45,973 nt of DNA, taken from assembly GCA_018714785.1 (NCBI GenBank), contig DVMV01000005.1, positions 1-45,973 on the forward strand, given 5' to 3'. Positions 1-45,973 of this stretch are shown piece by piece. Each line of letters begins with the position of its first letter. Within the stretch, counting starts at the first letter, position 1. Both the position numbers and the translations under genes were made by a program. The notes below the pieces were generated by a model that was not told the origin of the DNA, made no database searches, and worked only from the letters and a program-made list of their open reading frames with translations. This DNA is from Candidatus Alloenteromonas pullicola. GTDB lineage: Bacteria; Bacillota_I; Bacilli_A; RFN20; CAG-826.

Positions 1-44
1 TTGCAGGCTGCGATCTGCAGCTTCAGACGTTCTTCCTTTGTCAT
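1..44 (-). CDS. 5' end of an unknown gene, cut by the window edge
   Basis: Only 14 complete codons are visible, beginning MTKEERLKLQ. The ATG lies one base after the TGA of the GLUG-like surface protein gene, so the two are probably co-transcribed and translationally coupled. The visible part is charged and has no signal peptide. Nothing more can be said about function. Confidence 0.5.
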   Translation of the reverse strand, partial: MTKEERLKLQIAAC

Positions 45-45
45 A

Positions 46-1137
46 TCACTCACCAAACACCTTGCAGTAGTCTTCCTTGAACTTCTCGATGCCGGAATCG
101 GTCAGCGGATGATGCAGCATCTGCTCAAAAAAACCGGCGTATGTTTTGTGCTCGTTGTTGCTTGGGTGGATTGTCTTAAACGCCCCCATGTGGTTGCCGT
201 CTTGATCTGTGGTAGTTGTGACTAAGCCGTTCCCCAACACGTTGAACTGATAACGTTCAAGAACGTAATATCCGAACCTATCGTCTATTAAGTATTTAAC
301 CTTGGAAGTAATTGTGCAGGCGAAAAGATCGTAATTCGGTGCCGCGGTCTCGGTTTTGTAAGTTATGAAAGATCCATCGCCTTGGGCTTTGACGAGATTT
401 TCGTCAGACGATTCATATACCACTTCGTAAGAATTCCCGTTGATGTCTTGCACTGTTTGCGGGAACCCCTTAATGGTGGATTGGGAAGTATCGGAATTAT
501 TGATGACGGTTATGCTTCCGGCGACTTCTTGGCCGTTTTCCGAGAAGGCGATGTTCGGCATGCCTTTGGCCGCCGCAATCAGCGCCGCCTCGACCGGCGA
601 CCCCGAGATGTCGTTGCCACCATCGGAATTGGTGGTGATCGTAATGGTTGGGTTTACGAGCACGAGGTTCTTCACCTCGCTGTTGATTGAGGTATAGCCG
701 AAAAGGCCGGCATCGCGCCCATCTGAACAAGCGATTTGTAGGCCGGTTATTGTATGCCCGCAGCCATTGAAGGTCGAGTTGAACGGCATGTCGTCGGATC
801 CGATCGGGGCCATGGAGGTTCCGATCCAATCGATGTTGGTTGTCAAATTGAAGACATCGTCTTCGTCAAATAACCCTAGCGAGACCAGCATCTGCAGGTT
901 GCGGAGTTGATCCTCATTGCCTATCTGGTAGGTGGTCTTGCCGGTGTCGGCGTCTTTCGTGATGCTGTTGAAGTAGTCGCTCAGGTCGCTGAAGTCGATT
1001 CGATTGGAATACTCGGCCTCGATGGCGTTTAGGTAGGCCGCCAAGGTTATGCCGCCTAGCGAGAAGACCATCGCGAAAAACGAAAAAGCCGCGGTGAGCG
1101 ATAGGGCTAATTTCGTTTTGAAGGAACAGGTGGCCAT
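46..1137 (-). CDS. exported GLUG-repeat-like surface protein under a c-di-GMP riboswitch
   Basis: The protein has 363 residues from the ATG. An N-terminal hydrophobic stretch (about residues 8-35) preceded by Lys forms a signal peptide or membrane anchor. Residues 95-170 contain the pattern seen in GLUG/beta-helix surface proteins: 'APIGSDDMPFNSTFNGCGHT' followed by 'GLFGYT' and 'VKNLVLVNP'. The rest is Ser/Thr/Asn-rich and looks extracellular. No sortase or lipobox motif is visible. The start is uncertain: the ATG at 1137 has no clear Shine-Dalgarno, while an in-frame GTG at 1161 lies inside the riboswitch aptamer and has GAGG upstream. The promoter and c-di-GMP-I riboswitch directly upstream indicate c-di-GMP control. 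It is probably an adhesin or matrix-type protein (inference). Confidence 0.75.
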   Translation of the reverse strand: MATCSFKTKLALSLTAAFSFFAMVFSLGGITLAAYLNAIEAEYSNRIDFSDLSDYFNSITKDADTGKTTYQIGNEDQLRNLQMLVSLGLFDEDDVFNLTTNIDWIGTSMAPIGSDDMPFNSTFNGCGHTITGLQIACSDGRDAGLFGYTSINSEVKNLVLVNPTITITTNSDGGNDISGSPVEAALIAAAKGMPNIAFSENGQEVAGSITVINNSDTSQSTIKGFPQTVQDINGNSYEVVYESSDENLVKAQGDGSFITYKTETAAPNYDLFACTITSKVKYLIDDRFGYYVLERYQFNVLGNGLVTTTTDQDGNHMGAFKTIHPSNNEHKTYAGFFEQMLHHPLTDSGIEKFKEDYCKVFGE

Positions 1138-1151
1138 AGTCTTGTTTTGGA

Positions 1152-1224
1152 TTGGTGGCACCTGGCTGCCTCGGAGAGGCCCTGTAGTTTTGCGCCCCTA
1201 GATCGCTCTAGGTTTGCCTTTGTC
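1152..1224 (-). promoter_or_regulatory. c-di-GMP-I (GEMM-I) riboswitch aptamer
   Basis: Read on the minus strand, the element runs AAAGGCAAA, then a hairpin CCTAGA-GCGA-TCTAGG with a GNRA loop, then GGCGCAAAACTACAGGGCCT, a short P3 loop, and GGCAGCCAGGTGCC. These are the conserved blocks of the GEMM-I class, in order and with correct spacing. The ligand-contacting position before the conserved CAAA is G, as in c-di-GMP-binding members; cGAMP-type variants carry A there. It lies between a promoter and the surface-protein gene. Confidence 0.9.
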
Positions 1225-1230
1225 GAGTCC

Positions 1231-1258
1231 ATTCTACACTTATACGGGAGCGTATCAA
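1231..1258 (-). promoter_or_regulatory. promoter of the riboswitch-GLUG protein unit
   Basis: On the minus strand a -35 TTGATA (1253-1258) and a -10 TAGAAT (1231-1236) are separated by 16 bases. Transcription would start just upstream of the c-di-GMP aptamer. Confidence 0.7.
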
Positions 1259-1260
1259 GT

Positions 1261-1279
1261 TTTTATATTACATATAAAA
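1261..1279. repeat. perfect 8-bp inverted repeat upstream of the -35
   Basis: TTTTATAT-TAC-ATATAAAA is a perfect palindrome with a 3-base centre. It lies between the stop of the nucleosidase-like gene and the -35 of the riboswitch promoter. It could be an operator, an UP-like AT element, or a weak terminator for the upstream operon. No regulator is assigned. Confidence 0.4.
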
Positions 1280-1283
1280 TCCG

Positions 1284-2006
1284 TCAACGGCCCTTCGACA
1301 GGTTCAATAGCAGACCGGCCACTAGGCGCCCAATGAAGGGCATCGCCTCGAGCCCCTTGCGGCGGAAATTGAGGCGCTCGGAGACGGCATTGGCCTCGTA
1401 ATTGACGGCTTTTATCGAAAGAAGCGAGGTTTTGCGGAGATAACAGGCCAAGGCAACGCCGTAGGAGGAGTTGTCGTAGCAGGTCAGCCTCGAGTAGCCG
1501 GCGTACCTCATCTTGAGCTTCTGCTGGTACTCGGGCTCATCGAGCAGGCGCATGTCCCCGCTTAGCAAGGAGGCGCGCTCAATGAATTTGCCACCCAGCT
1601 CATACCCGATCGATTCCGCCTTCTCGGCGAGGCTAGGCTCGGTGAGGAAGAAAGGGGGCAGGCCCGGGAGCTGCCCGGATATGGTCTTGCCGTCGCCGGA
1701 ATAGTCTATGCCCTCGACGTAGTAGCGCTCGGGGATGAAGATGTCGCCTTGGTGGAGCGTCCCCTTGATGGAGGCGACGCAGCCGATGTTGATGACCAGA
1801 TACGGATCGTATACCGAAAGCAGGGTGGCGGTGTTTATGCCGACTAAGCTGAGCCCGATTCCGACGCAGGAGACGGCGACCTTCTCCTCGCCCAGCGTCC
1901 CGACCGCGGCGTGGAGGTAGTCGTTGATGTTCTCCTCCCTCGCGAGGTTTAGCCGGTTGCGCAGGTAGAGCAAGGCGTCCTGGTCTTCGCCGACGATGAG
2001 TATCAT
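1284..2006 (-). CDS. MTA/SAH nucleosidase-fold protein lacking the catalytic residues
   Basis: The 240 residues match the whole length of the 5'-methylthioadenosine/S-adenosylhomocysteine nucleosidase (PNP/UDP phosphorylase) family. 'VGIGLSLVGINTATLL' and 'NIGCVASIKGTLHQGDIFIP' correspond to the family's SGIGKV..GAT and NTGSAGG..VGDIVV blocks, and 'LLSGDM' to the VSGDAF segment. The catalytic positions are changed: the N-terminal Glu aligns with Ala11, the EMEA motif reads YDNSS (177-181), and RAISD reads KAVNY (199-203). A classic MTAN activity is therefore unlikely. It may bind a nucleotide or nucleoside as a sensor, or have a new specificity (inference). It is the last gene of the riboswitch operon and overlaps the EAL gene by 4 bases. 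Confidence 0.75.
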   Translation of the reverse strand: MILIVGEDQDALLYLRNRLNLAREENINDYLHAAVGTLGEEKVAVSCVGIGLSLVGINTATLLSVYDPYLVINIGCVASIKGTLHQGDIFIPERYYVEGIDYSGDGKTISGQLPGLPPFFLTEPSLAEKAESIGYELGGKFIERASLLSGDMRLLDEPEYQQKLKMRYAGYSRLTCYDNSSYGVALACYLRKTSLLSIKAVNYEANAVSERLNFRRKGLEAMPFIGRLVAGLLLNLSKGR

Positions 2007-3595
2007 TGCCTTGCCTCCTTTTCGGCCTTGCGCCGATCGCGGTCGTCTTTCTCCTTCTTCTTGCGCCTGGCCTCGTCTTCCTCGACCAGCGCCTCGAAGG
2101 CGTCTTTGCGTAGCGGGCGGGAGAAGTAGTATCCCTGGATGCCATCGGCCCCAAGCGAGGACAATATCTCGACCTGCTTCAGGCTCTCGGCCCCCTCGGC
2201 CACGACCTTCATCCCCAGCGCGTGGACCAGCGAGATGATCGACCCGACCATGTCGCGGGACTTCTTCTCGATCTCGAGGTCGTCGATGAACGATTTATCT
2301 ATCTTGAGGACGTCGAAAGGTATCGATTTGAGGGCGCTCAATGAGGAATACCCGATCCCGAAGTCGTCGATCGAGGTCTTGAATCCGAGCTCCTTGATGC
2401 GCCTGATGACCGAGGAGATGAAGACCAGGTTCTCGGCCGCGAGGGATTCGGTCAGCTCAAGCTCCATCTCTGATGGGTCGACGCCGTACTTCTCGACGGT
2501 GCTGGAAAGGAAGTCGAGCAGCCCGGGGTCGTATACCGTCCGGCGGGATAGGTTGACCGATATGGTGAGCGGCTTCCTCCCGGCTTTGGCCCATTCCTGC
2601 TTGGCCTTGCAGGCGGAGAGGAAAACGAAGTGGTCGATCTCTACGATGCGTCCGGAGTATTCGCAATAGGGCACGAAGACCGATGGCGGCAACAGGCCCC
2701 TCCGGGGGTGCTTCCAGCGGATCAGCGCCTCGGCCCCGTAGTAGCCGCCGCCTCTAAGCGAGCGCTTGGCCTGGTAGAAAACGATCAATTCGCCGCGTTC
2801 GATGGCGGAGGAGAGGTCGGTGTCGAGCCAGTGCAGGGCCGCGTCGTCTTCTTGAAGTGAGGGGCTATACGGCTGAAGGTCGCAGGAAAGGCGGTTGTTG
2901 GCGGAATGCCGGAGGGCGTATTCGGCCTCCTGAAGCAGCGCTTTGCCGTCGATGCGCCTGCCCTTCTCCACCAGCCTTCGGGATTCGCCGGATAGAAGGT
3001 AGGCGTAGGGCAAGGCCCCGGTGTTCTGCAGCGAGGAGGAAAGCTCGAGCACGATGGCCCGGTATTCGTCGAGGCGCTCGGCCTCATCCTCGACAAGTTC
3101 GAGCAGGGAGAACCCGCCGATTATCGAATAGCCGATCCTGGCGTATGGCAATTTATCGCGGAGGAAATCGTAGGAATGCCGCATGGCCTTGATGGCGTTT
3201 TCCCTCTGCATCGAGAAGATCGATGAGTTCGACGGCCCCTTGACCGAGACCATGAGGCAGATCATCTTGTTCTTCCTGCCGTCGGCCTTGGCCCTCCTCG
3301 CCAGCCTGGCGAGCTGCTTTGGGGTAAAGATCGGAAGGTCCTCGCCGAATATCTCCTTGATGCGCTTGCTCTTCAGCGACGATGTAATGAATCTCGATAG
3401 GGAGAACAAAGACCCGATGGTCAGGATGGCGAATGCCAGCGATAGCGAGAGGACCGCCCAAAGCGAGTCCCCGGCGACCGGGCGGCCGGAGGAAAGCGAC
3501 AGCGACAAAAGGGTTATCAAGGCCGCGAAGCAGGCGGCGTCGAGGCAGGCGAGCCCCGCGAATAGGCCTAGGCTAAGCTTCTGGGATTGGTTCAT
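2003..3595 (-). CDS. membrane-bound EAL-domain c-di-GMP phosphodiesterase with degenerate GGDEF-like region
   Basis: Two N-terminal membrane helices (about 12-35 and 44-68) are followed by a region resembling a degenerate GGDEF domain (about 105-240; the active-site loop reads 'IIGGFSLLE'). A complete EAL domain (about 262-500) follows. The catalytic signatures are intact: EALIRW (289-294), NLS (348-350), ELTES, IDDFGIGYSSL (409-419), KIDKSFI (431-437), VVAEGAE (464-470) and QGYYFSRP. Active hydrolysis of c-di-GMP to pGpG is therefore expected. The last 30 residues are a Lys/Glu/Arg-rich tail. It overlaps the signal peptidase gene by 4 bases and sits in an operon headed by a c-di-GMP riboswitch, so it can feed back on its own control signal. 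Confidence 0.93.
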   Translation of the reverse strand: MNQSQKLSLGLFAGLACLDAACFAALITLLSLSLSSGRPVAGDSLWAVLSLSLAFAILTIGSLFSLSRFITSSLKSKRIKEIFGEDLPIFTPKQLARLARRAKADGRKNKMICLMVSVKGPSNSSIFSMQRENAIKAMRHSYDFLRDKLPYARIGYSIIGGFSLLELVEDEAERLDEYRAIVLELSSSLQNTGALPYAYLLSGESRRLVEKGRRIDGKALLQEAEYALRHSANNRLSCDLQPYSPSLQEDDAALHWLDTDLSSAIERGELIVFYQAKRSLRGGGYYGAEALIRWKHPRRGLLPPSVFVPYCEYSGRIVEIDHFVFLSACKAKQEWAKAGRKPLTISVNLSRRTVYDPGLLDFLSSTVEKYGVDPSEMELELTESLAAENLVFISSVIRRIKELGFKTSIDDFGIGYSSLSALKSIPFDVLKIDKSFIDDLEIEKKSRDMVGSIISLVHALGMKVVAEGAESLKQVEILSSLGADGIQGYYFSRPLRKDAFEALVEEDEARRKKKEKDDRDRRKAEKEARQ

Positions 3596-4377
3596 CTTCT
3601 CTCCCTCCTAAGCTCTTTCCTCAATTTCCGGAGCTCTTTTTCCTTCTGCTTCTGCATGTCCTCGCGAAGCTCCTTTTTATAATGCCACTTTTCCTCGAAG
3701 GCCAAAACGGCGGCTTCGTCGTTTAAGTCGATGCCGGCCTGCTTCTTGGCCTGCTCGAGCTCCTCCTTCTCCTGTTTCGTTTCCTTCCGCAGCTTTATCG
3801 CCATCTCGGCTATGGAGTAGACGGCCGCGATGGCTAGCGGGGTGACGATCAGCAGCGGGAACACCCAGCTGGAATGGTTCTTCTCCGAGGGGACCTGGGG
3901 GCTGACGTAGGTCAGGAAGCTCCCGAAAGAAAGCGAGCTGTATACGACCGTGCCGACGTAATTGGACTCCGGCACCACCTCGCGGTAGTCCTCGCTCCAC
4001 GATCCGCCGGAAAGCTGGGCGTTGAGGTTGTCGCCCCTAGTGTAGAAGGTGAGGGTCCCGTCCTGGTTGCGCTCTATCTCGTGGACGCGGTGGGTGTCGG
4101 TCGCGCCGAGCTCGGGGTAATAGAAGGTGATGATGTCGCCGACCTCCACGTTCTCCGGCCCCTCGTCCTTGATGACGATGCCCGAGCCGACCGGCAGCGA
4201 ATCGGGCAGGTCGCCCTCCATCGAGTCGGTCGCGACGTAGAGGAAGGAATAGCCGAACACCGATGGCACGCCGTAGTTGCTCCCCATCGAGGCGACCATC
4301 GAGATCTGGCAATAGGCAAAGAACGCCACCAGGGCGATGAGCAGGCCGTTGATGGTGTAGCTGATCCACTTCCTCAT
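3592..4377 (-). CDS. sipW: ER-type (SipW-like) signal peptidase I with charged C-terminal tail
   Basis: The 261-residue protein has a first membrane helix at 8-26, followed by 'TDSMEGDLP' with the catalytic Ser52. 'THRVHEI' carries His96, the base used by ER-type and SipW-type peptidases instead of Lys. 'TRGDNLN' holds the conserved Asp116. A second helix spans about 171-192. Family members process TasA/camelysin-type precursors, and such precursors are encoded in the same operon and divergently nearby, so they are the likely substrates. The final 70 residues form a Lys/Glu-rich, probably coiled-coil cytoplasmic extension that is not typical of signal peptidases. It overlaps both neighbours by 4 bases. 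Confidence 0.9.
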   Translation of the reverse strand: MRKWISYTINGLLIALVAFFAYCQISMVASMGSNYGVPSVFGYSFLYVATDSMEGDLPDSLPVGSGIVIKDEGPENVEVGDIITFYYPELGATDTHRVHEIERNQDGTLTFYTRGDNLNAQLSGGSWSEDYREVVPESNYVGTVVYSSLSFGSFLTYVSPQVPSEKNHSSWVFPLLIVTPLAIAAVYSIAEMAIKLRKETKQEKEELEQAKKQAGIDLNDEAAVLAFEEKWHYKKELREDMQKQKEKELRKLRKELRRERR

Positions 4378-6509
4378 CTTCTCTTGCCTTTCTTGGCGTA
4401 GTCGACGACAAAGCTCCTGCCGCCGCGCTTGGAGCGGGTCTTGAGGGTGGTGTAGGTCGGCTTACTTGGCTTAGACGCCTCCTCGGCCTTCTTCTCCTCT
4501 TTCTTGGCTTTGCGGGCGGCCTTGCCTTTCTTCTTCGGCTTCTTCGGCTTGTCCTCGGTTTTGCCGTCTGAGGCCTCCTCTGCGGACTTTTCCTTTTCGG
4601 AATCCGGGGAATCTGCGGGCTTTTCCGGCTCGGCCTTGGCTTCTTCCTCGGGCTCGCCTGGGGCTTTATCCTCGGCCTTACCTTCTGAAGAATCCTGCTT
4701 CTGCTCGGTCTTCTCCGCCGGCTTTGCCTCTTCCTTGGGAGCCTCCTCGGCTACTGGGACGGACTTTTCCACTGCGGTCGCGGACTGCTCTTTGGCCAGC
4801 TCCTCTTCCGGGGCGCTGGAGATTATCGCGGCGACGTCCTCTTGCTTTGGGGCCTCCTCCTTGATTGGCTCCTCGGCGACGGGCGATTCCGAAACAGCCT
4901 CCGTTTCCAGCGGCTTCTCTTCCTCTACCCTCTTGGCCGGCTTGGCCTTTTTGGCCGCCTTCTTCGCCACGCGGCGCACCCGCTTGGGCGTGCCGACGGT
5001 GGTCTTTATGCCCTGCTCCTCGGGGGTGGAGGCGATGATCGGGGTCTGCTCGACGACGATTGGGGTCTCGTCGGGGAAGCCGTCGCTTGACTTCGGGGCG
5101 GGTTTCTCTCCCGCGCGGTCCTTCTTGCCGGCCTCGACGATCATGATCCTCGCCTTCCTTAGCTTGCGCAGCTCCTCCTCGGCGGCCCGATCGGCCTTCC
5201 GCTTGGCCTCTAGCTGCTCGGAAAGCTTGGCCTTCTCGGCCTCGATGGCGGCGCGGATGAGCTCGCGCTCGTCCTGCTTCCGCTTCTCCTCGAGCATCTT
5301 GCGGTTGGCCCTTGCCTGCAGCTCGATCTCGCGCTCCTTGGCGCGCTCGATCTCGGCCTCGACGATGGCTTTCTTGGCCTTGTCCTCGGCCCGTTTGCGC
5401 TCGAGCTCCTCCCGGTAGGCCTTCGATTCCTCGACGGTCGGGTAGAGCGGGCTGATCTTCTTCCGCTCCCGGAGCGGGAACTGGTCGTATAGGAAGCGGC
5501 CGTCGTAGAAGGTCTCGTCCTCGAGCGAGAAGAGCACCTTCGGGATTATCTTCCTCTTGACCGACTTGGCCTTGACCTCGTCGTCTTTGACGAGGTTCCC
5601 CTCGAGGGTGACGATCGAGGCGGCCAGAAGCGAGCAAAGCGTCTCGACGTAGTCGTCTTTGAACTTCTTGCTGTCCTCCTTGACGGAGACCTCGATGCCC
5701 AGTTCCTTGTAGGAGTCGATGAACTTCCATAGGGCGAGGGCCTTCTTGTACTCCGGGTTCTTGACCAGCAGGTTGGTGGGGTGGATCGGGTTGGCGACCT
5801 CCTTGGCCCCCTTCATGGCCGACATGAAGGGCGAGGAGGCGAAGTAGGCGACCCGCTCGCGCAGCTTGGCGAGGCGGATCATCAGGTCCTCGTTGGCCTT
5901 GGCCTTGCCCGAGTCTGTGGAGGCGCAGGAAAGCTTGATCCTGGTGTCGACCTCGTACTTGACCTCGCCGACGTTGTGGTCGGTGTGCAGCAGCAGCACC
6001 TCGGAATCGCGGGTCTCGCCATGGTCCTTGATGAAGAGAAGGCGCTTCTGGATGAAGACCGAGCACTTCTTGATCAGGGTCATGATGAACCGGTTCTCAT
6101 AGATCCAGTAGTCGATATCCGATTCCGGGGTCAATAGCTTCTCCGGCGTGACGTTGCCGTCCTCGTCGACGTTGTGGACGTATTGGGTGTGGGATGCCAG
6201 ATGGCTTATCGAGCGGGGCGAGATCCGCTTGGCCCTCCCGGCCTCGACCAGCACGTCGTCCTCCTTGATGAAGGTGCGGGGGTTCTTGATGATCGCGTCG
6301 ATGGCGTCGAAGCCCTTCTCGAGCTCGTCGATGAAGGAGGGGTCGATGGACTTGGCCTCGAGGCGCGACTTCTGGGCGAGGTAGGTGTTCCTCTCCTGGC
6401 GCAGCGAAAGCAGCAGCTCATAGAATGAGGCGCTTTGGGTGAGCAGGGTTTTTATCTTCCTTAGGTATGCCCGCTCGGCAAGGCTAAGGGTGGTGCGGGC
6501 CTTTGGCAT
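4374..6509 (-). CDS. DUF2357/McrC-like protein with no visible nuclease and a long charged tail
   Basis: The 711-residue protein is soluble. Residues 60-150 resemble the DUF2357 domain found in McrC-like partners of McrB ATPases: 'IIKNPRTFI', 'RISPRSISHLASH' and the hallmark 'YENRF' (137-141). 'HPTNLLVKNPEYKKALALW' (243-261) matches the segment that precedes the PD-(D/E)XK nuclease in that family. No nuclease motif follows. Instead there is a Lys/Glu/Arg coiled coil (about 358-460) and then about 250 residues of low-complexity Glu/Pro/Ala/Lys sequence ending in a basic patch. It starts one base after the stop of the McrB-like ATPase gene, which is the usual McrB-McrC order. The McrC relation is by motif recognition, not alignment score. 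Confidence 0.65.
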   Translation of the reverse strand: MPKARTTLSLAERAYLRKIKTLLTQSASFYELLLSLRQERNTYLAQKSRLEAKSIDPSFIDELEKGFDAIDAIIKNPRTFIKEDDVLVEAGRAKRISPRSISHLASHTQYVHNVDEDGNVTPEKLLTPESDIDYWIYENRFIMTLIKKCSVFIQKRLLFIKDHGETRDSEVLLLHTDHNVGEVKYEVDTRIKLSCASTDSGKAKANEDLMIRLAKLRERVAYFASSPFMSAMKGAKEVANPIHPTNLLVKNPEYKKALALWKFIDSYKELGIEVSVKEDSKKFKDDYVETLCSLLAASIVTLEGNLVKDDEVKAKSVKRKIIPKVLFSLEDETFYDGRFLYDQFPLRERKKISPLYPTVEESKAYREELERKRAEDKAKKAIVEAEIERAKEREIELQARANRKMLEEKRKQDERELIRAAIEAEKAKLSEQLEAKRKADRAAEEELRKLRKARIMIVEAGKKDRAGEKPAPKSSDGFPDETPIVVEQTPIIASTPEEQGIKTTVGTPKRVRRVAKKAAKKAKPAKRVEEEKPLETEAVSESPVAEEPIKEEAPKQEDVAAIISSAPEEELAKEQSATAVEKSVPVAEEAPKEEAKPAEKTEQKQDSSEGKAEDKAPGEPEEEAKAEPEKPADSPDSEKEKSAEEASDGKTEDKPKKPKKKGKAARKAKKEEKKAEEASKPSKPTYTTLKTRSKRGGRSFVVDYAKKGKRR

Positions 6510-6510
6510 A

Positions 6511-8064
6511 TCAGCTTACGGTCTTGAGGAAGCTCCTTATCTTGGCTTTGGACAGCTTGAACTCGTTCTTGCCGAAGAGCTTGGTCAGCTCGGCCTCGAG
6601 GTCCATCAGCTCGTCGCGGAGGAAGGAGATGTTTAGCACCTCGAACTTCTTCAGGATCTTCGACTCGAAGATGTAGTCGATGGCCTGTAGCTCGGTCCCG
6701 CCGCAGGCGACGTAGCAGGGGACGAAGGACTCCATCTGGCGCAGGATTCGGTTGCCGAAGGCCAGGCGGAACTTGGCGATGACGAACTCGTCGAGGGACT
6801 CGAACTTCTCGCGGTTCTTGGAAGAGAGCGGGAAGTCGGCCTTGGCCTTCTCGAATAGCGAGGCGACGTATTCGTATGGCAGCGGGCAGGCCTCGGTGAA
6901 GGTCGAGTCGAAGGGGATGCCCTTGTTGTCGAAGAAAAGCGACATCGAGCGGTCGTAGACCTTGTCGGTGATGGTGAAGGTCGAATCGTCGTTGTTGGCG
7001 GTGCCGACGAAGATTATGTTCTGCGGGATCAAGAGCTTCCCGTCGGTGAGGTGCTTCGGGTCGTCTTTCCGCGGCGCGGCGACAAGCGAGATGTTCCACT
7101 CGCTGACGTTGGGCATCTCCATGATGGAGAGGAACTCGGCGAAGTAGTACTCGATGCGGGCGAGGTTCATCTCGTCGAGGACCACGACGGATAGGTCGTC
7201 GCGGTAGGTGGCCTCGTAGATGGCGCGCAGGAACTCGGTCTCGGTGAAGCGGTGGGTGAAGTCGTTGTAGTAGCCGAGCAGCTCCGAGCGGTCATGCCAG
7301 CTGGGCTGGACCGAGCAGATGGCGGCGTTATGCCTTATGAAGCGCCCGAAGGCGTAGGGCAAGGAGGTCTTGCCGGTGCCGGATATTCCCTCGAGGATGA
7401 TGATCTTGGAGGTACCGATGGAGGCGATGAACTCGCGCATGGTCTCGATGGTGTAGTAAAGCCCGAGCTGGGAGGCGCAGAAGAGGCGGAACCGCTCGCA
7501 GATGCCCTCCAGCGATATGTTGGCGGCGTCCTCGGGCAGGACGGTGGGGCGCATCGGGGTGGCGTAGCGGGCGTCGACGTCGCATAGCTTCGGGAACCTG
7601 ACGTCGTCCTCGCTGGCCTCCTCTTCCTTCTTCTCCAGGTCGCCTTCCGCCTTGGGCGCGTTGGCGTCTATCCCGGCGGTGGCTAGGCTATGGACCTGCA
7701 GCCCCAGGACGCGGTCCTTCTCGGAGAGCGCGTGGTATAGCTCGAGGTTGAGCCGCTCGATCTCCTCGCGGTACTTAGTGGTGTCTTCGGTGGAGGCGCG
7801 GAAATGCACGTAGCGGCGTATAAGGTAGTATGCAAGATAGCCCAAGGCCCCGAAGGCGGCGATGAGCAAGATGAGGAACAGGATGAAGAAGAACCATCCT
7901 CCTCCCCCGAAGTCGGGCGAGTAGTTGGCGAAAAGCGAATTGTAGTAGTCAACCTGCCCCGGCACCTTCGACCACGGATAGGCGAACGCGTCGGAGAAGA
8001 AATGTCCGAGGTTGGTGAAGAACTCGATTATCATCTGCTTTAGGTATTCGAAGTAAGCGCTCAT
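6511..8064 (-). CDS. membrane-anchored McrB-type AAA+ ATPase
   Basis: Residues 56-84 form a transmembrane helix, so the AAA+ domain is tethered to the membrane with a charged linker (85-180). The ATPase has Walker A 'GISGTGKT' (226-233), the McrB-family block 'VQPSWHDRSELLGYYN' (252-267), Walker B 'VVVLDEMNLAR' (293-303), sensor 1 'GTANNDD' (354-360) and the arginine-finger segment 'DKVYDRS' (367-373). These are McrB-subfamily hallmarks. The N-terminal DNA-recognition domain of restriction McrB proteins is absent and replaced by the membrane anchor. It is followed one base later by the DUF2357-like gene, its likely partner. A role in export or assembly of the surface proteins is inferred from the operon. 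Confidence 0.88.
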   Translation of the reverse strand: MSAYFEYLKQMIIEFFTNLGHFFSDAFAYPWSKVPGQVDYYNSLFANYSPDFGGGGWFFFILFLILLIAAFGALGYLAYYLIRRYVHFRASTEDTTKYREEIERLNLELYHALSEKDRVLGLQVHSLATAGIDANAPKAEGDLEKKEEEASEDDVRFPKLCDVDARYATPMRPTVLPEDAANISLEGICERFRLFCASQLGLYYTIETMREFIASIGTSKIIILEGISGTGKTSLPYAFGRFIRHNAAICSVQPSWHDRSELLGYYNDFTHRFTETEFLRAIYEATYRDDLSVVVLDEMNLARIEYYFAEFLSIMEMPNVSEWNISLVAAPRKDDPKHLTDGKLLIPQNIIFVGTANNDDSTFTITDKVYDRSMSLFFDNKGIPFDSTFTEACPLPYEYVASLFEKAKADFPLSSKNREKFESLDEFVIAKFRLAFGNRILRQMESFVPCYVACGGTELQAIDYIFESKILKKFEVLNISFLRDELMDLEAELTKLFGKNEFKLSKAKIRSFLKTVS

Positions 8065-8073
8065 ATGCCCTCC

Positions 8074-9051
8074 TTAGTCGTTTTGGAATAATGGGATGAA
8101 GCCGAGGCTTAGTTTCGCCCGGGCCCCGCTTAGGCTGTTGTCCGCGAGGGGGTCGAAGCCCTCGACGTAGAAGCTGATGGTGATTTTCTTGGCCTGGTGT
8201 GCCTCAAGCTGCAATAGCGGCTTGGCGGCGCTGCCCTGAGAGGAAGCGGCCCCGTCGTGGACGTAGGAAGAGAAGGATTCGTTGCTCTCTTTCGCGATTC
8301 CTTCGCCGTCTAGGTCGATCGACAGGCTTCCCGGCGCGGTTTTCTCTCCGTTGGGGTAGACGTGGCCTTCGTCTTGGATGTAGGTTGGCTCGCCTTGGTA
8401 ATCCCCGTATAGGACGTCTTTGCCGTCTTTTGAATCGGCATAGCCGTCGAAGTCGAGGTCGAGCGGGGCGGCGTAGGATATGCTGCGCCCCTCGTTGGCG
8501 AAGATGGTGGTGGTGCCGTCGAACGACATGGCGATCCGGCTGGCCTGCTCTATCCGCTTGAGGCTTCCGCTCTGTAGGCCCAAAGCCGTTTCCCGCTGGC
8601 GGTTGTAGTCCCCGTCCTCCTCAATGCCCGAGCCGTCCTCTAGGTAGACATAGCAGGACTCGCTCGACAGCAGATAGACGTCGAACTGGATGAATCCGCG
8701 GGAGGTTTCGGTGAAGTGCGGCGGGTCGGCGTAGAAGGTCGGAAGCTCCCCTTGGTTTCCCCCAAAGGCCGTGGTGACGGTGCTTATCGACGAGGGGATG
8801 TCGGGGTAATGGGCCTTCAGGATCGAGGAATCGACGTCTTGGTAGTAGGCGACGTCGCCGAGCAATGAGTTCGGCAGCCCGATCTTTATCTCGTCCTCGC
8901 CGGCGAAAGAAAAATCCAATCCCTGCACCTTCTGCGAGCTGCTTACCTCAAAGAAGGCGTAGGTCGCCGTCACGGATGAGGCCAAAGACAGCCCCATGCA
9001 GGCGGCTATGACGGCCAGATATACGCCAAGCCGGTTGCCTTTTCTTTCCAT
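8074..9051 (-). CDS. exported protein with SipW-type (TasA/camelysin-like) signal
   Basis: The 325-residue protein has a basic start and a hydrophobic segment (about 9-32) ending 'SSVTATYAFFEV'. This is the T-x-A-x-F pattern that follows the cleavage site in SipW substrates such as TasA and camelysin. The remainder is rich in Ser, Asp and Gly, has predicted beta character, and has no further membrane helix. The end 'SFYVEGFDPLA' followed by 'GARAKLSLGF' resembles the C-termini of its upstream neighbour and of the divergent TasA-like protein. It is probably a fibre or matrix subunit processed by the peptidase encoded three genes downstream. Confidence 0.75.
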   Translation of the reverse strand: MERKGNRLGVYLAVIAACMGLSLASSVTATYAFFEVSSSQKVQGLDFSFAGEDEIKIGLPNSLLGDVAYYQDVDSSILKAHYPDIPSSISTVTTAFGGNQGELPTFYADPPHFTETSRGFIQFDVYLLSSESCYVYLEDGSGIEEDGDYNRQRETALGLQSGSLKRIEQASRIAMSFDGTTTIFANEGRSISYAAPLDLDFDGYADSKDGKDVLYGDYQGEPTYIQDEGHVYPNGEKTAPGSLSIDLDGEGIAKESNESFSSYVHDGAASSQGSAAKPLLQLEAHQAKKITISFYVEGFDPLADNSLSGARAKLSLGFIPLFQND

Positions 9052-9055
9052 GAAA

Positions 9056-9982
9056 CTATGACTGGTATTCCAACGAGAACGTCATCGAGGCGCCTTCAGG
9101 TGCCTTTCCGCGGCATTCCGGATCGTATCCCTCCAGCCAGGCCACCAACGTGTACCTGACCGCCGCGCTCGGGGCGATGGTCATCCCCGATAGGTCGAAA
9201 ATCCTTCCTTTGGTGTCGAGGAAGGGGGTGCAGTATCCCGAGGATTTCTGGTTGTCGGTGCTCATCGGGTTCCTTCTTCCGCCCTCATCTTGGGAGAACT
9301 GCGAGATGCATTCCCTTACGTCGTCATCGCCCTCGCCGGTCCCGGCCGTGCGCGACTGAAGGCCATAGACGGTATAGTCGTGCGTCTGCTCGGCGCCCGG
9401 GAAGGTCAGCACGGGGTTGATGAAGACGGCCACGCGCAGATACTCGTAAGGCTCGATCGCCTCGTTGGTGGGGGATACGTAGTCGCTGACGTTGAGCGTG
9501 ACCCGGTAGGTCACCTCGTCGTCGGTCTTATTCCGTAGGTACCAGGTGTGCACGAGCGCGTAGTTGCGCCGACTGTCACCCTCCCCCTCGTAAAGCGAGT
9601 TCTCGCCCGAAAGCTGCGCGTTGGAATCGAAGCTGTCGATGTGGTTGAACACCTGACTGGCCGCGACCGGCTTGGCCTCGGATAGGCCCGATCCAAGCAT
9701 GGTTGAGGTCATGGGGCCATCGACCTCGTAGGATAGGCCCAGGCGATTTGAGAAATCGCGGGGGTCGATGGAGATGGTGAAGTTGCCGCTTACCCTTCCG
9801 AGGAAGGCGATGATCATGAGCATGGCCAAAACCGCGGCTGAGGTGGAGCCGACGGCGATGGCTATATTCCGCCTCTTCCTGCGCTTGGCGGCTTTCTCCG
9901 GCGTCAAAACGCCCTTCATGCCGATGGCGTCGATCTTAGGCAGGTCCTGCTTGACCTTTTTCTCTTTCTTCTTTTTGGGCAC
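9056..9982 (-). CDS. membrane-anchored surface protein, TasA-like ectodomain
   Basis: First gene of the riboswitch operon. I place the start at the GTG at 9982 because AAAGGA lies 10 bases upstream. An in-frame ATG at 10045 would add 21 residues but has no good ribosome site. From the GTG, about 38 residues of Lys/Arg-rich cytoplasmic sequence precede one membrane helix (about residues 39-62), then an extracellular domain of about 245 residues. The helix is not followed by a SipW cleavage pattern, so the protein probably stays anchored. The C-terminus contains 'YTLVAWLEGYDPECRG', a motif shared in form with the two SipW-type exported proteins. It could anchor or nucleate the fibre (inference). 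Confidence 0.7.
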   Translation of the reverse strand: MPKKKKEKKVKQDLPKIDAIGMKGVLTPEKAAKRRKRRNIAIAVGSTSAAVLAMLMIIAFLGRVSGNFTISIDPRDFSNRLGLSYEVDGPMTSTMLGSGLSEAKPVAASQVFNHIDSFDSNAQLSGENSLYEGEGDSRRNYALVHTWYLRNKTDDEVTYRVTLNVSDYVSPTNEAIEPYEYLRVAVFINPVLTFPGAEQTHDYTVYGLQSRTAGTGEGDDDVRECISQFSQDEGGRRNPMSTDNQKSSGYCTPFLDTKGRIFDLSGMTIAPSAAVRYTLVAWLEGYDPECRGKAPEGASMTFSLEYQS

Positions 9983-10000
9983 GGCTGAAAAATCCTTTTT

Positions 10001-10019
10001 CCGCCTATCATCAAGGCGG
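10001..10019 (-). promoter_or_regulatory. hairpin directly upstream of the operon's Shine-Dalgarno
   Basis: A perfect 6-bp stem CCGCCT / AGGCGG with a 7-base loop ends two bases before the AAAGGA site (9993-9998) of the first operon gene. It may take part in riboswitch-linked control of translation. The stem itself is not followed by a clean U-run, so it does not look like an intrinsic terminator. Confidence 0.35.
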
Positions 10020-10136
10020 GCGCTCCCTCTCCTCGGCCATACCATTGGAATCCATTCCCGGGGATTGGGGGCTTAGCCCTAGTGGAAGCAAGGAAAATGC
10101 AGCTCAGTTGCCCGCGGAGATGATCTCCTGCTTCCT

Positions 10137-10209
10137 GGGGTAACTGGCTGCCGTCTTTCGCTTAGGCCCTTTAGTTTTGCGCCGCCAGGTTTCCCTGGCT
10201 TTGCCTTTC
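10137..10209 (-). promoter_or_regulatory. c-di-GMP-I (GEMM-I) riboswitch aptamer heading the seven-gene operon
   Basis: On the minus strand: AAAGGCAAA, hairpin GCCAGG-GAAA-CCTGGC with a GNRA loop, GGCGCAAAACTAAAGGGCCT, a CCTAAG tetraloop-receptor-like segment, then GGCAGCCAGTTACC. All conserved GEMM-I blocks are present and nearly identical to the second copy at 1152-1224. The base before the conserved CAAA block indicates c-di-GMP rather than cGAMP specificity. About 150 bases of leader separate it from the first start codon. Confidence 0.93.
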
Positions 10210-10217
10210 ACGCCGCT

Positions 10218-10247
10218 ATTATTTGCCTTATCGCCGGTGCATGTCAA
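10218..10247 (-). promoter_or_regulatory. promoter of the c-di-GMP-controlled operon
   Basis: On the minus strand a consensus -35 TTGACA (10242-10247) and -10 AATAAT (10218-10223) are 18 bases apart. The predicted start, around 10210, coincides with the 5' edge of the riboswitch. Confidence 0.75.
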
Positions 10248-10304
10248 TAGCCGTGCGGGCAAAATAAAACGCCCGCGTGGGGCGATGGCGGTTGACGGGC
10301 CGGC

Positions 10305-10688
10305 CTATTTCTTGGTCGACTCCTCTTCCAGTTCCTTCAGCAGTTCCGCCTTGGCCTCTTCTTTCGCCTTCTCGGCGATGATCTTCCGCTCGGAGTCGCT
10401 TAGCTTGGATTCCCGCTTCAGGGCGAAGTAGACGAGGTAGACGATATCGACGGCCAGTATGAGCAGCAGGGGAAGGACTATCACGAGGAAGAAAACCGTC
10501 GCGTTGTTCTGGAAATACCCGATCATCGGGCCGTTTTCCGAAAGGTTGAGCTCTTTGTAGGTGGCCGGGAACTCCTCGGGGGAGTTGTAGGTGACGATCA
10601 CCAAGATCGATACGACCAGCCCGAATATTATGATCGCGGCCTCGGCTATGCCCGCCGCCCACAGCAGGATTTTCTTCTTTTTGTCCAT
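10305..10688 (-). CDS. small two-helix membrane protein of unknown function
   Basis: 127 residues with a Lys-rich start, membrane helices at about 8-32 and 64-90, a short polar loop between them, and a charged, probably coiled-coil C-terminal tail rich in Lys and Glu. I do not recognise a family. It is separately transcribed but lies between the c-di-GMP operon and the divergent TasA-like gene, and its charged cytoplasmic tail resembles those of other proteins at the locus. A role in the same surface system is possible but unproven. Confidence 0.65.
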   Translation of the reverse strand: MDKKKKILLWAAGIAEAAIIIFGLVVSILVIVTYNSPEEFPATYKELNLSENGPMIGYFQNNATVFFLVIVLPLLLILAVDIVYLVYFALKRESKLSDSERKIIAEKAKEEAKAELLKELEEESTKK

Positions 10689-10710
10689 GGCAAAGTCTTC
10701 TTTCGGGGTG

Positions 10711-10719
10711 ATATTAGCA
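10711..10719 (-). promoter_or_regulatory. extended -10 promoter of the small membrane protein
   Basis: Minus strand TGC-TAATAT forms an extended -10 with the TG motif. It lies 22 bases upstream of the ATG at 10688. The -35 region is weak. Confidence 0.5.
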
Positions 10720-10758
10720 CAAATACGGCAATTGACGAAGGAAATGGAAGATTGGTTG

Positions 10759-10788
10759 TTGAAAAATCACGTCGGTTCATTCTAGAAT
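10759..10788 (+). promoter_or_regulatory. promoter of the TasA-like gene
   Basis: -35 TTGAAA (10759-10764) and -10 TAGAAT (10783-10788) are 18 bases apart. It produces an unusually long leader of about 130 bases. Confidence 0.65.
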
Positions 10789-10791
10789 TAC

Positions 10792-10925
10792 CTCGCTTCG
10801 AAGGGAAACGAAGGCCGTGCCCGCGGCCGAGGCCTCCGAGGCGTTGCCCACATAGCGACGTAAGTCGAAAGCCATTGGAATCCGTTCGCTTGATGCAGTA
10901 AGCATCGCCGAAAGGAACTTTTTTC
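10792..10925 (+). promoter_or_regulatory. long structured 5' leader of the TasA-like gene
   Basis: The leader contains several hairpins: CTTCG/CGAAG near 10794-10815, GGCC/GGCC around 10813-10828, GCCTC/GAGGC around 10829-10841 and GATGC/GCATC around 10891-10905. The ribosome site AAGGA follows, then a run of six T before the ATG. It does not match the GEMM-I pattern. It may be an unrecognised regulatory RNA or simply a stabilising leader. Confidence 0.35.
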
Positions 10926-11801
10926 ATGAAAACCAAGAGCAAACTCTTACTAGCCCTCTCCGCCCTCACCGTCGGCACCGTTGCCGCTGGGGCGACCGGC
11001 ACCTATGCGTGGTTCACCGCCTCGCGCACCGCGACCATGAACATCACCAACATCACCGCCACCAACACCCGCGGCAATTTGAACATCGGCTACTTCGATC
11101 TCGAGGACTCCGCTACGGTCACCGGCAACACCACCAGCACCGTCGAACTAAGATCCGAGACCCCGCTATATGACGTCTCCTCCCGCGATGGCCAGATCTT
11201 CTACGCGCCTGTTTGGGGCACTGGGGATGAGCCCATCGCCTATAAGACCACTACTGAAGGCTATCTGACCTTCGGCATCGTCCTAAGCAACCAAGGCACC
11301 GATCCCATCAGCTGCTACTTCGATTCCGCCAATTCCTCGATAACCGGCAGCGGAAACGAGCCGCTGGCAAGGTGGACAAAAGTTGCCATCAACGCCCAGA
11401 AGAAAGGCACCCAGCAGCCGACGTCTTTCGGCACCAACGACATCACCACGCCCGGCCATTTCGTTTTCATGGAGAACACCAACGAGGATGAGGCCGGCAG
11501 CCTATCGAAATACATCACCGGGACCACGACTTCGGATACCGGCACTTATAGCGGCGGCGATCATTTCTTCACCACCGTGAAAGGCGTTGATGCGATGCCA
11601 ACCGACAACACGAACAACGAAGAGTTGGCCTGCTACCTCGGCGACATCGAAGGAACAACCGGGAGCAATTACCTATACGTCACCGTTGCCATCTGGATGG
11701 AAGGCGCGATTGTCCAAAACCAGAACGATGCCAGCGGCAAGACCATCAACATCAAATTGGCCTTCGGCGCCCTTGACGCCGATGCCGGCGTTGGCGCCTA
11801 A
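10926..11801 (+). CDS. TasA/camelysin-like secreted protein
   Basis: The 291-residue protein has an N-terminal basic and hydrophobic signal ending 'ATGTYAWFTASRT', the classic SipW-substrate motif (compare GGTFAYFSD in camelysin). The mature part is Thr/Asn/Gly-rich, low in charge, and fits a beta-sandwich fibre subunit. Near the C-terminus 'VTVAIWMEGAIVQNQN' resembles the endings of the two exported proteins across the divergent promoter region. It has its own promoter, a long leader and a strong terminator, so it is a stand-alone, probably highly expressed transcript. It is likely the main fibre or matrix protein matured by the SipW-like peptidase encoded at 3592-4377 (inference). Confidence 0.82.
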   Translation: MKTKSKLLLALSALTVGTVAAGATGTYAWFTASRTATMNITNITATNTRGNLNIGYFDLEDSATVTGNTTSTVELRSETPLYDVSSRDGQIFYAPVWGTGDEPIAYKTTTEGYLTFGIVLSNQGTDPISCYFDSANSSITGSGNEPLARWTKVAINAQKKGTQQPTSFGTNDITTPGHFVFMENTNEDEAGSLSKYITGTTTSDTGTYSGGDHFFTTVKGVDAMPTDNTNNEELACYLGDIEGTTGSNYLYVTVAIWMEGAIVQNQNDASGKTINIKLAFGALDADAGVGA

Positions 11802-11824
11802 TCTAGGCTGAACCACTCGCCAGC

Positions 11825-11852
11825 AAGCCGACCCCCACGGGCCGGCTTTTTT
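11825..11852 (+). terminator. intrinsic terminator after the TasA-like gene
   Basis: Stem AAGCCG (11825-11830) / CGGCTT (11843-11848) with an 11-base loop plus one extra base, followed by T residues to 11852. Confidence 0.85.
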
Positions 11853-11954
11853 CTTTGCAAAACCGATAACGATCAGCAAAAGGCTCGCAGAAGCGCTTTG
11901 TTTCGTTGGATATTCATCAGTCGGGAAACGTTTCCTGAATTACGCTTCGCGCCC

Positions 11955-11983
11955 TTCAATTAGGGATATGACAATAGTAAAAT
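11955..11983 (+). promoter_or_regulatory. promoter of the O-antigen-ligase-like gene
   Basis: -35-like TTCAAT (11955-11960), a 17-base spacer and -10 TAAAAT (11978-11983). The -10 ends 9 bases before the ATG, so the mRNA is predicted to have almost no leader. Confidence 0.55.
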
Positions 11984-11992
11984 ACGCCTACT

Positions 11993-14140
11993 ATGCATCG
12001 AAGGCGTATCGATTGGTCCATAGTCGGCGTCGGCAGGGCGAGGAAAGGCAACACCCCTTACCTGCTTTTGCTGCTTCTGGGGCTGATGTCGGTAAGCGTC
12101 GGGGCGTATTTCGAGGAGGCTATCGCCTTCTTCAACACCCCGAACTACGTCTTGATGGACGACGTTGAGTTCTTCCTGACCATGGCCGCCTGCCTGGCCT
12201 CGATGGCCTTGTTCCTGATCGTGGCCATCAGGAAGGGAAGCCTGAAGGCAAATTACCTATTCATCGGGCTGTTCGGCCTTTTGATCGCATCCAACGCGGT
12301 GGGGCTGTTGGCGTTCCCTTCCTCGATCGATGGCTTCACCCACCATCTAGACGGGACAAAGACGGCTTTCTCCTATTCCATTGATGCCATGGACCGGGTC
12401 AGGTTCATGATCCTTTTCGTGGTGGGCATGGGGTACCTGTATGTCCTGTTCTGCGTATTGCCTCAGCTGCTGAAGGACGGAAGGTCGCTGATGTTCCTCT
12501 TCTATGCCGCCGCCTTCGTGAGCTTCTTCGCCATCGCCTGGAGCATCGGCATGGAGTGGCCGATCTACGCCAAGTACTTCTCGATCAAAACCGAGGTCAC
12601 GGCTTCGGTGTACGTGAGCTCGTTCTTCTATAACCGCAACCTGTTCGGGATGATGCTGGTCATCGGCATCTGCTCGTTGATATTCATCCACAACCACCAT
12701 CCCCATTGGTGGAATTTCCTGCTCATCTCCATATTGTTCACCGAGCTCTTCTTCGTGATATCGAAGACCTCGATCCTCATCGCCTTGCTCGCGGCGTTCG
12801 CATTCTTGATCTACCGCTTCGTGCTGACCATCAGGCTGCATTGGCGGAGGAACCTCATCACGCTTTTCTTCTTCCTCGCCGCGCCTTTGGCGGTGTTCCT
12901 GCTCGGATTCTACAAGACCCTCGGCGAGAACTTCATCTTCTCCAAGATGGTCGATAACCTCCTCCTCGCCTTTGAGGGCACCGATGCCGGGTCGGTGAAG
13001 TCGCGCTTCGACATCTGGTATGCGAGCATTATGATGCTCTCCGATTCCCCCATAAGATGGATATTCGGCGTGGGGGAGAGCAACTTCGGGTACCTATTGG
13101 GGAAGATGTTCGATATTGACAAGCCGAGCGCCGGCGGAATCTTCTACGCCCACAACGGCTTCGTCCATGTCCTTTGCAGCGGGGGCGTCGTCCGCCTTGC
13201 CGTCTATCTGTTCCTGCTCGTCTATTTCCTTTATGTCGCCTTTAAGGCCTTCCGAAGGCATTCCAAATCCGCCTTCCCGTGCCTCGTCTTCTTCGTCGGC
13301 TTCCTGATTCACGGCATGGCCGAGAGCACCGCGTTCCTGATGACCGACACCAAGGCCTTCATGATCGTCTTGATGGCCTATGTGCCTCTACTGGCCGATT
13401 ACAACCGCTACGTCCTCAAGCGCCCGTTGGGCAGGCAGGAGGACTATGAGGCGGTCCGGGCCGAAGATTTGCTGTCGGTCAGGCCGCTATTGATCGCCTC
13501 TAGCTGCCTATCCATCGGGCTGGGCGCATTGCTCCCCATACTGCTGGGCCCCGTGGGGATATACCCTCACTCCAACATCGCCTTCCTTTCGGTTTACGGA
13601 ACCGTCGGCGGGGTTTGCCTGGGGCTTTCCTCGCTATCCCTCGGCAGGAAGGGCTGGGGATACGCCTATCTTGCGGGGATATTGGCCTACGTCGGGCTAT
13701 ACGTTGCCTTGGTTTTCTTCCCGAACGCCTTCTTTTTCGCCCTCGCGATCTCGTTGCAGGTCATATTCGGGGCCGCCGGGGCAATTTTGGGGCGGGGCAA
13801 GATGGCTGAGTGCGCCTTCCCCCTTGCCATGGCCGTCGCGCCCGTAGCCATAAGCTCCGCCATCGCCTTCCCGCTTGCCTATTGCCTTCATCTCAGCCTA
13901 TCGAGCTATGCCGCCTTGTTCGCGCTTTGCTATTTGCTTTACTTCGCTTGGCTCGCGGCCTTCCCGAGCCTGCTCGGCCCGCTCCCTATGGCCTATTTCC
14001 GGCTGGAGGGGAGGCTATCCATCGCCATCGAGATCCACGACTGGCGGTACATCGAGAAGTGCGGCCGGGTGTACATGAAACGGCGCAACCGGCGCGTCAA
14101 TCGCAGCAATAAGCGCCTCTCTAACGCATCTATGGCCTAG
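11993..14140 (+). CDS. O-antigen ligase / polysaccharide polymerase-like membrane protein
   Basis: The 715-residue protein has many hydrophobic segments, about 12 in the first 470 residues and several more in 495-680. The segment 'YAHNGFVHVLCSGGVVRLAV' matches the Wzy_C/O-antigen-ligase signature, where an H-N pair and a following Gly-rich helix mark the periplasmic loop and next helix. These proteins transfer or polymerise undecaprenyl-linked glycans on the outer face of the membrane. The extra C-terminal membrane block and basic tail are longer than in usual ligases. It is apparently leaderless and followed by a GC-rich hairpin. Its neighbour is the TasA-like gene, but the two are separated by a terminator. 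Confidence 0.75.
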   Translation: MHRRRIDWSIVGVGRARKGNTPYLLLLLLGLMSVSVGAYFEEAIAFFNTPNYVLMDDVEFFLTMAACLASMALFLIVAIRKGSLKANYLFIGLFGLLIASNAVGLLAFPSSIDGFTHHLDGTKTAFSYSIDAMDRVRFMILFVVGMGYLYVLFCVLPQLLKDGRSLMFLFYAAAFVSFFAIAWSIGMEWPIYAKYFSIKTEVTASVYVSSFFYNRNLFGMMLVIGICSLIFIHNHHPHWWNFLLISILFTELFFVISKTSILIALLAAFAFLIYRFVLTIRLHWRRNLITLFFFLAAPLAVFLLGFYKTLGENFIFSKMVDNLLLAFEGTDAGSVKSRFDIWYASIMMLSDSPIRWIFGVGESNFGYLLGKMFDIDKPSAGGIFYAHNGFVHVLCSGGVVRLAVYLFLLVYFLYVAFKAFRRHSKSAFPCLVFFVGFLIHGMAESTAFLMTDTKAFMIVLMAYVPLLADYNRYVLKRPLGRQEDYEAVRAEDLLSVRPLLIASSCLSIGLGALLPILLGPVGIYPHSNIAFLSVYGTVGGVCLGLSSLSLGRKGWGYAYLAGILAYVGLYVALVFFPNAFFFALAISLQVIFGAAGAILGRGKMAECAFPLAMAVAPVAISSAIAFPLAYCLHLSLSSYAALFALCYLLYFAWLAAFPSLLGPLPMAYFRLEGRLSIAIEIHDWRYIEKCGRVYMKRRNRRVNRSNKRLSNASMA

Positions 14141-14145
14141 CAATG

Positions 14146-14159
14146 CCCCCATTTGGGGG
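14146..14159. repeat. palindrome CCCCC-ATTT-GGGGG at the MFS promoter
   Basis: A perfect 5-bp GC stem with a 4-base loop, directly before the -10 of the next gene. It could be an operator lying in the promoter spacer or a weak terminator for the ligase gene, whose stop is at 14138-14140. There is no T-run. Confidence 0.4.
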
Positions 14160-14160
14160 A

Positions 14161-14166
14161 TAAAAT
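14161..14166 (+). promoter_or_regulatory. -10 element of the MFS transporter gene
   Basis: TAAAAT ends 7 bases before the ATG at 14174, predicting a leaderless transcript. No good -35 is seen. Confidence 0.5.
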
Positions 14167-14173
14167 CAAATAC

Positions 14174-15604
14174 ATGGCAGAGACAAAACCAAACGAAGCG
14201 GGACTTCCGCCCCTTAAGCTGAACTATAAGCGCACCCTCATCATCGGGTTCGCCTTCTTCGGCATACTGTTGCTATGGCAGGTATACGACTCCTGGTGCA
14301 GCCCGATGCTCACCGAGCTGTTCATGGAGGCGTTCCACACCGATGACGAGGAATCCGTCCAGTACCTGGTCGGCATCGTCATGGCTTTGGACAACCTAGC
14401 CGCCCTGATCATGCTGCCGATATTCGGCCACCTAAGCGACAAAACCCACACGAGGATTGGCAAGCGCATGCCATACATCTTGGTCGGCACCGCCGTATGC
14501 GCCATCGCCTTCCCATTCATACCGCTCGCATTCCATTTCCATAGCCTGGCCGGGCTGATCTCCACCATGGCCATCGTCGTTTTCTTCGCCATGATGTACC
14601 GCAACCCGGCGGTCGCCCTCATGCCGGACATCACCCCGAAGCCGCTGCGCTCGAAAGCCAACGGCATCATCAACATCATGGGCTATATCGGCGGGGCCTG
14701 CGCCACCTTGATGGGCATCTTCTGCGTCTTCACCGACTACCTCAAGGACTACAACAGTGGCAATCCGAGCATCTGGATCATCGAGACCCCCTTCCTGGTG
14801 GCCTCCGCCCTGATGATAATCTCGGCCGCGGTCCTCTTCTTCAAGATAAAGGAGAACAAGCTCGCCCGCGACCTGGCGGAGGAGATGAATAGGGGCGAGA
14901 TGGAGTCGCAGTCGGTAGACAAGGTCGACGACGACGCCCCGATGAGCAGGGCGAACAAGATCATGCTCTGGCTCATACTCGGGGCCGAGTTCCTCTGGTT
15001 CATGGCCGACAACGGCATCTCCACCTTCCTGAACAACTACACCATCTACTACCTGCGCTGCGAGTCGTCCAACTCGATGATACTGACCATCGCCGGCGGG
15101 GCGGCCTCGGTCATCGGCTTCCTCGTGGGCGGCATCCTCGCCGGGAAGATCGGCAGGAAATGGACCGTCATGCTTGGGCTTTCCCTGACCGCCGCCGGGC
15201 TGCTCATCTGGGTTCTATGCGGGTTCGCGATCCCGCCGAAGGACGTCCCGCAGGGCGAGTTCAACCCCTTCCCGATCTACCTCTACGCCGTCTGGGTGAT
15301 GAAGGGCTTCGGGATGTCGCTGGTCCACGTCAACTCCTACCCGATGGTCGTCGAGCTATGCTCCTCGAAGAAGGTCGGGGCCTTCACCGGCTACTACTAC
15401 GCCTCCTCGATGGCGGCGCAGACCGTCACGCCCTGCCTCATCGGCTTGCTGCTATTGAACGAGGGCTTCTCCTTCGGATACCTTCCGGTCTACGCCTTCT
15501 CGGCGGTCCTGGGCGCCTTGATCGTTTTCCTCTTCGTCAAGAACGTGAAGCTGAGCAAAACCAAGATCGCCAAGGGCCTCGAATCGCTTGGGGGTGAGGA
15601 TTAG
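14174..15604 (+). CDS. MFS transporter, GPH/sucrose-type sugar:cation symporter-like
   Basis: The 476-residue protein has twelve predicted membrane helices. The loop 2-3 signature 'GHLSDKTHTRIGKRMPYILV' fits the GPH/SLC45-like branch of the major facilitator superfamily (GxLSDRT.T..GRR.P). A hydrophilic loop of about 45 residues splits the two halves. Sugar uptake is likely and the substrate cannot be read from the sequence; the nearby Leloir and malQ genes make galactosides or maltosides candidates. I chose the ATG at 14174, which is preceded by a -10 element, over an upstream in-frame TTG. Its stop overlaps the GTG of the next gene by one base. Confidence 0.82.
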   Translation: MAETKPNEAGLPPLKLNYKRTLIIGFAFFGILLLWQVYDSWCSPMLTELFMEAFHTDDEESVQYLVGIVMALDNLAALIMLPIFGHLSDKTHTRIGKRMPYILVGTAVCAIAFPFIPLAFHFHSLAGLISTMAIVVFFAMMYRNPAVALMPDITPKPLRSKANGIINIMGYIGGACATLMGIFCVFTDYLKDYNSGNPSIWIIETPFLVASALMIISAAVLFFKIKENKLARDLAEEMNRGEMESQSVDKVDDDAPMSRANKIMLWLILGAEFLWFMADNGISTFLNNYTIYYLRCESSNSMILTIAGGAASVIGFLVGGILAGKIGRKWTVMLGLSLTAAGLLIWVLCGFAIPPKDVPQGEFNPFPIYLYAVWVMKGFGMSLVHVNSYPMVVELCSSKKVGAFTGYYYASSMAAQTVTPCLIGLLLLNEGFSFGYLPVYAFSAVLGALIVFLFVKNVKLSKTKIAKGLESLGGED

Positions 15605-16524
15605 TGCCGGCCGCCCTAACCCACCACATACTCGCCCTTAGGGCATTGGAAAGCCTGACCGACGTCAGGCCCGAGCCGTTTTTGCTCGGCGCCCAGGGTC
15701 CGGACCCGTTCTTCTACTACGCCACCTTGCCTTGGGGCGAGAAGGCGGGCAAGGAAAGGATCAACGCGGTGGGGGAGAGGCTGCACCACACCGACGTCTC
15801 CGTCCCCTATTCGACCATCTACGAAAGGGCTGATGAGGACGGCAGGTCGCTGGTCAAGGGGCTTTGGCTCCATTACTGCCTCGACCGCGTCGCCCACCCT
15901 TACGTCTTCTACCGCTCGGGGTTCGACGCGGACGGCCAGCTCGTCGGCTACTACAAATTCGCCCACGGGAAGCTCGAGGCCTATATCGATAAGCTGCTCG
16001 CCAAGCGGGAAGGCAAATTCCGCAACCCGGGTAGGCTATTCGATTTCTCGCGCGAGGAGCTTGAGCGCTTCTCCCTCCTATTCGACGGAATCGAGGGGGC
16101 TGAGGCGGGGGATTACGTCGCTTCGGTCAACGCGTTTTGCCGCACCGAGCGCTTCCTCTTCTCGATGACCGGGGCGAAGCGGATATTGTTCCGCCTCGTC
16201 GGGAAATACTCGCTGGCCTATGGCATGAGCTACCCAGCCAGCTTAAGGCAAGCCAAGGAGCTCGACGTGCTCAACCTCTCCCATTCGACCTGGAAGGTCC
16301 CGGAGAGCGGGGAGGAGCGGACCGATTCGTTCCCGGAGCTGCTCGACCAGGCATTGCTCGACTACCTCAGGATCTACCCGCTCATCGACCACAACGACGT
16401 CGAGGGGCTGAGCCGGTTCGTCGACCGCACGGACCACGACGGCTGCCATTTCGGCAAAACGATGAGGCACTGCGACGTCGCCTTTGGCAATATGGAGGCC
16501 GGATATGAAGGGAAACGAGGATAG
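15604..16524 (+). CDS. zinc-dependent phospholipase C-like protein
   Basis: The 306-residue protein has the conserved pieces of the zinc-dependent phospholipase C family (PF00882): N-terminal 'ALTHHILALRAL', 'LGAQGPDPFFYY', 'HHTDV', 'GLWLHYCLDRVAHPYVFYR' and 'FAHGKLEAYIDKLL'. Its His and Asp residues would bind zinc. Unlike secreted phospholipases, no signal peptide is present, as is common for the Firmicutes relatives of unknown substrate. The start is a GTG sharing its G with the TAG stop of the transporter gene. It is part of a four-gene run ending in cardiolipin synthase, which suggests a link to membrane lipid metabolism (inference). Confidence 0.78.
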   Translation: MPAALTHHILALRALESLTDVRPEPFLLGAQGPDPFFYYATLPWGEKAGKERINAVGERLHHTDVSVPYSTIYERADEDGRSLVKGLWLHYCLDRVAHPYVFYRSGFDADGQLVGYYKFAHGKLEAYIDKLLAKREGKFRNPGRLFDFSREELERFSLLFDGIEGAEAGDYVASVNAFCRTERFLFSMTGAKRILFRLVGKYSLAYGMSYPASLRQAKELDVLNLSHSTWKVPESGEERTDSFPELLDQALLDYLRIYPLIDHNDVEGLSRFVDRTDHDGCHFGKTMRHCDVAFGNMEAGYEGKRG

Positions 16525-16990
16525 GGCCGTCGCCATAACCGATGGCCGGGGATTGCTGCTGCTGCGGGGCGAGGATGGGAAATACAGCCTGCCGGTGGCG
16601 AGCTTCGTCCCGGATTCGCTGCGCGAGGTCGGGCGCGTCCGCTCATGGGCTATGGGCGGAAGGCCGCTGCCGATAGTCGGGTATTGCGAATTGCTGCCGC
16701 TGCCAAGCGGGCTGCCGCATCGCTATTTCGGCAAAGGCGAGCTCGACTCGCCTTGCATAGACAAAGGCTCGCTCTCCCTCATCAAGGCGGCGTTTTGCTT
16801 CTACCCGCTGCTATTCGATACTCGGCGCGAGCTGCCCTTATCCCCCGATGACCTCCGCGAGGCCAAGTCGATGCTGCGCGCCCTAGCCAGGAAGGGGAAA
16901 GCCGAGGCGAAGGACTTCAAGGGCCTGCTGGGCCGCCAGAGCCACATCGGGCAGCTGCGCGAGGCCTATGCCTTCCTCATGTCGCTATGA
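16505..16990 (+). CDS. small protein of unknown function, possibly a degenerate Nudix fold
   Basis: 161 residues from the ATG at 16505, chosen because GGAGG lies 6 bases upstream. It overlaps the phospholipase-like gene by 20 bases and the cardiolipin synthase gene by 4. The beginning, 'AVAITDGRGLLLLRGEDGKY' followed by 'SLPVASF', looks like the first strands of a Nudix hydrolase, but no Nudix box (GX5EX7REUXEEXGU) is present. It has no membrane segment or signal. I do not recognise the family. Confidence 0.65.
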   Translation: MKGNEDRAVAITDGRGLLLLRGEDGKYSLPVASFVPDSLREVGRVRSWAMGGRPLPIVGYCELLPLPSGLPHRYFGKGELDSPCIDKGSLSLIKAAFCFYPLLFDTRRELPLSPDDLREAKSMLRALARKGKAEAKDFKGLLGRQSHIGQLREAYAFLMSL

Positions 16991-18558
16991 TACGGAAGCT
17001 GCTCTCGCGCGGGTTCGCCAAGAAGGCGATCATCGCCTTCCTGATCCTGGTCCAGTTCGTCCTGCTGCTGGTTCTTTTCCTTTGGCTGTCCGGCTTCTCG
17101 GGCCTCAACCCGGCTTGGGTCATCATCATCGTGGTGGCCCTATGCGCCGCCTCCGACGTGGCGGGGTTCTACATCCTCAATTCCACCTCTTCCGATGCCT
17201 ACCGGCTGAGCTGGATGCTGGTCGTCTTCGTCCTTCCCGGGGTCGGGCTTTTCCTTTACTTGTTCTTCGCCAATAAGCAGAACACCCGCCGGGTGAGGGA
17301 CGGCACGCGGAAGGTGGTGCTGCCGGTGATCGAGCAGGATTGGGACGAGGAGGAGAAGGAGGGGCTGAGGAAGTCCAGCGACCCCTGCTACAACATCTCC
17401 TGCTTCCTATACAACGTCGACAAGATAATCCCATACCGCCGTTCGAGCGTGGAGTACTTCCCGCTGGCGGACTTCGTCCTCGACCCCATGCTGCGCGAGC
17501 TGTCGAAGGCCAAGCACTATATCTTCATCGAGTTCTTCATCATCGAGGAAAAGGGCGTCTTCTTCTCCTCGATGCTCGAGATTCTGCGCAAAAAGGCCGC
17601 GGATGGGGTCGACGTCAGGATCATATACGACGACGTCGGCAGCCTAACCACGGTCGACGATTCCTTCCCCGAGCGGATGGAGAGGCTCGGCATCAAAGTA
17701 ACCCCGTTCAACCGGTTCCGGCCGTTATTGGATGTCCGGCAGAACAACCGCAACCACCGCAAGATGCTCATAGTCGATGGGCATACCGCCTTCACCGGCG
17801 GCTTCAACATCGCCGACGAGTACCTGAACAAGAAGGAGCGGTTCGGGCACTGGAAGGACAACGCGATCCTAGTCCGGGGGGAGGCCGTTACCGCCTATAC
17901 GCTCACCTTCCTCTCCGATTGGCTGCTGTCCCATCCGGGCGAGGTCATAGACAAAGCGTCCTACCACTCCTCGGCGCACATCGACGAGATCGGCGGCTAT
18001 CCGGAGGAGGAGGGCTACGTCGAGCCCTACGCCGATCTGCCTTACGACGGCGAGGCGGTGGGGGAGCGGGTCTACCTCTCGATCATCGAGCGGGCGACAA
18101 AATACGTCTACATCGCCACCCCATACCTCATCATGGACTCCGAGATGGAGAACGCCCTTTGCTTCGCCGCGAAGTCGGGCGTCGACGTGCGGGTGCTGAC
18201 GCCCCATATACCCGACAAGAAGGCGGTTTTCGGCTTGACCAGGTCAAACTACAAGAAGCTGCTGCAGTCCGGGGCCAAGGTCTATGAGTACACCCCCGGC
18301 TTCGTCCACGAGAAGATGTTCGTCTCCGACGACGCCATCGCGACCGTGGGGACCATCAACCTCGACTACCGGTCGCTTTACCTCCACTTCGAGAACGGGA
18401 CCCTGCTCTACGGGCACCCGGCCATAAAGAACATGAAGCGCGATTACCTCGACACCATCGCCGTCTCCAAGCAGGTGACGCCGGAGGACTACGCGAGGTG
18501 GGAGAGGAAGAACAAATACTACTGGGGGCTGCTCAAGGCCATCGCCCCCTTCCTATGA
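16987..18558 (+). CDS. cls: cardiolipin synthase (phospholipase D family)
   Basis: The 523-residue protein has two N-terminal membrane helices (about 15-42 and 47-95, including 'LSWMLVVFVLPGVGLFLYLF') followed by two phospholipase D domains. The first HKD-type motif is 'NHRKMLIVDGHTAFTGGFN' (around residue 255) and the second is 'VHEKMFVSDDAIATVGTIN' (around 439). Both contain the catalytic His and Lys. It condenses two phosphatidylglycerol molecules to cardiolipin. The length and the membrane-anchor layout are normal for bacterial Cls. The start overlaps the previous gene (ATGA). Confidence 0.95.
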   Translation: MIRKLLSRGFAKKAIIAFLILVQFVLLLVLFLWLSGFSGLNPAWVIIIVVALCAASDVAGFYILNSTSSDAYRLSWMLVVFVLPGVGLFLYLFFANKQNTRRVRDGTRKVVLPVIEQDWDEEEKEGLRKSSDPCYNISCFLYNVDKIIPYRRSSVEYFPLADFVLDPMLRELSKAKHYIFIEFFIIEEKGVFFSSMLEILRKKAADGVDVRIIYDDVGSLTTVDDSFPERMERLGIKVTPFNRFRPLLDVRQNNRNHRKMLIVDGHTAFTGGFNIADEYLNKKERFGHWKDNAILVRGEAVTAYTLTFLSDWLLSHPGEVIDKASYHSSAHIDEIGGYPEEEGYVEPYADLPYDGEAVGERVYLSIIERATKYVYIATPYLIMDSEMENALCFAAKSGVDVRVLTPHIPDKKAVFGLTRSNYKKLLQSGAKVYEYTPGFVHEKMFVSDDAIATVGTINLDYRSLYLHFENGTLLYGHPAIKNMKRDYLDTIAVSKQVTPEDYARWERKNKYYWGLLKAIAPFL

Positions 18559-18567
18559 GTATAGGAA
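18550..18567. repeat. inverted repeat TTCCTAT-GAGT-ATAGGAA at the gal promoter
   Basis: A perfect 7-bp inverted repeat with a 4-base centre. It covers the stop of cls and the position expected for the -35 of the galM promoter (-10 at 18585). It may be the operator of the galactose operon. Confidence 0.4.
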
Positions 18568-18584
18568 ACCATCCGTCTTTGGCA

Positions 18585-18590
18585 TATAAT
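18585..18590 (+). promoter_or_regulatory. consensus -10 of the gal operon
   Basis: TATAAT ends 7 bases before the ATG at 18598 (or 4 before an in-frame TTG). The transcript would be leaderless. The -35 is weak and overlaps the inverted repeat at 18550-18567. Confidence 0.6.
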
Positions 18591-18597
18591 CGGCTTG

Positions 18598-19551
18598 ATG
18601 GAAAAAGACATATTCTCAAAAGCGGGGATAAACTTCCTCCGCCTTAAGTCGAGCACCGGGCTCGAGGCCACCTTCTCCGACGTCGGGGCCGGCATCTATT
18701 CGCTTTCGTATAAGGGGAAGCAATTGCTATACGCCCCCGATGACCTCGAGTACTACTCGCGGTTCTACTTCGGAAAGACCGTCGGCCCGATGGCCGGCCG
18801 GATCAAAGGCGCCCGCTACATAGTCGGGGGCAAGGAATACTGCCTAGACGCCAACGAGGGCGATAACGCGCTGCATTCATCCTCCATCGCCATCCACGAC
18901 AAGCGGTTCGCCCTGAATCTATCCGACACCTACCATTCCGTTTGCGCCGAGTACACGCTTTCGCTGGAAAACCTCGGCGAGGCCTATCCCGGCAAGCTCG
19001 ACGTCAAGGTCACGTATCTGCTCTCCGACGACTCGCCAATGCTCCTTTTGGTCTACGAGGCGACGCCGGAACTCGACTCGCCGATAAGCCTGACCAACCA
19101 CGCCTACTTCAACCTGGGGCTAGACGACGTCAGCGGCGTCTTGCTGCGCCTAAACGCCCATCGCCACGCGACCTATGACGCGGAGCTCATACCCCAAGGC
19201 GACGTCGACTGCGAGAAGGAATTCGACTTCTCCTCGGGGATGGAGATCGGCAAATGGGCCTCCTCGCCCTTGGTGCAGTCGTGCAAGCGGCTGCAGGGCT
19301 ACGACCACGCCTTCATCCTCGACCGGCGCGATTTCCTGACCCCGGCCGCCGAGGCCAAGGGGAACGGGATAACCATGACCCTATACACCTCCTCGGACGC
19401 CCTGCAGGTATTCACCATGCCGAAGAAGGGCGGCGGATACCTCAACTTCACCCTGGAGGAGGTCAAATACCCATCCGACCCGAAGTCGATACTCGTCAAG
19501 GGCGGGACCACCGCGGTCAGCCGCCACATCTACGCGTTCAAGGAGGAATAG
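18598..19551 (+). CDS. galM: aldose 1-epimerase (galactose mutarotase)
   Basis: The 317-residue protein has the family landmarks in order: 'NALHSSSI' (NxLHG-like), 'LTNHAYFNLG' with the catalytic His, 'GYDHAFIL', 'YTSSDALQVFTMP', and 'LNFTLEEVKYPSD' with the catalytic Glu. It interconverts alpha and beta anomers of galactose so that GalK can use the alpha form. It leads the galM-galT-galK operon. GalT follows after 2 bases with an AGGAGGA ribosome site. Confidence 0.9.
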   Translation: MEKDIFSKAGINFLRLKSSTGLEATFSDVGAGIYSLSYKGKQLLYAPDDLEYYSRFYFGKTVGPMAGRIKGARYIVGGKEYCLDANEGDNALHSSSIAIHDKRFALNLSDTYHSVCAEYTLSLENLGEAYPGKLDVKVTYLLSDDSPMLLLVYEATPELDSPISLTNHAYFNLGLDDVSGVLLRLNAHRHATYDAELIPQGDVDCEKEFDFSSGMEIGKWASSPLVQSCKRLQGYDHAFILDRRDFLTPAAEAKGNGITMTLYTSSDALQVFTMPKKGGGYLNFTLEEVKYPSDPKSILVKGGTTAVSRHIYAFKEE

Positions 19552-19553
19552 CG

Positions 19554-21047
19554 ATGCTGCTGCAAGCTATCGAGGAAGCCATTGCCTACGCCAAGGCCCA
19601 CCTAGGGCTCGGCGAGCTCGACGCCATCTATAAGCGCAACCTGCTGCTGCACTACCTGGGCGAGGACGCCCCCTACCTCGGGGAGGTCGACCTGGAAAAG
19701 GCCGAGCTCGCCGAACTGCCAGACGGAGTCGTGGCCGACCTCATGGAGGGCTACAAGGCCGAAAGGGGAGGCGACGACGGGGAGGCCGAGCGCTTCGCCG
19801 TCTACGTGCTCGGGCTGCTCTCGCCTTCCCCGGAGAACGTCAACGCCCATTGCCGCGATCTAGTCGGGCAGGGCAAGCCGGACGAGGCCCTCGATTACCT
19901 ATACCGCCTCTCGATAGGCAACTACTACATCGCCAAGTCGAAGGTCGACCGGAACATCGTCTTCCCGTATTCGTTCAAGGAGGGGTCCCCGCTGGAGATA
20001 TCGATCAACCTCTCCAAGCCGGAGAAGAACAACAAGGACATCGCCAAACTGCTCACCAAGAAGGCGACCGGCTACCCCAAATGCCTGCTTTGCAAGGAGA
20101 ACCTCGGCTATGCCGGGACGCCGACCCACCCGGCGCGGGAGAACATCCGCTACCTGGCGCTCGACTTCCCCTCAGGGAGGTGGTACCTGCAATACTCGCC
20201 TTACGTCTACTACCACAAGCACTGCATCCTATTCAACGACGCCCATTCCCCGATGAGGATGGACAGGGGGATACTCGCGACGCTGCTCGACTTCGTCGAT
20301 GCTTTCCCGTGCTTCTTCATGGGATCGAACTCCGACCTCCCGATAGTGGGGGGCTCGATACTGGACCACGAGCACTTCCAGGGCGGGGGCCATATGCTGC
20401 CGCTGCTGCAGGCCGGATTCAGCAAGGAATTCAAGACCGGATTGGCCCACACGAAGCTTTGGGAGGTCGACTTCTACGACACCTGCCTCTGCCTTGAGGG
20501 CAAGGACAAGCGGGAGATACTCGACGCCGGGGAGAGGATATTGCTCGCCTGGCGCGGCTACGACGATCCGGAAAACGGGATAATAAGCCGCGATGGGGCG
20601 GGGCAGCACTCGACCATCACCCCGATCGCGAGGAAGGTGGGGGACGATTACCGCCTCTACCTCATCTTGCGCAACAACCGCTGCGATAGCCGCTACCCGG
20701 ACGGCATCTTCCACGTCCACCCCGAGCGCTTCCACATCAAGAAGGAGGGCATCGGGCTGATCGAGGCGGCGGGGCTGTTCATTTTGCCCGCCAGGCTCAA
20801 GCGGCAGATCGGCGAGCTCGTCGACGGCATCAAGGCCGGGAAGCCGCTGGAAGCCATAGTGGAGGATGACCCCGGACTGGCGGGGGAGGGGTTCGCCCAG
20901 ATGTACGGAAAGCTGAAATCTGGCATGGATGAGAAGGAATACCTCGCCTCGACCTGCCGCGATATCCTAGGCGACGTCGCGGTGTTCAAGCACGATGTGA
21001 AAGGCCAGCAAGGCCTGGATAAATTCATTGGAGGGATCGGCCTATGA
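19554..21047 (+). CDS. galT: UDP-glucose--hexose-1-phosphate uridylyltransferase, class II
   Basis: The 497 residues match the Firmicutes class II GalT family in length and content: 'AIYKRNLLLHYLG' near the start, 'PENVNAHCRDL', 'CLLCKENLGYAGTPTHPARE', and 'VGGSILDHEHFQGGGHMLPL', which carries the nucleotidyl-accepting His segment. It transfers UMP from UDP-glucose to galactose-1-phosphate. The AGGAGGA ribosome site at 19541-19547 fixes the ATG at 19554. The stop overlaps the galK start (ATGA). Confidence 0.93.
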   Translation: MLLQAIEEAIAYAKAHLGLGELDAIYKRNLLLHYLGEDAPYLGEVDLEKAELAELPDGVVADLMEGYKAERGGDDGEAERFAVYVLGLLSPSPENVNAHCRDLVGQGKPDEALDYLYRLSIGNYYIAKSKVDRNIVFPYSFKEGSPLEISINLSKPEKNNKDIAKLLTKKATGYPKCLLCKENLGYAGTPTHPARENIRYLALDFPSGRWYLQYSPYVYYHKHCILFNDAHSPMRMDRGILATLLDFVDAFPCFFMGSNSDLPIVGGSILDHEHFQGGGHMLPLLQAGFSKEFKTGLAHTKLWEVDFYDTCLCLEGKDKREILDAGERILLAWRGYDDPENGIISRDGAGQHSTITPIARKVGDDYRLYLILRNNRCDSRYPDGIFHVHPERFHIKKEGIGLIEAAGLFILPARLKRQIGELVDGIKAGKPLEAIVEDDPGLAGEGFAQMYGKLKSGMDEKEYLASTCRDILGDVAVFKHDVKGQQGLDKFIGGIGL

Positions 21048-22219
21048 TCGACAAAGAAAAAGTTAGGGAGGGCTTTGCCAAGTCCTTCTTCTTCGACCCG
21101 GATTACCTGTTTCAGGCCCACGGGAGGCTGGAGATAATCGGCAACCACACCGACCACAACCACGGGCTGTGCCTGGTGGGCGGGGTCGATATGGGGACGC
21201 TCGCCGCCGTGAGGAAGACGGAAGACGGCGTCATCAGGGTGATATCGAAGGGCTACCGGCCCGCCGAGGTCGACCTGCTCCACGAGGATCTCGCCCCGGC
21301 CGAGGCGGAGCATTCCTCGTCGCAGGGCCTCATCCGGGGCGTGGCCTCCAAGATGAAGGAGCTCGGCTACCGGATCGGCGGCTTCGAGGCCTACCTCGAT
21401 TCGGACATCTTCAAAGGCGCGGGCGTGAGCTCGAGCGCCTGCTTCGAGTCCCTCATCGCCGGCATCCTCGACAGCCTATACAACGACGGCCACATGGACC
21501 CCATGGAGATGGCCAAGATCGGCCAGTACGCCGAGAACGTCTACTTCGGCAAGCCGTGCGGGCTGTTAGACCAGATCGGCAGCTGCCTCGGCGGATTGAA
21601 CTACGTCGACTTCCTCGACCTCGACAAGCCGGAGGTCGAGCCGCTGGAGTGGAAGCTCCCGCTGCATGCGGTGCTGGTGAATTCGGGCGGCTCCCACGCG
21701 GGGCTGACCGGCGAATACGCCTCGATCGGCGACGACATGAAGAGCGTCGCCAAGAACATCTTCGGCAAGGAGTACCTGCGACAGGTCTCCCGGGCCGATT
21801 TCTTCGCCCGCATCGGCATGCCCAATTCCTCGGTGAGCGAGCTCGCCAAGATGAGGGCGACCCATTTCTTCGAGGAGAACGTCAGGGTGCAGGCGGCCGC
21901 GAAGGCCATCCGGGAGTCCTCGCCCGACGACTTCCTCGAGCAGATTAGGCAGTCGGGCTATTCCTCGACGGCGATGCTGCAGAACACCATGGTCCCGCTG
22001 CATTACCCCTTCTCCCCGCAGGAGGCGATAGACCGCCTCACCCCCTACCTCGGGGCCGGGGCGATGAGGATAATGGGCGGCGGGTTCGCCGGCAGCTGCA
22101 TCGCCTTCCTCTATCCGCGCGATCTGCCGGGCTTCCTGCAGATGGCCAAGAAGTATTACGGCGAATCCGGGGTCAGGGTCGTCAGCCTCGTCTCCGGCGG
22201 GCCGAAGTTCGTCGAATGA
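21044..22219 (+). CDS. galK: galactokinase
   Basis: A GHMP kinase of 391 residues. The galactokinase signature reads GRLEIIGNHTDHNHG (27-41); Asn replaces the Glu of the textbook GEHTDYNGG motif, a variant I know from Clostridia and other gut Firmicutes. The ATP-binding motif 2 is 'GAGVSSSACFESL' and motif 3 is 'MGGGFAGSCIAFL'. It phosphorylates alpha-D-galactose using ATP. It overlaps galT and the following membrane-protein gene by 4 bases each, so the operon is tightly coupled. No galE is visible in the window. Confidence 0.9.
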   Translation: MIDKEKVREGFAKSFFFDPDYLFQAHGRLEIIGNHTDHNHGLCLVGGVDMGTLAAVRKTEDGVIRVISKGYRPAEVDLLHEDLAPAEAEHSSSQGLIRGVASKMKELGYRIGGFEAYLDSDIFKGAGVSSSACFESLIAGILDSLYNDGHMDPMEMAKIGQYAENVYFGKPCGLLDQIGSCLGGLNYVDFLDLDKPEVEPLEWKLPLHAVLVNSGGSHAGLTGEYASIGDDMKSVAKNIFGKEYLRQVSRADFFARIGMPNSSVSELAKMRATHFFEENVRVQAAAKAIRESSPDDFLEQIRQSGYSSTAMLQNTMVPLHYPFSPQEAIDRLTPYLGAGAMRIMGGGFAGSCIAFLYPRDLPGFLQMAKKYYGESGVRVVSLVSGGPKFVE

Positions 22220-23091
22220 CCGTCCTTTCCGGCATAGCGATATTCAGCTTCCCTTATTTCCTATGCATGCTGCTGGTGCTTTCTAGCGCCGTTTTGCTGA
22301 CGCTTCTTTGCAAAAGCCTCGGCAAAAGGTTCGCCAACCGGCTGATCCTGTTCATCCTGTGGGCGAACTTCGCGCTGCATTTCCTTAAGCAGCTTAGCCC
22401 ATATTACCTCGAGGATTTCCCGACCTCGCTATCCAAAAGCAGCTTCGAGAACCTCTGCTCCGTCCTGATAGTCATCGGCCCCTTCCTCTACCTTTACGGC
22501 GGGAAATACGGTCGCGATTACCTTTACTACATCGGCTCCGTCTCCTGCCTGGTGGTGCTGTTGGCCCCAACCAGCCTCCAGGGGGTCGACCTGCATAGCC
22601 TCGAAGGCTATCTTGAGGCCTTCCGGTTCTATTCCTGCCACGCCCCCTTGCTCTTCGTGGGGCCGTGCATGTGCGCCGCCAAGATCCACGAGCTCAATTA
22701 CCATCGCCTCTGGGCGATACCCTTCATGTTCTGCCTGGTGCAGCTATTGATCTTCGTCAACGACATGCTGCTCAACCTTACCCTGTATTCCTACCCCTGG
22801 GACATCTTCTTCTCGCGTTACTGCGGGATGAGCAACGCCTCCTTCACCATGGGGCCCGCGGAGGCGCTCGACCCCTTGCTCGGCGCGACCTATCAGTACA
22901 TGCCGCGCTACCTGATGACCTACATCGGGAAGGACGGGATGCTCTACTTCGTCCCGGTGCTCTGGCTGTTCCTGCCAGTCTGTATCCTCACCGCGGTGCT
23001 GGGGCCGCTGTTCGCCTTGCCATTCGACCATAGGCGGATGGGGGCTGACCTTAGGCGCTCCTTCCTTCGCCTTTCGCGGCGTTCTTCCTAA
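22216..23091 (+). CDS. YwaF/TMEM164-like integral membrane protein
   Basis: 291 residues with about seven membrane helices. The block 'FYSCHAPLLFVGPCMCAAKI', the aromatic loop 'YSYPWDIFFSRYC' and a charged C-terminus recall the YwaF family of bacterial integral membrane proteins, whose function is unknown. The assignment is by overall pattern and is tentative. It is translationally coupled to galK (ATGA), which may indicate a role in galactose or glycolipid handling, but no substrate is visible. Confidence 0.6.
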   Translation: MTVLSGIAIFSFPYFLCMLLVLSSAVLLTLLCKSLGKRFANRLILFILWANFALHFLKQLSPYYLEDFPTSLSKSSFENLCSVLIVIGPFLYLYGGKYGRDYLYYIGSVSCLVVLLAPTSLQGVDLHSLEGYLEAFRFYSCHAPLLFVGPCMCAAKIHELNYHRLWAIPFMFCLVQLLIFVNDMLLNLTLYSYPWDIFFSRYCGMSNASFTMGPAEALDPLLGATYQYMPRYLMTYIGKDGMLYFVPVLWLFLPVCILTAVLGPLFALPFDHRRMGADLRRSFLRLSRRSS

Positions 23092-23127
23092 AGGAAGCAT
23101 ATCCCCGTAGTGCCCCCTATCCGGTTG

Positions 23128-23136
23128 TGCTAAGAT
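23128..23136 (+). promoter_or_regulatory. extended -10 promoter upstream of malQ
   Basis: TGC-TAAGAT with the extended TG motif, 30 bases before the malQ ATG. GAGAGG at 23146-23151 is the only ribosome-site-like sequence and is rather far from the start. Confidence 0.4.
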
Positions 23137-23166
23137 ATCGGAAATGAGAGGCTAAACGCACCGAAT

Positions 23167-24642
23167 ATGGACAAAACACGCTCAGCGGGGATTTTGCTCC
23201 CCATCGCTTCGCTGCCCTCCCCTTATGGGGTCGGCGATTTCGGCAAGGAGGCCAGATCCTTCGCCGACACGCTTTCCAGGGCCGGGTTCAAGTATTGGCA
23301 GATCCTGCCGCTGACCCCGCTCGGATACGGCCATTCGCCATACCAGCCGTTCTCCAGCTTCGCCATGGACGAGCTATACGTCGACCTCGAGGATCTCAAG
23401 GAGAAGGGATACCTCGACGAGATACCGCCCTTCGGGGGGCTCGTGAAGGGCAAGGTGAGCTATGAGGCGAGCCGCGAATACAAGATGCCGCTGCTGCAGA
23501 AGGCCTATAAGAAGCAGGTCGGCGAGCATCCGCATTGCCTCGACGCCTTCGTCAAGGCCCACCCCTGTATCAAGGACTACGCCGCCTTCATGATGTTCAA
23601 GCGCATCGATTCCCGCTCCTGGGACAACTGGGTCAGGGAGAACCGCGACTGGATCCTCACCCGCCCGGCCCTGCGCGGGGGAAAGCGCGACGCCTACCGC
23701 TTCGAGGTCTGGCTGCAGATGACCCTCTACCGCCAATACGACGCGCTCCACGAATACTGCCATAAGCTCGGCATCTCCATAATCGGCGACCTGCCGTTCT
23801 ACGTCGGGTTCGACTCCTGCGACGTCTGGTCCAACCAGGACACCTTCCTCCTCGACCCCAGCAGCAAGCAGCCGACCTTCATCGCCGGGGTACCGCCGGA
23901 TTACTTCTCCGCGACCGGCCAGCGCTGGGGCAACCCGATCTACGACTGGAAGAAGCTTGAGGACACCGGCTTCGACTTCATAATCAACCGCATCGCCATC
24001 AGCTCGAAGGTCTACGACTTCCTGCGCCTAGACCACTTCCGGGCCTTCGACACCTACTGGAAGATACCCGCCAGCTGCCCGACCGCCATCGAAGGGCAGT
24101 GGATCGAGGCCCCGGGCTACGCCTTGTTCGACAGGCTGCTCTCGCTCCACCCCGAGGTGAGGATCATCGCCGAGGACCTCGGCGACCTGCGCCCCGAGGT
24201 ATTGACCCTCCGCGACCATTACGACTTCCCGGGCATGAACGTCATCCAGTTCACCTTCGACGACGACGCTTTAATGCATAAAGAGGGCTATTCCAAGGTC
24301 AATTCGATCTGCTACCTCGGCACCCACGACAACGACACCACCCGCGGCTACGTCGCCGCCCTCGACGAGGGCCGCCGCAACTCCTGGCGCATCGCCCTAA
24401 ACAGCATGGGTTTCAATAAGGGCGACATGGTCGAGGACCTCATCGACTTCTGCCTCTCCAAGCCGGGATACCTCGCGATACTCAGCGCCCAGGACGTGCT
24501 GGGGCTTGATAGCTCCGCCAGGCTCAACGTCCCCGGCGTGGTCGACGATTTCAACTGGACCTGGCGCCTGGATAGCCTGGATGAGCTAGAGTCCCGCCTT
24601 TCCGGCTACAGGGAGCGGCTCGCCCGCTTCGGCAGGATATGA
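23167..24642 (+). CDS. malQ: 4-alpha-glucanotransferase (amylomaltase)
   Basis: The 491-residue GH77 protein begins 'RSAGILLPIASLPSPYGVGD', the family N-terminus. 'YWQILPLTPLGYGHSPYQPF', 'IGDLPFYVGFDSCDVW', 'LRLDHFRAFDTYWKIPA' with the nucleophile Asp, 'IIAEDLGDL' with the acid/base Glu, and 'YLGTHDNDTTRGYV' with the third carboxylate complete the active site. It disproportionates maltodextrins or glycogen-derived oligosaccharides. The length is normal for the bacterial short form. It overlaps rimO by 4 bases, an unrelated partner joined by compaction. Confidence 0.96.
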   Translation: MDKTRSAGILLPIASLPSPYGVGDFGKEARSFADTLSRAGFKYWQILPLTPLGYGHSPYQPFSSFAMDELYVDLEDLKEKGYLDEIPPFGGLVKGKVSYEASREYKMPLLQKAYKKQVGEHPHCLDAFVKAHPCIKDYAAFMMFKRIDSRSWDNWVRENRDWILTRPALRGGKRDAYRFEVWLQMTLYRQYDALHEYCHKLGISIIGDLPFYVGFDSCDVWSNQDTFLLDPSSKQPTFIAGVPPDYFSATGQRWGNPIYDWKKLEDTGFDFIINRIAISSKVYDFLRLDHFRAFDTYWKIPASCPTAIEGQWIEAPGYALFDRLLSLHPEVRIIAEDLGDLRPEVLTLRDHYDFPGMNVIQFTFDDDALMHKEGYSKVNSICYLGTHDNDTTRGYVAALDEGRRNSWRIALNSMGFNKGDMVEDLIDFCLSKPGYLAILSAQDVLGLDSSARLNVPGVVDDFNWTWRLDSLDELESRLSGYRERLARFGRI

Positions 24643-25928
24643 TCTCGGTCTACTGCGTGTCGCTTGGATGCGCCAAAAACCGCATCGACACCGAGATGAT
24701 CCTCGCGAGCTTCCCCGACACGGCCCGGCTCGTCGATTCGCCCGAGCGGGCGGATCTGATCCTCATCAACACCTGCGCCTTCATCGCCGACGCGAAGAAG
24801 GAATCCATACAGACCATCCTCGAGCTTTCCCGCTACAAGGGGAAGGTCGCGGTGGTGGGGTGCCTGGCCGAGCGCTACTACGACGAGATAAAGCAGGAGA
24901 TGCCCGAGATCGATTGCCTCATCCCCATCAAGGACTACGGGGAGCTGCAGGATTACCTATCCGGTCTGACCGGGGAGAAGGGCTTCAGGAAGCTCGACCC
25001 CCTGAAGCGGGTGCTCACCACCGGGGAGCACTCCGCCTATCTGCGCATATCCGACGGCTGCGACAACTTCTGCTCCTTCTGCGCGATCCCCTACATCCGG
25101 GGGAGGTTCAAGTCGCGCCCCTATGCCGAGATAATCGAGGAGGCCCGCATCCTCCGCGATAAAGGCGTCAAGGAGATCTCGTTGATAAGCCAGGACACCA
25201 CGGTCTACGGAAGGGATTTCCCGTCGAGGAGGCCCGACATCGTCGATCTGCTCAAAGAGCTCGACGGCATGGGCTTCTACTCGATCAGGCTCCTTTACCT
25301 ATACCCAAGCGAGATAAGCGACGGGCTCATCGACCTGATCGCCTCCTCCAAGTCCATCGCCCATTACTTCGACATCCCGGTCCAGTGCGCCTCCGACCAC
25401 CTGCTGCATCTGATGAACCGGCATGGCGACGCGGCGCAGATGCGGGAGCTTTTCGCCAAGATACGGCGCAAATGCCCCGATGCCGTGCTGCGCACCACCC
25501 TGATCGCCGGCTTCCCCGGGGAGAACGAGGAGGACCAGAAGCAGACCATCGAGTTCCTGAAGTCCATCCGCTTCGACCACATGGGCTGCTTCACCTATTC
25601 CCGGGAGGAGGGGACCGCGGGCTATTCGCTCCCCGACCAGATACCGGAGAAGCTCAAGAGGGCCCGCCGCGACGAGCTCATGAAGCTGCAGAGCCGCATC
25701 TGCTACGAGATAAACAAATCCCACGTCGGGCAGAAGCTCGAGGGCATGGTCGTCGGGAAGCGGGGCAAAGGGGTCTACCAGATAAGGACCTACCTCAACG
25801 CCCCCGACGACATCGACGGCTCGTTCACCTTCTCCTCGCCCGTCGACCACAAGGAGGGCGACATCGTGAAGGTCAGGGTCACCGGGGCCCTCGTCTACGA
25901 TCTCATGGGCGAGGAGGTGCTGGCCTAA
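24639..25928 (+). CDS. rimO: ribosomal protein S12 methylthiotransferase
   Basis: The 429-residue protein has the UPF0004 N-terminal domain with cysteines at 11 ('SLGCAKNRIDTE'), 46 ('INTCAF') and 75 ('VGCLAER') for one [4Fe-4S] cluster. The radical-SAM motif CDNFCSFC (141-148) binds the second cluster, and a C-terminal TRAM-like domain follows. The 'CAKNRIDTE' opening and 'CAIPYIRGRFKSRP' favour RimO (methylthiolation of Asp in S12) over MiaB. Confidence 0.93.
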   Translation: MISVYCVSLGCAKNRIDTEMILASFPDTARLVDSPERADLILINTCAFIADAKKESIQTILELSRYKGKVAVVGCLAERYYDEIKQEMPEIDCLIPIKDYGELQDYLSGLTGEKGFRKLDPLKRVLTTGEHSAYLRISDGCDNFCSFCAIPYIRGRFKSRPYAEIIEEARILRDKGVKEISLISQDTTVYGRDFPSRRPDIVDLLKELDGMGFYSIRLLYLYPSEISDGLIDLIASSKSIAHYFDIPVQCASDHLLHLMNRHGDAAQMRELFAKIRRKCPDAVLRTTLIAGFPGENEEDQKQTIEFLKSIRFDHMGCFTYSREEGTAGYSLPDQIPEKLKRARRDELMKLQSRICYEINKSHVGQKLEGMVVGKRGKGVYQIRTYLNAPDDIDGSFTFSSPVDHKEGDIVKVRVTGALVYDLMGEEVLA

Positions 25929-26624
25929 ATGGGCCATAAGGCCGCCTTGCTCCTCGCCTGCCCGCTGCTTTTCTCCTGCGGGCTGCCCGGATACGACGCC
26001 GCCCAGGGGATTGAATGCGTCCGCGCGCTCTCCTGCCCCGAGCTAACCCGGGGGATGGTCGAGTTCCACCGGGGCTTCGCCGATGGCCTGGAGGCTTCCG
26101 GCCTAACCGAGTTCGACCTGGAGAAGCGCTACCTGCATAGCGTCTACGAAACATCGGATGGCGGCAGCATCGAGAAGTGGGTCTACGCCGACGACCTCGG
26201 GGAGGGAAGCAAGCTGATAAAGGCCTACCGGCTGAAAAACTACCCCTTCCGCGAGGAGTCCGTCGACTTAGGGACGGCCAGCGGCGACATCGCCTTCCTC
26301 TCCGACTACGACGCCGACGCTCTGATCGGCCTAATAGAGGAGGGCGCCGCCATCTTCGGCGAGGCCTACTCGGACATCTCCGCGTCGTTTTTGGGCCCCG
26401 ACGGGCGCGGGTATTCGTTTTACGGCGATCCCGCGGGCCGCTTCGAGGGGGTCGCCGAGGGCGATGGGTTCTATGCGGAGCTGCGGACCGACGGCGGGCT
26501 GATAACCCATTACGAAGCCTCGTCTTCGTCCTCTGCCGGCCCATCCAGTTCGTCCTATGACTTCGAATACGGCAAGCGCGCCCTCGACTACCCAAACGTC
26601 AGGTCGTTCCTGCTGGTTGAATGA
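25929..26624 (+). CDS. predicted lipoprotein of unknown function
   Basis: The 231-residue protein starts directly at the stop of rimO. It opens with a short signal peptide and a lipobox 'LLFSC' followed by Gly, so it should be lipid-anchored on the outer face of the membrane. The mature part is acidic with many Asp, Glu, Tyr and Gly, and a Ser-rich patch (around 197-208) lies near the C-terminus. I do not recognise a family. It ends just before a bidirectional terminator. Confidence 0.65.
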   Translation: MGHKAALLLACPLLFSCGLPGYDAAQGIECVRALSCPELTRGMVEFHRGFADGLEASGLTEFDLEKRYLHSVYETSDGGSIEKWVYADDLGEGSKLIKAYRLKNYPFREESVDLGTASGDIAFLSDYDADALIGLIEEGAAIFGEAYSDISASFLGPDGRGYSFYGDPAGRFEGVAEGDGFYAELRTDGGLITHYEASSSSSAGPSSSSYDFEYGKRALDYPNVRSFLLVE

Positions 26625-26626
26625 AA

Positions 26627-26650
26627 AAACGGCCAATTGGCCGTTTTCTT
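26627..26650. terminator. bidirectional terminator between convergent genes
   Basis: AAAACGGCCAATTGGCCGTTTT is a perfect palindromic stem with T-runs on both strands. It can serve the lipoprotein gene (+) and the acyl-AMP ligase gene (-). Confidence 0.85.
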
Positions 26651-28222
26651 TTAGAATTTGCTTTGGTCGACCTTCCCGACCGCGGTCCGCGGGAGCTTGG
26701 GGAGGAAGATGATGCGCTTGGGCTTGTAATAGACGGGGAGCGACTGCTCGATCGCGGACCTTAGCCGCTTGGCTATGTCCTCCTCCGACAAATTCGAAGC
26801 GCGGTTTTTGCTGACCGCCAGCGACAGCAGCTGGCCGTGCTTCTTGTCCTCCTCGGCGAAGCAGTAGGCCTCGTAGACGTCCTTGCAGGATAGCGCGACC
26901 CGCTCGAGCTCGGACGGCAGCACCATGACCCCGTTGACCTTGGCCACCCGGCGCAGGCGCGAGCAGAAGTGGAGGAAGCCGTCCTCGTCTAGATAAGCCA
27001 GGTCGCGGGTCAAGACGTAGCGTTCGCCTTCGATCTCGACGAAGCTCTTCCTGGTCAGCTCCTCGTCCTCGAAGTACCCGTTCATGAGCGAGGGGCCGGC
27101 GATCGCGAGCTCGCCTTTCTCCCCTATGGGGAGCTCCCGGTGGGTCTTGGGGTCGAGTATCTTCTCCTTCATGCCCCGCAGCGGCTTCCCGACCGTGCCG
27201 TCTTTGCAGGCGAAGGAGGTGTTGACGTTGCTCACCGTCACCGTCTCGGTGAGGCCGTACCCCTCGAACAGCCTCGCCCTCCCGCCTTCATTGGCCACGG
27301 CCTGGTCGAAGCGGTCGAGCAGCTGCTTGGTGACCGAGTCGCCGCCGACGAAGCACACGATGAGGTTCCTGACGGCCTGGCCCTTGAACCCGGGGTTGGA
27401 TAGCAGGGCGTTGAAAAGCGCGGGGACCCCGATGATGATGCTCGCCTGGCCTTTGGACATCCGCTTTATGCATTTCTTGGGGTGGAACTTGATGTCGAGG
27501 GTCACCTGGCCCCCGGCGCATAGCGGGGTGGCCACCCCCATGGCGAGGCCGAAGCCGTGGAAAAGGGGGATGACGGTGTACATCCTGGCCTGCCGCTCGT
27601 CCTTGATGTCGATTATCTCGAAGCCGCGGCAGGCAAGCGAGGCGACGGCGGCGCTGGAGAGCATTATTATCTTCGGGTCGCCGTTGGTGCCGCCCGAATT
27701 GAGGTAAATCGAGGTATCCGATGGGCTTTTGCGCGACATCTTGGCTTTCCTACGGGGCAATTCGGACAGGCGGAAGGCGTCTCCGACGTCATGGTACCTG
27801 AGATAGGCCAGCGCCCTCATCGGGAGGTTGCCGTCCTGATAGGGGTTGAGCGCGACGACCCGGACTTTGGGGCAGTGGGCGGCGATGGCCTTGGCGAGGG
27901 GGAGCAAGGTGAAAAGCGCCTTGGCCCGAGACCTCTGCAAGAAACCGGCCAGCTGCTCCTCCGGGGTCAGCGGGTGGATGAAGTAGGCGATGGCCCCCAC
28001 GTAGTCGCAGGCGTAGAGCAGGTATACGGCCTCGGGGACGTTGGGGAGGTTGATGGCGACCACGTCGCCTTCCCCGATCCCCATCCCGGAAAGCCGCTCG
28101 GCATCGGCCTCGACCCGCCTCCAGACGGTGGTGTAGCGGTAGCGGCCGCGCTCGAAGTTGACGGCGACCTCGTGGGGGTGCTTGGCGACGCTCGCCCGCA
28201 GCTGATCGATTATCTTTTCCAT
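26651..28222 (-). CDS. AMP-forming acyl-CoA synthetase/ligase (ANL superfamily)
   Basis: The 523-residue protein has the adenylation motifs in order: a P-loop reading 'YLNSGGTNGDPKIIM' (a variant of YTSGTTGxPK that keeps the Gly, Thr and Lys), 'YGLTETVTV', 'TRDLAYLDEDGFLHF' with the ribose-binding Asp, 'RLRRVAKVNGVMVLPSELE', and 'PRTAVGKVD' with the catalytic Lys near the C-terminus. It should activate a carboxylic acid as an acyl adenylate; the substrate cannot be read from the sequence. It lies directly after a membrane acyltransferase gene, so the pair may activate and transfer an acyl group to a surface glycan or lipid (inference). Confidence 0.85.
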   Translation of the reverse strand: MEKIIDQLRASVAKHPHEVAVNFERGRYRYTTVWRRVEADAERLSGMGIGEGDVVAINLPNVPEAVYLLYACDYVGAIAYFIHPLTPEEQLAGFLQRSRAKALFTLLPLAKAIAAHCPKVRVVALNPYQDGNLPMRALAYLRYHDVGDAFRLSELPRRKAKMSRKSPSDTSIYLNSGGTNGDPKIIMLSSAAVASLACRGFEIIDIKDERQARMYTVIPLFHGFGLAMGVATPLCAGGQVTLDIKFHPKKCIKRMSKGQASIIIGVPALFNALLSNPGFKGQAVRNLIVCFVGGDSVTKQLLDRFDQAVANEGGRARLFEGYGLTETVTVSNVNTSFACKDGTVGKPLRGMKEKILDPKTHRELPIGEKGELAIAGPSLMNGYFEDEELTRKSFVEIEGERYVLTRDLAYLDEDGFLHFCSRLRRVAKVNGVMVLPSELERVALSCKDVYEAYCFAEEDKKHGQLLSLAVSKNRASNLSEEDIAKRLRSAIEQSLPVYYKPKRIIFLPKLPRTAVGKVDQSKF

Positions 28223-28224
28223 AT

Positions 28225-29049
28225 CTAGAACCTATATCCCAACCCAAGGCAAGCGAGGGCGACGAGCCCCAGCAGGATGGGCATGTGGAGCATGTAGACG
28301 AGCGCCGAGTGGCGCCCGAGGAAGAGGAATGGCTCGGCGGAGGATAGGACCGGGGCGAGCGATTCCCTTTTTCGGTACACCGTCTTCCCTATCGCGGCCC
28401 CCAGGAAGACGAAGGCGATGATCGGGAGGGGGTGGATGTAGTCCGCCCCGATGGCCGCCTGGCCGATGAAGATCATCCAGAGGTTGCATAGCGCATCGGC
28501 AAACGATCGGGGGTAGTAGGGCGTAAGCGAGGTCGTCATGCAGGCGAAGAAGACGAAGAAAACGCCGATGCAGAGGTCGTAGATCCATGATTTCGGCAGC
28601 GCCTTCTCGCGCAGCAGGTAGAGCAGGTGGCCGATGAACAGGCAATCGATCATCCCGAAGTAGACGTAGTCGCCGTAGGTGCCGAAATAGTAGCCATAGA
28701 CGAAGAACGCCGCCTTGACGGCCAAGGCGAAGACAAGCAGCAATAAGGTGCGCCGCCCATTGTTCCTGGAGAAGGTGGCGCATATCCCGGACAGCAGGCA
28801 GAACGCCGCGACGAACAGGACGTGGAACGCGATGCGGCCGCCGCTATGGTAGATGCCAGCCCCCACCTCGATGGCGGGATACACCGGCATGATGCCGATG
28901 ATCCGAAAGTTGGTCGCGAAGCTCATCAAAAGGCTCTCGAGGCTCATCAGGTAGACGCAGAGGTGGTCAAGCACCATCAGCAATATGGCCAATCCGCGCA
29001 GGAAGTCGATCTCCGGGATCCGCTTCCTGGGCGTTTTCTCTCTTCCCAT
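28225..29049 (-). CDS. HGSNAT/DUF1624-like membrane acyltransferase
   Basis: The start is taken at the ATG at 29049, preceded by a -10 element 7 bases upstream. This gives 274 residues, and upstream in-frame sequence looks non-coding. The N-terminus 'IPEIDFLRGLAILLMVLDHL' matches the heparan-alpha-glucosaminide N-acetyltransferase catalytic family (HGSNAT_cat/DUF1624), whose conserved R-G and D-H pairs are present. About seven membrane helices follow. Such proteins move acyl groups across the membrane to glycans. It is co-transcribed with the acyl-AMP ligase, which starts 2 bases after its stop. Confidence 0.75.
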   Translation of the reverse strand: MGREKTPRKRIPEIDFLRGLAILLMVLDHLCVYLMSLESLLMSFATNFRIIGIMPVYPAIEVGAGIYHSGGRIAFHVLFVAAFCLLSGICATFSRNNGRRTLLLLVFALAVKAAFFVYGYYFGTYGDYVYFGMIDCLFIGHLLYLLREKALPKSWIYDLCIGVFFVFFACMTTSLTPYYPRSFADALCNLWMIFIGQAAIGADYIHPLPIIAFVFLGAAIGKTVYRKRESLAPVLSSAEPFLFLGRHSALVYMLHMPILLGLVALACLGLGYRF

Positions 29050-29056
29050 CGGGACT

Positions 29057-29062
29057 ATGATA
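29057..29062 (-). promoter_or_regulatory. -10 element of the acyltransferase-ligase pair
   Basis: Minus strand TATCAT ends 7 bases before the ATG at 29049, predicting a leaderless mRNA. The -35 is not clear. Confidence 0.45.
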
Positions 29063-29181
29063 AACGCGGGCGCGGCTTTTAGGAAGATGGTCGGGCCCCG
29101 AATGGCGGGAAAATCCGTGCCGGATTCGGCTAGGCGGGCCGCCTTGGGGAGAGAAAGAATTGCCGCGGCGCAAGAATTCAC

Positions 29182-29210
29182 TTGCAGCCGCCATCGCTCC
29201 TCCTTATAAT
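29182..29210 (+). promoter_or_regulatory. promoter of tRNA-Thr
   Basis: -35 TTGCAG (29182-29187), a 17-base spacer and a consensus -10 TATAAT (29205-29210), about 30 bases upstream of the tRNA. Confidence 0.8.
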
Positions 29211-29239
29211 AGGCAACGCCGCTAAAGGAAGCGGATGCC

Positions 29240-29313
29240 GCCCTCATAGTTCAGCGGTAGAACGGATCCATGGTAAGGATCAGACCTCTTTTCGACTAAG
29301 GGTGAGGGCACCA
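29240..29313 (+). tRNA. tRNA-Thr, anticodon GGT
   Basis: The acceptor stem GCCCTCA/TGAGGGC is perfect. The D arm is GTTC..GAAC, the anticodon stem GATCC/GGATC holds a loop ATGGTAA with anticodon GGT, and the T arm CTCTT/AAGGG has loop TTCGACT. A discriminator A and genomically encoded CCA follow. It decodes ACC and ACU. It has its own promoter and terminator. Confidence 0.95.
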
Positions 29314-29325
29314 ATAAGAAGAAAT

Positions 29326-29347
29326 GGCCGGAAATCCGGCCTTTTTT
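29326..29347 (+). terminator. intrinsic terminator after tRNA-Thr
   Basis: GGCCGG-AAAT-CCGGCC followed by six T residues. Confidence 0.9.
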
Positions 29348-29364
29348 CGTGCCGATTCGGGCTT

Positions 29365-29370
29365 TAGAAT
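29365..29370 (+). promoter_or_regulatory. -10 element of the glycosyltransferase gene
   Basis: TAGAAT ends 6 bases before the ATG at 29377, predicting a leaderless transcript. Confidence 0.5.
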
Positions 29371-29376
29371 ATCGCT

Positions 29377-30429
29377 ATGGGAAAATTGAGGATCAGGATG
29401 CTGTCCACCGCCACCTCGGTCTCGGGGCAGGGGGTCGGATCGGCCTACATCGAGCAGGTCGCCCTCGTCAGGGAGCAGCAAGACGTTTTCGAGGTTTTTG
29501 AGAAGGGGGAGCGGGGCAAGGCGGACATCAACCACGTCCATACGGTCAACCCGACTTTCTACCTGCGGATGGGCAAGCGCACGGTCAACGTATGCTACGT
29601 CCATTTCCTGCCGGACACCCTTGATGGGTCGATAAAGCTCCCGAAGCCGATATTCGCCATCTTCAAGCGCTACGTCCGCGCCTTCTACCGGAAGGCCGAC
29701 GAGATAGTGGTGGTGAACCCGATATTCATCGAGCCGCTGACCAAGCTTGGCGTCGGCGAGGACCGGATAACCTACATCCCCAACTTCGTTTCCTCCGACT
29801 CCTTCCATCCGCTTTCCTCTACTGAGAAGGCGGGCATCAGGGAGCGCCTGGGGATAGGCAAAGACGCCTTCGTCGTCCTCGGGGTGGGGCAGGTGCAGAC
29901 CCGGAAGGGGGTAAGCGACTTCCTTCAGGTCGCCCGGGAGAACCCGGATCTTAGCTTCGTCTGGGCCGGGGGGTTCTCCTTCGGGAGGATGACCGATGGC
30001 TATGCCCAGCTGAAGAAGGCCATGGAGAACCCGCCCCGCAACGTCAAGTTCCTCGGCATCGTGGAGCGGAAGCGGATGAACGAGGTGTACAACGCCGCCG
30101 ATTTGCTATTCATGCCCTCCTACGCCGAGCTTTTCCCGATGTCGATACTCGAGGCCGCCAGCGCCGGAGTCCCCTTCCTTCTCCGCGACCTGGATCTATA
30201 CAAGAGGATACTCTTCGACGATTACGAGGTCGGGACCGACGTATCCTCCTTCTCCAGCAAGGTCAAGGAGCTCTCCGAGGACCCCGAAGCCTACCGTCGG
30301 GCCAAGGAAAAAGCCGACAGGATCAGGGAGTTCTACTCCAAGGAGCACGTCGCCGCCATTTGGCGCGAGTACTACCCCCGAATCTACCAAAAGCACAAAT
30401 CGGACAAAGGCAAACGCCTACGGGGCTAG
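29377..30429 (+). CDS. GT4-type glycosyltransferase (GT-B fold), probably glycolipid-directed
   Basis: The 350-residue protein has the two Rossmann-type halves of family 4 glycosyltransferases. The C-terminal half shows 'VVLGVGQVQTRKGVSDFLQ', 'FVWAGGFSFG', 'VKFLGIVERKRMNEVYNAAD' and 'LFMPSYAELFPMSILEAASA', the EX7E donor-binding region. No membrane helix is present; a basic stretch around 85-107 ('FAIFKRYVRAFYRKADEIVV') could bind the membrane surface, as in diacylglycerol glucosyltransferases of Firmicutes and Mollicutes. The acceptor is uncertain. Confidence 0.82.
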   Translation: MGKLRIRMLSTATSVSGQGVGSAYIEQVALVREQQDVFEVFEKGERGKADINHVHTVNPTFYLRMGKRTVNVCYVHFLPDTLDGSIKLPKPIFAIFKRYVRAFYRKADEIVVVNPIFIEPLTKLGVGEDRITYIPNFVSSDSFHPLSSTEKAGIRERLGIGKDAFVVLGVGQVQTRKGVSDFLQVARENPDLSFVWAGGFSFGRMTDGYAQLKKAMENPPRNVKFLGIVERKRMNEVYNAADLLFMPSYAELFPMSILEAASAGVPFLLRDLDLYKRILFDDYEVGTDVSSFSSKVKELSEDPEAYRRAKEKADRIREFYSKEHVAAIWREYYPRIYQKHKSDKGKRLRG

Positions 30430-30430
30430 T

Positions 30431-30458
30431 TTGCCAACTCGACGAATGACGTTATAAT
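30431..30458 (+). promoter_or_regulatory. promoter of the degV gene
   Basis: -35 TTGCCA (30431-30436), a 16-base spacer and a consensus -10 TATAAT (30453-30458). Unlike several neighbours, this gene has a short leader with an AAAGG ribosome site. Confidence 0.75.
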
Positions 30459-30481
30459 TGACTGAAAAGAAAGGCAACAAC

Positions 30482-31339
30482 ATGAAGATCTGCATATCAG
30501 CCGAGACGACGATAGATTTGCCAAAGAGCATGCTCTCGGAGCTCGACATCCACACCATTCCGTTCACCCTGATCCTCGGGGATGAGGCGGGGAAGGACGG
30601 CGAGATAACCCCCGACGCCCTATATGCTTACGTCGAGAAGAGCGGCAAACTGCCGCACACCTCGGCCATAAACCAAGCCGAGTACGAAGAATACTTCGCC
30701 TCCTTGCTTAAGGACTACGACCACGTCATCCACTTCGCGCTGTCAAGCCGCATAAGCTCGAGCTGCGAGCACGCGGTGATGGCCAGCAAGAAGTTCGTGG
30801 GCAAGGTCGACGTGGTCGACACCCATTCGCTGTCCACCGGCATCGCCGTGCAGGCGATGTACGCCAAACGGCTCGCCGACAAGGGCATCGAGCCCGCGGA
30901 GATAGTCAAGCGCTGCGAGGAAAGGAAGGATGACTGCCAGGCCTCCTTCTCCCTCGAGTCGGTCAACTACCTATACAAAGGCGGCCGCTGCTCGGCCCTC
31001 GCGATGCTTGGGGCGAACCTGCTCAAGATCAAGCCCGAGATCTACGTCAAGCACGGCTCCATGGGGCCGGGGAAGAAATACCGCGGCCCGATGATGAAGG
31101 TCGTCCAGAACTACGTCGAGGACACCCTGGCCGAGTTCAACAACCCGGACCTCGAGGTCGGGTTCGTCACCTACTCGACCGCCCCCCAGGCCGTCGTCGA
31201 CTGGTGCGTCAAGCGGATGAAGGAAGTCGGTTTCCGCCACGTCTACGCCACCGTGGCCGGGGCGACGATATCCTGCCACTGCGGCCCGCATTGCCTAGGC
31301 ATCCTCTACTACAACGACGGCGAGCATCCCGCCGAGTGA
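30482..31339 (+). CDS. DegV family fatty-acid-binding protein
   Basis: 285 residues from the ATG at 30482, chosen for the AAAGG site upstream. The DegV signatures are 'ISAETTIDLPKSMLSELDIH' at the N-terminus, 'LPHTSAINQAEYEEYF', 'HFALSSRISSSCEHAVMAS', 'VDVVDTHSLSTGIAVQ' and 'VNYLYKGGRCS'. Members bind a fatty acid; FakB proteins present it to the kinase FakA for phosphorylation and phospholipid synthesis. No fakA is in the window, so a FakB role is possible but not shown. Confidence 0.88.
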   Translation: MKICISAETTIDLPKSMLSELDIHTIPFTLILGDEAGKDGEITPDALYAYVEKSGKLPHTSAINQAEYEEYFASLLKDYDHVIHFALSSRISSSCEHAVMASKKFVGKVDVVDTHSLSTGIAVQAMYAKRLADKGIEPAEIVKRCEERKDDCQASFSLESVNYLYKGGRCSALAMLGANLLKIKPEIYVKHGSMGPGKKYRGPMMKVVQNYVEDTLAEFNNPDLEVGFVTYSTAPQAVVDWCVKRMKEVGFRHVYATVAGATISCHCGPHCLGILYYNDGEHPAE

Positions 31340-31349
31340 GAAGGCAAAC

Positions 31350-31373
31350 GCCCATCGAGATGATGGGCTTTTT
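31350..31373 (+). terminator. intrinsic terminator after degV
   Basis: GCCCATC-GAGAT-GATGGGC followed by T residues. Confidence 0.9.
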
Positions 31374-31387
31374 CTTTGCGCCGATGC

Positions 31388-31393
31388 TAGAAT
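31388..31393 (+). promoter_or_regulatory. -10 element of the phosphoesterase gene
   Basis: TAGAAT ends 7 bases before the ATG at 31401. The promoter region sits directly behind the degV terminator, and the mRNA is predicted to be leaderless. Confidence 0.5.
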
Positions 31394-31400
31394 ACCCCAT

Positions 31401-32516
31401 ATGAAGAGAAACAGCCTGAGCCTGCTATTCCTGATGCTGCTTTGCGCATCCTGCTCCCCAAAGCAATACGCGCTTGATGACTACGTCAGCGAATTTCCCG
31501 CCGCCGGCAGCGTCAAGATCCTGCAGCTGGCCGACATGCATTGGTCGTGGCAAAGCGACCTCAAGCGCGAATCGGAATACATCGACGCGCTGATATCCTT
31601 GACCGGGGCCGACCTCGCGATACTAACCGGGGACCAGGTCCTCGGGGCGACGAAGCAGACCTACCTGGCCTTGTTCGACGCCCTCGACGCCTCCTCGCTG
31701 CAGGGCTATGCCCTGGCCTGGGGCAACCACGACGAGCAGGGGCTATACGACCCCGACTTCCCGACCAAGGAGGCGCTCAGCCGGGAAAAATGCCTCAACA
31801 AGGACCTCCCCGGCGACGCCGTATACGGCGACTCCAACTACGTCATCGACCTCGTGGGCGAGGATGGCAAGCCGTGGTATGAGCTGTTCGTGCTCGACTC
31901 CAACAAGCTCAACCCCGAGGGCTACTCGATGGGATACGACGTCATCCACGAGGACCAGATAGACTGGTATGCGCGGATGGTCGGAAGAGCCAAGCTGGAG
32001 AACGGGGAGACGATTCCCTCCCTCGCCTTCTTCCACATCGGCCTTTGGCAGTGGGAGTACGCCTACCGCCTATCGAGGCAAGCCGACCCCTTGGCCTATA
32101 GCGACGACCCCGCCTTCCCCGGCGGCATAAGGGCCTATTCGGGGGAGATGCACGAGGAGAGCTGGGAGGTCCCGGGGCTGGGGGAGACGCAGGTCTACTG
32201 CGGATACCGCGATTCCGGATTCTTCCAGAAGGCCGAGGAGCTCGGCTCGACCAAGGCGATGTTCGTGGGGCACGACCACAAGAACGACTTCGCCGCCGAG
32301 TACTACCTCGACGAATCGAGGGCCGACGACCCGATCGCCCTCTGCTATGGGCTCAAAAGCGGGGACGGCCTGACCTACGAGCCGGGCCACATCGGGGGCA
32401 ACCTGATAACCGTCTCCGAAGGCGGATCGCTGTCGCTGCAGCGCGCCTTCCTCGACTATCAGGATGACGGGTATCAGCCCGAGGACCTGCGTTTGGAGGC
32501 GATGTTCAATGAGTAA
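31401..32516 (+). CDS. lipoprotein calcineurin-like metallophosphoesterase
   Basis: The 371-residue protein has a signal peptide and a lipobox 'LLCASC' followed by Ser, so it is exported and lipid-anchored. The dinuclear-metal motifs of calcineurin-like phosphoesterases are complete: 'QLADMHW', 'ILTGDQVLG', 'WGNHDEQG', 'FFHIGLWQW' (His ligand) and 'VGHDHKNDF'. This fits the purple-acid-phosphatase-related, SbcD-like exported class. It probably hydrolyses an external phosphoester; the substrate is unknown. Its stop overlaps the start of a polytopic membrane protein gene by 8 bases. Confidence 0.88.
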   Translation: MKRNSLSLLFLMLLCASCSPKQYALDDYVSEFPAAGSVKILQLADMHWSWQSDLKRESEYIDALISLTGADLAILTGDQVLGATKQTYLALFDALDASSLQGYALAWGNHDEQGLYDPDFPTKEALSREKCLNKDLPGDAVYGDSNYVIDLVGEDGKPWYELFVLDSNKLNPEGYSMGYDVIHEDQIDWYARMVGRAKLENGETIPSLAFFHIGLWQWEYAYRLSRQADPLAYSDDPAFPGGIRAYSGEMHEESWEVPGLGETQVYCGYRDSGFFQKAEELGSTKAMFVGHDHKNDFAAEYYLDESRADDPIALCYGLKSGDGLTYEPGHIGGNLITVSEGGSLSLQRAFLDYQDDGYQPEDLRLEAMFNE

Positions 32517-33423
32517 GAAGACCTTGCTTTTGCTAAGCAAAATCGGATTCGCCGCCTATTGCTTCCTTTCCGGCGGATACCTGTTCTTCGCCGCCTGGGG
32601 TTTCGCCTACGACGTGGGCTCCGGGCTTGCCTACCTTTTGCCGTCGCTTCCTTGCTACCTATGCTTCGTGGCGCTATTGCCGTCGGTGGCCTACTTCCTC
32701 TTCTTCCTGATCAAGAAGATCGAGCTGGGGGAGTCGAGGAAAGGGCTCTTCCTCGGGTTCGGGGTTTATCTATCCGCCATGGGGCTTGCCATCGTCGTGG
32801 CCGACGTGGCGCTATTGATGAACAAGACCTTCGACTCGCTTTTCTCCGGGCGCTTCACCGCCTGCTACCCGTTCGACACCATCCTCTTCGCCTTCCTCGC
32901 CTGCTTCCTCGGCGGCTTCCTGTTCTACGCCGGGCTGCGCGAGCCGCGGGGCGAGAAGAGGAGGAAGGATCCCCTCGGGCTCTCCATCGGGATTTTGATG
33001 GGCATCGCGGCGGTGCCGCTGCTTTTCTACGCCGGCGACCTGATATTGTCGGTCTACACCTTCGACCGGAGCTTCGCCCATTTCCTCTCCGCGCTGTCGG
33101 TTTATCTATTGATGGCCGACCTGGCGGCCATGCCGCTTTGCTACCTGTTCCGGAAGAAGTCCGTCAAGGCCGAGCTGATCGCCTCGATCGCCTTCCTGGC
33201 GGTCGGCGCGGCCCTGGTGGCGTATATGCTCATCGCCTACGCGGTGGACCCGTACTTCATAAACGAGGCGTTGGTCGCCAATTTCCCGCTCGACTTCATG
33301 ACCTCGGTCAACTACGGGCCGCTCTCGCTCAGCCTGCTCGCGATCCTCATCCCGGCGGTCAGCCTAGGCTATAGCCTATTCCGCTTCCTGAAGGCGGGCC
33401 GCGCCCAGAGTCGGGGCGAATAA
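32509..33423 (+). CDS. polytopic membrane protein of unknown function
   Basis: 304 residues from the ATG at 32509, chosen because GGAGG lies 9 bases upstream within the preceding gene. About eight membrane helices are evident, with many aromatic residues and short Lys/Arg loops, including 'REPRGEKRRKDP' between helices 4 and 5. I do not recognise a family. Coupling to the lipoprotein phosphoesterase suggests they function together at the membrane. Confidence 0.7.
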   Translation: MSKKTLLLLSKIGFAAYCFLSGGYLFFAAWGFAYDVGSGLAYLLPSLPCYLCFVALLPSVAYFLFFLIKKIELGESRKGLFLGFGVYLSAMGLAIVVADVALLMNKTFDSLFSGRFTACYPFDTILFAFLACFLGGFLFYAGLREPRGEKRRKDPLGLSIGILMGIAAVPLLFYAGDLILSVYTFDRSFAHFLSALSVYLLMADLAAMPLCYLFRKKSVKAELIASIAFLAVGAALVAYMLIAYAVDPYFINEALVANFPLDFMTSVNYGPLSLSLLAILIPAVSLGYSLFRFLKAGRAQSRGE

Positions 33424-33444
33424 CGGGACTGCAGGGCAGACGTA

Positions 33445-33473
33445 TTCACTTCTTGCGCGCAACAGAGTAGACT
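33445..33473 (+). promoter_or_regulatory. promoter of the MATE transporter gene
   Basis: -35 TTCACT (33445-33450), a 17-base spacer and -10 TAGACT (33468-33473). The -10 ends 7 bases before the ATG, so the transcript is predicted to be leaderless. Confidence 0.55.
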
Positions 33474-33480
33474 TCCGCCG

Positions 33481-34896
33481 ATGGAAGCGAAATCATTGCC
33501 CGTCATCGGGGCCTTCGTCAGGAACAAGGCCATAGTCCGGCTCGCCGTGCCGGTGTTCCTGGAGCTCATACTCTCGGTCGCGATGGGCTACGTCAACCAG
33601 TTCCTGCTGGCAAGCGTCCCCCTGGCGTCCAACGCGGTCGGGCAGTCCAACCAGATAACCAACATCTTCGTGGTGTCGTTCTCGGTGCTTTCGAGCTCCT
33701 CGCTCATCTTGCTGACCCAGCTGTTCGGGTCGAAGAAATACGATGAGGCCAACAAGGTCTACTCGCTTTCCTTCTACCTGAACCTCCTGATCGGGGTCGT
33801 GGTGGCGGGGGTGGTCGCCGGCTGCGCCTTCTTCGTCTTCCCCATCATGGGCGTCGCCAGCAACGTCGTCGAGCTGGCCAAGCTTTACCAGATAATCGTC
33901 GCCCCATCGCTTATATTCCAGGCCCTGACCAACGTCTTCTCCTCCTTCCTTAGGGCCAACAAGAAGATGGCTTTCCCGACGGTGGTGGCCTTCCTGACCA
34001 ACATCATCAACGCCTGCGTGGCGGCCGTCTTCATCTTCGGGTTCCCAGAGAAGGACGAGAGTTTCAAGCTGATCGGGGTCGCCGTCGCGACCGACGTGAG
34101 CCGCCTATTGGGCCTATTGGCCTCCTTCGTCTTCTTCAAGATCGCGACGAGAGGCAGCCTCTCGATCAAGCTGCTGCGCCCCTTCCCATCGGGGCTTCTC
34201 AAGAAGCTGCTCTCCATCGGGCTGCCGACCGCCGGGGAGACGCTGTCGTATAACTTCTCGCAGCTCGTGCTGCTGATCATCGTCAACAACTGCGTGAGCG
34301 TTTTGCAGCAGAACCTAAGGAGCTACCTCATCACCTTCACCTCGATCATCTACCTCTTCGCCAGCGGAACCGGCATCGCCATGCAGGTGGTCGAGGGCAG
34401 CCTAATCGGCGAGGGGAAGAAGGACGAGGCGGCGCAGCTGGTCAAAGACGTCGGCTCGATGGCCCGGACGGTGTCGCTTTTGATGTCGCTATTAGTGACC
34501 GCCATCGCCTACCCGGTCTTCGTGGCGCTGATGGGCGAGGCCTACGCCGACCCAGCCGTCAACGTGGAGGGCATGACCCTAAGCCAGATCGGGCTGACGG
34601 CCGTATACTGCATGCTCATCGACATCGTCCTCGACCAGGGAAGGGCGACCAACCTGGTATACGTCAAGGGGCTGGAGACCGCCGGGGACATCACCTTCCC
34701 GGTCACCTGCTCGATACTCACCAGCTGGCTCTGCACGGTCGGCGTCTCGGCCTTGCTCTGCTTCGTCTTCGACCTCGGCATCTACGGGGCCTTCGTGGGC
34801 GCGGCGATGGACGAATGCGTCCGGGCGGTGATGTTCTACGTCCGCTTCGGCAAGGGCGGATGGCGGAAGAAGTCGCTGCTGAAGGGCATCGAGTGA
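33481..34896 (+). CDS. MATE family efflux transporter
   Basis: The 471-residue protein has twelve membrane helices arranged as two six-helix halves. 'LAVPVFLELILSVAMGYVNQ' opens the protein like typical MATE proteins (A.P......S....DT), 'LIFQALTNVFSSFLRANKKM' matches the helix 4-5 region with its conserved R..G segment, and the second half repeats the pattern from 'LLSIGLPTAGETLSYNFSQL'. It should export a cationic or toxic organic compound using an ion gradient. Substrate unknown. Confidence 0.9.
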   Translation: MEAKSLPVIGAFVRNKAIVRLAVPVFLELILSVAMGYVNQFLLASVPLASNAVGQSNQITNIFVVSFSVLSSSSLILLTQLFGSKKYDEANKVYSLSFYLNLLIGVVVAGVVAGCAFFVFPIMGVASNVVELAKLYQIIVAPSLIFQALTNVFSSFLRANKKMAFPTVVAFLTNIINACVAAVFIFGFPEKDESFKLIGVAVATDVSRLLGLLASFVFFKIATRGSLSIKLLRPFPSGLLKKLLSIGLPTAGETLSYNFSQLVLLIIVNNCVSVLQQNLRSYLITFTSIIYLFASGTGIAMQVVEGSLIGEGKKDEAAQLVKDVGSMARTVSLLMSLLVTAIAYPVFVALMGEAYADPAVNVEGMTLSQIGLTAVYCMLIDIVLDQGRATNLVYVKGLETAGDITFPVTCSILTSWLCTVGVSALLCFVFDLGIYGAFVGAAMDECVRAVMFYVRFGKGGWRKKSLLKGIE

Positions 34897-34908
34897 GGAA
34901 GTTGGTGC

Positions 34909-34936
34909 TTCAATTCACCTTAAGGTGTGCTATGAT
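34909..34936 (+). promoter_or_regulatory. promoter of the rimP-nusA-infB operon, with a palindrome in the spacer
   Basis: -35-like TTCAAT (34909-34914) and an extended -10 TGC-TATGAT (hexamer 34931-34936) are 16 bases apart. The spacer contains the perfect palindrome CACCTTAAGGTG (34916-34927), a candidate operator. A leader of about 80 bases with a GCGGAA/TTCCGC hairpin follows. Confidence 0.6.
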
Positions 34937-35021
34937 TTGCTTGCGGAAATCCCGAAGCGGTTCCGCGGCTTGAAACGTCTGGGTGGCCTATGCGCCGCCC
35001 TTTCTATTGAATGGAGGGAAA

Positions 35022-35471
35022 ATGGACGAGAAGGAAATGACCATCCGCGGCTATGTGGAGCCGCTATTGCAGGGCGAGGGCTATTCGCTATACGACCTCA
35101 AGCTCACCAAGTCGAGCCTGTCCGTGGTCGTCGACCGCGACAAGCCGATCAGCCTCGACGAAATCGTCGCCATCTCGGAGAAGATATCCGCCCTCCTCGA
35201 CGAGAAGGACCCGATCGAGGGCGCCTATTCGCTAGATGTCTCCAGCTCCGGCGCCGAGAAGCGCATCGACCCATCCAAGCTCGATGCCTACGTCGGGTCG
35301 TACGTGAACATCACCCTGCATTCCCCGATAAAAGGGGAGAACGTCTTCGAGGGGACCCTGGGGGAAGAGGAGGGCAAATTGACCCTAACCTACTTCGACA
35401 AAGGGCGCAAGAAGACCATAAGCTTCGACAAGGACGGGGTCGCCAAGAGCCGCCTCGCCATCAAATTCTGA
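35022..35471 (+). CDS. rimP: ribosome maturation factor RimP
   Basis: 149 residues from the ATG at 35022, which has a GGAGG site upstream. 'GYSLYDLKLTKSSLSVVVDR' and 'SLDEIVAISEKISALLDEKD', then 'YSLDVSSSGAEKRIDPSKLD', correspond to the N-terminal domain of RimP (the usual SSPG is SSSG here). The C-terminal SH3-like domain contains 'YVGSYVNITLHSPIKGENVF'. It assists 30S subunit maturation. First gene of the conserved rimP-nusA-rnpM-ylxQ-infB-rbfA operon. Confidence 0.9.
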   Translation: MDEKEMTIRGYVEPLLQGEGYSLYDLKLTKSSLSVVVDRDKPISLDEIVAISEKISALLDEKDPIEGAYSLDVSSSGAEKRIDPSKLDAYVGSYVNITLHSPIKGENVFEGTLGEEEGKLTLTYFDKGRKKTISFDKDGVAKSRLAIKF

Positions 35472-35491
35472 TTCTTTAGGAGAAAGACAAA

Positions 35492-37234
35492 ATGCCAAGG
35501 AAAGCAACTGTTGTGGAACCGGAGAGGCCGTCGTTCGTCGAGGCCCTGCGCGGGCTAGCCGACGCCAAGGGGCTATCCGACGAGGAGGTCCTCCACGCGC
35601 TCGAGGAAGCCACCGAGCGGGCCTACGTCAAGGAGCTGGGCGGCGGCGATGACGCGGTCGTCAGCTGCCACATAGACCCCGAGACCGGCAAGGTCACCCT
35701 CGCCCAGATCAAGGACGTCGTCGACGAGGTCGAGGACGATTACCTCCAGATCAGCGTCGAGGACGCCAACGAAGGGCTAGCCGAGCCCAAATACAAAGCC
35801 GGCGACAAGTTCGCCATCTACGAGGACATCGCCGATGCCTCGAAGGTCATGGCCAAGGCGGTCAAGAACAACTTCCGCCAGAAGCTCGGCGAGGCCGAGC
35901 GCACCGCGCTTTACAAGATCTACAAGGACCACATCGGCGAGATGATGGTCGGCACCGTCGAGAAGAGCGACGACAAGATGACCACCATCCTCATCGGGCG
36001 CACCCCGATCGACATGTCGCGCCACGACTTAATCGGCGACGAGTACTTCCGGGCCGGCGACCAAATCAAGGTCTACATCCAGGAAGTCCGCTCGGCCGCC
36101 CCGGTCGACGGCAAGCCCGCCCGTGGCCCGCAGATCCAGGCCACCCGCTCCTCGAAGGGCTTCCTCAAGCGCCTGTTCGAGGAGGAGATCCACGAGATCT
36201 ACGACGGGACCGTCGTCATCAAGGCCATCGCCCGCAAGGCCGGCGTCCGCAGCAAGGTCGCCGTCTACTCCAACAACGAGGACGTCGACGCCACCGGGGC
36301 CTGCATCGGCCAGGGCGGAAGCCGCATCCAGAAGATCGTGACCCAGCTAGGGAACGGCAAGAACAAGGAGAAGATCGACGTCATCAACTACTCGGCCAAC
36401 CCCGGCATGTTCATAATCGAGGCCTGCCGCCCGGCCCAGGTCATCGGGGTCAGCCTCGATGAGGAGGGCAAGAGCGCCGTCGTGGTCGTCGATGGCGACA
36501 ACATGCGCCTGGCTTCCGGCAGGAAGGACACCAACCGCAAGCTCGCCAGCGAGCTCACCGGCTACGAGATCGAGCTCATGAGCAAAGCCGACGCCGACGA
36601 GGAGGGCATCCCCTACAAGAGTGCCGAGGAATGGGCCGAGATCGCCGAGAAGGAGAAGGCCGAGGCCGAGCAGGCCGAGATGGCCCGCAAGCTCACCGAG
36701 GAGCAGCGCAAGCGCGCCGAGGAGGCCAAGAAGGCCGAGCCATCCCCTGCATTAGAGCAGCCCAAGGCCGAGGAGAAGCCCGCCGAGCAGCCCAAGGAGG
36801 AGAAGAAGGTCGAGGCCCCGAAGGCCGCCCCGAAGGCCACCGCCACCCCGGACATGTTCCCGGAGGAGGCGTCCAACCCGGCCGCCGCGGCCCTCGCCTC
36901 CCTCAAGAAGAAGGAGGAGAAGGCCGAGCCCGCCGAGGTCAAGACCACGACCACCCTCTCCGACCTCGAGAAGGAGCTCGCCGACGCCAAGGAGAAGAAG
37001 ACCAAGCCGGTCGCCAAGACCAAGCGCCCGCGCAAGATCACCGAGGAGGAGGTCAAGCGCGAGCCCGCCGCGGCCAAGCCCTCATCCGGCGCCCCGGGAT
37101 TAGCCGTCTACACCGACGAGGAGCTCTCTGAGCTCGATGAGGAGAGCCAGGGCGACGAATACCTCGACACCGACGAGGACATCGACGAGGATTTCTCCGA
37201 ATACGATCGCTATTACGACGACGATTCGAAGTGA
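35492..37234 (+). CDS. nusA: transcription factor NusA with a long acidic/charged C-terminal extension
   Basis: 580 residues; Firmicutes NusA is usually about 350-400. Residues 1-130 form the polymerase-binding N-domain ('GLSDEEVLHALEEATERAYV'), followed by an S1 domain (about 145-210, 'GEMMVGTVEKSDDKMTTILI') and two KH domains (about 235-365) with 'GVRSKVAVYSNNEDVDATGA' and 'CIGQGGSRIQ'. From about residue 375 there are some 200 residues of Glu/Lys/Ala/Pro low-complexity sequence ending in an Asp/Glu-rich tail. The tail resembles the charged extension of the DUF2357-like protein. AGGAG precedes the ATG; the stop overlaps rnpM. Confidence 0.95.
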   Translation: MPRKATVVEPERPSFVEALRGLADAKGLSDEEVLHALEEATERAYVKELGGGDDAVVSCHIDPETGKVTLAQIKDVVDEVEDDYLQISVEDANEGLAEPKYKAGDKFAIYEDIADASKVMAKAVKNNFRQKLGEAERTALYKIYKDHIGEMMVGTVEKSDDKMTTILIGRTPIDMSRHDLIGDEYFRAGDQIKVYIQEVRSAAPVDGKPARGPQIQATRSSKGFLKRLFEEEIHEIYDGTVVIKAIARKAGVRSKVAVYSNNEDVDATGACIGQGGSRIQKIVTQLGNGKNKEKIDVINYSANPGMFIIEACRPAQVIGVSLDEEGKSAVVVVDGDNMRLASGRKDTNRKLASELTGYEIELMSKADADEEGIPYKSAEEWAEIAEKEKAEAEQAEMARKLTEEQRKRAEEAKKAEPSPALEQPKAEEKPAEQPKEEKKVEAPKAAPKATATPDMFPEEASNPAAAALASLKKKEEKAEPAEVKTTTTLSDLEKELADAKEKKTKPVAKTKRPRKITEEEVKREPAAAKPSSGAPGLAVYTDEELSELDEESQGDEYLDTDEDIDEDFSEYDRYYDDDSK

Positions 37235-37497
37235 TGCCGAAGAAACCAATCAAGATAAGCCGGATGGACGCCATAACCAGGACCGTCCATCCAGCCGAGC
37301 AGATGCTGCGCATCCGCCTCACCCCGTCTCCCGCCATCGACTATTCCGGGAGGCTGCTCGGGCGGGGCGCCTACGTCTATCCCGACCCCAAGGCGATTTC
37401 CTCGCCCAAGGGGAAGGCCGCCTTGGCCAGGCTCGGGATAAAGGACGAGCTTTATGAGGAGGTGCTCTTATGGGCCAGCACCCGCTGCAAAGCCTAG
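37234..37497 (+). CDS. rnpM: YlxR/RnpM family RNA-binding protein (RNase P modulator)
   Basis: The 87 residues are in the expected place between nusA and the L7Ae-like gene. 'DYSGRLLGRGAYVYPDP' matches the family's D.SGK.PGRGAYLC..P core. The usual N-terminal R(T/M)C..C cysteine motif is not present: the corresponding region reads 'RMDAITRTVHPAEQMLRI'. It starts in the nusA stop codon (TGATG) and overlaps the next gene by 28 bases. Confidence 0.85.
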   Translation: MPKKPIKISRMDAITRTVHPAEQMLRIRLTPSPAIDYSGRLLGRGAYVYPDPKAISSPKGKAALARLGIKDELYEEVLLWASTRCKA

Positions 37498-37787
37498 GGC
37501 TCTACAACCGGGCGGGGCTGTTGCTGTTCGGCCCCGCGCTATACGGGGCGAAGTCGCTGGGGGCCCTGCTAGTCGCCTCCGACGCCTCATCCCGCAGCAA
37601 GAAGGAGGCCAAGGCCTTAGCCGATAGAACCGGGGCAATGCTCATCGAGGGCTTCACCCAGGAGGAGCTCGGCAAGCCGGTGGGGCGGGACGCCTTATCC
37701 GCCCTCGGCATCAAGGAAGGAAAGGCCTCCAAGGCCATAATCAAGGCACTGGGAAAGGAGAACAACGATGAAGAAAAGCGGATTTAA
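37470..37787 (+). CDS. ylxQ: YlxQ-type L7Ae/L30e ribosomal-like RNA-binding protein
   Basis: 105 residues with the L7Ae/L30e layout: 'LGLYNRAGLLLFGPAL', 'ALLVASDASSRSKKEAKALA' and 'GKPVGRDALSALGI', the latter matching the family's lGra.G...a.aI region. Members bind kink-turn RNA. It overlaps both neighbours (28 bases with rnpM and 20 with infB), so expression is translationally coupled. Confidence 0.85.
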   Translation: MGQHPLQSLGLYNRAGLLLFGPALYGAKSLGALLVASDASSRSKKEAKALADRTGAMLIEGFTQEELGKPVGRDALSALGIKEGKASKAIIKALGKENNDEEKRI

Positions 37788-39621
37788 GCCCTCGAAGGGC
37801 AATCAGTCGAATAGCCGCGCCCGGGTCAGCAACTTCGCGCCGACCCACCACAAGAACGAGCGCCCCAAGGTCAACGGCGGGGTGTTCGTCTACTCCAAGC
37901 CGCTGTCGGTTGGGGAGCTGAGCAAGGCGATCGACGTGCCGGCCACCGAGATCATCAAGCAGCTTTTCCTGCTCGGGAAGATGGTGACCATCAACCAGAT
38001 GCTCGACGACGAGGCCATCGGCACTATCTGCCTGCAGTTCGGCTACGACTTCAAGAAGGAGCAGGTCCAGGACGCCACCCACTTCGAGAACATCGAGATC
38101 AAGGACGACCCCTCGCAATTGGTCGAGCGGCCGCCGGTGGTGACCATCATGGGTCATGTCGACCATGGCAAGACCACCCTCATCGACGCCATCAGGAGCT
38201 CCAACATCGTCTCGACCGAGGCCGGCGGCATCTCCCAGGAGATCGGCGCCTACCAGGTCGACGTCGACGGGAAGAAGATCACCTTCATCGACACCCCGGG
38301 CCACGCGGCCTTCACCGCGATGCGCGCCCGCGGCGCCTCGGTGACCGACATCGTCGTGCTGGTGGTCGCGGCCGACGACGGGGTCATGCCCCAGACCATC
38401 GAGGCCATTGACCACGCCAAGGCGGCCGAGGTCCCGATAATCGTCGCCGTCAACAAGATGGACAAGCCCGGCGCCAACCCGCATAAGGTGCTCGAGGAGC
38501 TATTGGCCCACGACGTCATCGCCGAGGAGTTCGGCGGCGACGTGATGAGCGTCAGCATCTCCGCGAAGAAGAAGCAGGGCATATCCGACCTGCTCGACAT
38601 GATACTGCTGAAGGCCGAGATGCTTGAGCTCAAGGCCAACCCCAACCGCTACGCCATCGGCACCGTGCTCGAGTCCGAGCTCGACAAGGGCGAGGGCCCG
38701 AAGGCCACGTTGCTGGTCCAAAACGGCACCCTCAATGCCGGGGACTACGTGGTGGTCGGCGACCACTATGGCAAGATCAGGAGGATGACCAACGAGCGCC
38801 GCCAGGTGCTCAAGAGCGCCCTCCCGAGCACCCCGGTCGCGGTGATAGGGCTAAGCGCCGTCCCGAGCGCCGGCGACCGCTTCATGGCCTTCCCCGAGGA
38901 GAGGCAGGCCCGCGAGGTGGCCGAGGCCAGGCAGCTGGAGAAGCTCGCCCAGACCCGCTCCGGCACCGCCGCGATGAAGCTTAGCGACCTCAACAACCTC
39001 GTCAACGCCGGCAAGGTCAAGGACATCAACGTCATAGTCAAGAGCGACTCCAACGGCACCGCCGAGGCCCTCAAGGCCAACCTGGAGAAGCTATCCACCG
39101 ACAAGGCGAAGGTCCACGTGCTGCTCGCCTCCGCCGGGGCGATAAGCGAGTCCGACGTCTTGCTCGCCAGCGCCTCCCACGCCGTCATCTTCGGCTTCGC
39201 GGTCCGCCCCGAGGCCAGGATCAGGCAGCTGGCCGAGGAGAACCACGTCGAGATCCACCTGCACAACATCATCTATGAGCTGCTCGACGAGATGGAAAAC
39301 GCCCTCAAGGGCGCGGTCGAGGTCGAGAAGGTCGAGCAGGTGACCGGCGAGGCCGAGATACGCCACATCTACAAGATCGCCCACGTCGGGACCATCGGGG
39401 GGAGCTATGTCACCTCCGGGACCATCAAGATGGGCGAGAAGGTCCGCCTCATCCGCCAGGGCGTCGTCATCTACAATGGCAAGCTTGGCTCGCTCAAGCG
39501 CTACAAAGACGATGCCAAGGAGGTCAAGGAAGGCTACGAGTGCGGCCTCACCATCGAGGGGTACAACGACATCAAGGAAGGCGACCGGGTCGAGGGATAC
39601 GAGCTGGTCGAGAAGCAATAA
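37768..39621 (+). CDS. infB: translation initiation factor IF-2
   Basis: The 617-residue protein has a short basic N-terminal arm, an IF2-N subdomain (about 45-110, '[20 protein letters not shown]'), and the G domain with G1 '[10 protein letters not shown]' (about 129), G3 'DTPGHAAF' and G4 '[10 protein letters not shown]'. Domains II-IV end in the fMet-tRNA-binding C-domain '[18 protein letters not shown]'. The N-terminal arm is much shorter than in Escherichia coli, as in other small Bacillota. Confidence 0.97.
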
Positions 39622-39980
39622 TGGCCGAGCGCAACGGGCGGATCAAATCCGTCATCGGGAAGGACATCGCCGAGATCGTCATGAAGGAGATCAAGAACCC
39701 GCATATCGGGATGGTCTCCATCAACGAGGTGGTGGTCAATTCCGATTATAGCGAAGCCCGGGTCTACGTCACCTTCTTCGGCGAAGGCGGGGAGAAGGCG
39801 AAGCTCAAGGAACTGAAGAAGTCCGAGGGGTTCGTCAGGAGCCGCCTGGCCAGCAAGGTCGACCTCTACAAGGCCCCGAAGGTCACCTTCATCCTCGACG
39901 AGACCTTCAAGAAGGCCGCGAGCCTCGAGGAGGCGCTGCAGAAAGAGCAGTCCGACCTCGACAAGCTCAAAGGCGAGTAA
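39621..39980 (+). CDS. rbfA: ribosome-binding factor A
   Basis: 119 residues. The ATG shares its A with the infB stop (TAATG). 'RIKSVIGKDIAEIVMKEIKN', 'SEARVYVTFFG' and 'RSRLASKVDLYKAPKVTFIL' are the KH-like RbfA fold motifs (V...P.L.F..D appears as V..T.ILDE). It is needed for 16S rRNA 5' end maturation and cold growth. It ends at a large inverted repeat. Confidence 0.9.
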   Translation: MAERNGRIKSVIGKDIAEIVMKEIKNPHIGMVSINEVVVNSDYSEARVYVTFFGEGGEKAKLKELKKSEGFVRSRLASKVDLYKAPKVTFILDETFKKAASLEEALQKEQSDLDKLKGE

Positions 39981-40056
39981 AAAAGCCCCATCGCGAGTGA
40001 TGTGTGCCCCGAATCCTGGACACAGGAGGAGGGGCACGCATCAGAGATGGGGTTTT
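39981..40056. terminator. nested inverted repeat / bidirectional terminator between rbfA and the TtcA-like gene
   Basis: Three concentric stems are present: CCCCATC (39986-39992) / GATGGGG (40046-40052) flanked by A and T runs, TGATGTGTGCCCC (39998-40010) / GGGGCACGCATCA (40031-40043) with one wobble, and CCTG-GACA-CAGG (40015-40026). The outer stem with its A/T flanks acts as a terminator for both convergent genes. The inner 13-bp stem is far more than a terminator needs. Confidence 0.75.
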
Positions 40057-40057
40057 C

Positions 40058-41185
40058 TCATGCCTTGGCGACTAGCGAGAGCGAATACCCGCCCTTAAGC
40101 GATTTCGCTTTGGCGAACCCGGCTTCCAGGGCCGCTTTCTTGTTGCGCGCCTTGAAGTCGACGTAGAGGGGGTTGACCTTGCGCGCCTCCTGCTTGATTA
40201 TGGACTTCAAGCAGGCGACGGCCTCCTTCTCCCGAGTAGCAGCGAACTCGAACAGCGAGATTTCCCTTTCATGGGTCGAGACGAGCTTTATGCCGAGCGC
40301 CCCGAAGACCTTGCCTTTGTATAGAAGAAGATATGTATCAACGCCTTTTCCTAAGGGCTTGAGGGAATGCTTATCCTTGATTAGGTCGTATTCGATGACC
40401 TGCTCCGGGTAAAGGAGGGGCTTATAGGTCGTGTTCCTATCGACTCTCGACTCGACGCAATGGAAGAACAGCGAGAACGACCCATAGTTGGATAGCATCT
40501 GCCCGAAGCTTAACCTCGCCTCGTCCCGACTCGCATAGAGGGAATGGAGCGTTTCCTTGGCGAACTCCCGCTCGGTGGCCCCGTCATTGGGGCAGATCTT
40601 GCCCATCACCGGAAGGCCTTCCTCCTTGGCCATCCCGGTGAGGTCGGACTCGGCGCACTCGATGAGCGGGCGGATGAAGGTTATATTGGCGCGCTCCAAG
40701 GTCATCTTCGGCTCGAAGGTGGCAATCCTCCCGCCGTGGATGGCGTTCATCAGCAGCGTCTCGATCGCGTCGTCCTGGTGGTGGGCGAAGGCGACCTTGT
40801 TGGCGCCCAGCTCATTGGCCGCCTCGTTGATCGCGGCCTTCTTCATCCGGGAGCAGATCGAGCAGGGCAGCCGGCCGTCCTTGGAATGCTCCTTGAGTAT
40901 CGGGTAGACCTCACGGGAATCCTTGACCAGCAGCGGGGCGCCGATGCTAGAGGCGAAAGCCTCGATGTCGGAGGCGTCGAAGCCATCGAACCCGAGGTCG
41001 AGGCAGACCGGGAATATGGCGAAGTCCTTCTTCGAGAATAGGCGGTATACCGACAACGCCTTGAGCAGGCAAAGCGAGTCCTTGCCTCCGCTGACGCCTA
41101 TGACGACCTTGTCGCCGTCGTTGAGCAGATCGTATTTCGAATCGGCCTTCCTTATCGAGGCCAGCACGCGCCTGATGTATTTCAC
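40058..41185 (-). CDS. TtcA-like tRNA thiolation/PP-loop ATPase with a GNAT-like C-terminal extension
   Basis: 375 residues from a GTG start, preceded by a promoter and no leader. The N-terminal two thirds are TtcA/TilS-like: PP-loop SGGKDS (32-37), 'CSICSR' with Cys108 and Cys111, 'AHHQDDAIETLLMN' (134-147), and a third cysteine 'ICPNDG' (Cys198). Three cysteines suit a [4Fe-4S] cluster as in TtcA, which thiolates C32 of tRNA. From about residue 225 there is an extra domain of about 150 residues. Its end, 'NPLYVDFKARNKKAALEAGF', looks like the last part of a GNAT acetyltransferase. The specific tRNA target is not known. Confidence 0.78.
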   Translation of the reverse strand: MKYIRRVLASIRKADSKYDLLNDGDKVVIGVSGGKDSLCLLKALSVYRLFSKKDFAIFPVCLDLGFDGFDASDIEAFASSIGAPLLVKDSREVYPILKEHSKDGRLPCSICSRMKKAAINEAANELGANKVAFAHHQDDAIETLLMNAIHGGRIATFEPKMTLERANITFIRPLIECAESDLTGMAKEEGLPVMGKICPNDGATEREFAKETLHSLYASRDEARLSFGQMLSNYGSFSLFFHCVESRVDRNTTYKPLLYPEQVIEYDLIKDKHSLKPLGKGVDTYLLLYKGKVFGALGIKLVSTHEREISLFEFAATREKEAVACLKSIIKQEARKVNPLYVDFKARNKKAALEAGFAKAKSLKGGYSLSLVAKA

Positions 41186-41191
41186 GCGCGT

Positions 41192-41220
41192 ATTATCTAA
41201 TTTTGCTTTTCCCTCCGCAA
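41192..41220 (-). promoter_or_regulatory. promoter of the TtcA-like gene
   Basis: Minus strand -35 TTGCGG (41215-41220), a 17-base spacer and -10 GATAAT (41192-41197). The -10 ends 6 bases before the GTG start, so the transcript is predicted to be leaderless. Confidence 0.55.
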
Positions 41221-41670
41221 TAGTTCCCTGTATTAGGGCAAGCCATTACCCAAAACTCGGATTCCGCGTTGCCTGAAACGCCGATTGCAATGGTTTACGT
41301 CAAGAAGCGGCATATCCCTTGCATCGTTTTTTAATAATCTTTCACATTTCCGAGACCTAAAAACACATCTAATTTCACATTTCCGAGGCCTAAAAACACC
41401 CAGAGTTTCACATTTCCTAGAACCAACCCGTCGAAAAGCCCGTAATTTGGCGCTTTTTTGACTTGAGCTGTTAAGGCGCTTTCTTGCTTTCTTTGGATTC
41501 TCGCCGTGCGGTTGTGCTGCGACGCGAAATAAACCCAAAGCCCCCTGACTAAAAAAGGAAAAACCCGCTTGCAGCCATTAAACAATAAAGCGGAATAAAT
41601 GCTGATTTGCCGTTTTGCCTTTTATATGGGAAGCAAGAGGTTTTGCGGAAGGAAATGGCGGCCCTGTGGT
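41221..41670. other. AT-rich intergenic stretch without a convincing gene
   Basis: Between the TtcA-like gene and truB lie about 450 bases of clearly lower GC content than the surroundings. Short minus-strand reading frames here are explained by 33-bp tandem repeats and show no credible start or family. Apart from the repeats and the truB -10 element nothing is recognisable. It may be the remnant of an inserted or degraded element. Confidence 0.5.
41341..41420. repeat. 33-bp tandem repeats (two full copies and a partial third)
   Basis: The core TTCACATTTCCGAGRCCTAA, continuing AAACAC, begins at 41341 and 41374, and a partial copy begins at 41407. The period is exactly 33 bases, with about 26 conserved and 7 variable bases. 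The third copy diverges after TTCACATTTCC. Confidence 0.85.
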
Positions 41671-41671
41671 A

Positions 41672-41677
41672 TATAAT
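41672..41677 (+). promoter_or_regulatory. -10 element of truB-ribF
   Basis: A consensus TATAAT ends 6 bases before the truB ATG at 41684, predicting a leaderless mRNA. No good -35 is visible. Confidence 0.6.
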
Positions 41678-41683
41678 CATCGC

Positions 41684-42526
41684 ATGTCAAACGGCATCAT
41701 CATCTTCGATAAGCCCACCGGCATGACCTCCAGGCAGGTCGACAACGCCGTGATGAAGTGGCTCGGCGAGAGGAAGGTGGGGCACCTTGGCACCCTCGAC
41801 CCCTTCGCCACCGGCGTCTTCGTCGTGGCGGTCGGGAGGGCCACCAAGTTCCTCCGCTACCTCGGCGGGGAGAAGAAGAGCTACCTCGCGAGGCTCAAAC
41901 TCGGGGAGTCGACCTCGACCCTCGACCGGGATGGGGAGGTCACCGGCACGATGGAAGTACCCCACCTCGACCGGCGAACCGTGTGCAAGGCGCTTTCCGG
42001 CTTCCTTGGCGAGTCGATGCAGACCCCGCCCGCCTATTCGGCCAAGAAGGTCAACGGGGTGGCGAGCTACGAGCTGGCCCGCAAAGGCGAGGAGGCATCG
42101 CTTTCCCCGCGGCGGATATTCGTCTATGACGTCAACCTGCTTCAGATGCAGCCGCCCTATATCGATTTTTCGCTCACCGTGAGCGAGGGCACCTACATCC
42201 GGGTGATCGGGGATGAGCTAGCAAGGAAGCTAGGGACGCTGGGGCACCTAGAGGCGTTAAGGAGGCTGAGCATCGGGAACATCTCGCTTGAGTCCGCGGT
42301 CAGCTTCACGCCGTCATCCTGCTGCAAGCTGCTCGACCCGGCGCCCTTCGTCGAGCTGCCGGCCTACGAGCTTTCCGCCGAGCAGTCGGCTTTGGTCGAC
42401 AACGGGGTGAGGCTATGCCTGCAATCCGACGAGCCGAGATTGCTGCTGCAAGATCGAAGCGGCAAGGCCAAGGCGGTCTACGTCAAGCAAGGCGATGCCT
42501 ACGTCTGCGAAAGGGGGCTGCAATGA
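41684..42526 (+). CDS. truB: tRNA pseudouridine-55 synthase
   Basis: The 280-residue protein opens with 'GIIIFDKPTGMTSRQVDNAV' and carries the catalytic 'VGHLGTLDPFATGV' with Asp39. 'MQTPPAYSAKKVNGVASYEL' and 'GTYIRVIGDELARKLG' are further family signatures. It makes pseudouridine 55 in the T loop of tRNAs. The ATG at 41684 is preferred over upstream in-frame codons because it follows a consensus -10. It overlaps ribF by 4 bases. Confidence 0.95.
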   Translation: MSNGIIIFDKPTGMTSRQVDNAVMKWLGERKVGHLGTLDPFATGVFVVAVGRATKFLRYLGGEKKSYLARLKLGESTSTLDRDGEVTGTMEVPHLDRRTVCKALSGFLGESMQTPPAYSAKKVNGVASYELARKGEEASLSPRRIFVYDVNLLQMQPPYIDFSLTVSEGTYIRVIGDELARKLGTLGHLEALRRLSIGNISLESAVSFTPSSCCKLLDPAPFVELPAYELSAEQSALVDNGVRLCLQSDEPRLLLQDRSGKAKAVYVKQGDAYVCERGLQ

Positions 42527-43407
42527 AGGTAATAAAGCTCGACGGGATCGCCGCTGTGCCCGCGGATTGCTCGGTGGCGCTAGGCAACTTCGACGGGTTC
42601 CACAAAGGCCACGCGCGGCTATTGCTCGAGGCGAAGCTGCATGGGCAATATTCCGGGGCGCTGCTCATATCCCCCTCATACGACGAGCTGTTTTGCCAAT
42701 CCAAGGTATTGATGGGGCTAGACGACAAGATGAGGTTCCTTTCCTCCTTCGGCATCGACTTCGCCTTCCTTATCGAATCCGATGAGGCGTTCTTCGGGCT
42801 GGATAAGCAAGAATTCATGTCGCGCTACCTCGACGCGCTGCATCCCGACAGCCTCATCGTGGGGGAGGACTACACCTTCGCCAGAAAAGGCGAGGGCACC
42901 CCATCCGACCTGCGCTCGCGCTACAAGGTATACGTGGTGAGGACTCTGCTAGAAGGGGACAGGAAGGTGTCGAGCACCTGGATAAGGGAATGCCTGCGCG
43001 AGGGCGAGGCAAAGAAAGCCTGGTCGCTATTAGGCCACCCTTATGAGGTGGTCGGCAAGTCGGTGCATGGCCGCCACCTCGGGACCGGAATCGGCTTCCC
43101 GACCTGCAACCTGCGCCTGACCTACGACTATCTGCTGCCCAAGCAGGGGGTCTACGCCGGGATCGCCTATCTGCTCGGCAAGCCCTACAAGGCGATGATC
43201 AACGTCGGCAGCAACCCGACGGTGGGGGGCGGGGACGACCACGTCGAGATCCACCTGCTCGACTACGATGGCGGGGACGCCTACGGATACACCGTCTACT
43301 GCGACTTCCTCCACTTCGTCAGGGGCGAGAGGAAGTTCGCCTCGCTTGAGGACCTCAAATCGCAGCTGCAGAAGGACAAGCTGACCATCTACAAGCTGCT
43401 CCAATAA
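42523..43407 (+). CDS. ribF: bifunctional riboflavin kinase / FAD synthetase
   Basis: 294 residues from the ATG overlapping the truB stop. The N-terminal nucleotidyltransferase half has 'ALGNFDGFHKGH' (19-30) and 'SSTWIRECLREG', a variant of S.T.IR..L..G. The C-terminal kinase half has 'GRHLGTGIGFPTCNL' (the usual PTAN appears as PTCN) and 'INVGSNPTVGG'. It converts riboflavin to FMN and FAD. The truB-ribF order is typical of Bacillota, although here rpsO is separated from ribF by typA. Confidence 0.95.
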   Translation: MKVIKLDGIAAVPADCSVALGNFDGFHKGHARLLLEAKLHGQYSGALLISPSYDELFCQSKVLMGLDDKMRFLSSFGIDFAFLIESDEAFFGLDKQEFMSRYLDALHPDSLIVGEDYTFARKGEGTPSDLRSRYKVYVVRTLLEGDRKVSSTWIRECLREGEAKKAWSLLGHPYEVVGKSVHGRHLGTGIGFPTCNLRLTYDYLLPKQGVYAGIAYLLGKPYKAMINVGSNPTVGGGDDHVEIHLLDYDGGDAYGYTVYCDFLHFVRGERKFASLEDLKSQLQKDKLTIYKLLQ

Positions 43408-43408
43408 C

Positions 43409-43440
43409 GAAAAAAGCTCCGAATCATCGGAGTTTTTCTT
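43409..43440. terminator. bidirectional terminator between ribF and typA
   Basis: CTCCGA-ATCA-TCGGAG flanked by an A-run on the left and a T-run on the right, serving both convergent genes. Confidence 0.88.
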
Positions 43441-43441
43441 T

Positions 43442-45280
43442 TTACTTGCCTTCGGCTTCGGCCTCGGCCTTGCGGTGGGCGTCGAACTTCTTCCTGTCGG
43501 CGGTGTTGAGGATCTTCTTCCTCATGCGGAATGCCGACGGGGTGATCTCGACGAGCTCGTCGGAGTTGATGTAGTCGAGGCAGGCCTCGAGGGTCATCTT
43601 GCGCGGGCTCTTGAGCACCACGGTCTGGTCCTTGGTGGAGCTGCGGACGTTGGTCTGCGGCTTGGCGGCGGTGACGTTGACGGCGAGGTCGACCGGGTAG
43701 CGGTGCTCGCCGACGATCATGCCCTCGTAGCAGATGGTGCCCGGGGCGATGAACATCGTGCCGTGGTCCTCGACCTTCTCGATGGAGTAGGGGGTCGCCG
43801 GGCCTTTGTCGACGCTCACGAGGACGCCGAGCTGCCTCTCGCCGACGCTATGGGCGTAGACGGGGCGGAACTCGCGGAAGGTGTGGTTGATGATGCCGTA
43901 TCCCTTGGTGAGGGTAAGGAAGTTCGAGACGAAGCCCAGCAGCCCGCGGGAGGGGATTATGTAGGTGAGACGGCTCTGGCCGTTGGCCTCGGCCATGTCG
44001 ATCATCTGGCCGCCGCGGTTGCCAAGCGTCTCCATGATGTCGCCGACGAATTCGCTCGGGACGTCGATCTGGAGGTCCTCGTAAGGCTCGCATTTGACCC
44101 CGTCGATCTCCTTGATGATGACGTGGGGCTTGCTGACCTCGAGCTCATACCCCTCGCGGCGCATGGTCTCGATGAGGACGGAGAGGTGGAGCTCGCCGCG
44201 CCCGGAGACGGTCCAGGTCTCGGTGTTGGGTATCCGCTTGTAGCGGAGGCTCACGTCGCGCTGGACCTCCTGGTAGAGCCTATCCTCTATGACGCGCGCG
44301 GTGACGAACTTGCCATCCTGCCCGCGCAGCGGGGAGCTGTTGGTGCCGAATTCCATCTGTAGCGTCGGCTCGTCGATGCGTAACGGCGGCAGCGGGTTGA
44401 CCTGCCCCTGGGCGCAGACGGTGTCCCCGACGTTGAGCTCGGGGAGGCCGGCGATGGCGCAGATGTCGCCGCAGTCGACGTGGTCGACCTCGACGCGCCT
44501 TAGCCCCTGGAAGGTGTAGAGCTTCATCACCTTGAAGTCCTTGGTGGTGCCGTCTATCCGGGCGTCGGTCACGGTCTCGCCGACCTTGACGGTCCCGCCC
44601 CTGACGGTGCCGATGCCGATCCTGCCGACGAAATCGTTGTAGTCCAATAGAGCCGGCTGCATCCTAAACGGCCCGTTGGGGTCGCAGATCGGCTCCGGGA
44701 TCTCCTTGAGGATGGTCTCGAACACCGGGTCCATGCCCGGCTTCTGCGAAGCGGGGTCGGGGTCGTAGGAGGAGGTGCCGTTGAGGGCCGAGGTGTAGAC
44801 GACCGGGAACTCGAGCAGGTCGTCGGGCGCGCCGAGCTCGATGAATAGGTCCAATACCTCGTCGACCGCCTTCTTGGGGTCGGCGTTGGGCCGGTCGACC
44901 TTGTTGATGACGACGATCGGCTTGATGTGGTTCTCCAGCGCGTTCTTGAGGACGAAGCGGGTCTGCGGCATGGTGCCCTCGAAGGCATCGACCAGCAGCA
45001 GGCAGCCGTCGACCATGTGCATGATGCGCTCGACCTCGCCGCCGAAATCGGCGTGCCCCGGGGTGTCGACGATGTTGATCTTGGTCCCCTTGTACATGAT
45101 CGAGGTCGTCTTGGCCAAGATGGTGATGCCGCGCTCCCTCTCCTGGGGGTTGGAATCCATGACGCGGTCGATTATCTGCTCGTTCTCGCGGAAGGCGCCG
45201 GAATTGGAAAGAAGCGAGTTCACCAGCGTCGTCTTGCCGTGGTCGACGTGGGCGATGATCGCGATGTTCCTCATGTTCAT
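43442..45280 (-). CDS. typA: ribosome-associated GTPase TypA/BipA
   Basis: 612 residues from the ATG at 45280, which has GGAGG 10 bases upstream. G1 '[12 protein letters not shown]', '[14 protein letters not shown]' (switch I), '[16 protein letters not shown]' (G3) and '[10 protein letters not shown]' (G4) are followed by EF-G-like domains and the TypA-specific C-terminal domain with '[20 protein letters not shown]'. It acts on ribosomes during stress adaptation. A longer in-frame extension upstream has no ribosome site and covers the promoter, so it is rejected. Confidence 0.96.
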
Positions 45281-45311
45281 AGCTTCAATACCTCCGCAAA
45301 TTGCCGGAAGT

Positions 45312-45340
45312 ATCTTAATCTCGCGCCCGCACGTAGGCAA
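45312..45340 (-). promoter_or_regulatory. promoter of typA
   Basis: Minus strand -35 TTGCCT (45335-45340), a 17-base spacer and -10 TAAGAT (45312-45317). It gives a short leader containing the GGAGG site. Confidence 0.65.
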
Positions 45341-45391
45341 GCGGAAACCTCCTGAAAGCGGTATTAGCCTGCCATAAAGGTGCGAATTCTC

Positions 45392-45420
45392 TTGCCTATG
45401 CGCGTGCATTGCCATATTAT
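45392..45420 (+). promoter_or_regulatory. promoter of rpsO
   Basis: -35 TTGCCT (45392-45397), a 17-base spacer and -10 TATTAT (45415-45420). The leader of about 75 bases before the start codon may bind S15 for autoregulation, as known for other rpsO mRNAs; no class of S15-binding leader is recognisable by eye. Confidence 0.65.
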
Positions 45421-45500
45421 TTGCCTTGCAGCTCGTCTAGGCCGACATCTGCTCCGGATTCGGCGTGGGCGCAGCCAAGTCAAAGGAAAGGAGAAAAACA

Positions 45501-45770
45501 ATGGCTCTATCCAAAGAAGAGACCCTAGCCATCGTCAAGAAGTACGGCAAGGACGCCAAGGACACCGGCTCGACCGAGGTCCAGGTCGCTTTGCTCACCT
45601 CCAGGATCAAGGCGCTCACCGAGCACCTCAAGTCCAACCACGGCGATTCGGCTTCCCGCCGCAGCCTGCTGATCCTCGTCGGCAAGCGCCGCAGCCTGCT
45701 CGACTACCTGGCCCGCAACGATTCGGACAGGTACACCAAGCTCATCGCATCGCTAGGCATCCGCAAGTAG
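45501..45770 (+). CDS. rpsO: 30S ribosomal protein S15
   Basis: The 89 residues have the S15 pattern: 'DTGSTEVQVALLTSRIKALT', 'HLKSNHGDSASRRSLL' and 'LVGKRRSLLDYLARND'. It binds helices of the central 16S domain. The start is the ATG at 45501, with AAAGGAG upstream. The length is standard and a strong terminator follows. Confidence 0.98.
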   Translation: MALSKEETLAIVKKYGKDAKDTGSTEVQVALLTSRIKALTEHLKSNHGDSASRRSLLILVGKRRSLLDYLARNDSDRYTKLIASLGIRK

Positions 45771-45785
45771 TAAGCGATTAGAATT

Positions 45786-45811
45786 CCGCCACGGTTTAGT
45801 GGCGGTTTTTA
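45786..45811 (+). terminator. intrinsic terminator after rpsO
   Basis: CCGCCAC-GGTTTA-GTGGCGG followed by a T-run. Confidence 0.92.
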
Positions 45812-45817
45812 TTTAGC

Positions 45818-45823
45818 TATAAT
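45818..45823 (+). promoter_or_regulatory. -10 element of the last gene
   Basis: A consensus TATAAT ends 6 bases before the ATG at 45830, directly after the rpsO terminator. A leaderless mRNA is predicted. Confidence 0.55.
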
Positions 45824-45829
45824 TAAGGC

Positions 45830-45973
45830 ATGAAACATATATTGGCCAGCTTGTTCCTATTGGCTTTATTGGGCACGTTTAAGGTCAATTATCCTCGAGG
45901 ACAATTGGTTTTTCTTCAGTCAGATAATGGGACGAACGAAGGTGTACTTTTGACTCTAGAGCCCGATTTAGAT
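45830..45973 (+). CDS. 5' end of a predicted exported protein, cut by the window edge
   Basis: 48 codons are visible. The start MKHILASLFLLALLG is a signal peptide, followed by polar sequence 'FLQSDNGTNEGVLLTLEPD'. There is no lipobox cysteine in the visible part. The lower GC content of this stretch differs from rpsO. Function unknown. Confidence 0.6.
   Translation, partial: MKHILASLFLLALLGTFKVNYPRGQLVFLQSDNGTNEGVLLTLEPDLD

Follow-up and report, generated by a model that had tools for sequence, protein, structure and literature searches.

Organization of the operon

The window is the whole analysed stretch of 45,973 nucleotides from Candidatus Alloenteromonas pullicola (contig DVMV01000005.1). 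Its minus strand carries an operon (10247-1284) composed of a promoter, a GEMM-I aptamer and seven genes separated by gaps of at most 9 nt (Table 1); the ORF spacings are, in order along the operon, +4, +9, +1, -4, -4 and -4 nt. This tightly packed set had been proposed in an earlier note on this DNA, and every part of it was found in its place by the ORF, domain and RF01051 searches. The interval holds for its content but not for its end, since a second GEMM-I aptamer and a gene encoding an exported protein lie past it. The latter gene (46..1137) ends at the contig edge. The first gene of the operon probably starts at GTG 9982 and not at ATG 10045, because its relatives start at the GTG. Small ORFs with two TM segments, similar to 10305..10688, recur just 5' of the operon in relatives.

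Table 1. Position of the operon, its control elements and the adjacent genes in the window.
Feature	Position	Strand	Evidence
SipW-type exported protein behind second riboswitch	46..1137	-	ORF list; relatives 850-1014 aa
Second GEMM-I aptamer	1154..1228	-	RF01051, 51.8 bits
MTA/SAH-nucleosidase-fold protein without catalytic Asp	1284..2006	-	PNP_UDP_1, 3.8e-13
EAL c-di-GMP phosphodiesterase (predicted), N-terminal TM	2003..3595	-	EAL, 4.5e-64
SipW/ER-type (Ser-His) signal peptidase I, long charged C-terminal tail	3592..4377	-	TIGR02228, 55 bits (cut-off 51.85)
DUF2357/McrC N-terminal-domain protein without nuclease, long K/E-rich tail	4374..6509	-	PF09823 above gathering score
Membrane-anchored McrB-type AAA+	6511..8064	-	TM at about residues 56-84, predicted coiled coil, Walker A/B, NxD
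Exported protein, SipW-type signal peptide TATYAFF, predicted beta-rich fold	8074..9051	-	Alignment; AF2 pLDDT 76
Membrane-anchored surface protein, N-terminal TM, C-terminal EGxDPDC-type block	9056..10045	-	ORF list, alignment
Expression platform	10082..10135	-	Anti-aptamer strand GGGCAACTGAGCTGC and U-rich tract (terminator); outer stem GGAAGCA/TGCTTCC (antiterminator)
c-di-GMP-I (GEMM-I) aptamer heading the operon	10136..10215	-	RF01051, 63.3 bits, E 3.4e-10
Sigma-70-like promoter TTGACA-18-AATAAT	10218..10247	-	11/12 consensus match directly 5' of aptamer
Small membrane protein upstream of riboswitch	10305..10688	-	ORF list; similar small 2-TM ORFs in relatives
Divergent SipW-type exported protein, signal TGTYAWF	10926..11801	+	Homologues at same place in relatives

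The EAL protein retains all its catalytic motifs (7/7) and is predicted to be active. In the nucleosidase-fold protein, the C-terminal SD motif of MTA/SAH nucleosidases reads NY, and the catalytic Asp is missing at this position in 16 relatives out of 16; from its sequence, this protein is predicted to be a pseudoenzyme.

Conservation of the operon in gut and rumen Bacilli

The set is not the accident of a single genome. It recurs in about 80 loci of uncultured gut and rumen Bacilli (79 in the synteny tally; 65 clusters at 90% identity), in the near-invariant order anchored protein, SipW-type exported protein(s), membrane McrB, DUF2357 protein, Ser/His signal peptidase, EAL protein and dead nucleosidase fold, with a median intergenic gap of 2 nt. 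The gene of a SipW-type exported protein adjoins the AAA+ gene on its upstream side in 68 of 68 loci. The other neighbours are nearly as constant: DUF2357 (63/64), signal peptidase (59/60), EAL (54/55), nucleosidase fold (48/48) and anchored protein (44/46). The repetition of the same order in about 80 other loci places this arrangement far beyond chance.

Riboswitches and expression platform

The covariance model RF01051 accepted the riboswitch that the earlier note had announced, both aptamers of the window exceeding the gathering score of 35 (63.3 and 51.8 bits); this family is also the best one for 10136..10215 at a permissive threshold. No other RF01051 matches were detected in the genome. 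Among the relatives, a GEMM-I aptamer lies just 5' of the operon in 44 of 53 loci. Behind the second aptamer come exported proteins, both in the window and in relatives. Of the 39 free-standing GEMM-I aptamers of relatives, inspection indicates that about 22 have a SipW-type exported or anchored protein behind them, and a GGDEF protein follows 12.

In the window leader, the terminator and the antiterminator have computed energies of -22.8 and -18.0 kcal/mol, respectively, and both structures are conserved in relatives; constrained folding of this leader also supports the switch. Across relatives, the terminator stem reaches a mean of -20.6 kcal/mol against -12.6 kcal/mol in shuffles (p 4e-22) and is followed by U-rich tails, and the antiterminator signal is modest (p 0.006). 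The anti-aptamer pairing was scored by duplex energies; an ungapped search misses interrupted stems, including that of the window. A possible additional RNA element after the terminator, suggested by the conserved TTGGGACA or TAGGGCT, had no match in Rfam. The leader is predicted to be a transcriptional ON switch, because the terminator is built from the aptamer's own 3' strand, an arrangement described for the pilM riboswitch of Geobacter (PMC9262584). The latter is a cGAMP ON switch before pilus genes; it resembles the window leader by its GEMM-I-type aptamer, its 3' strand shared with the terminator and its position 5' of surface-fibre genes, whereas its pilus machinery is unrelated and, at the specificity position, the window aptamer carries the base of c-di-GMP sensors.

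Concerning the ligand, the base equivalent to Vc2 G20 is a G in the aptamers of the window; 39 of 53 relatives have an A there, like 3',3'-cGAMP sensors. The assignment to c-di-GMP is thus supported by the specificity base for the window but not for most relatives. This A is one reason to consider that the riboswitch senses 3',3'-cGAMP, or is an OFF switch, so that the messenger would differ or the logic be reversed; another is that the second aptamer sits 17 nt before the start codon of its gene, a position from which translation could be controlled in either direction. Set against the G of the window aptamers, the EAL and GGDEF genes that accompany the system and the pilM-like use of the aptamer's 3' strand, such a reading appears quite unlikely.

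In the riboswitch-less loci where the upstream region and the EAL gene were both readable, the EAL motifs are degenerate. A general link between the loss of the riboswitch and the loss of EAL activity was not retained: these loci form one group in the AAA+ tree, probably reflecting one event, and the coincidence is no more than suggestive.

Exported proteins and signal peptidase

The C-terminal block of the anchored protein is also found in the product of the next gene. The earlier note had related these substrates to TasA and camelysin, and this kinship was not detected by sequence: Pfam and NCBIfam gave no TasA or camelysin family match for the window proteins P0006-P0009, and TIGR04088 was matched weakly by one of 21 relatives. 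The best structural matches of the exported-protein model are pilus subunits and archaeal filaments, with weak scores (Z about 5), and TasA by name is absent among the structural matches listed. What speaks for the kinship is the type of signal peptide and this weak pilin-like fold match.

The residues Ser52, Met53 and His96 of the signal peptidase are invariant in an alignment of 24 sequences, and its best PDB match is SEC11A (Sec11A). With the Bacillus SipW equivalog NF046067 it scores 54.1 of 190 bits, below the cut-off; by sequence, the operon peptidase is a relative of SipW and not SipW itself. The genome contains two membrane McrB genes, and both its SipW-type signal peptidases adjoin them.

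The McrB-type AAA+ protein and its DUF2357 partner

The AAA_5 match of the AAA+ protein in Pfam is weak (4.9e-4), and McrB is the only PDB match of its profile. The alignment of 23 AAA+ proteins shows no variation at the residues of Walker A, Walker B and NxD, including N357 and D359, which form the GTPase signature NxD instead of NxxD. Pfam detected no DNA-recognition domain on this protein, whose N-terminus is a TM segment. A heptad-like stretch follows it; the relatives match coiled-coil families weakly and no FtsB/DivIC family was matched.

In the DUF2357 family, PF09823 was detected in 15 of 21 members, several members stop at 360-377 aa, straight after the DUF2357 core, and none of the 21 matches a nuclease family such as the PD-(D/E)xK of McrC. 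Foldseek against the PDB gave no significant match for either AF2 model; the structural matches with Z scores came from a second comparison (VIA) made after Foldseek. It placed McrC (6ut5, 6ut7, 6hz4 and 6ut6) in the top five matches of the DUF2357 model (Z 7.6-8.3), and the match is confined to the N-terminal region. A PvuII stretch recovered from the PDB with the DUF2357 profile was short and regarded as chance, the other matches being of low complexity only.

McrB and DUF2357 proteins make up the classical type IV restriction pair, and the PADLOC model PDC-M26A, a defence candidate, matches the AAA+ family. The operon could consequently be viewed as an anti-phage system, with a membrane-tethered McrBC-type machine, a membrane- or surface-linked effector, and exported proteins present by coincidence or as phage decoys. 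However, PDC-M26A matches equally a soluble McrB relative, from the same family of genomes, which sits with Vsr and Lamassu genes, and therefore cannot tell the two apart. The earlier note had reserved the case of pairs confined to defence islands; the window locus is in none, whereas the soluble relative does have defence genes as neighbours. Apart from the operon AAA+, the defence-gene scan of the window returned one likely false DrmC call, most likely a cardiolipin-synthase-type PLD gene (16987-18558). Defence is also disfavoured by the missing nuclease, by the almost constant association with exported proteins, a signal peptidase and an EAL protein, and by the riboswitch regulon of exported proteins; we regard it as improbable.

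A second alternative keeps the surface-fibre operon and makes McrB/DUF2357 a cytoplasmic sensor or gate that toggles the signal peptidase or the phosphodiesterase instead of driving export. The cytoplasmic tails of both the DUF2357 protein and the signal peptidase are long, charged and highly variable in length, and the presence of an EAL protein and a dead nucleosidase fold in one operon suggests nucleotide sensing. The invariance of both Walker motifs and of NxD points to hydrolysis more than to a passive scaffold, but hydrolysis would be compatible with a gate too; we consider this alternative unlikely.

Comparison with known systems

The operon shares with the McrBC type IV restriction system of E. 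coli the McrB-type AAA+ and the fold of the McrC N-terminal domain. It differs by the absence of nuclease and DNA-recognition domain and by the presence of a membrane anchor, a signal peptidase and exported proteins. With the TasA/TapA/SipW matrix operon of Bacillus it has in common a SipW-type peptidase and exported proteins with that kind of signal peptide; it contains no TasA/camelysin family match. To our knowledge, neither the AAA+/McrC pair, nor the EAL protein, nor the riboswitch, all found here, belongs to the Bacillus operon.

The earlier note knew of no characterised system with this set. This is strictly true, but the pairing of McrB with a signal peptidase has already been predicted as CoCoPALM (Bell et al. 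2024, PMC11090510), in one passage whose discussion was deferred; c-di-GMP, riboswitch and TasA are absent from that text. Both descriptions include a McrB-type GTPase domain with NxD and a TM segment, a McrC/DUF2357 partner and an adjacent protein of the signal-peptidase family. The fused FtsB-like TM and coiled-coil segment of CoCoPALM may correspond here to the TM and heptad-like stretch, a predicted coiled coil that gave no FtsB family match. New relative to CoCoPALM are the control by a riboswitch and an EAL protein, the substrates that are exported and have a C-terminal block in common, the riboswitch regulon, which comprises SipW-type proteins and GGDEF cyclases, the loss of the nuclease in this branch, the dead nucleosidase fold and the near-invariant order of seven genes.

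Proposed function

The dedicated riboswitch-run surface-protein system with McrB/DUF2357 that had been proposed finds strong support in the synteny across many genomes, the covariance models, the absence of a defence island and the missing nuclease; the TasA-type homology of its substrates was not seen at the sequence level. On balance we favour, with some reserve, a c-di-GMP-switched surface-fibre operon in which a nuclease-less McrBC was re-used for export or assembly of the fibre subunits; fibre formation, the motor role and a physical complex are inferred, and functional coupling is argued from gene neighbourhood. Binding of c-di-GMP would hold the aptamer's 3' strand and stop it pairing downstream into the terminator, so that the operon would be read through when c-di-GMP is high, as expected for the computed ON switch. 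The products would be a surface subunit with a membrane anchor, from one to four SipW-type subunits for export, the Ser/His signal peptidase cleaving these, a membrane-anchored McrB-type AAA+ ring and its McrC-like activator. The EAL phosphodiesterase would bring c-di-GMP back down as a negative feedback, and the dead nucleosidase fold may be a nucleotide-binding regulatory partner. Since the McrC nuclease is lost and a TM and coiled coil replace the DNA-recognition domain, the pair most likely acts at the membrane in export or assembly: nucleotide hydrolysis at its cytoplasmic face would help to export, restrain or assemble subunits at the signal peptidase. As these relatives of a defence machine are housed with a fibre enzyme and its building blocks, the machine was probably re-used for the placement of surface proteins. 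More tentatively, the nuclease-less membrane McrBC ring could be an energised machine for fibre export or assembly, governed by riboswitches for cyclic dinucleotides, with c-di-GMP as the ligand in part of the lineages and perhaps 3',3'-cGAMP elsewhere, and with a built-in phosphodiesterase brake.

If true, a restriction-type motor would have been re-used for protein export, and the annotation of McrB/DUF2357 pairs would change, a public defence database counting the AAA+ family among its candidates. The unstudied CoCoPALM group would become testable: predictions of its time of activity and of its cargo follow from the riboswitch, the phosphodiesterase and the exported proteins. For the small-genome Bacilli of gut and rumen, whose biology has hardly been studied, the operon is a sign of a surface programme controlled by c-di-GMP.

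Organization and recurrence of the operon

The genome is metagenome-derived (1.05 Mb in 41 contigs, 86% complete; the window is its contig C41) and the gene maps were drawn with a simple ORF caller. The compact riboswitch-led seven-gene operon proposed in the earlier note was confirmed: a promoter-like site on the minus strand (11/12 match) precedes a GEMM-I aptamer recognized by the covariance model RF01051 with 63.3 bits, followed by seven ORFs spaced +4, +9, +1, -4, -4 and -4 nt apart. The Pfam and NCBIfam matches are EAL, DUF2357, a nucleosidase fold and an archaeal/SipW-branch signal peptidase I, and the AAA+ protein displays a weak match with AAA_5 (Pfam). A second GEMM-I (51.8 bits), localized past the last operon gene, precedes a further SipW-type exported protein; these two are the only RF01051 matches of the genome. 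The gene of this exported protein ends at the contig edge and is therefore possibly truncated or misassembled. The short distance between the second aptamer and the start codon makes it possible that this riboswitch acts on translation, with a sign different from that of the first.

Coordinates of the features discussed
Feature	Position	Strand	Remarks
Seven-gene operon	1284-10247	-	
First GEMM-I aptamer	10136-10215	-	
Second GEMM-I aptamer	1154-1228	-	ends 17 nt before start codon
Exported protein behind second aptamer	46-1137	-	363 aa, versus 850-1014 aa in relatives
Conserved leader block	window ~10070-10085; relative locus L048 ~14790-14870		
Second membrane McrB-like AAA+ of the window's genome	G000:C7:34807-37090 (L073)		~605 aa
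Second locus type	L064-L071, L080		up to three SipW-type exported proteins, signal-peptidase-like protein, AAA+ of ~605 aa, DUF2357, ABC ATPase and permease, 830-aa protein

AAA+ relatives were found in 44 of the 61 genomes searched. Neighbourhoods were examined at 50 loci and at 80 further named loci, most of them from metagenome assemblies with broken contigs and with genomes partly overlapping between the two sets. The gene order of the operon recurs across both sets. In the named set, GEMM-I immediately precedes the anchored protein in 44/53, the anchored protein is upstream in 44/46, the exported gene adjoins the AAA+ on its upstream side in 68/68 and DUF2357 directly follows the AAA+ in 63/64; then come the signal peptidase (59/60 loci), EAL (54/55) and the nucleosidase fold (48/48), with a median intergenic gap of 2 nt. 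The 79 AAA+ form 65 clusters at 90% identity; the synteny is conserved beyond one genome. All named loci belong to uncultured Bacilli-type genomes, from gut or rumen for most, and the closest is from Candidatus Alloenteromonas pullistercoris. Further out in the same class, the AAA+/DUF2357 core is retained (79 genomes, out of 392 in the phylum sample). The signal peptidase nearly always accompanies it there, and exported or anchored proteins usually do; in some of these genomes, two EAL genes are located upstream instead.

Paralogous operon copies with degenerate EAL domains and no riboswitch occur at L042, L044, L045 and L046 (also L099, L112, L115 and L127), and three of the four genomes of the first group carry an additional copy with riboswitch and EAL. 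These copies probably represent a single lineage-level event.

The McrBC-like pair

Walker A, Walker B and N357-x-D359 of the AAA+ are invariant, and a TM segment is followed by a heptad-like stretch. The AAA+/DUF2357 pair is McrBC-like in fold and not a restriction enzyme, because McrB is the sole match of the AAA+ profile among solved structures, all four McrC entries are within the top five structural matches of the DUF2357 core model (pLDDT 81; Z 7.6-8.3, limited to the N-terminal domain of McrC), no nuclease family match was found in 21 DUF2357 members and several members end at 360-377 aa. We infer that the task of the motor lies in export or assembly. In the DUF2357 protein (window 4374-6509) and its homologues, which span 360 to 2331 aa in total length, the tail behind the core is K/E-rich, of low complexity and hugely variable in length.

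That the operon is a defence system, as the PADLOC call of its AAA+ as the defence candidate PDC-M26A would have it, is improbable: this model also labels a soluble McrB relative without signal peptidase beside Vsr and Lamassu genes, the other window genes are housekeeping, transport or O-antigen-ligase-like, and no credible defence gene was found elsewhere in the window. A constant location of such pairs in defence islands without SipW or TasA genes, envisaged in the earlier note, does not hold for the membrane pair; the soluble relative does have defence neighbours.

Signal peptidase and exported proteins

Ser52 and His96 of the signal peptidase are invariant and its nearest match is SEC11A. 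Its description as SipW-like stands at the level of the branch, but the SipW equivalog cut-off is missed (54 of 190 bits). The genome contains two SipW-type signal peptidases, each adjoining one of the two membrane McrB genes; at L073, the peptidase is directly upstream of the AAA+, DUF2357 is downstream and there is no riboswitch. In relatives possessing a membrane McrB-type AAA+, 42 of 75 matches to the signal peptidase I family TIGR02228 are within 6 kb of it. In a second locus type, DUF2357 and an ABC transporter accompany a larger AAA+ and three SipW-type exported proteins.

A C-terminal EGxD block is common to the anchored and exported proteins (hhalign E 2.5e-5). A beta-rich fold is predicted for the exported protein, and the best structural matches of its model are pilus subunits and archaeal filaments, with Z of only ~5. 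The exported proteins of the operon are putative substrates and putative fibre subunits.

Riboswitch control

The 3' strand of the aptamer can pair with a downstream strand, after which comes a U-rich tract. Among 48 unique leaders, terminator stems average -20.6 kcal/mol versus -12.6 in dinucleotide shuffles (p 4e-22) and are accompanied by U-rich tails; an outer stem over the U-tract is present and weaker (p 0.006). When the aptamer strand is withheld in constrained folding of the window leader, the outer stem takes the place of the terminator. Folding thus predicts the ON-switch arrangement described for the Geobacter cGAMP riboswitch pilM (PMC9262584). Behind the terminator/antiterminator lies a conserved block, TTGGGACA or TAGGGCT, with no match in Rfam.

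The motifs of the EAL protein are intact, and the genome totals two GGDEF and two EAL domains. For the 39 free-standing GEMM-I of relatives, inspection shows that the protein encoded behind the riboswitch is of the SipW-type exported or anchored kind at ~22 of them and has an intact GGDEF motif at 12; the gene behind GEMM-I at L217 (G037:C1) looks like one for an acetyltransferase and not for a signalling or exported protein. At the position that matches G20 of Vc2 (aptamer alignment A8, column 11), the window has G and 39/53 operon leaders have A. Sensors of 3',3'-cGAMP carry A here (PMC6274999). The position has been described as a selectivity factor and not a hard filter; close relatives may possibly differ in ligand, c-di-GMP versus 3',3'-cGAMP.

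Comparison with CoCoPALM

In the CoCoPALM clade of Bell et al. (PMC11090510), an NxD McrB is fused to an FtsB-like TM/coiled-coil segment, and the linked signal-peptidase proteins are thought to be pilus assembly factors. The operon shares the NxD McrB and the signal peptidase neighbour; the TM and heptad-like stretch of its AAA+ may be FtsB-like, with no FtsB/DivIC family match found. The McrB/signal-peptidase pairing was already known by prediction; the riboswitch and EAL control, candidate substrates and nuclease loss are new, and the dead nucleosidase fold is likewise the operon's own with respect to that description. From these shared and added features, we therefore consider the operon a variant of a CoCoPALM-like, uncharacterised group.
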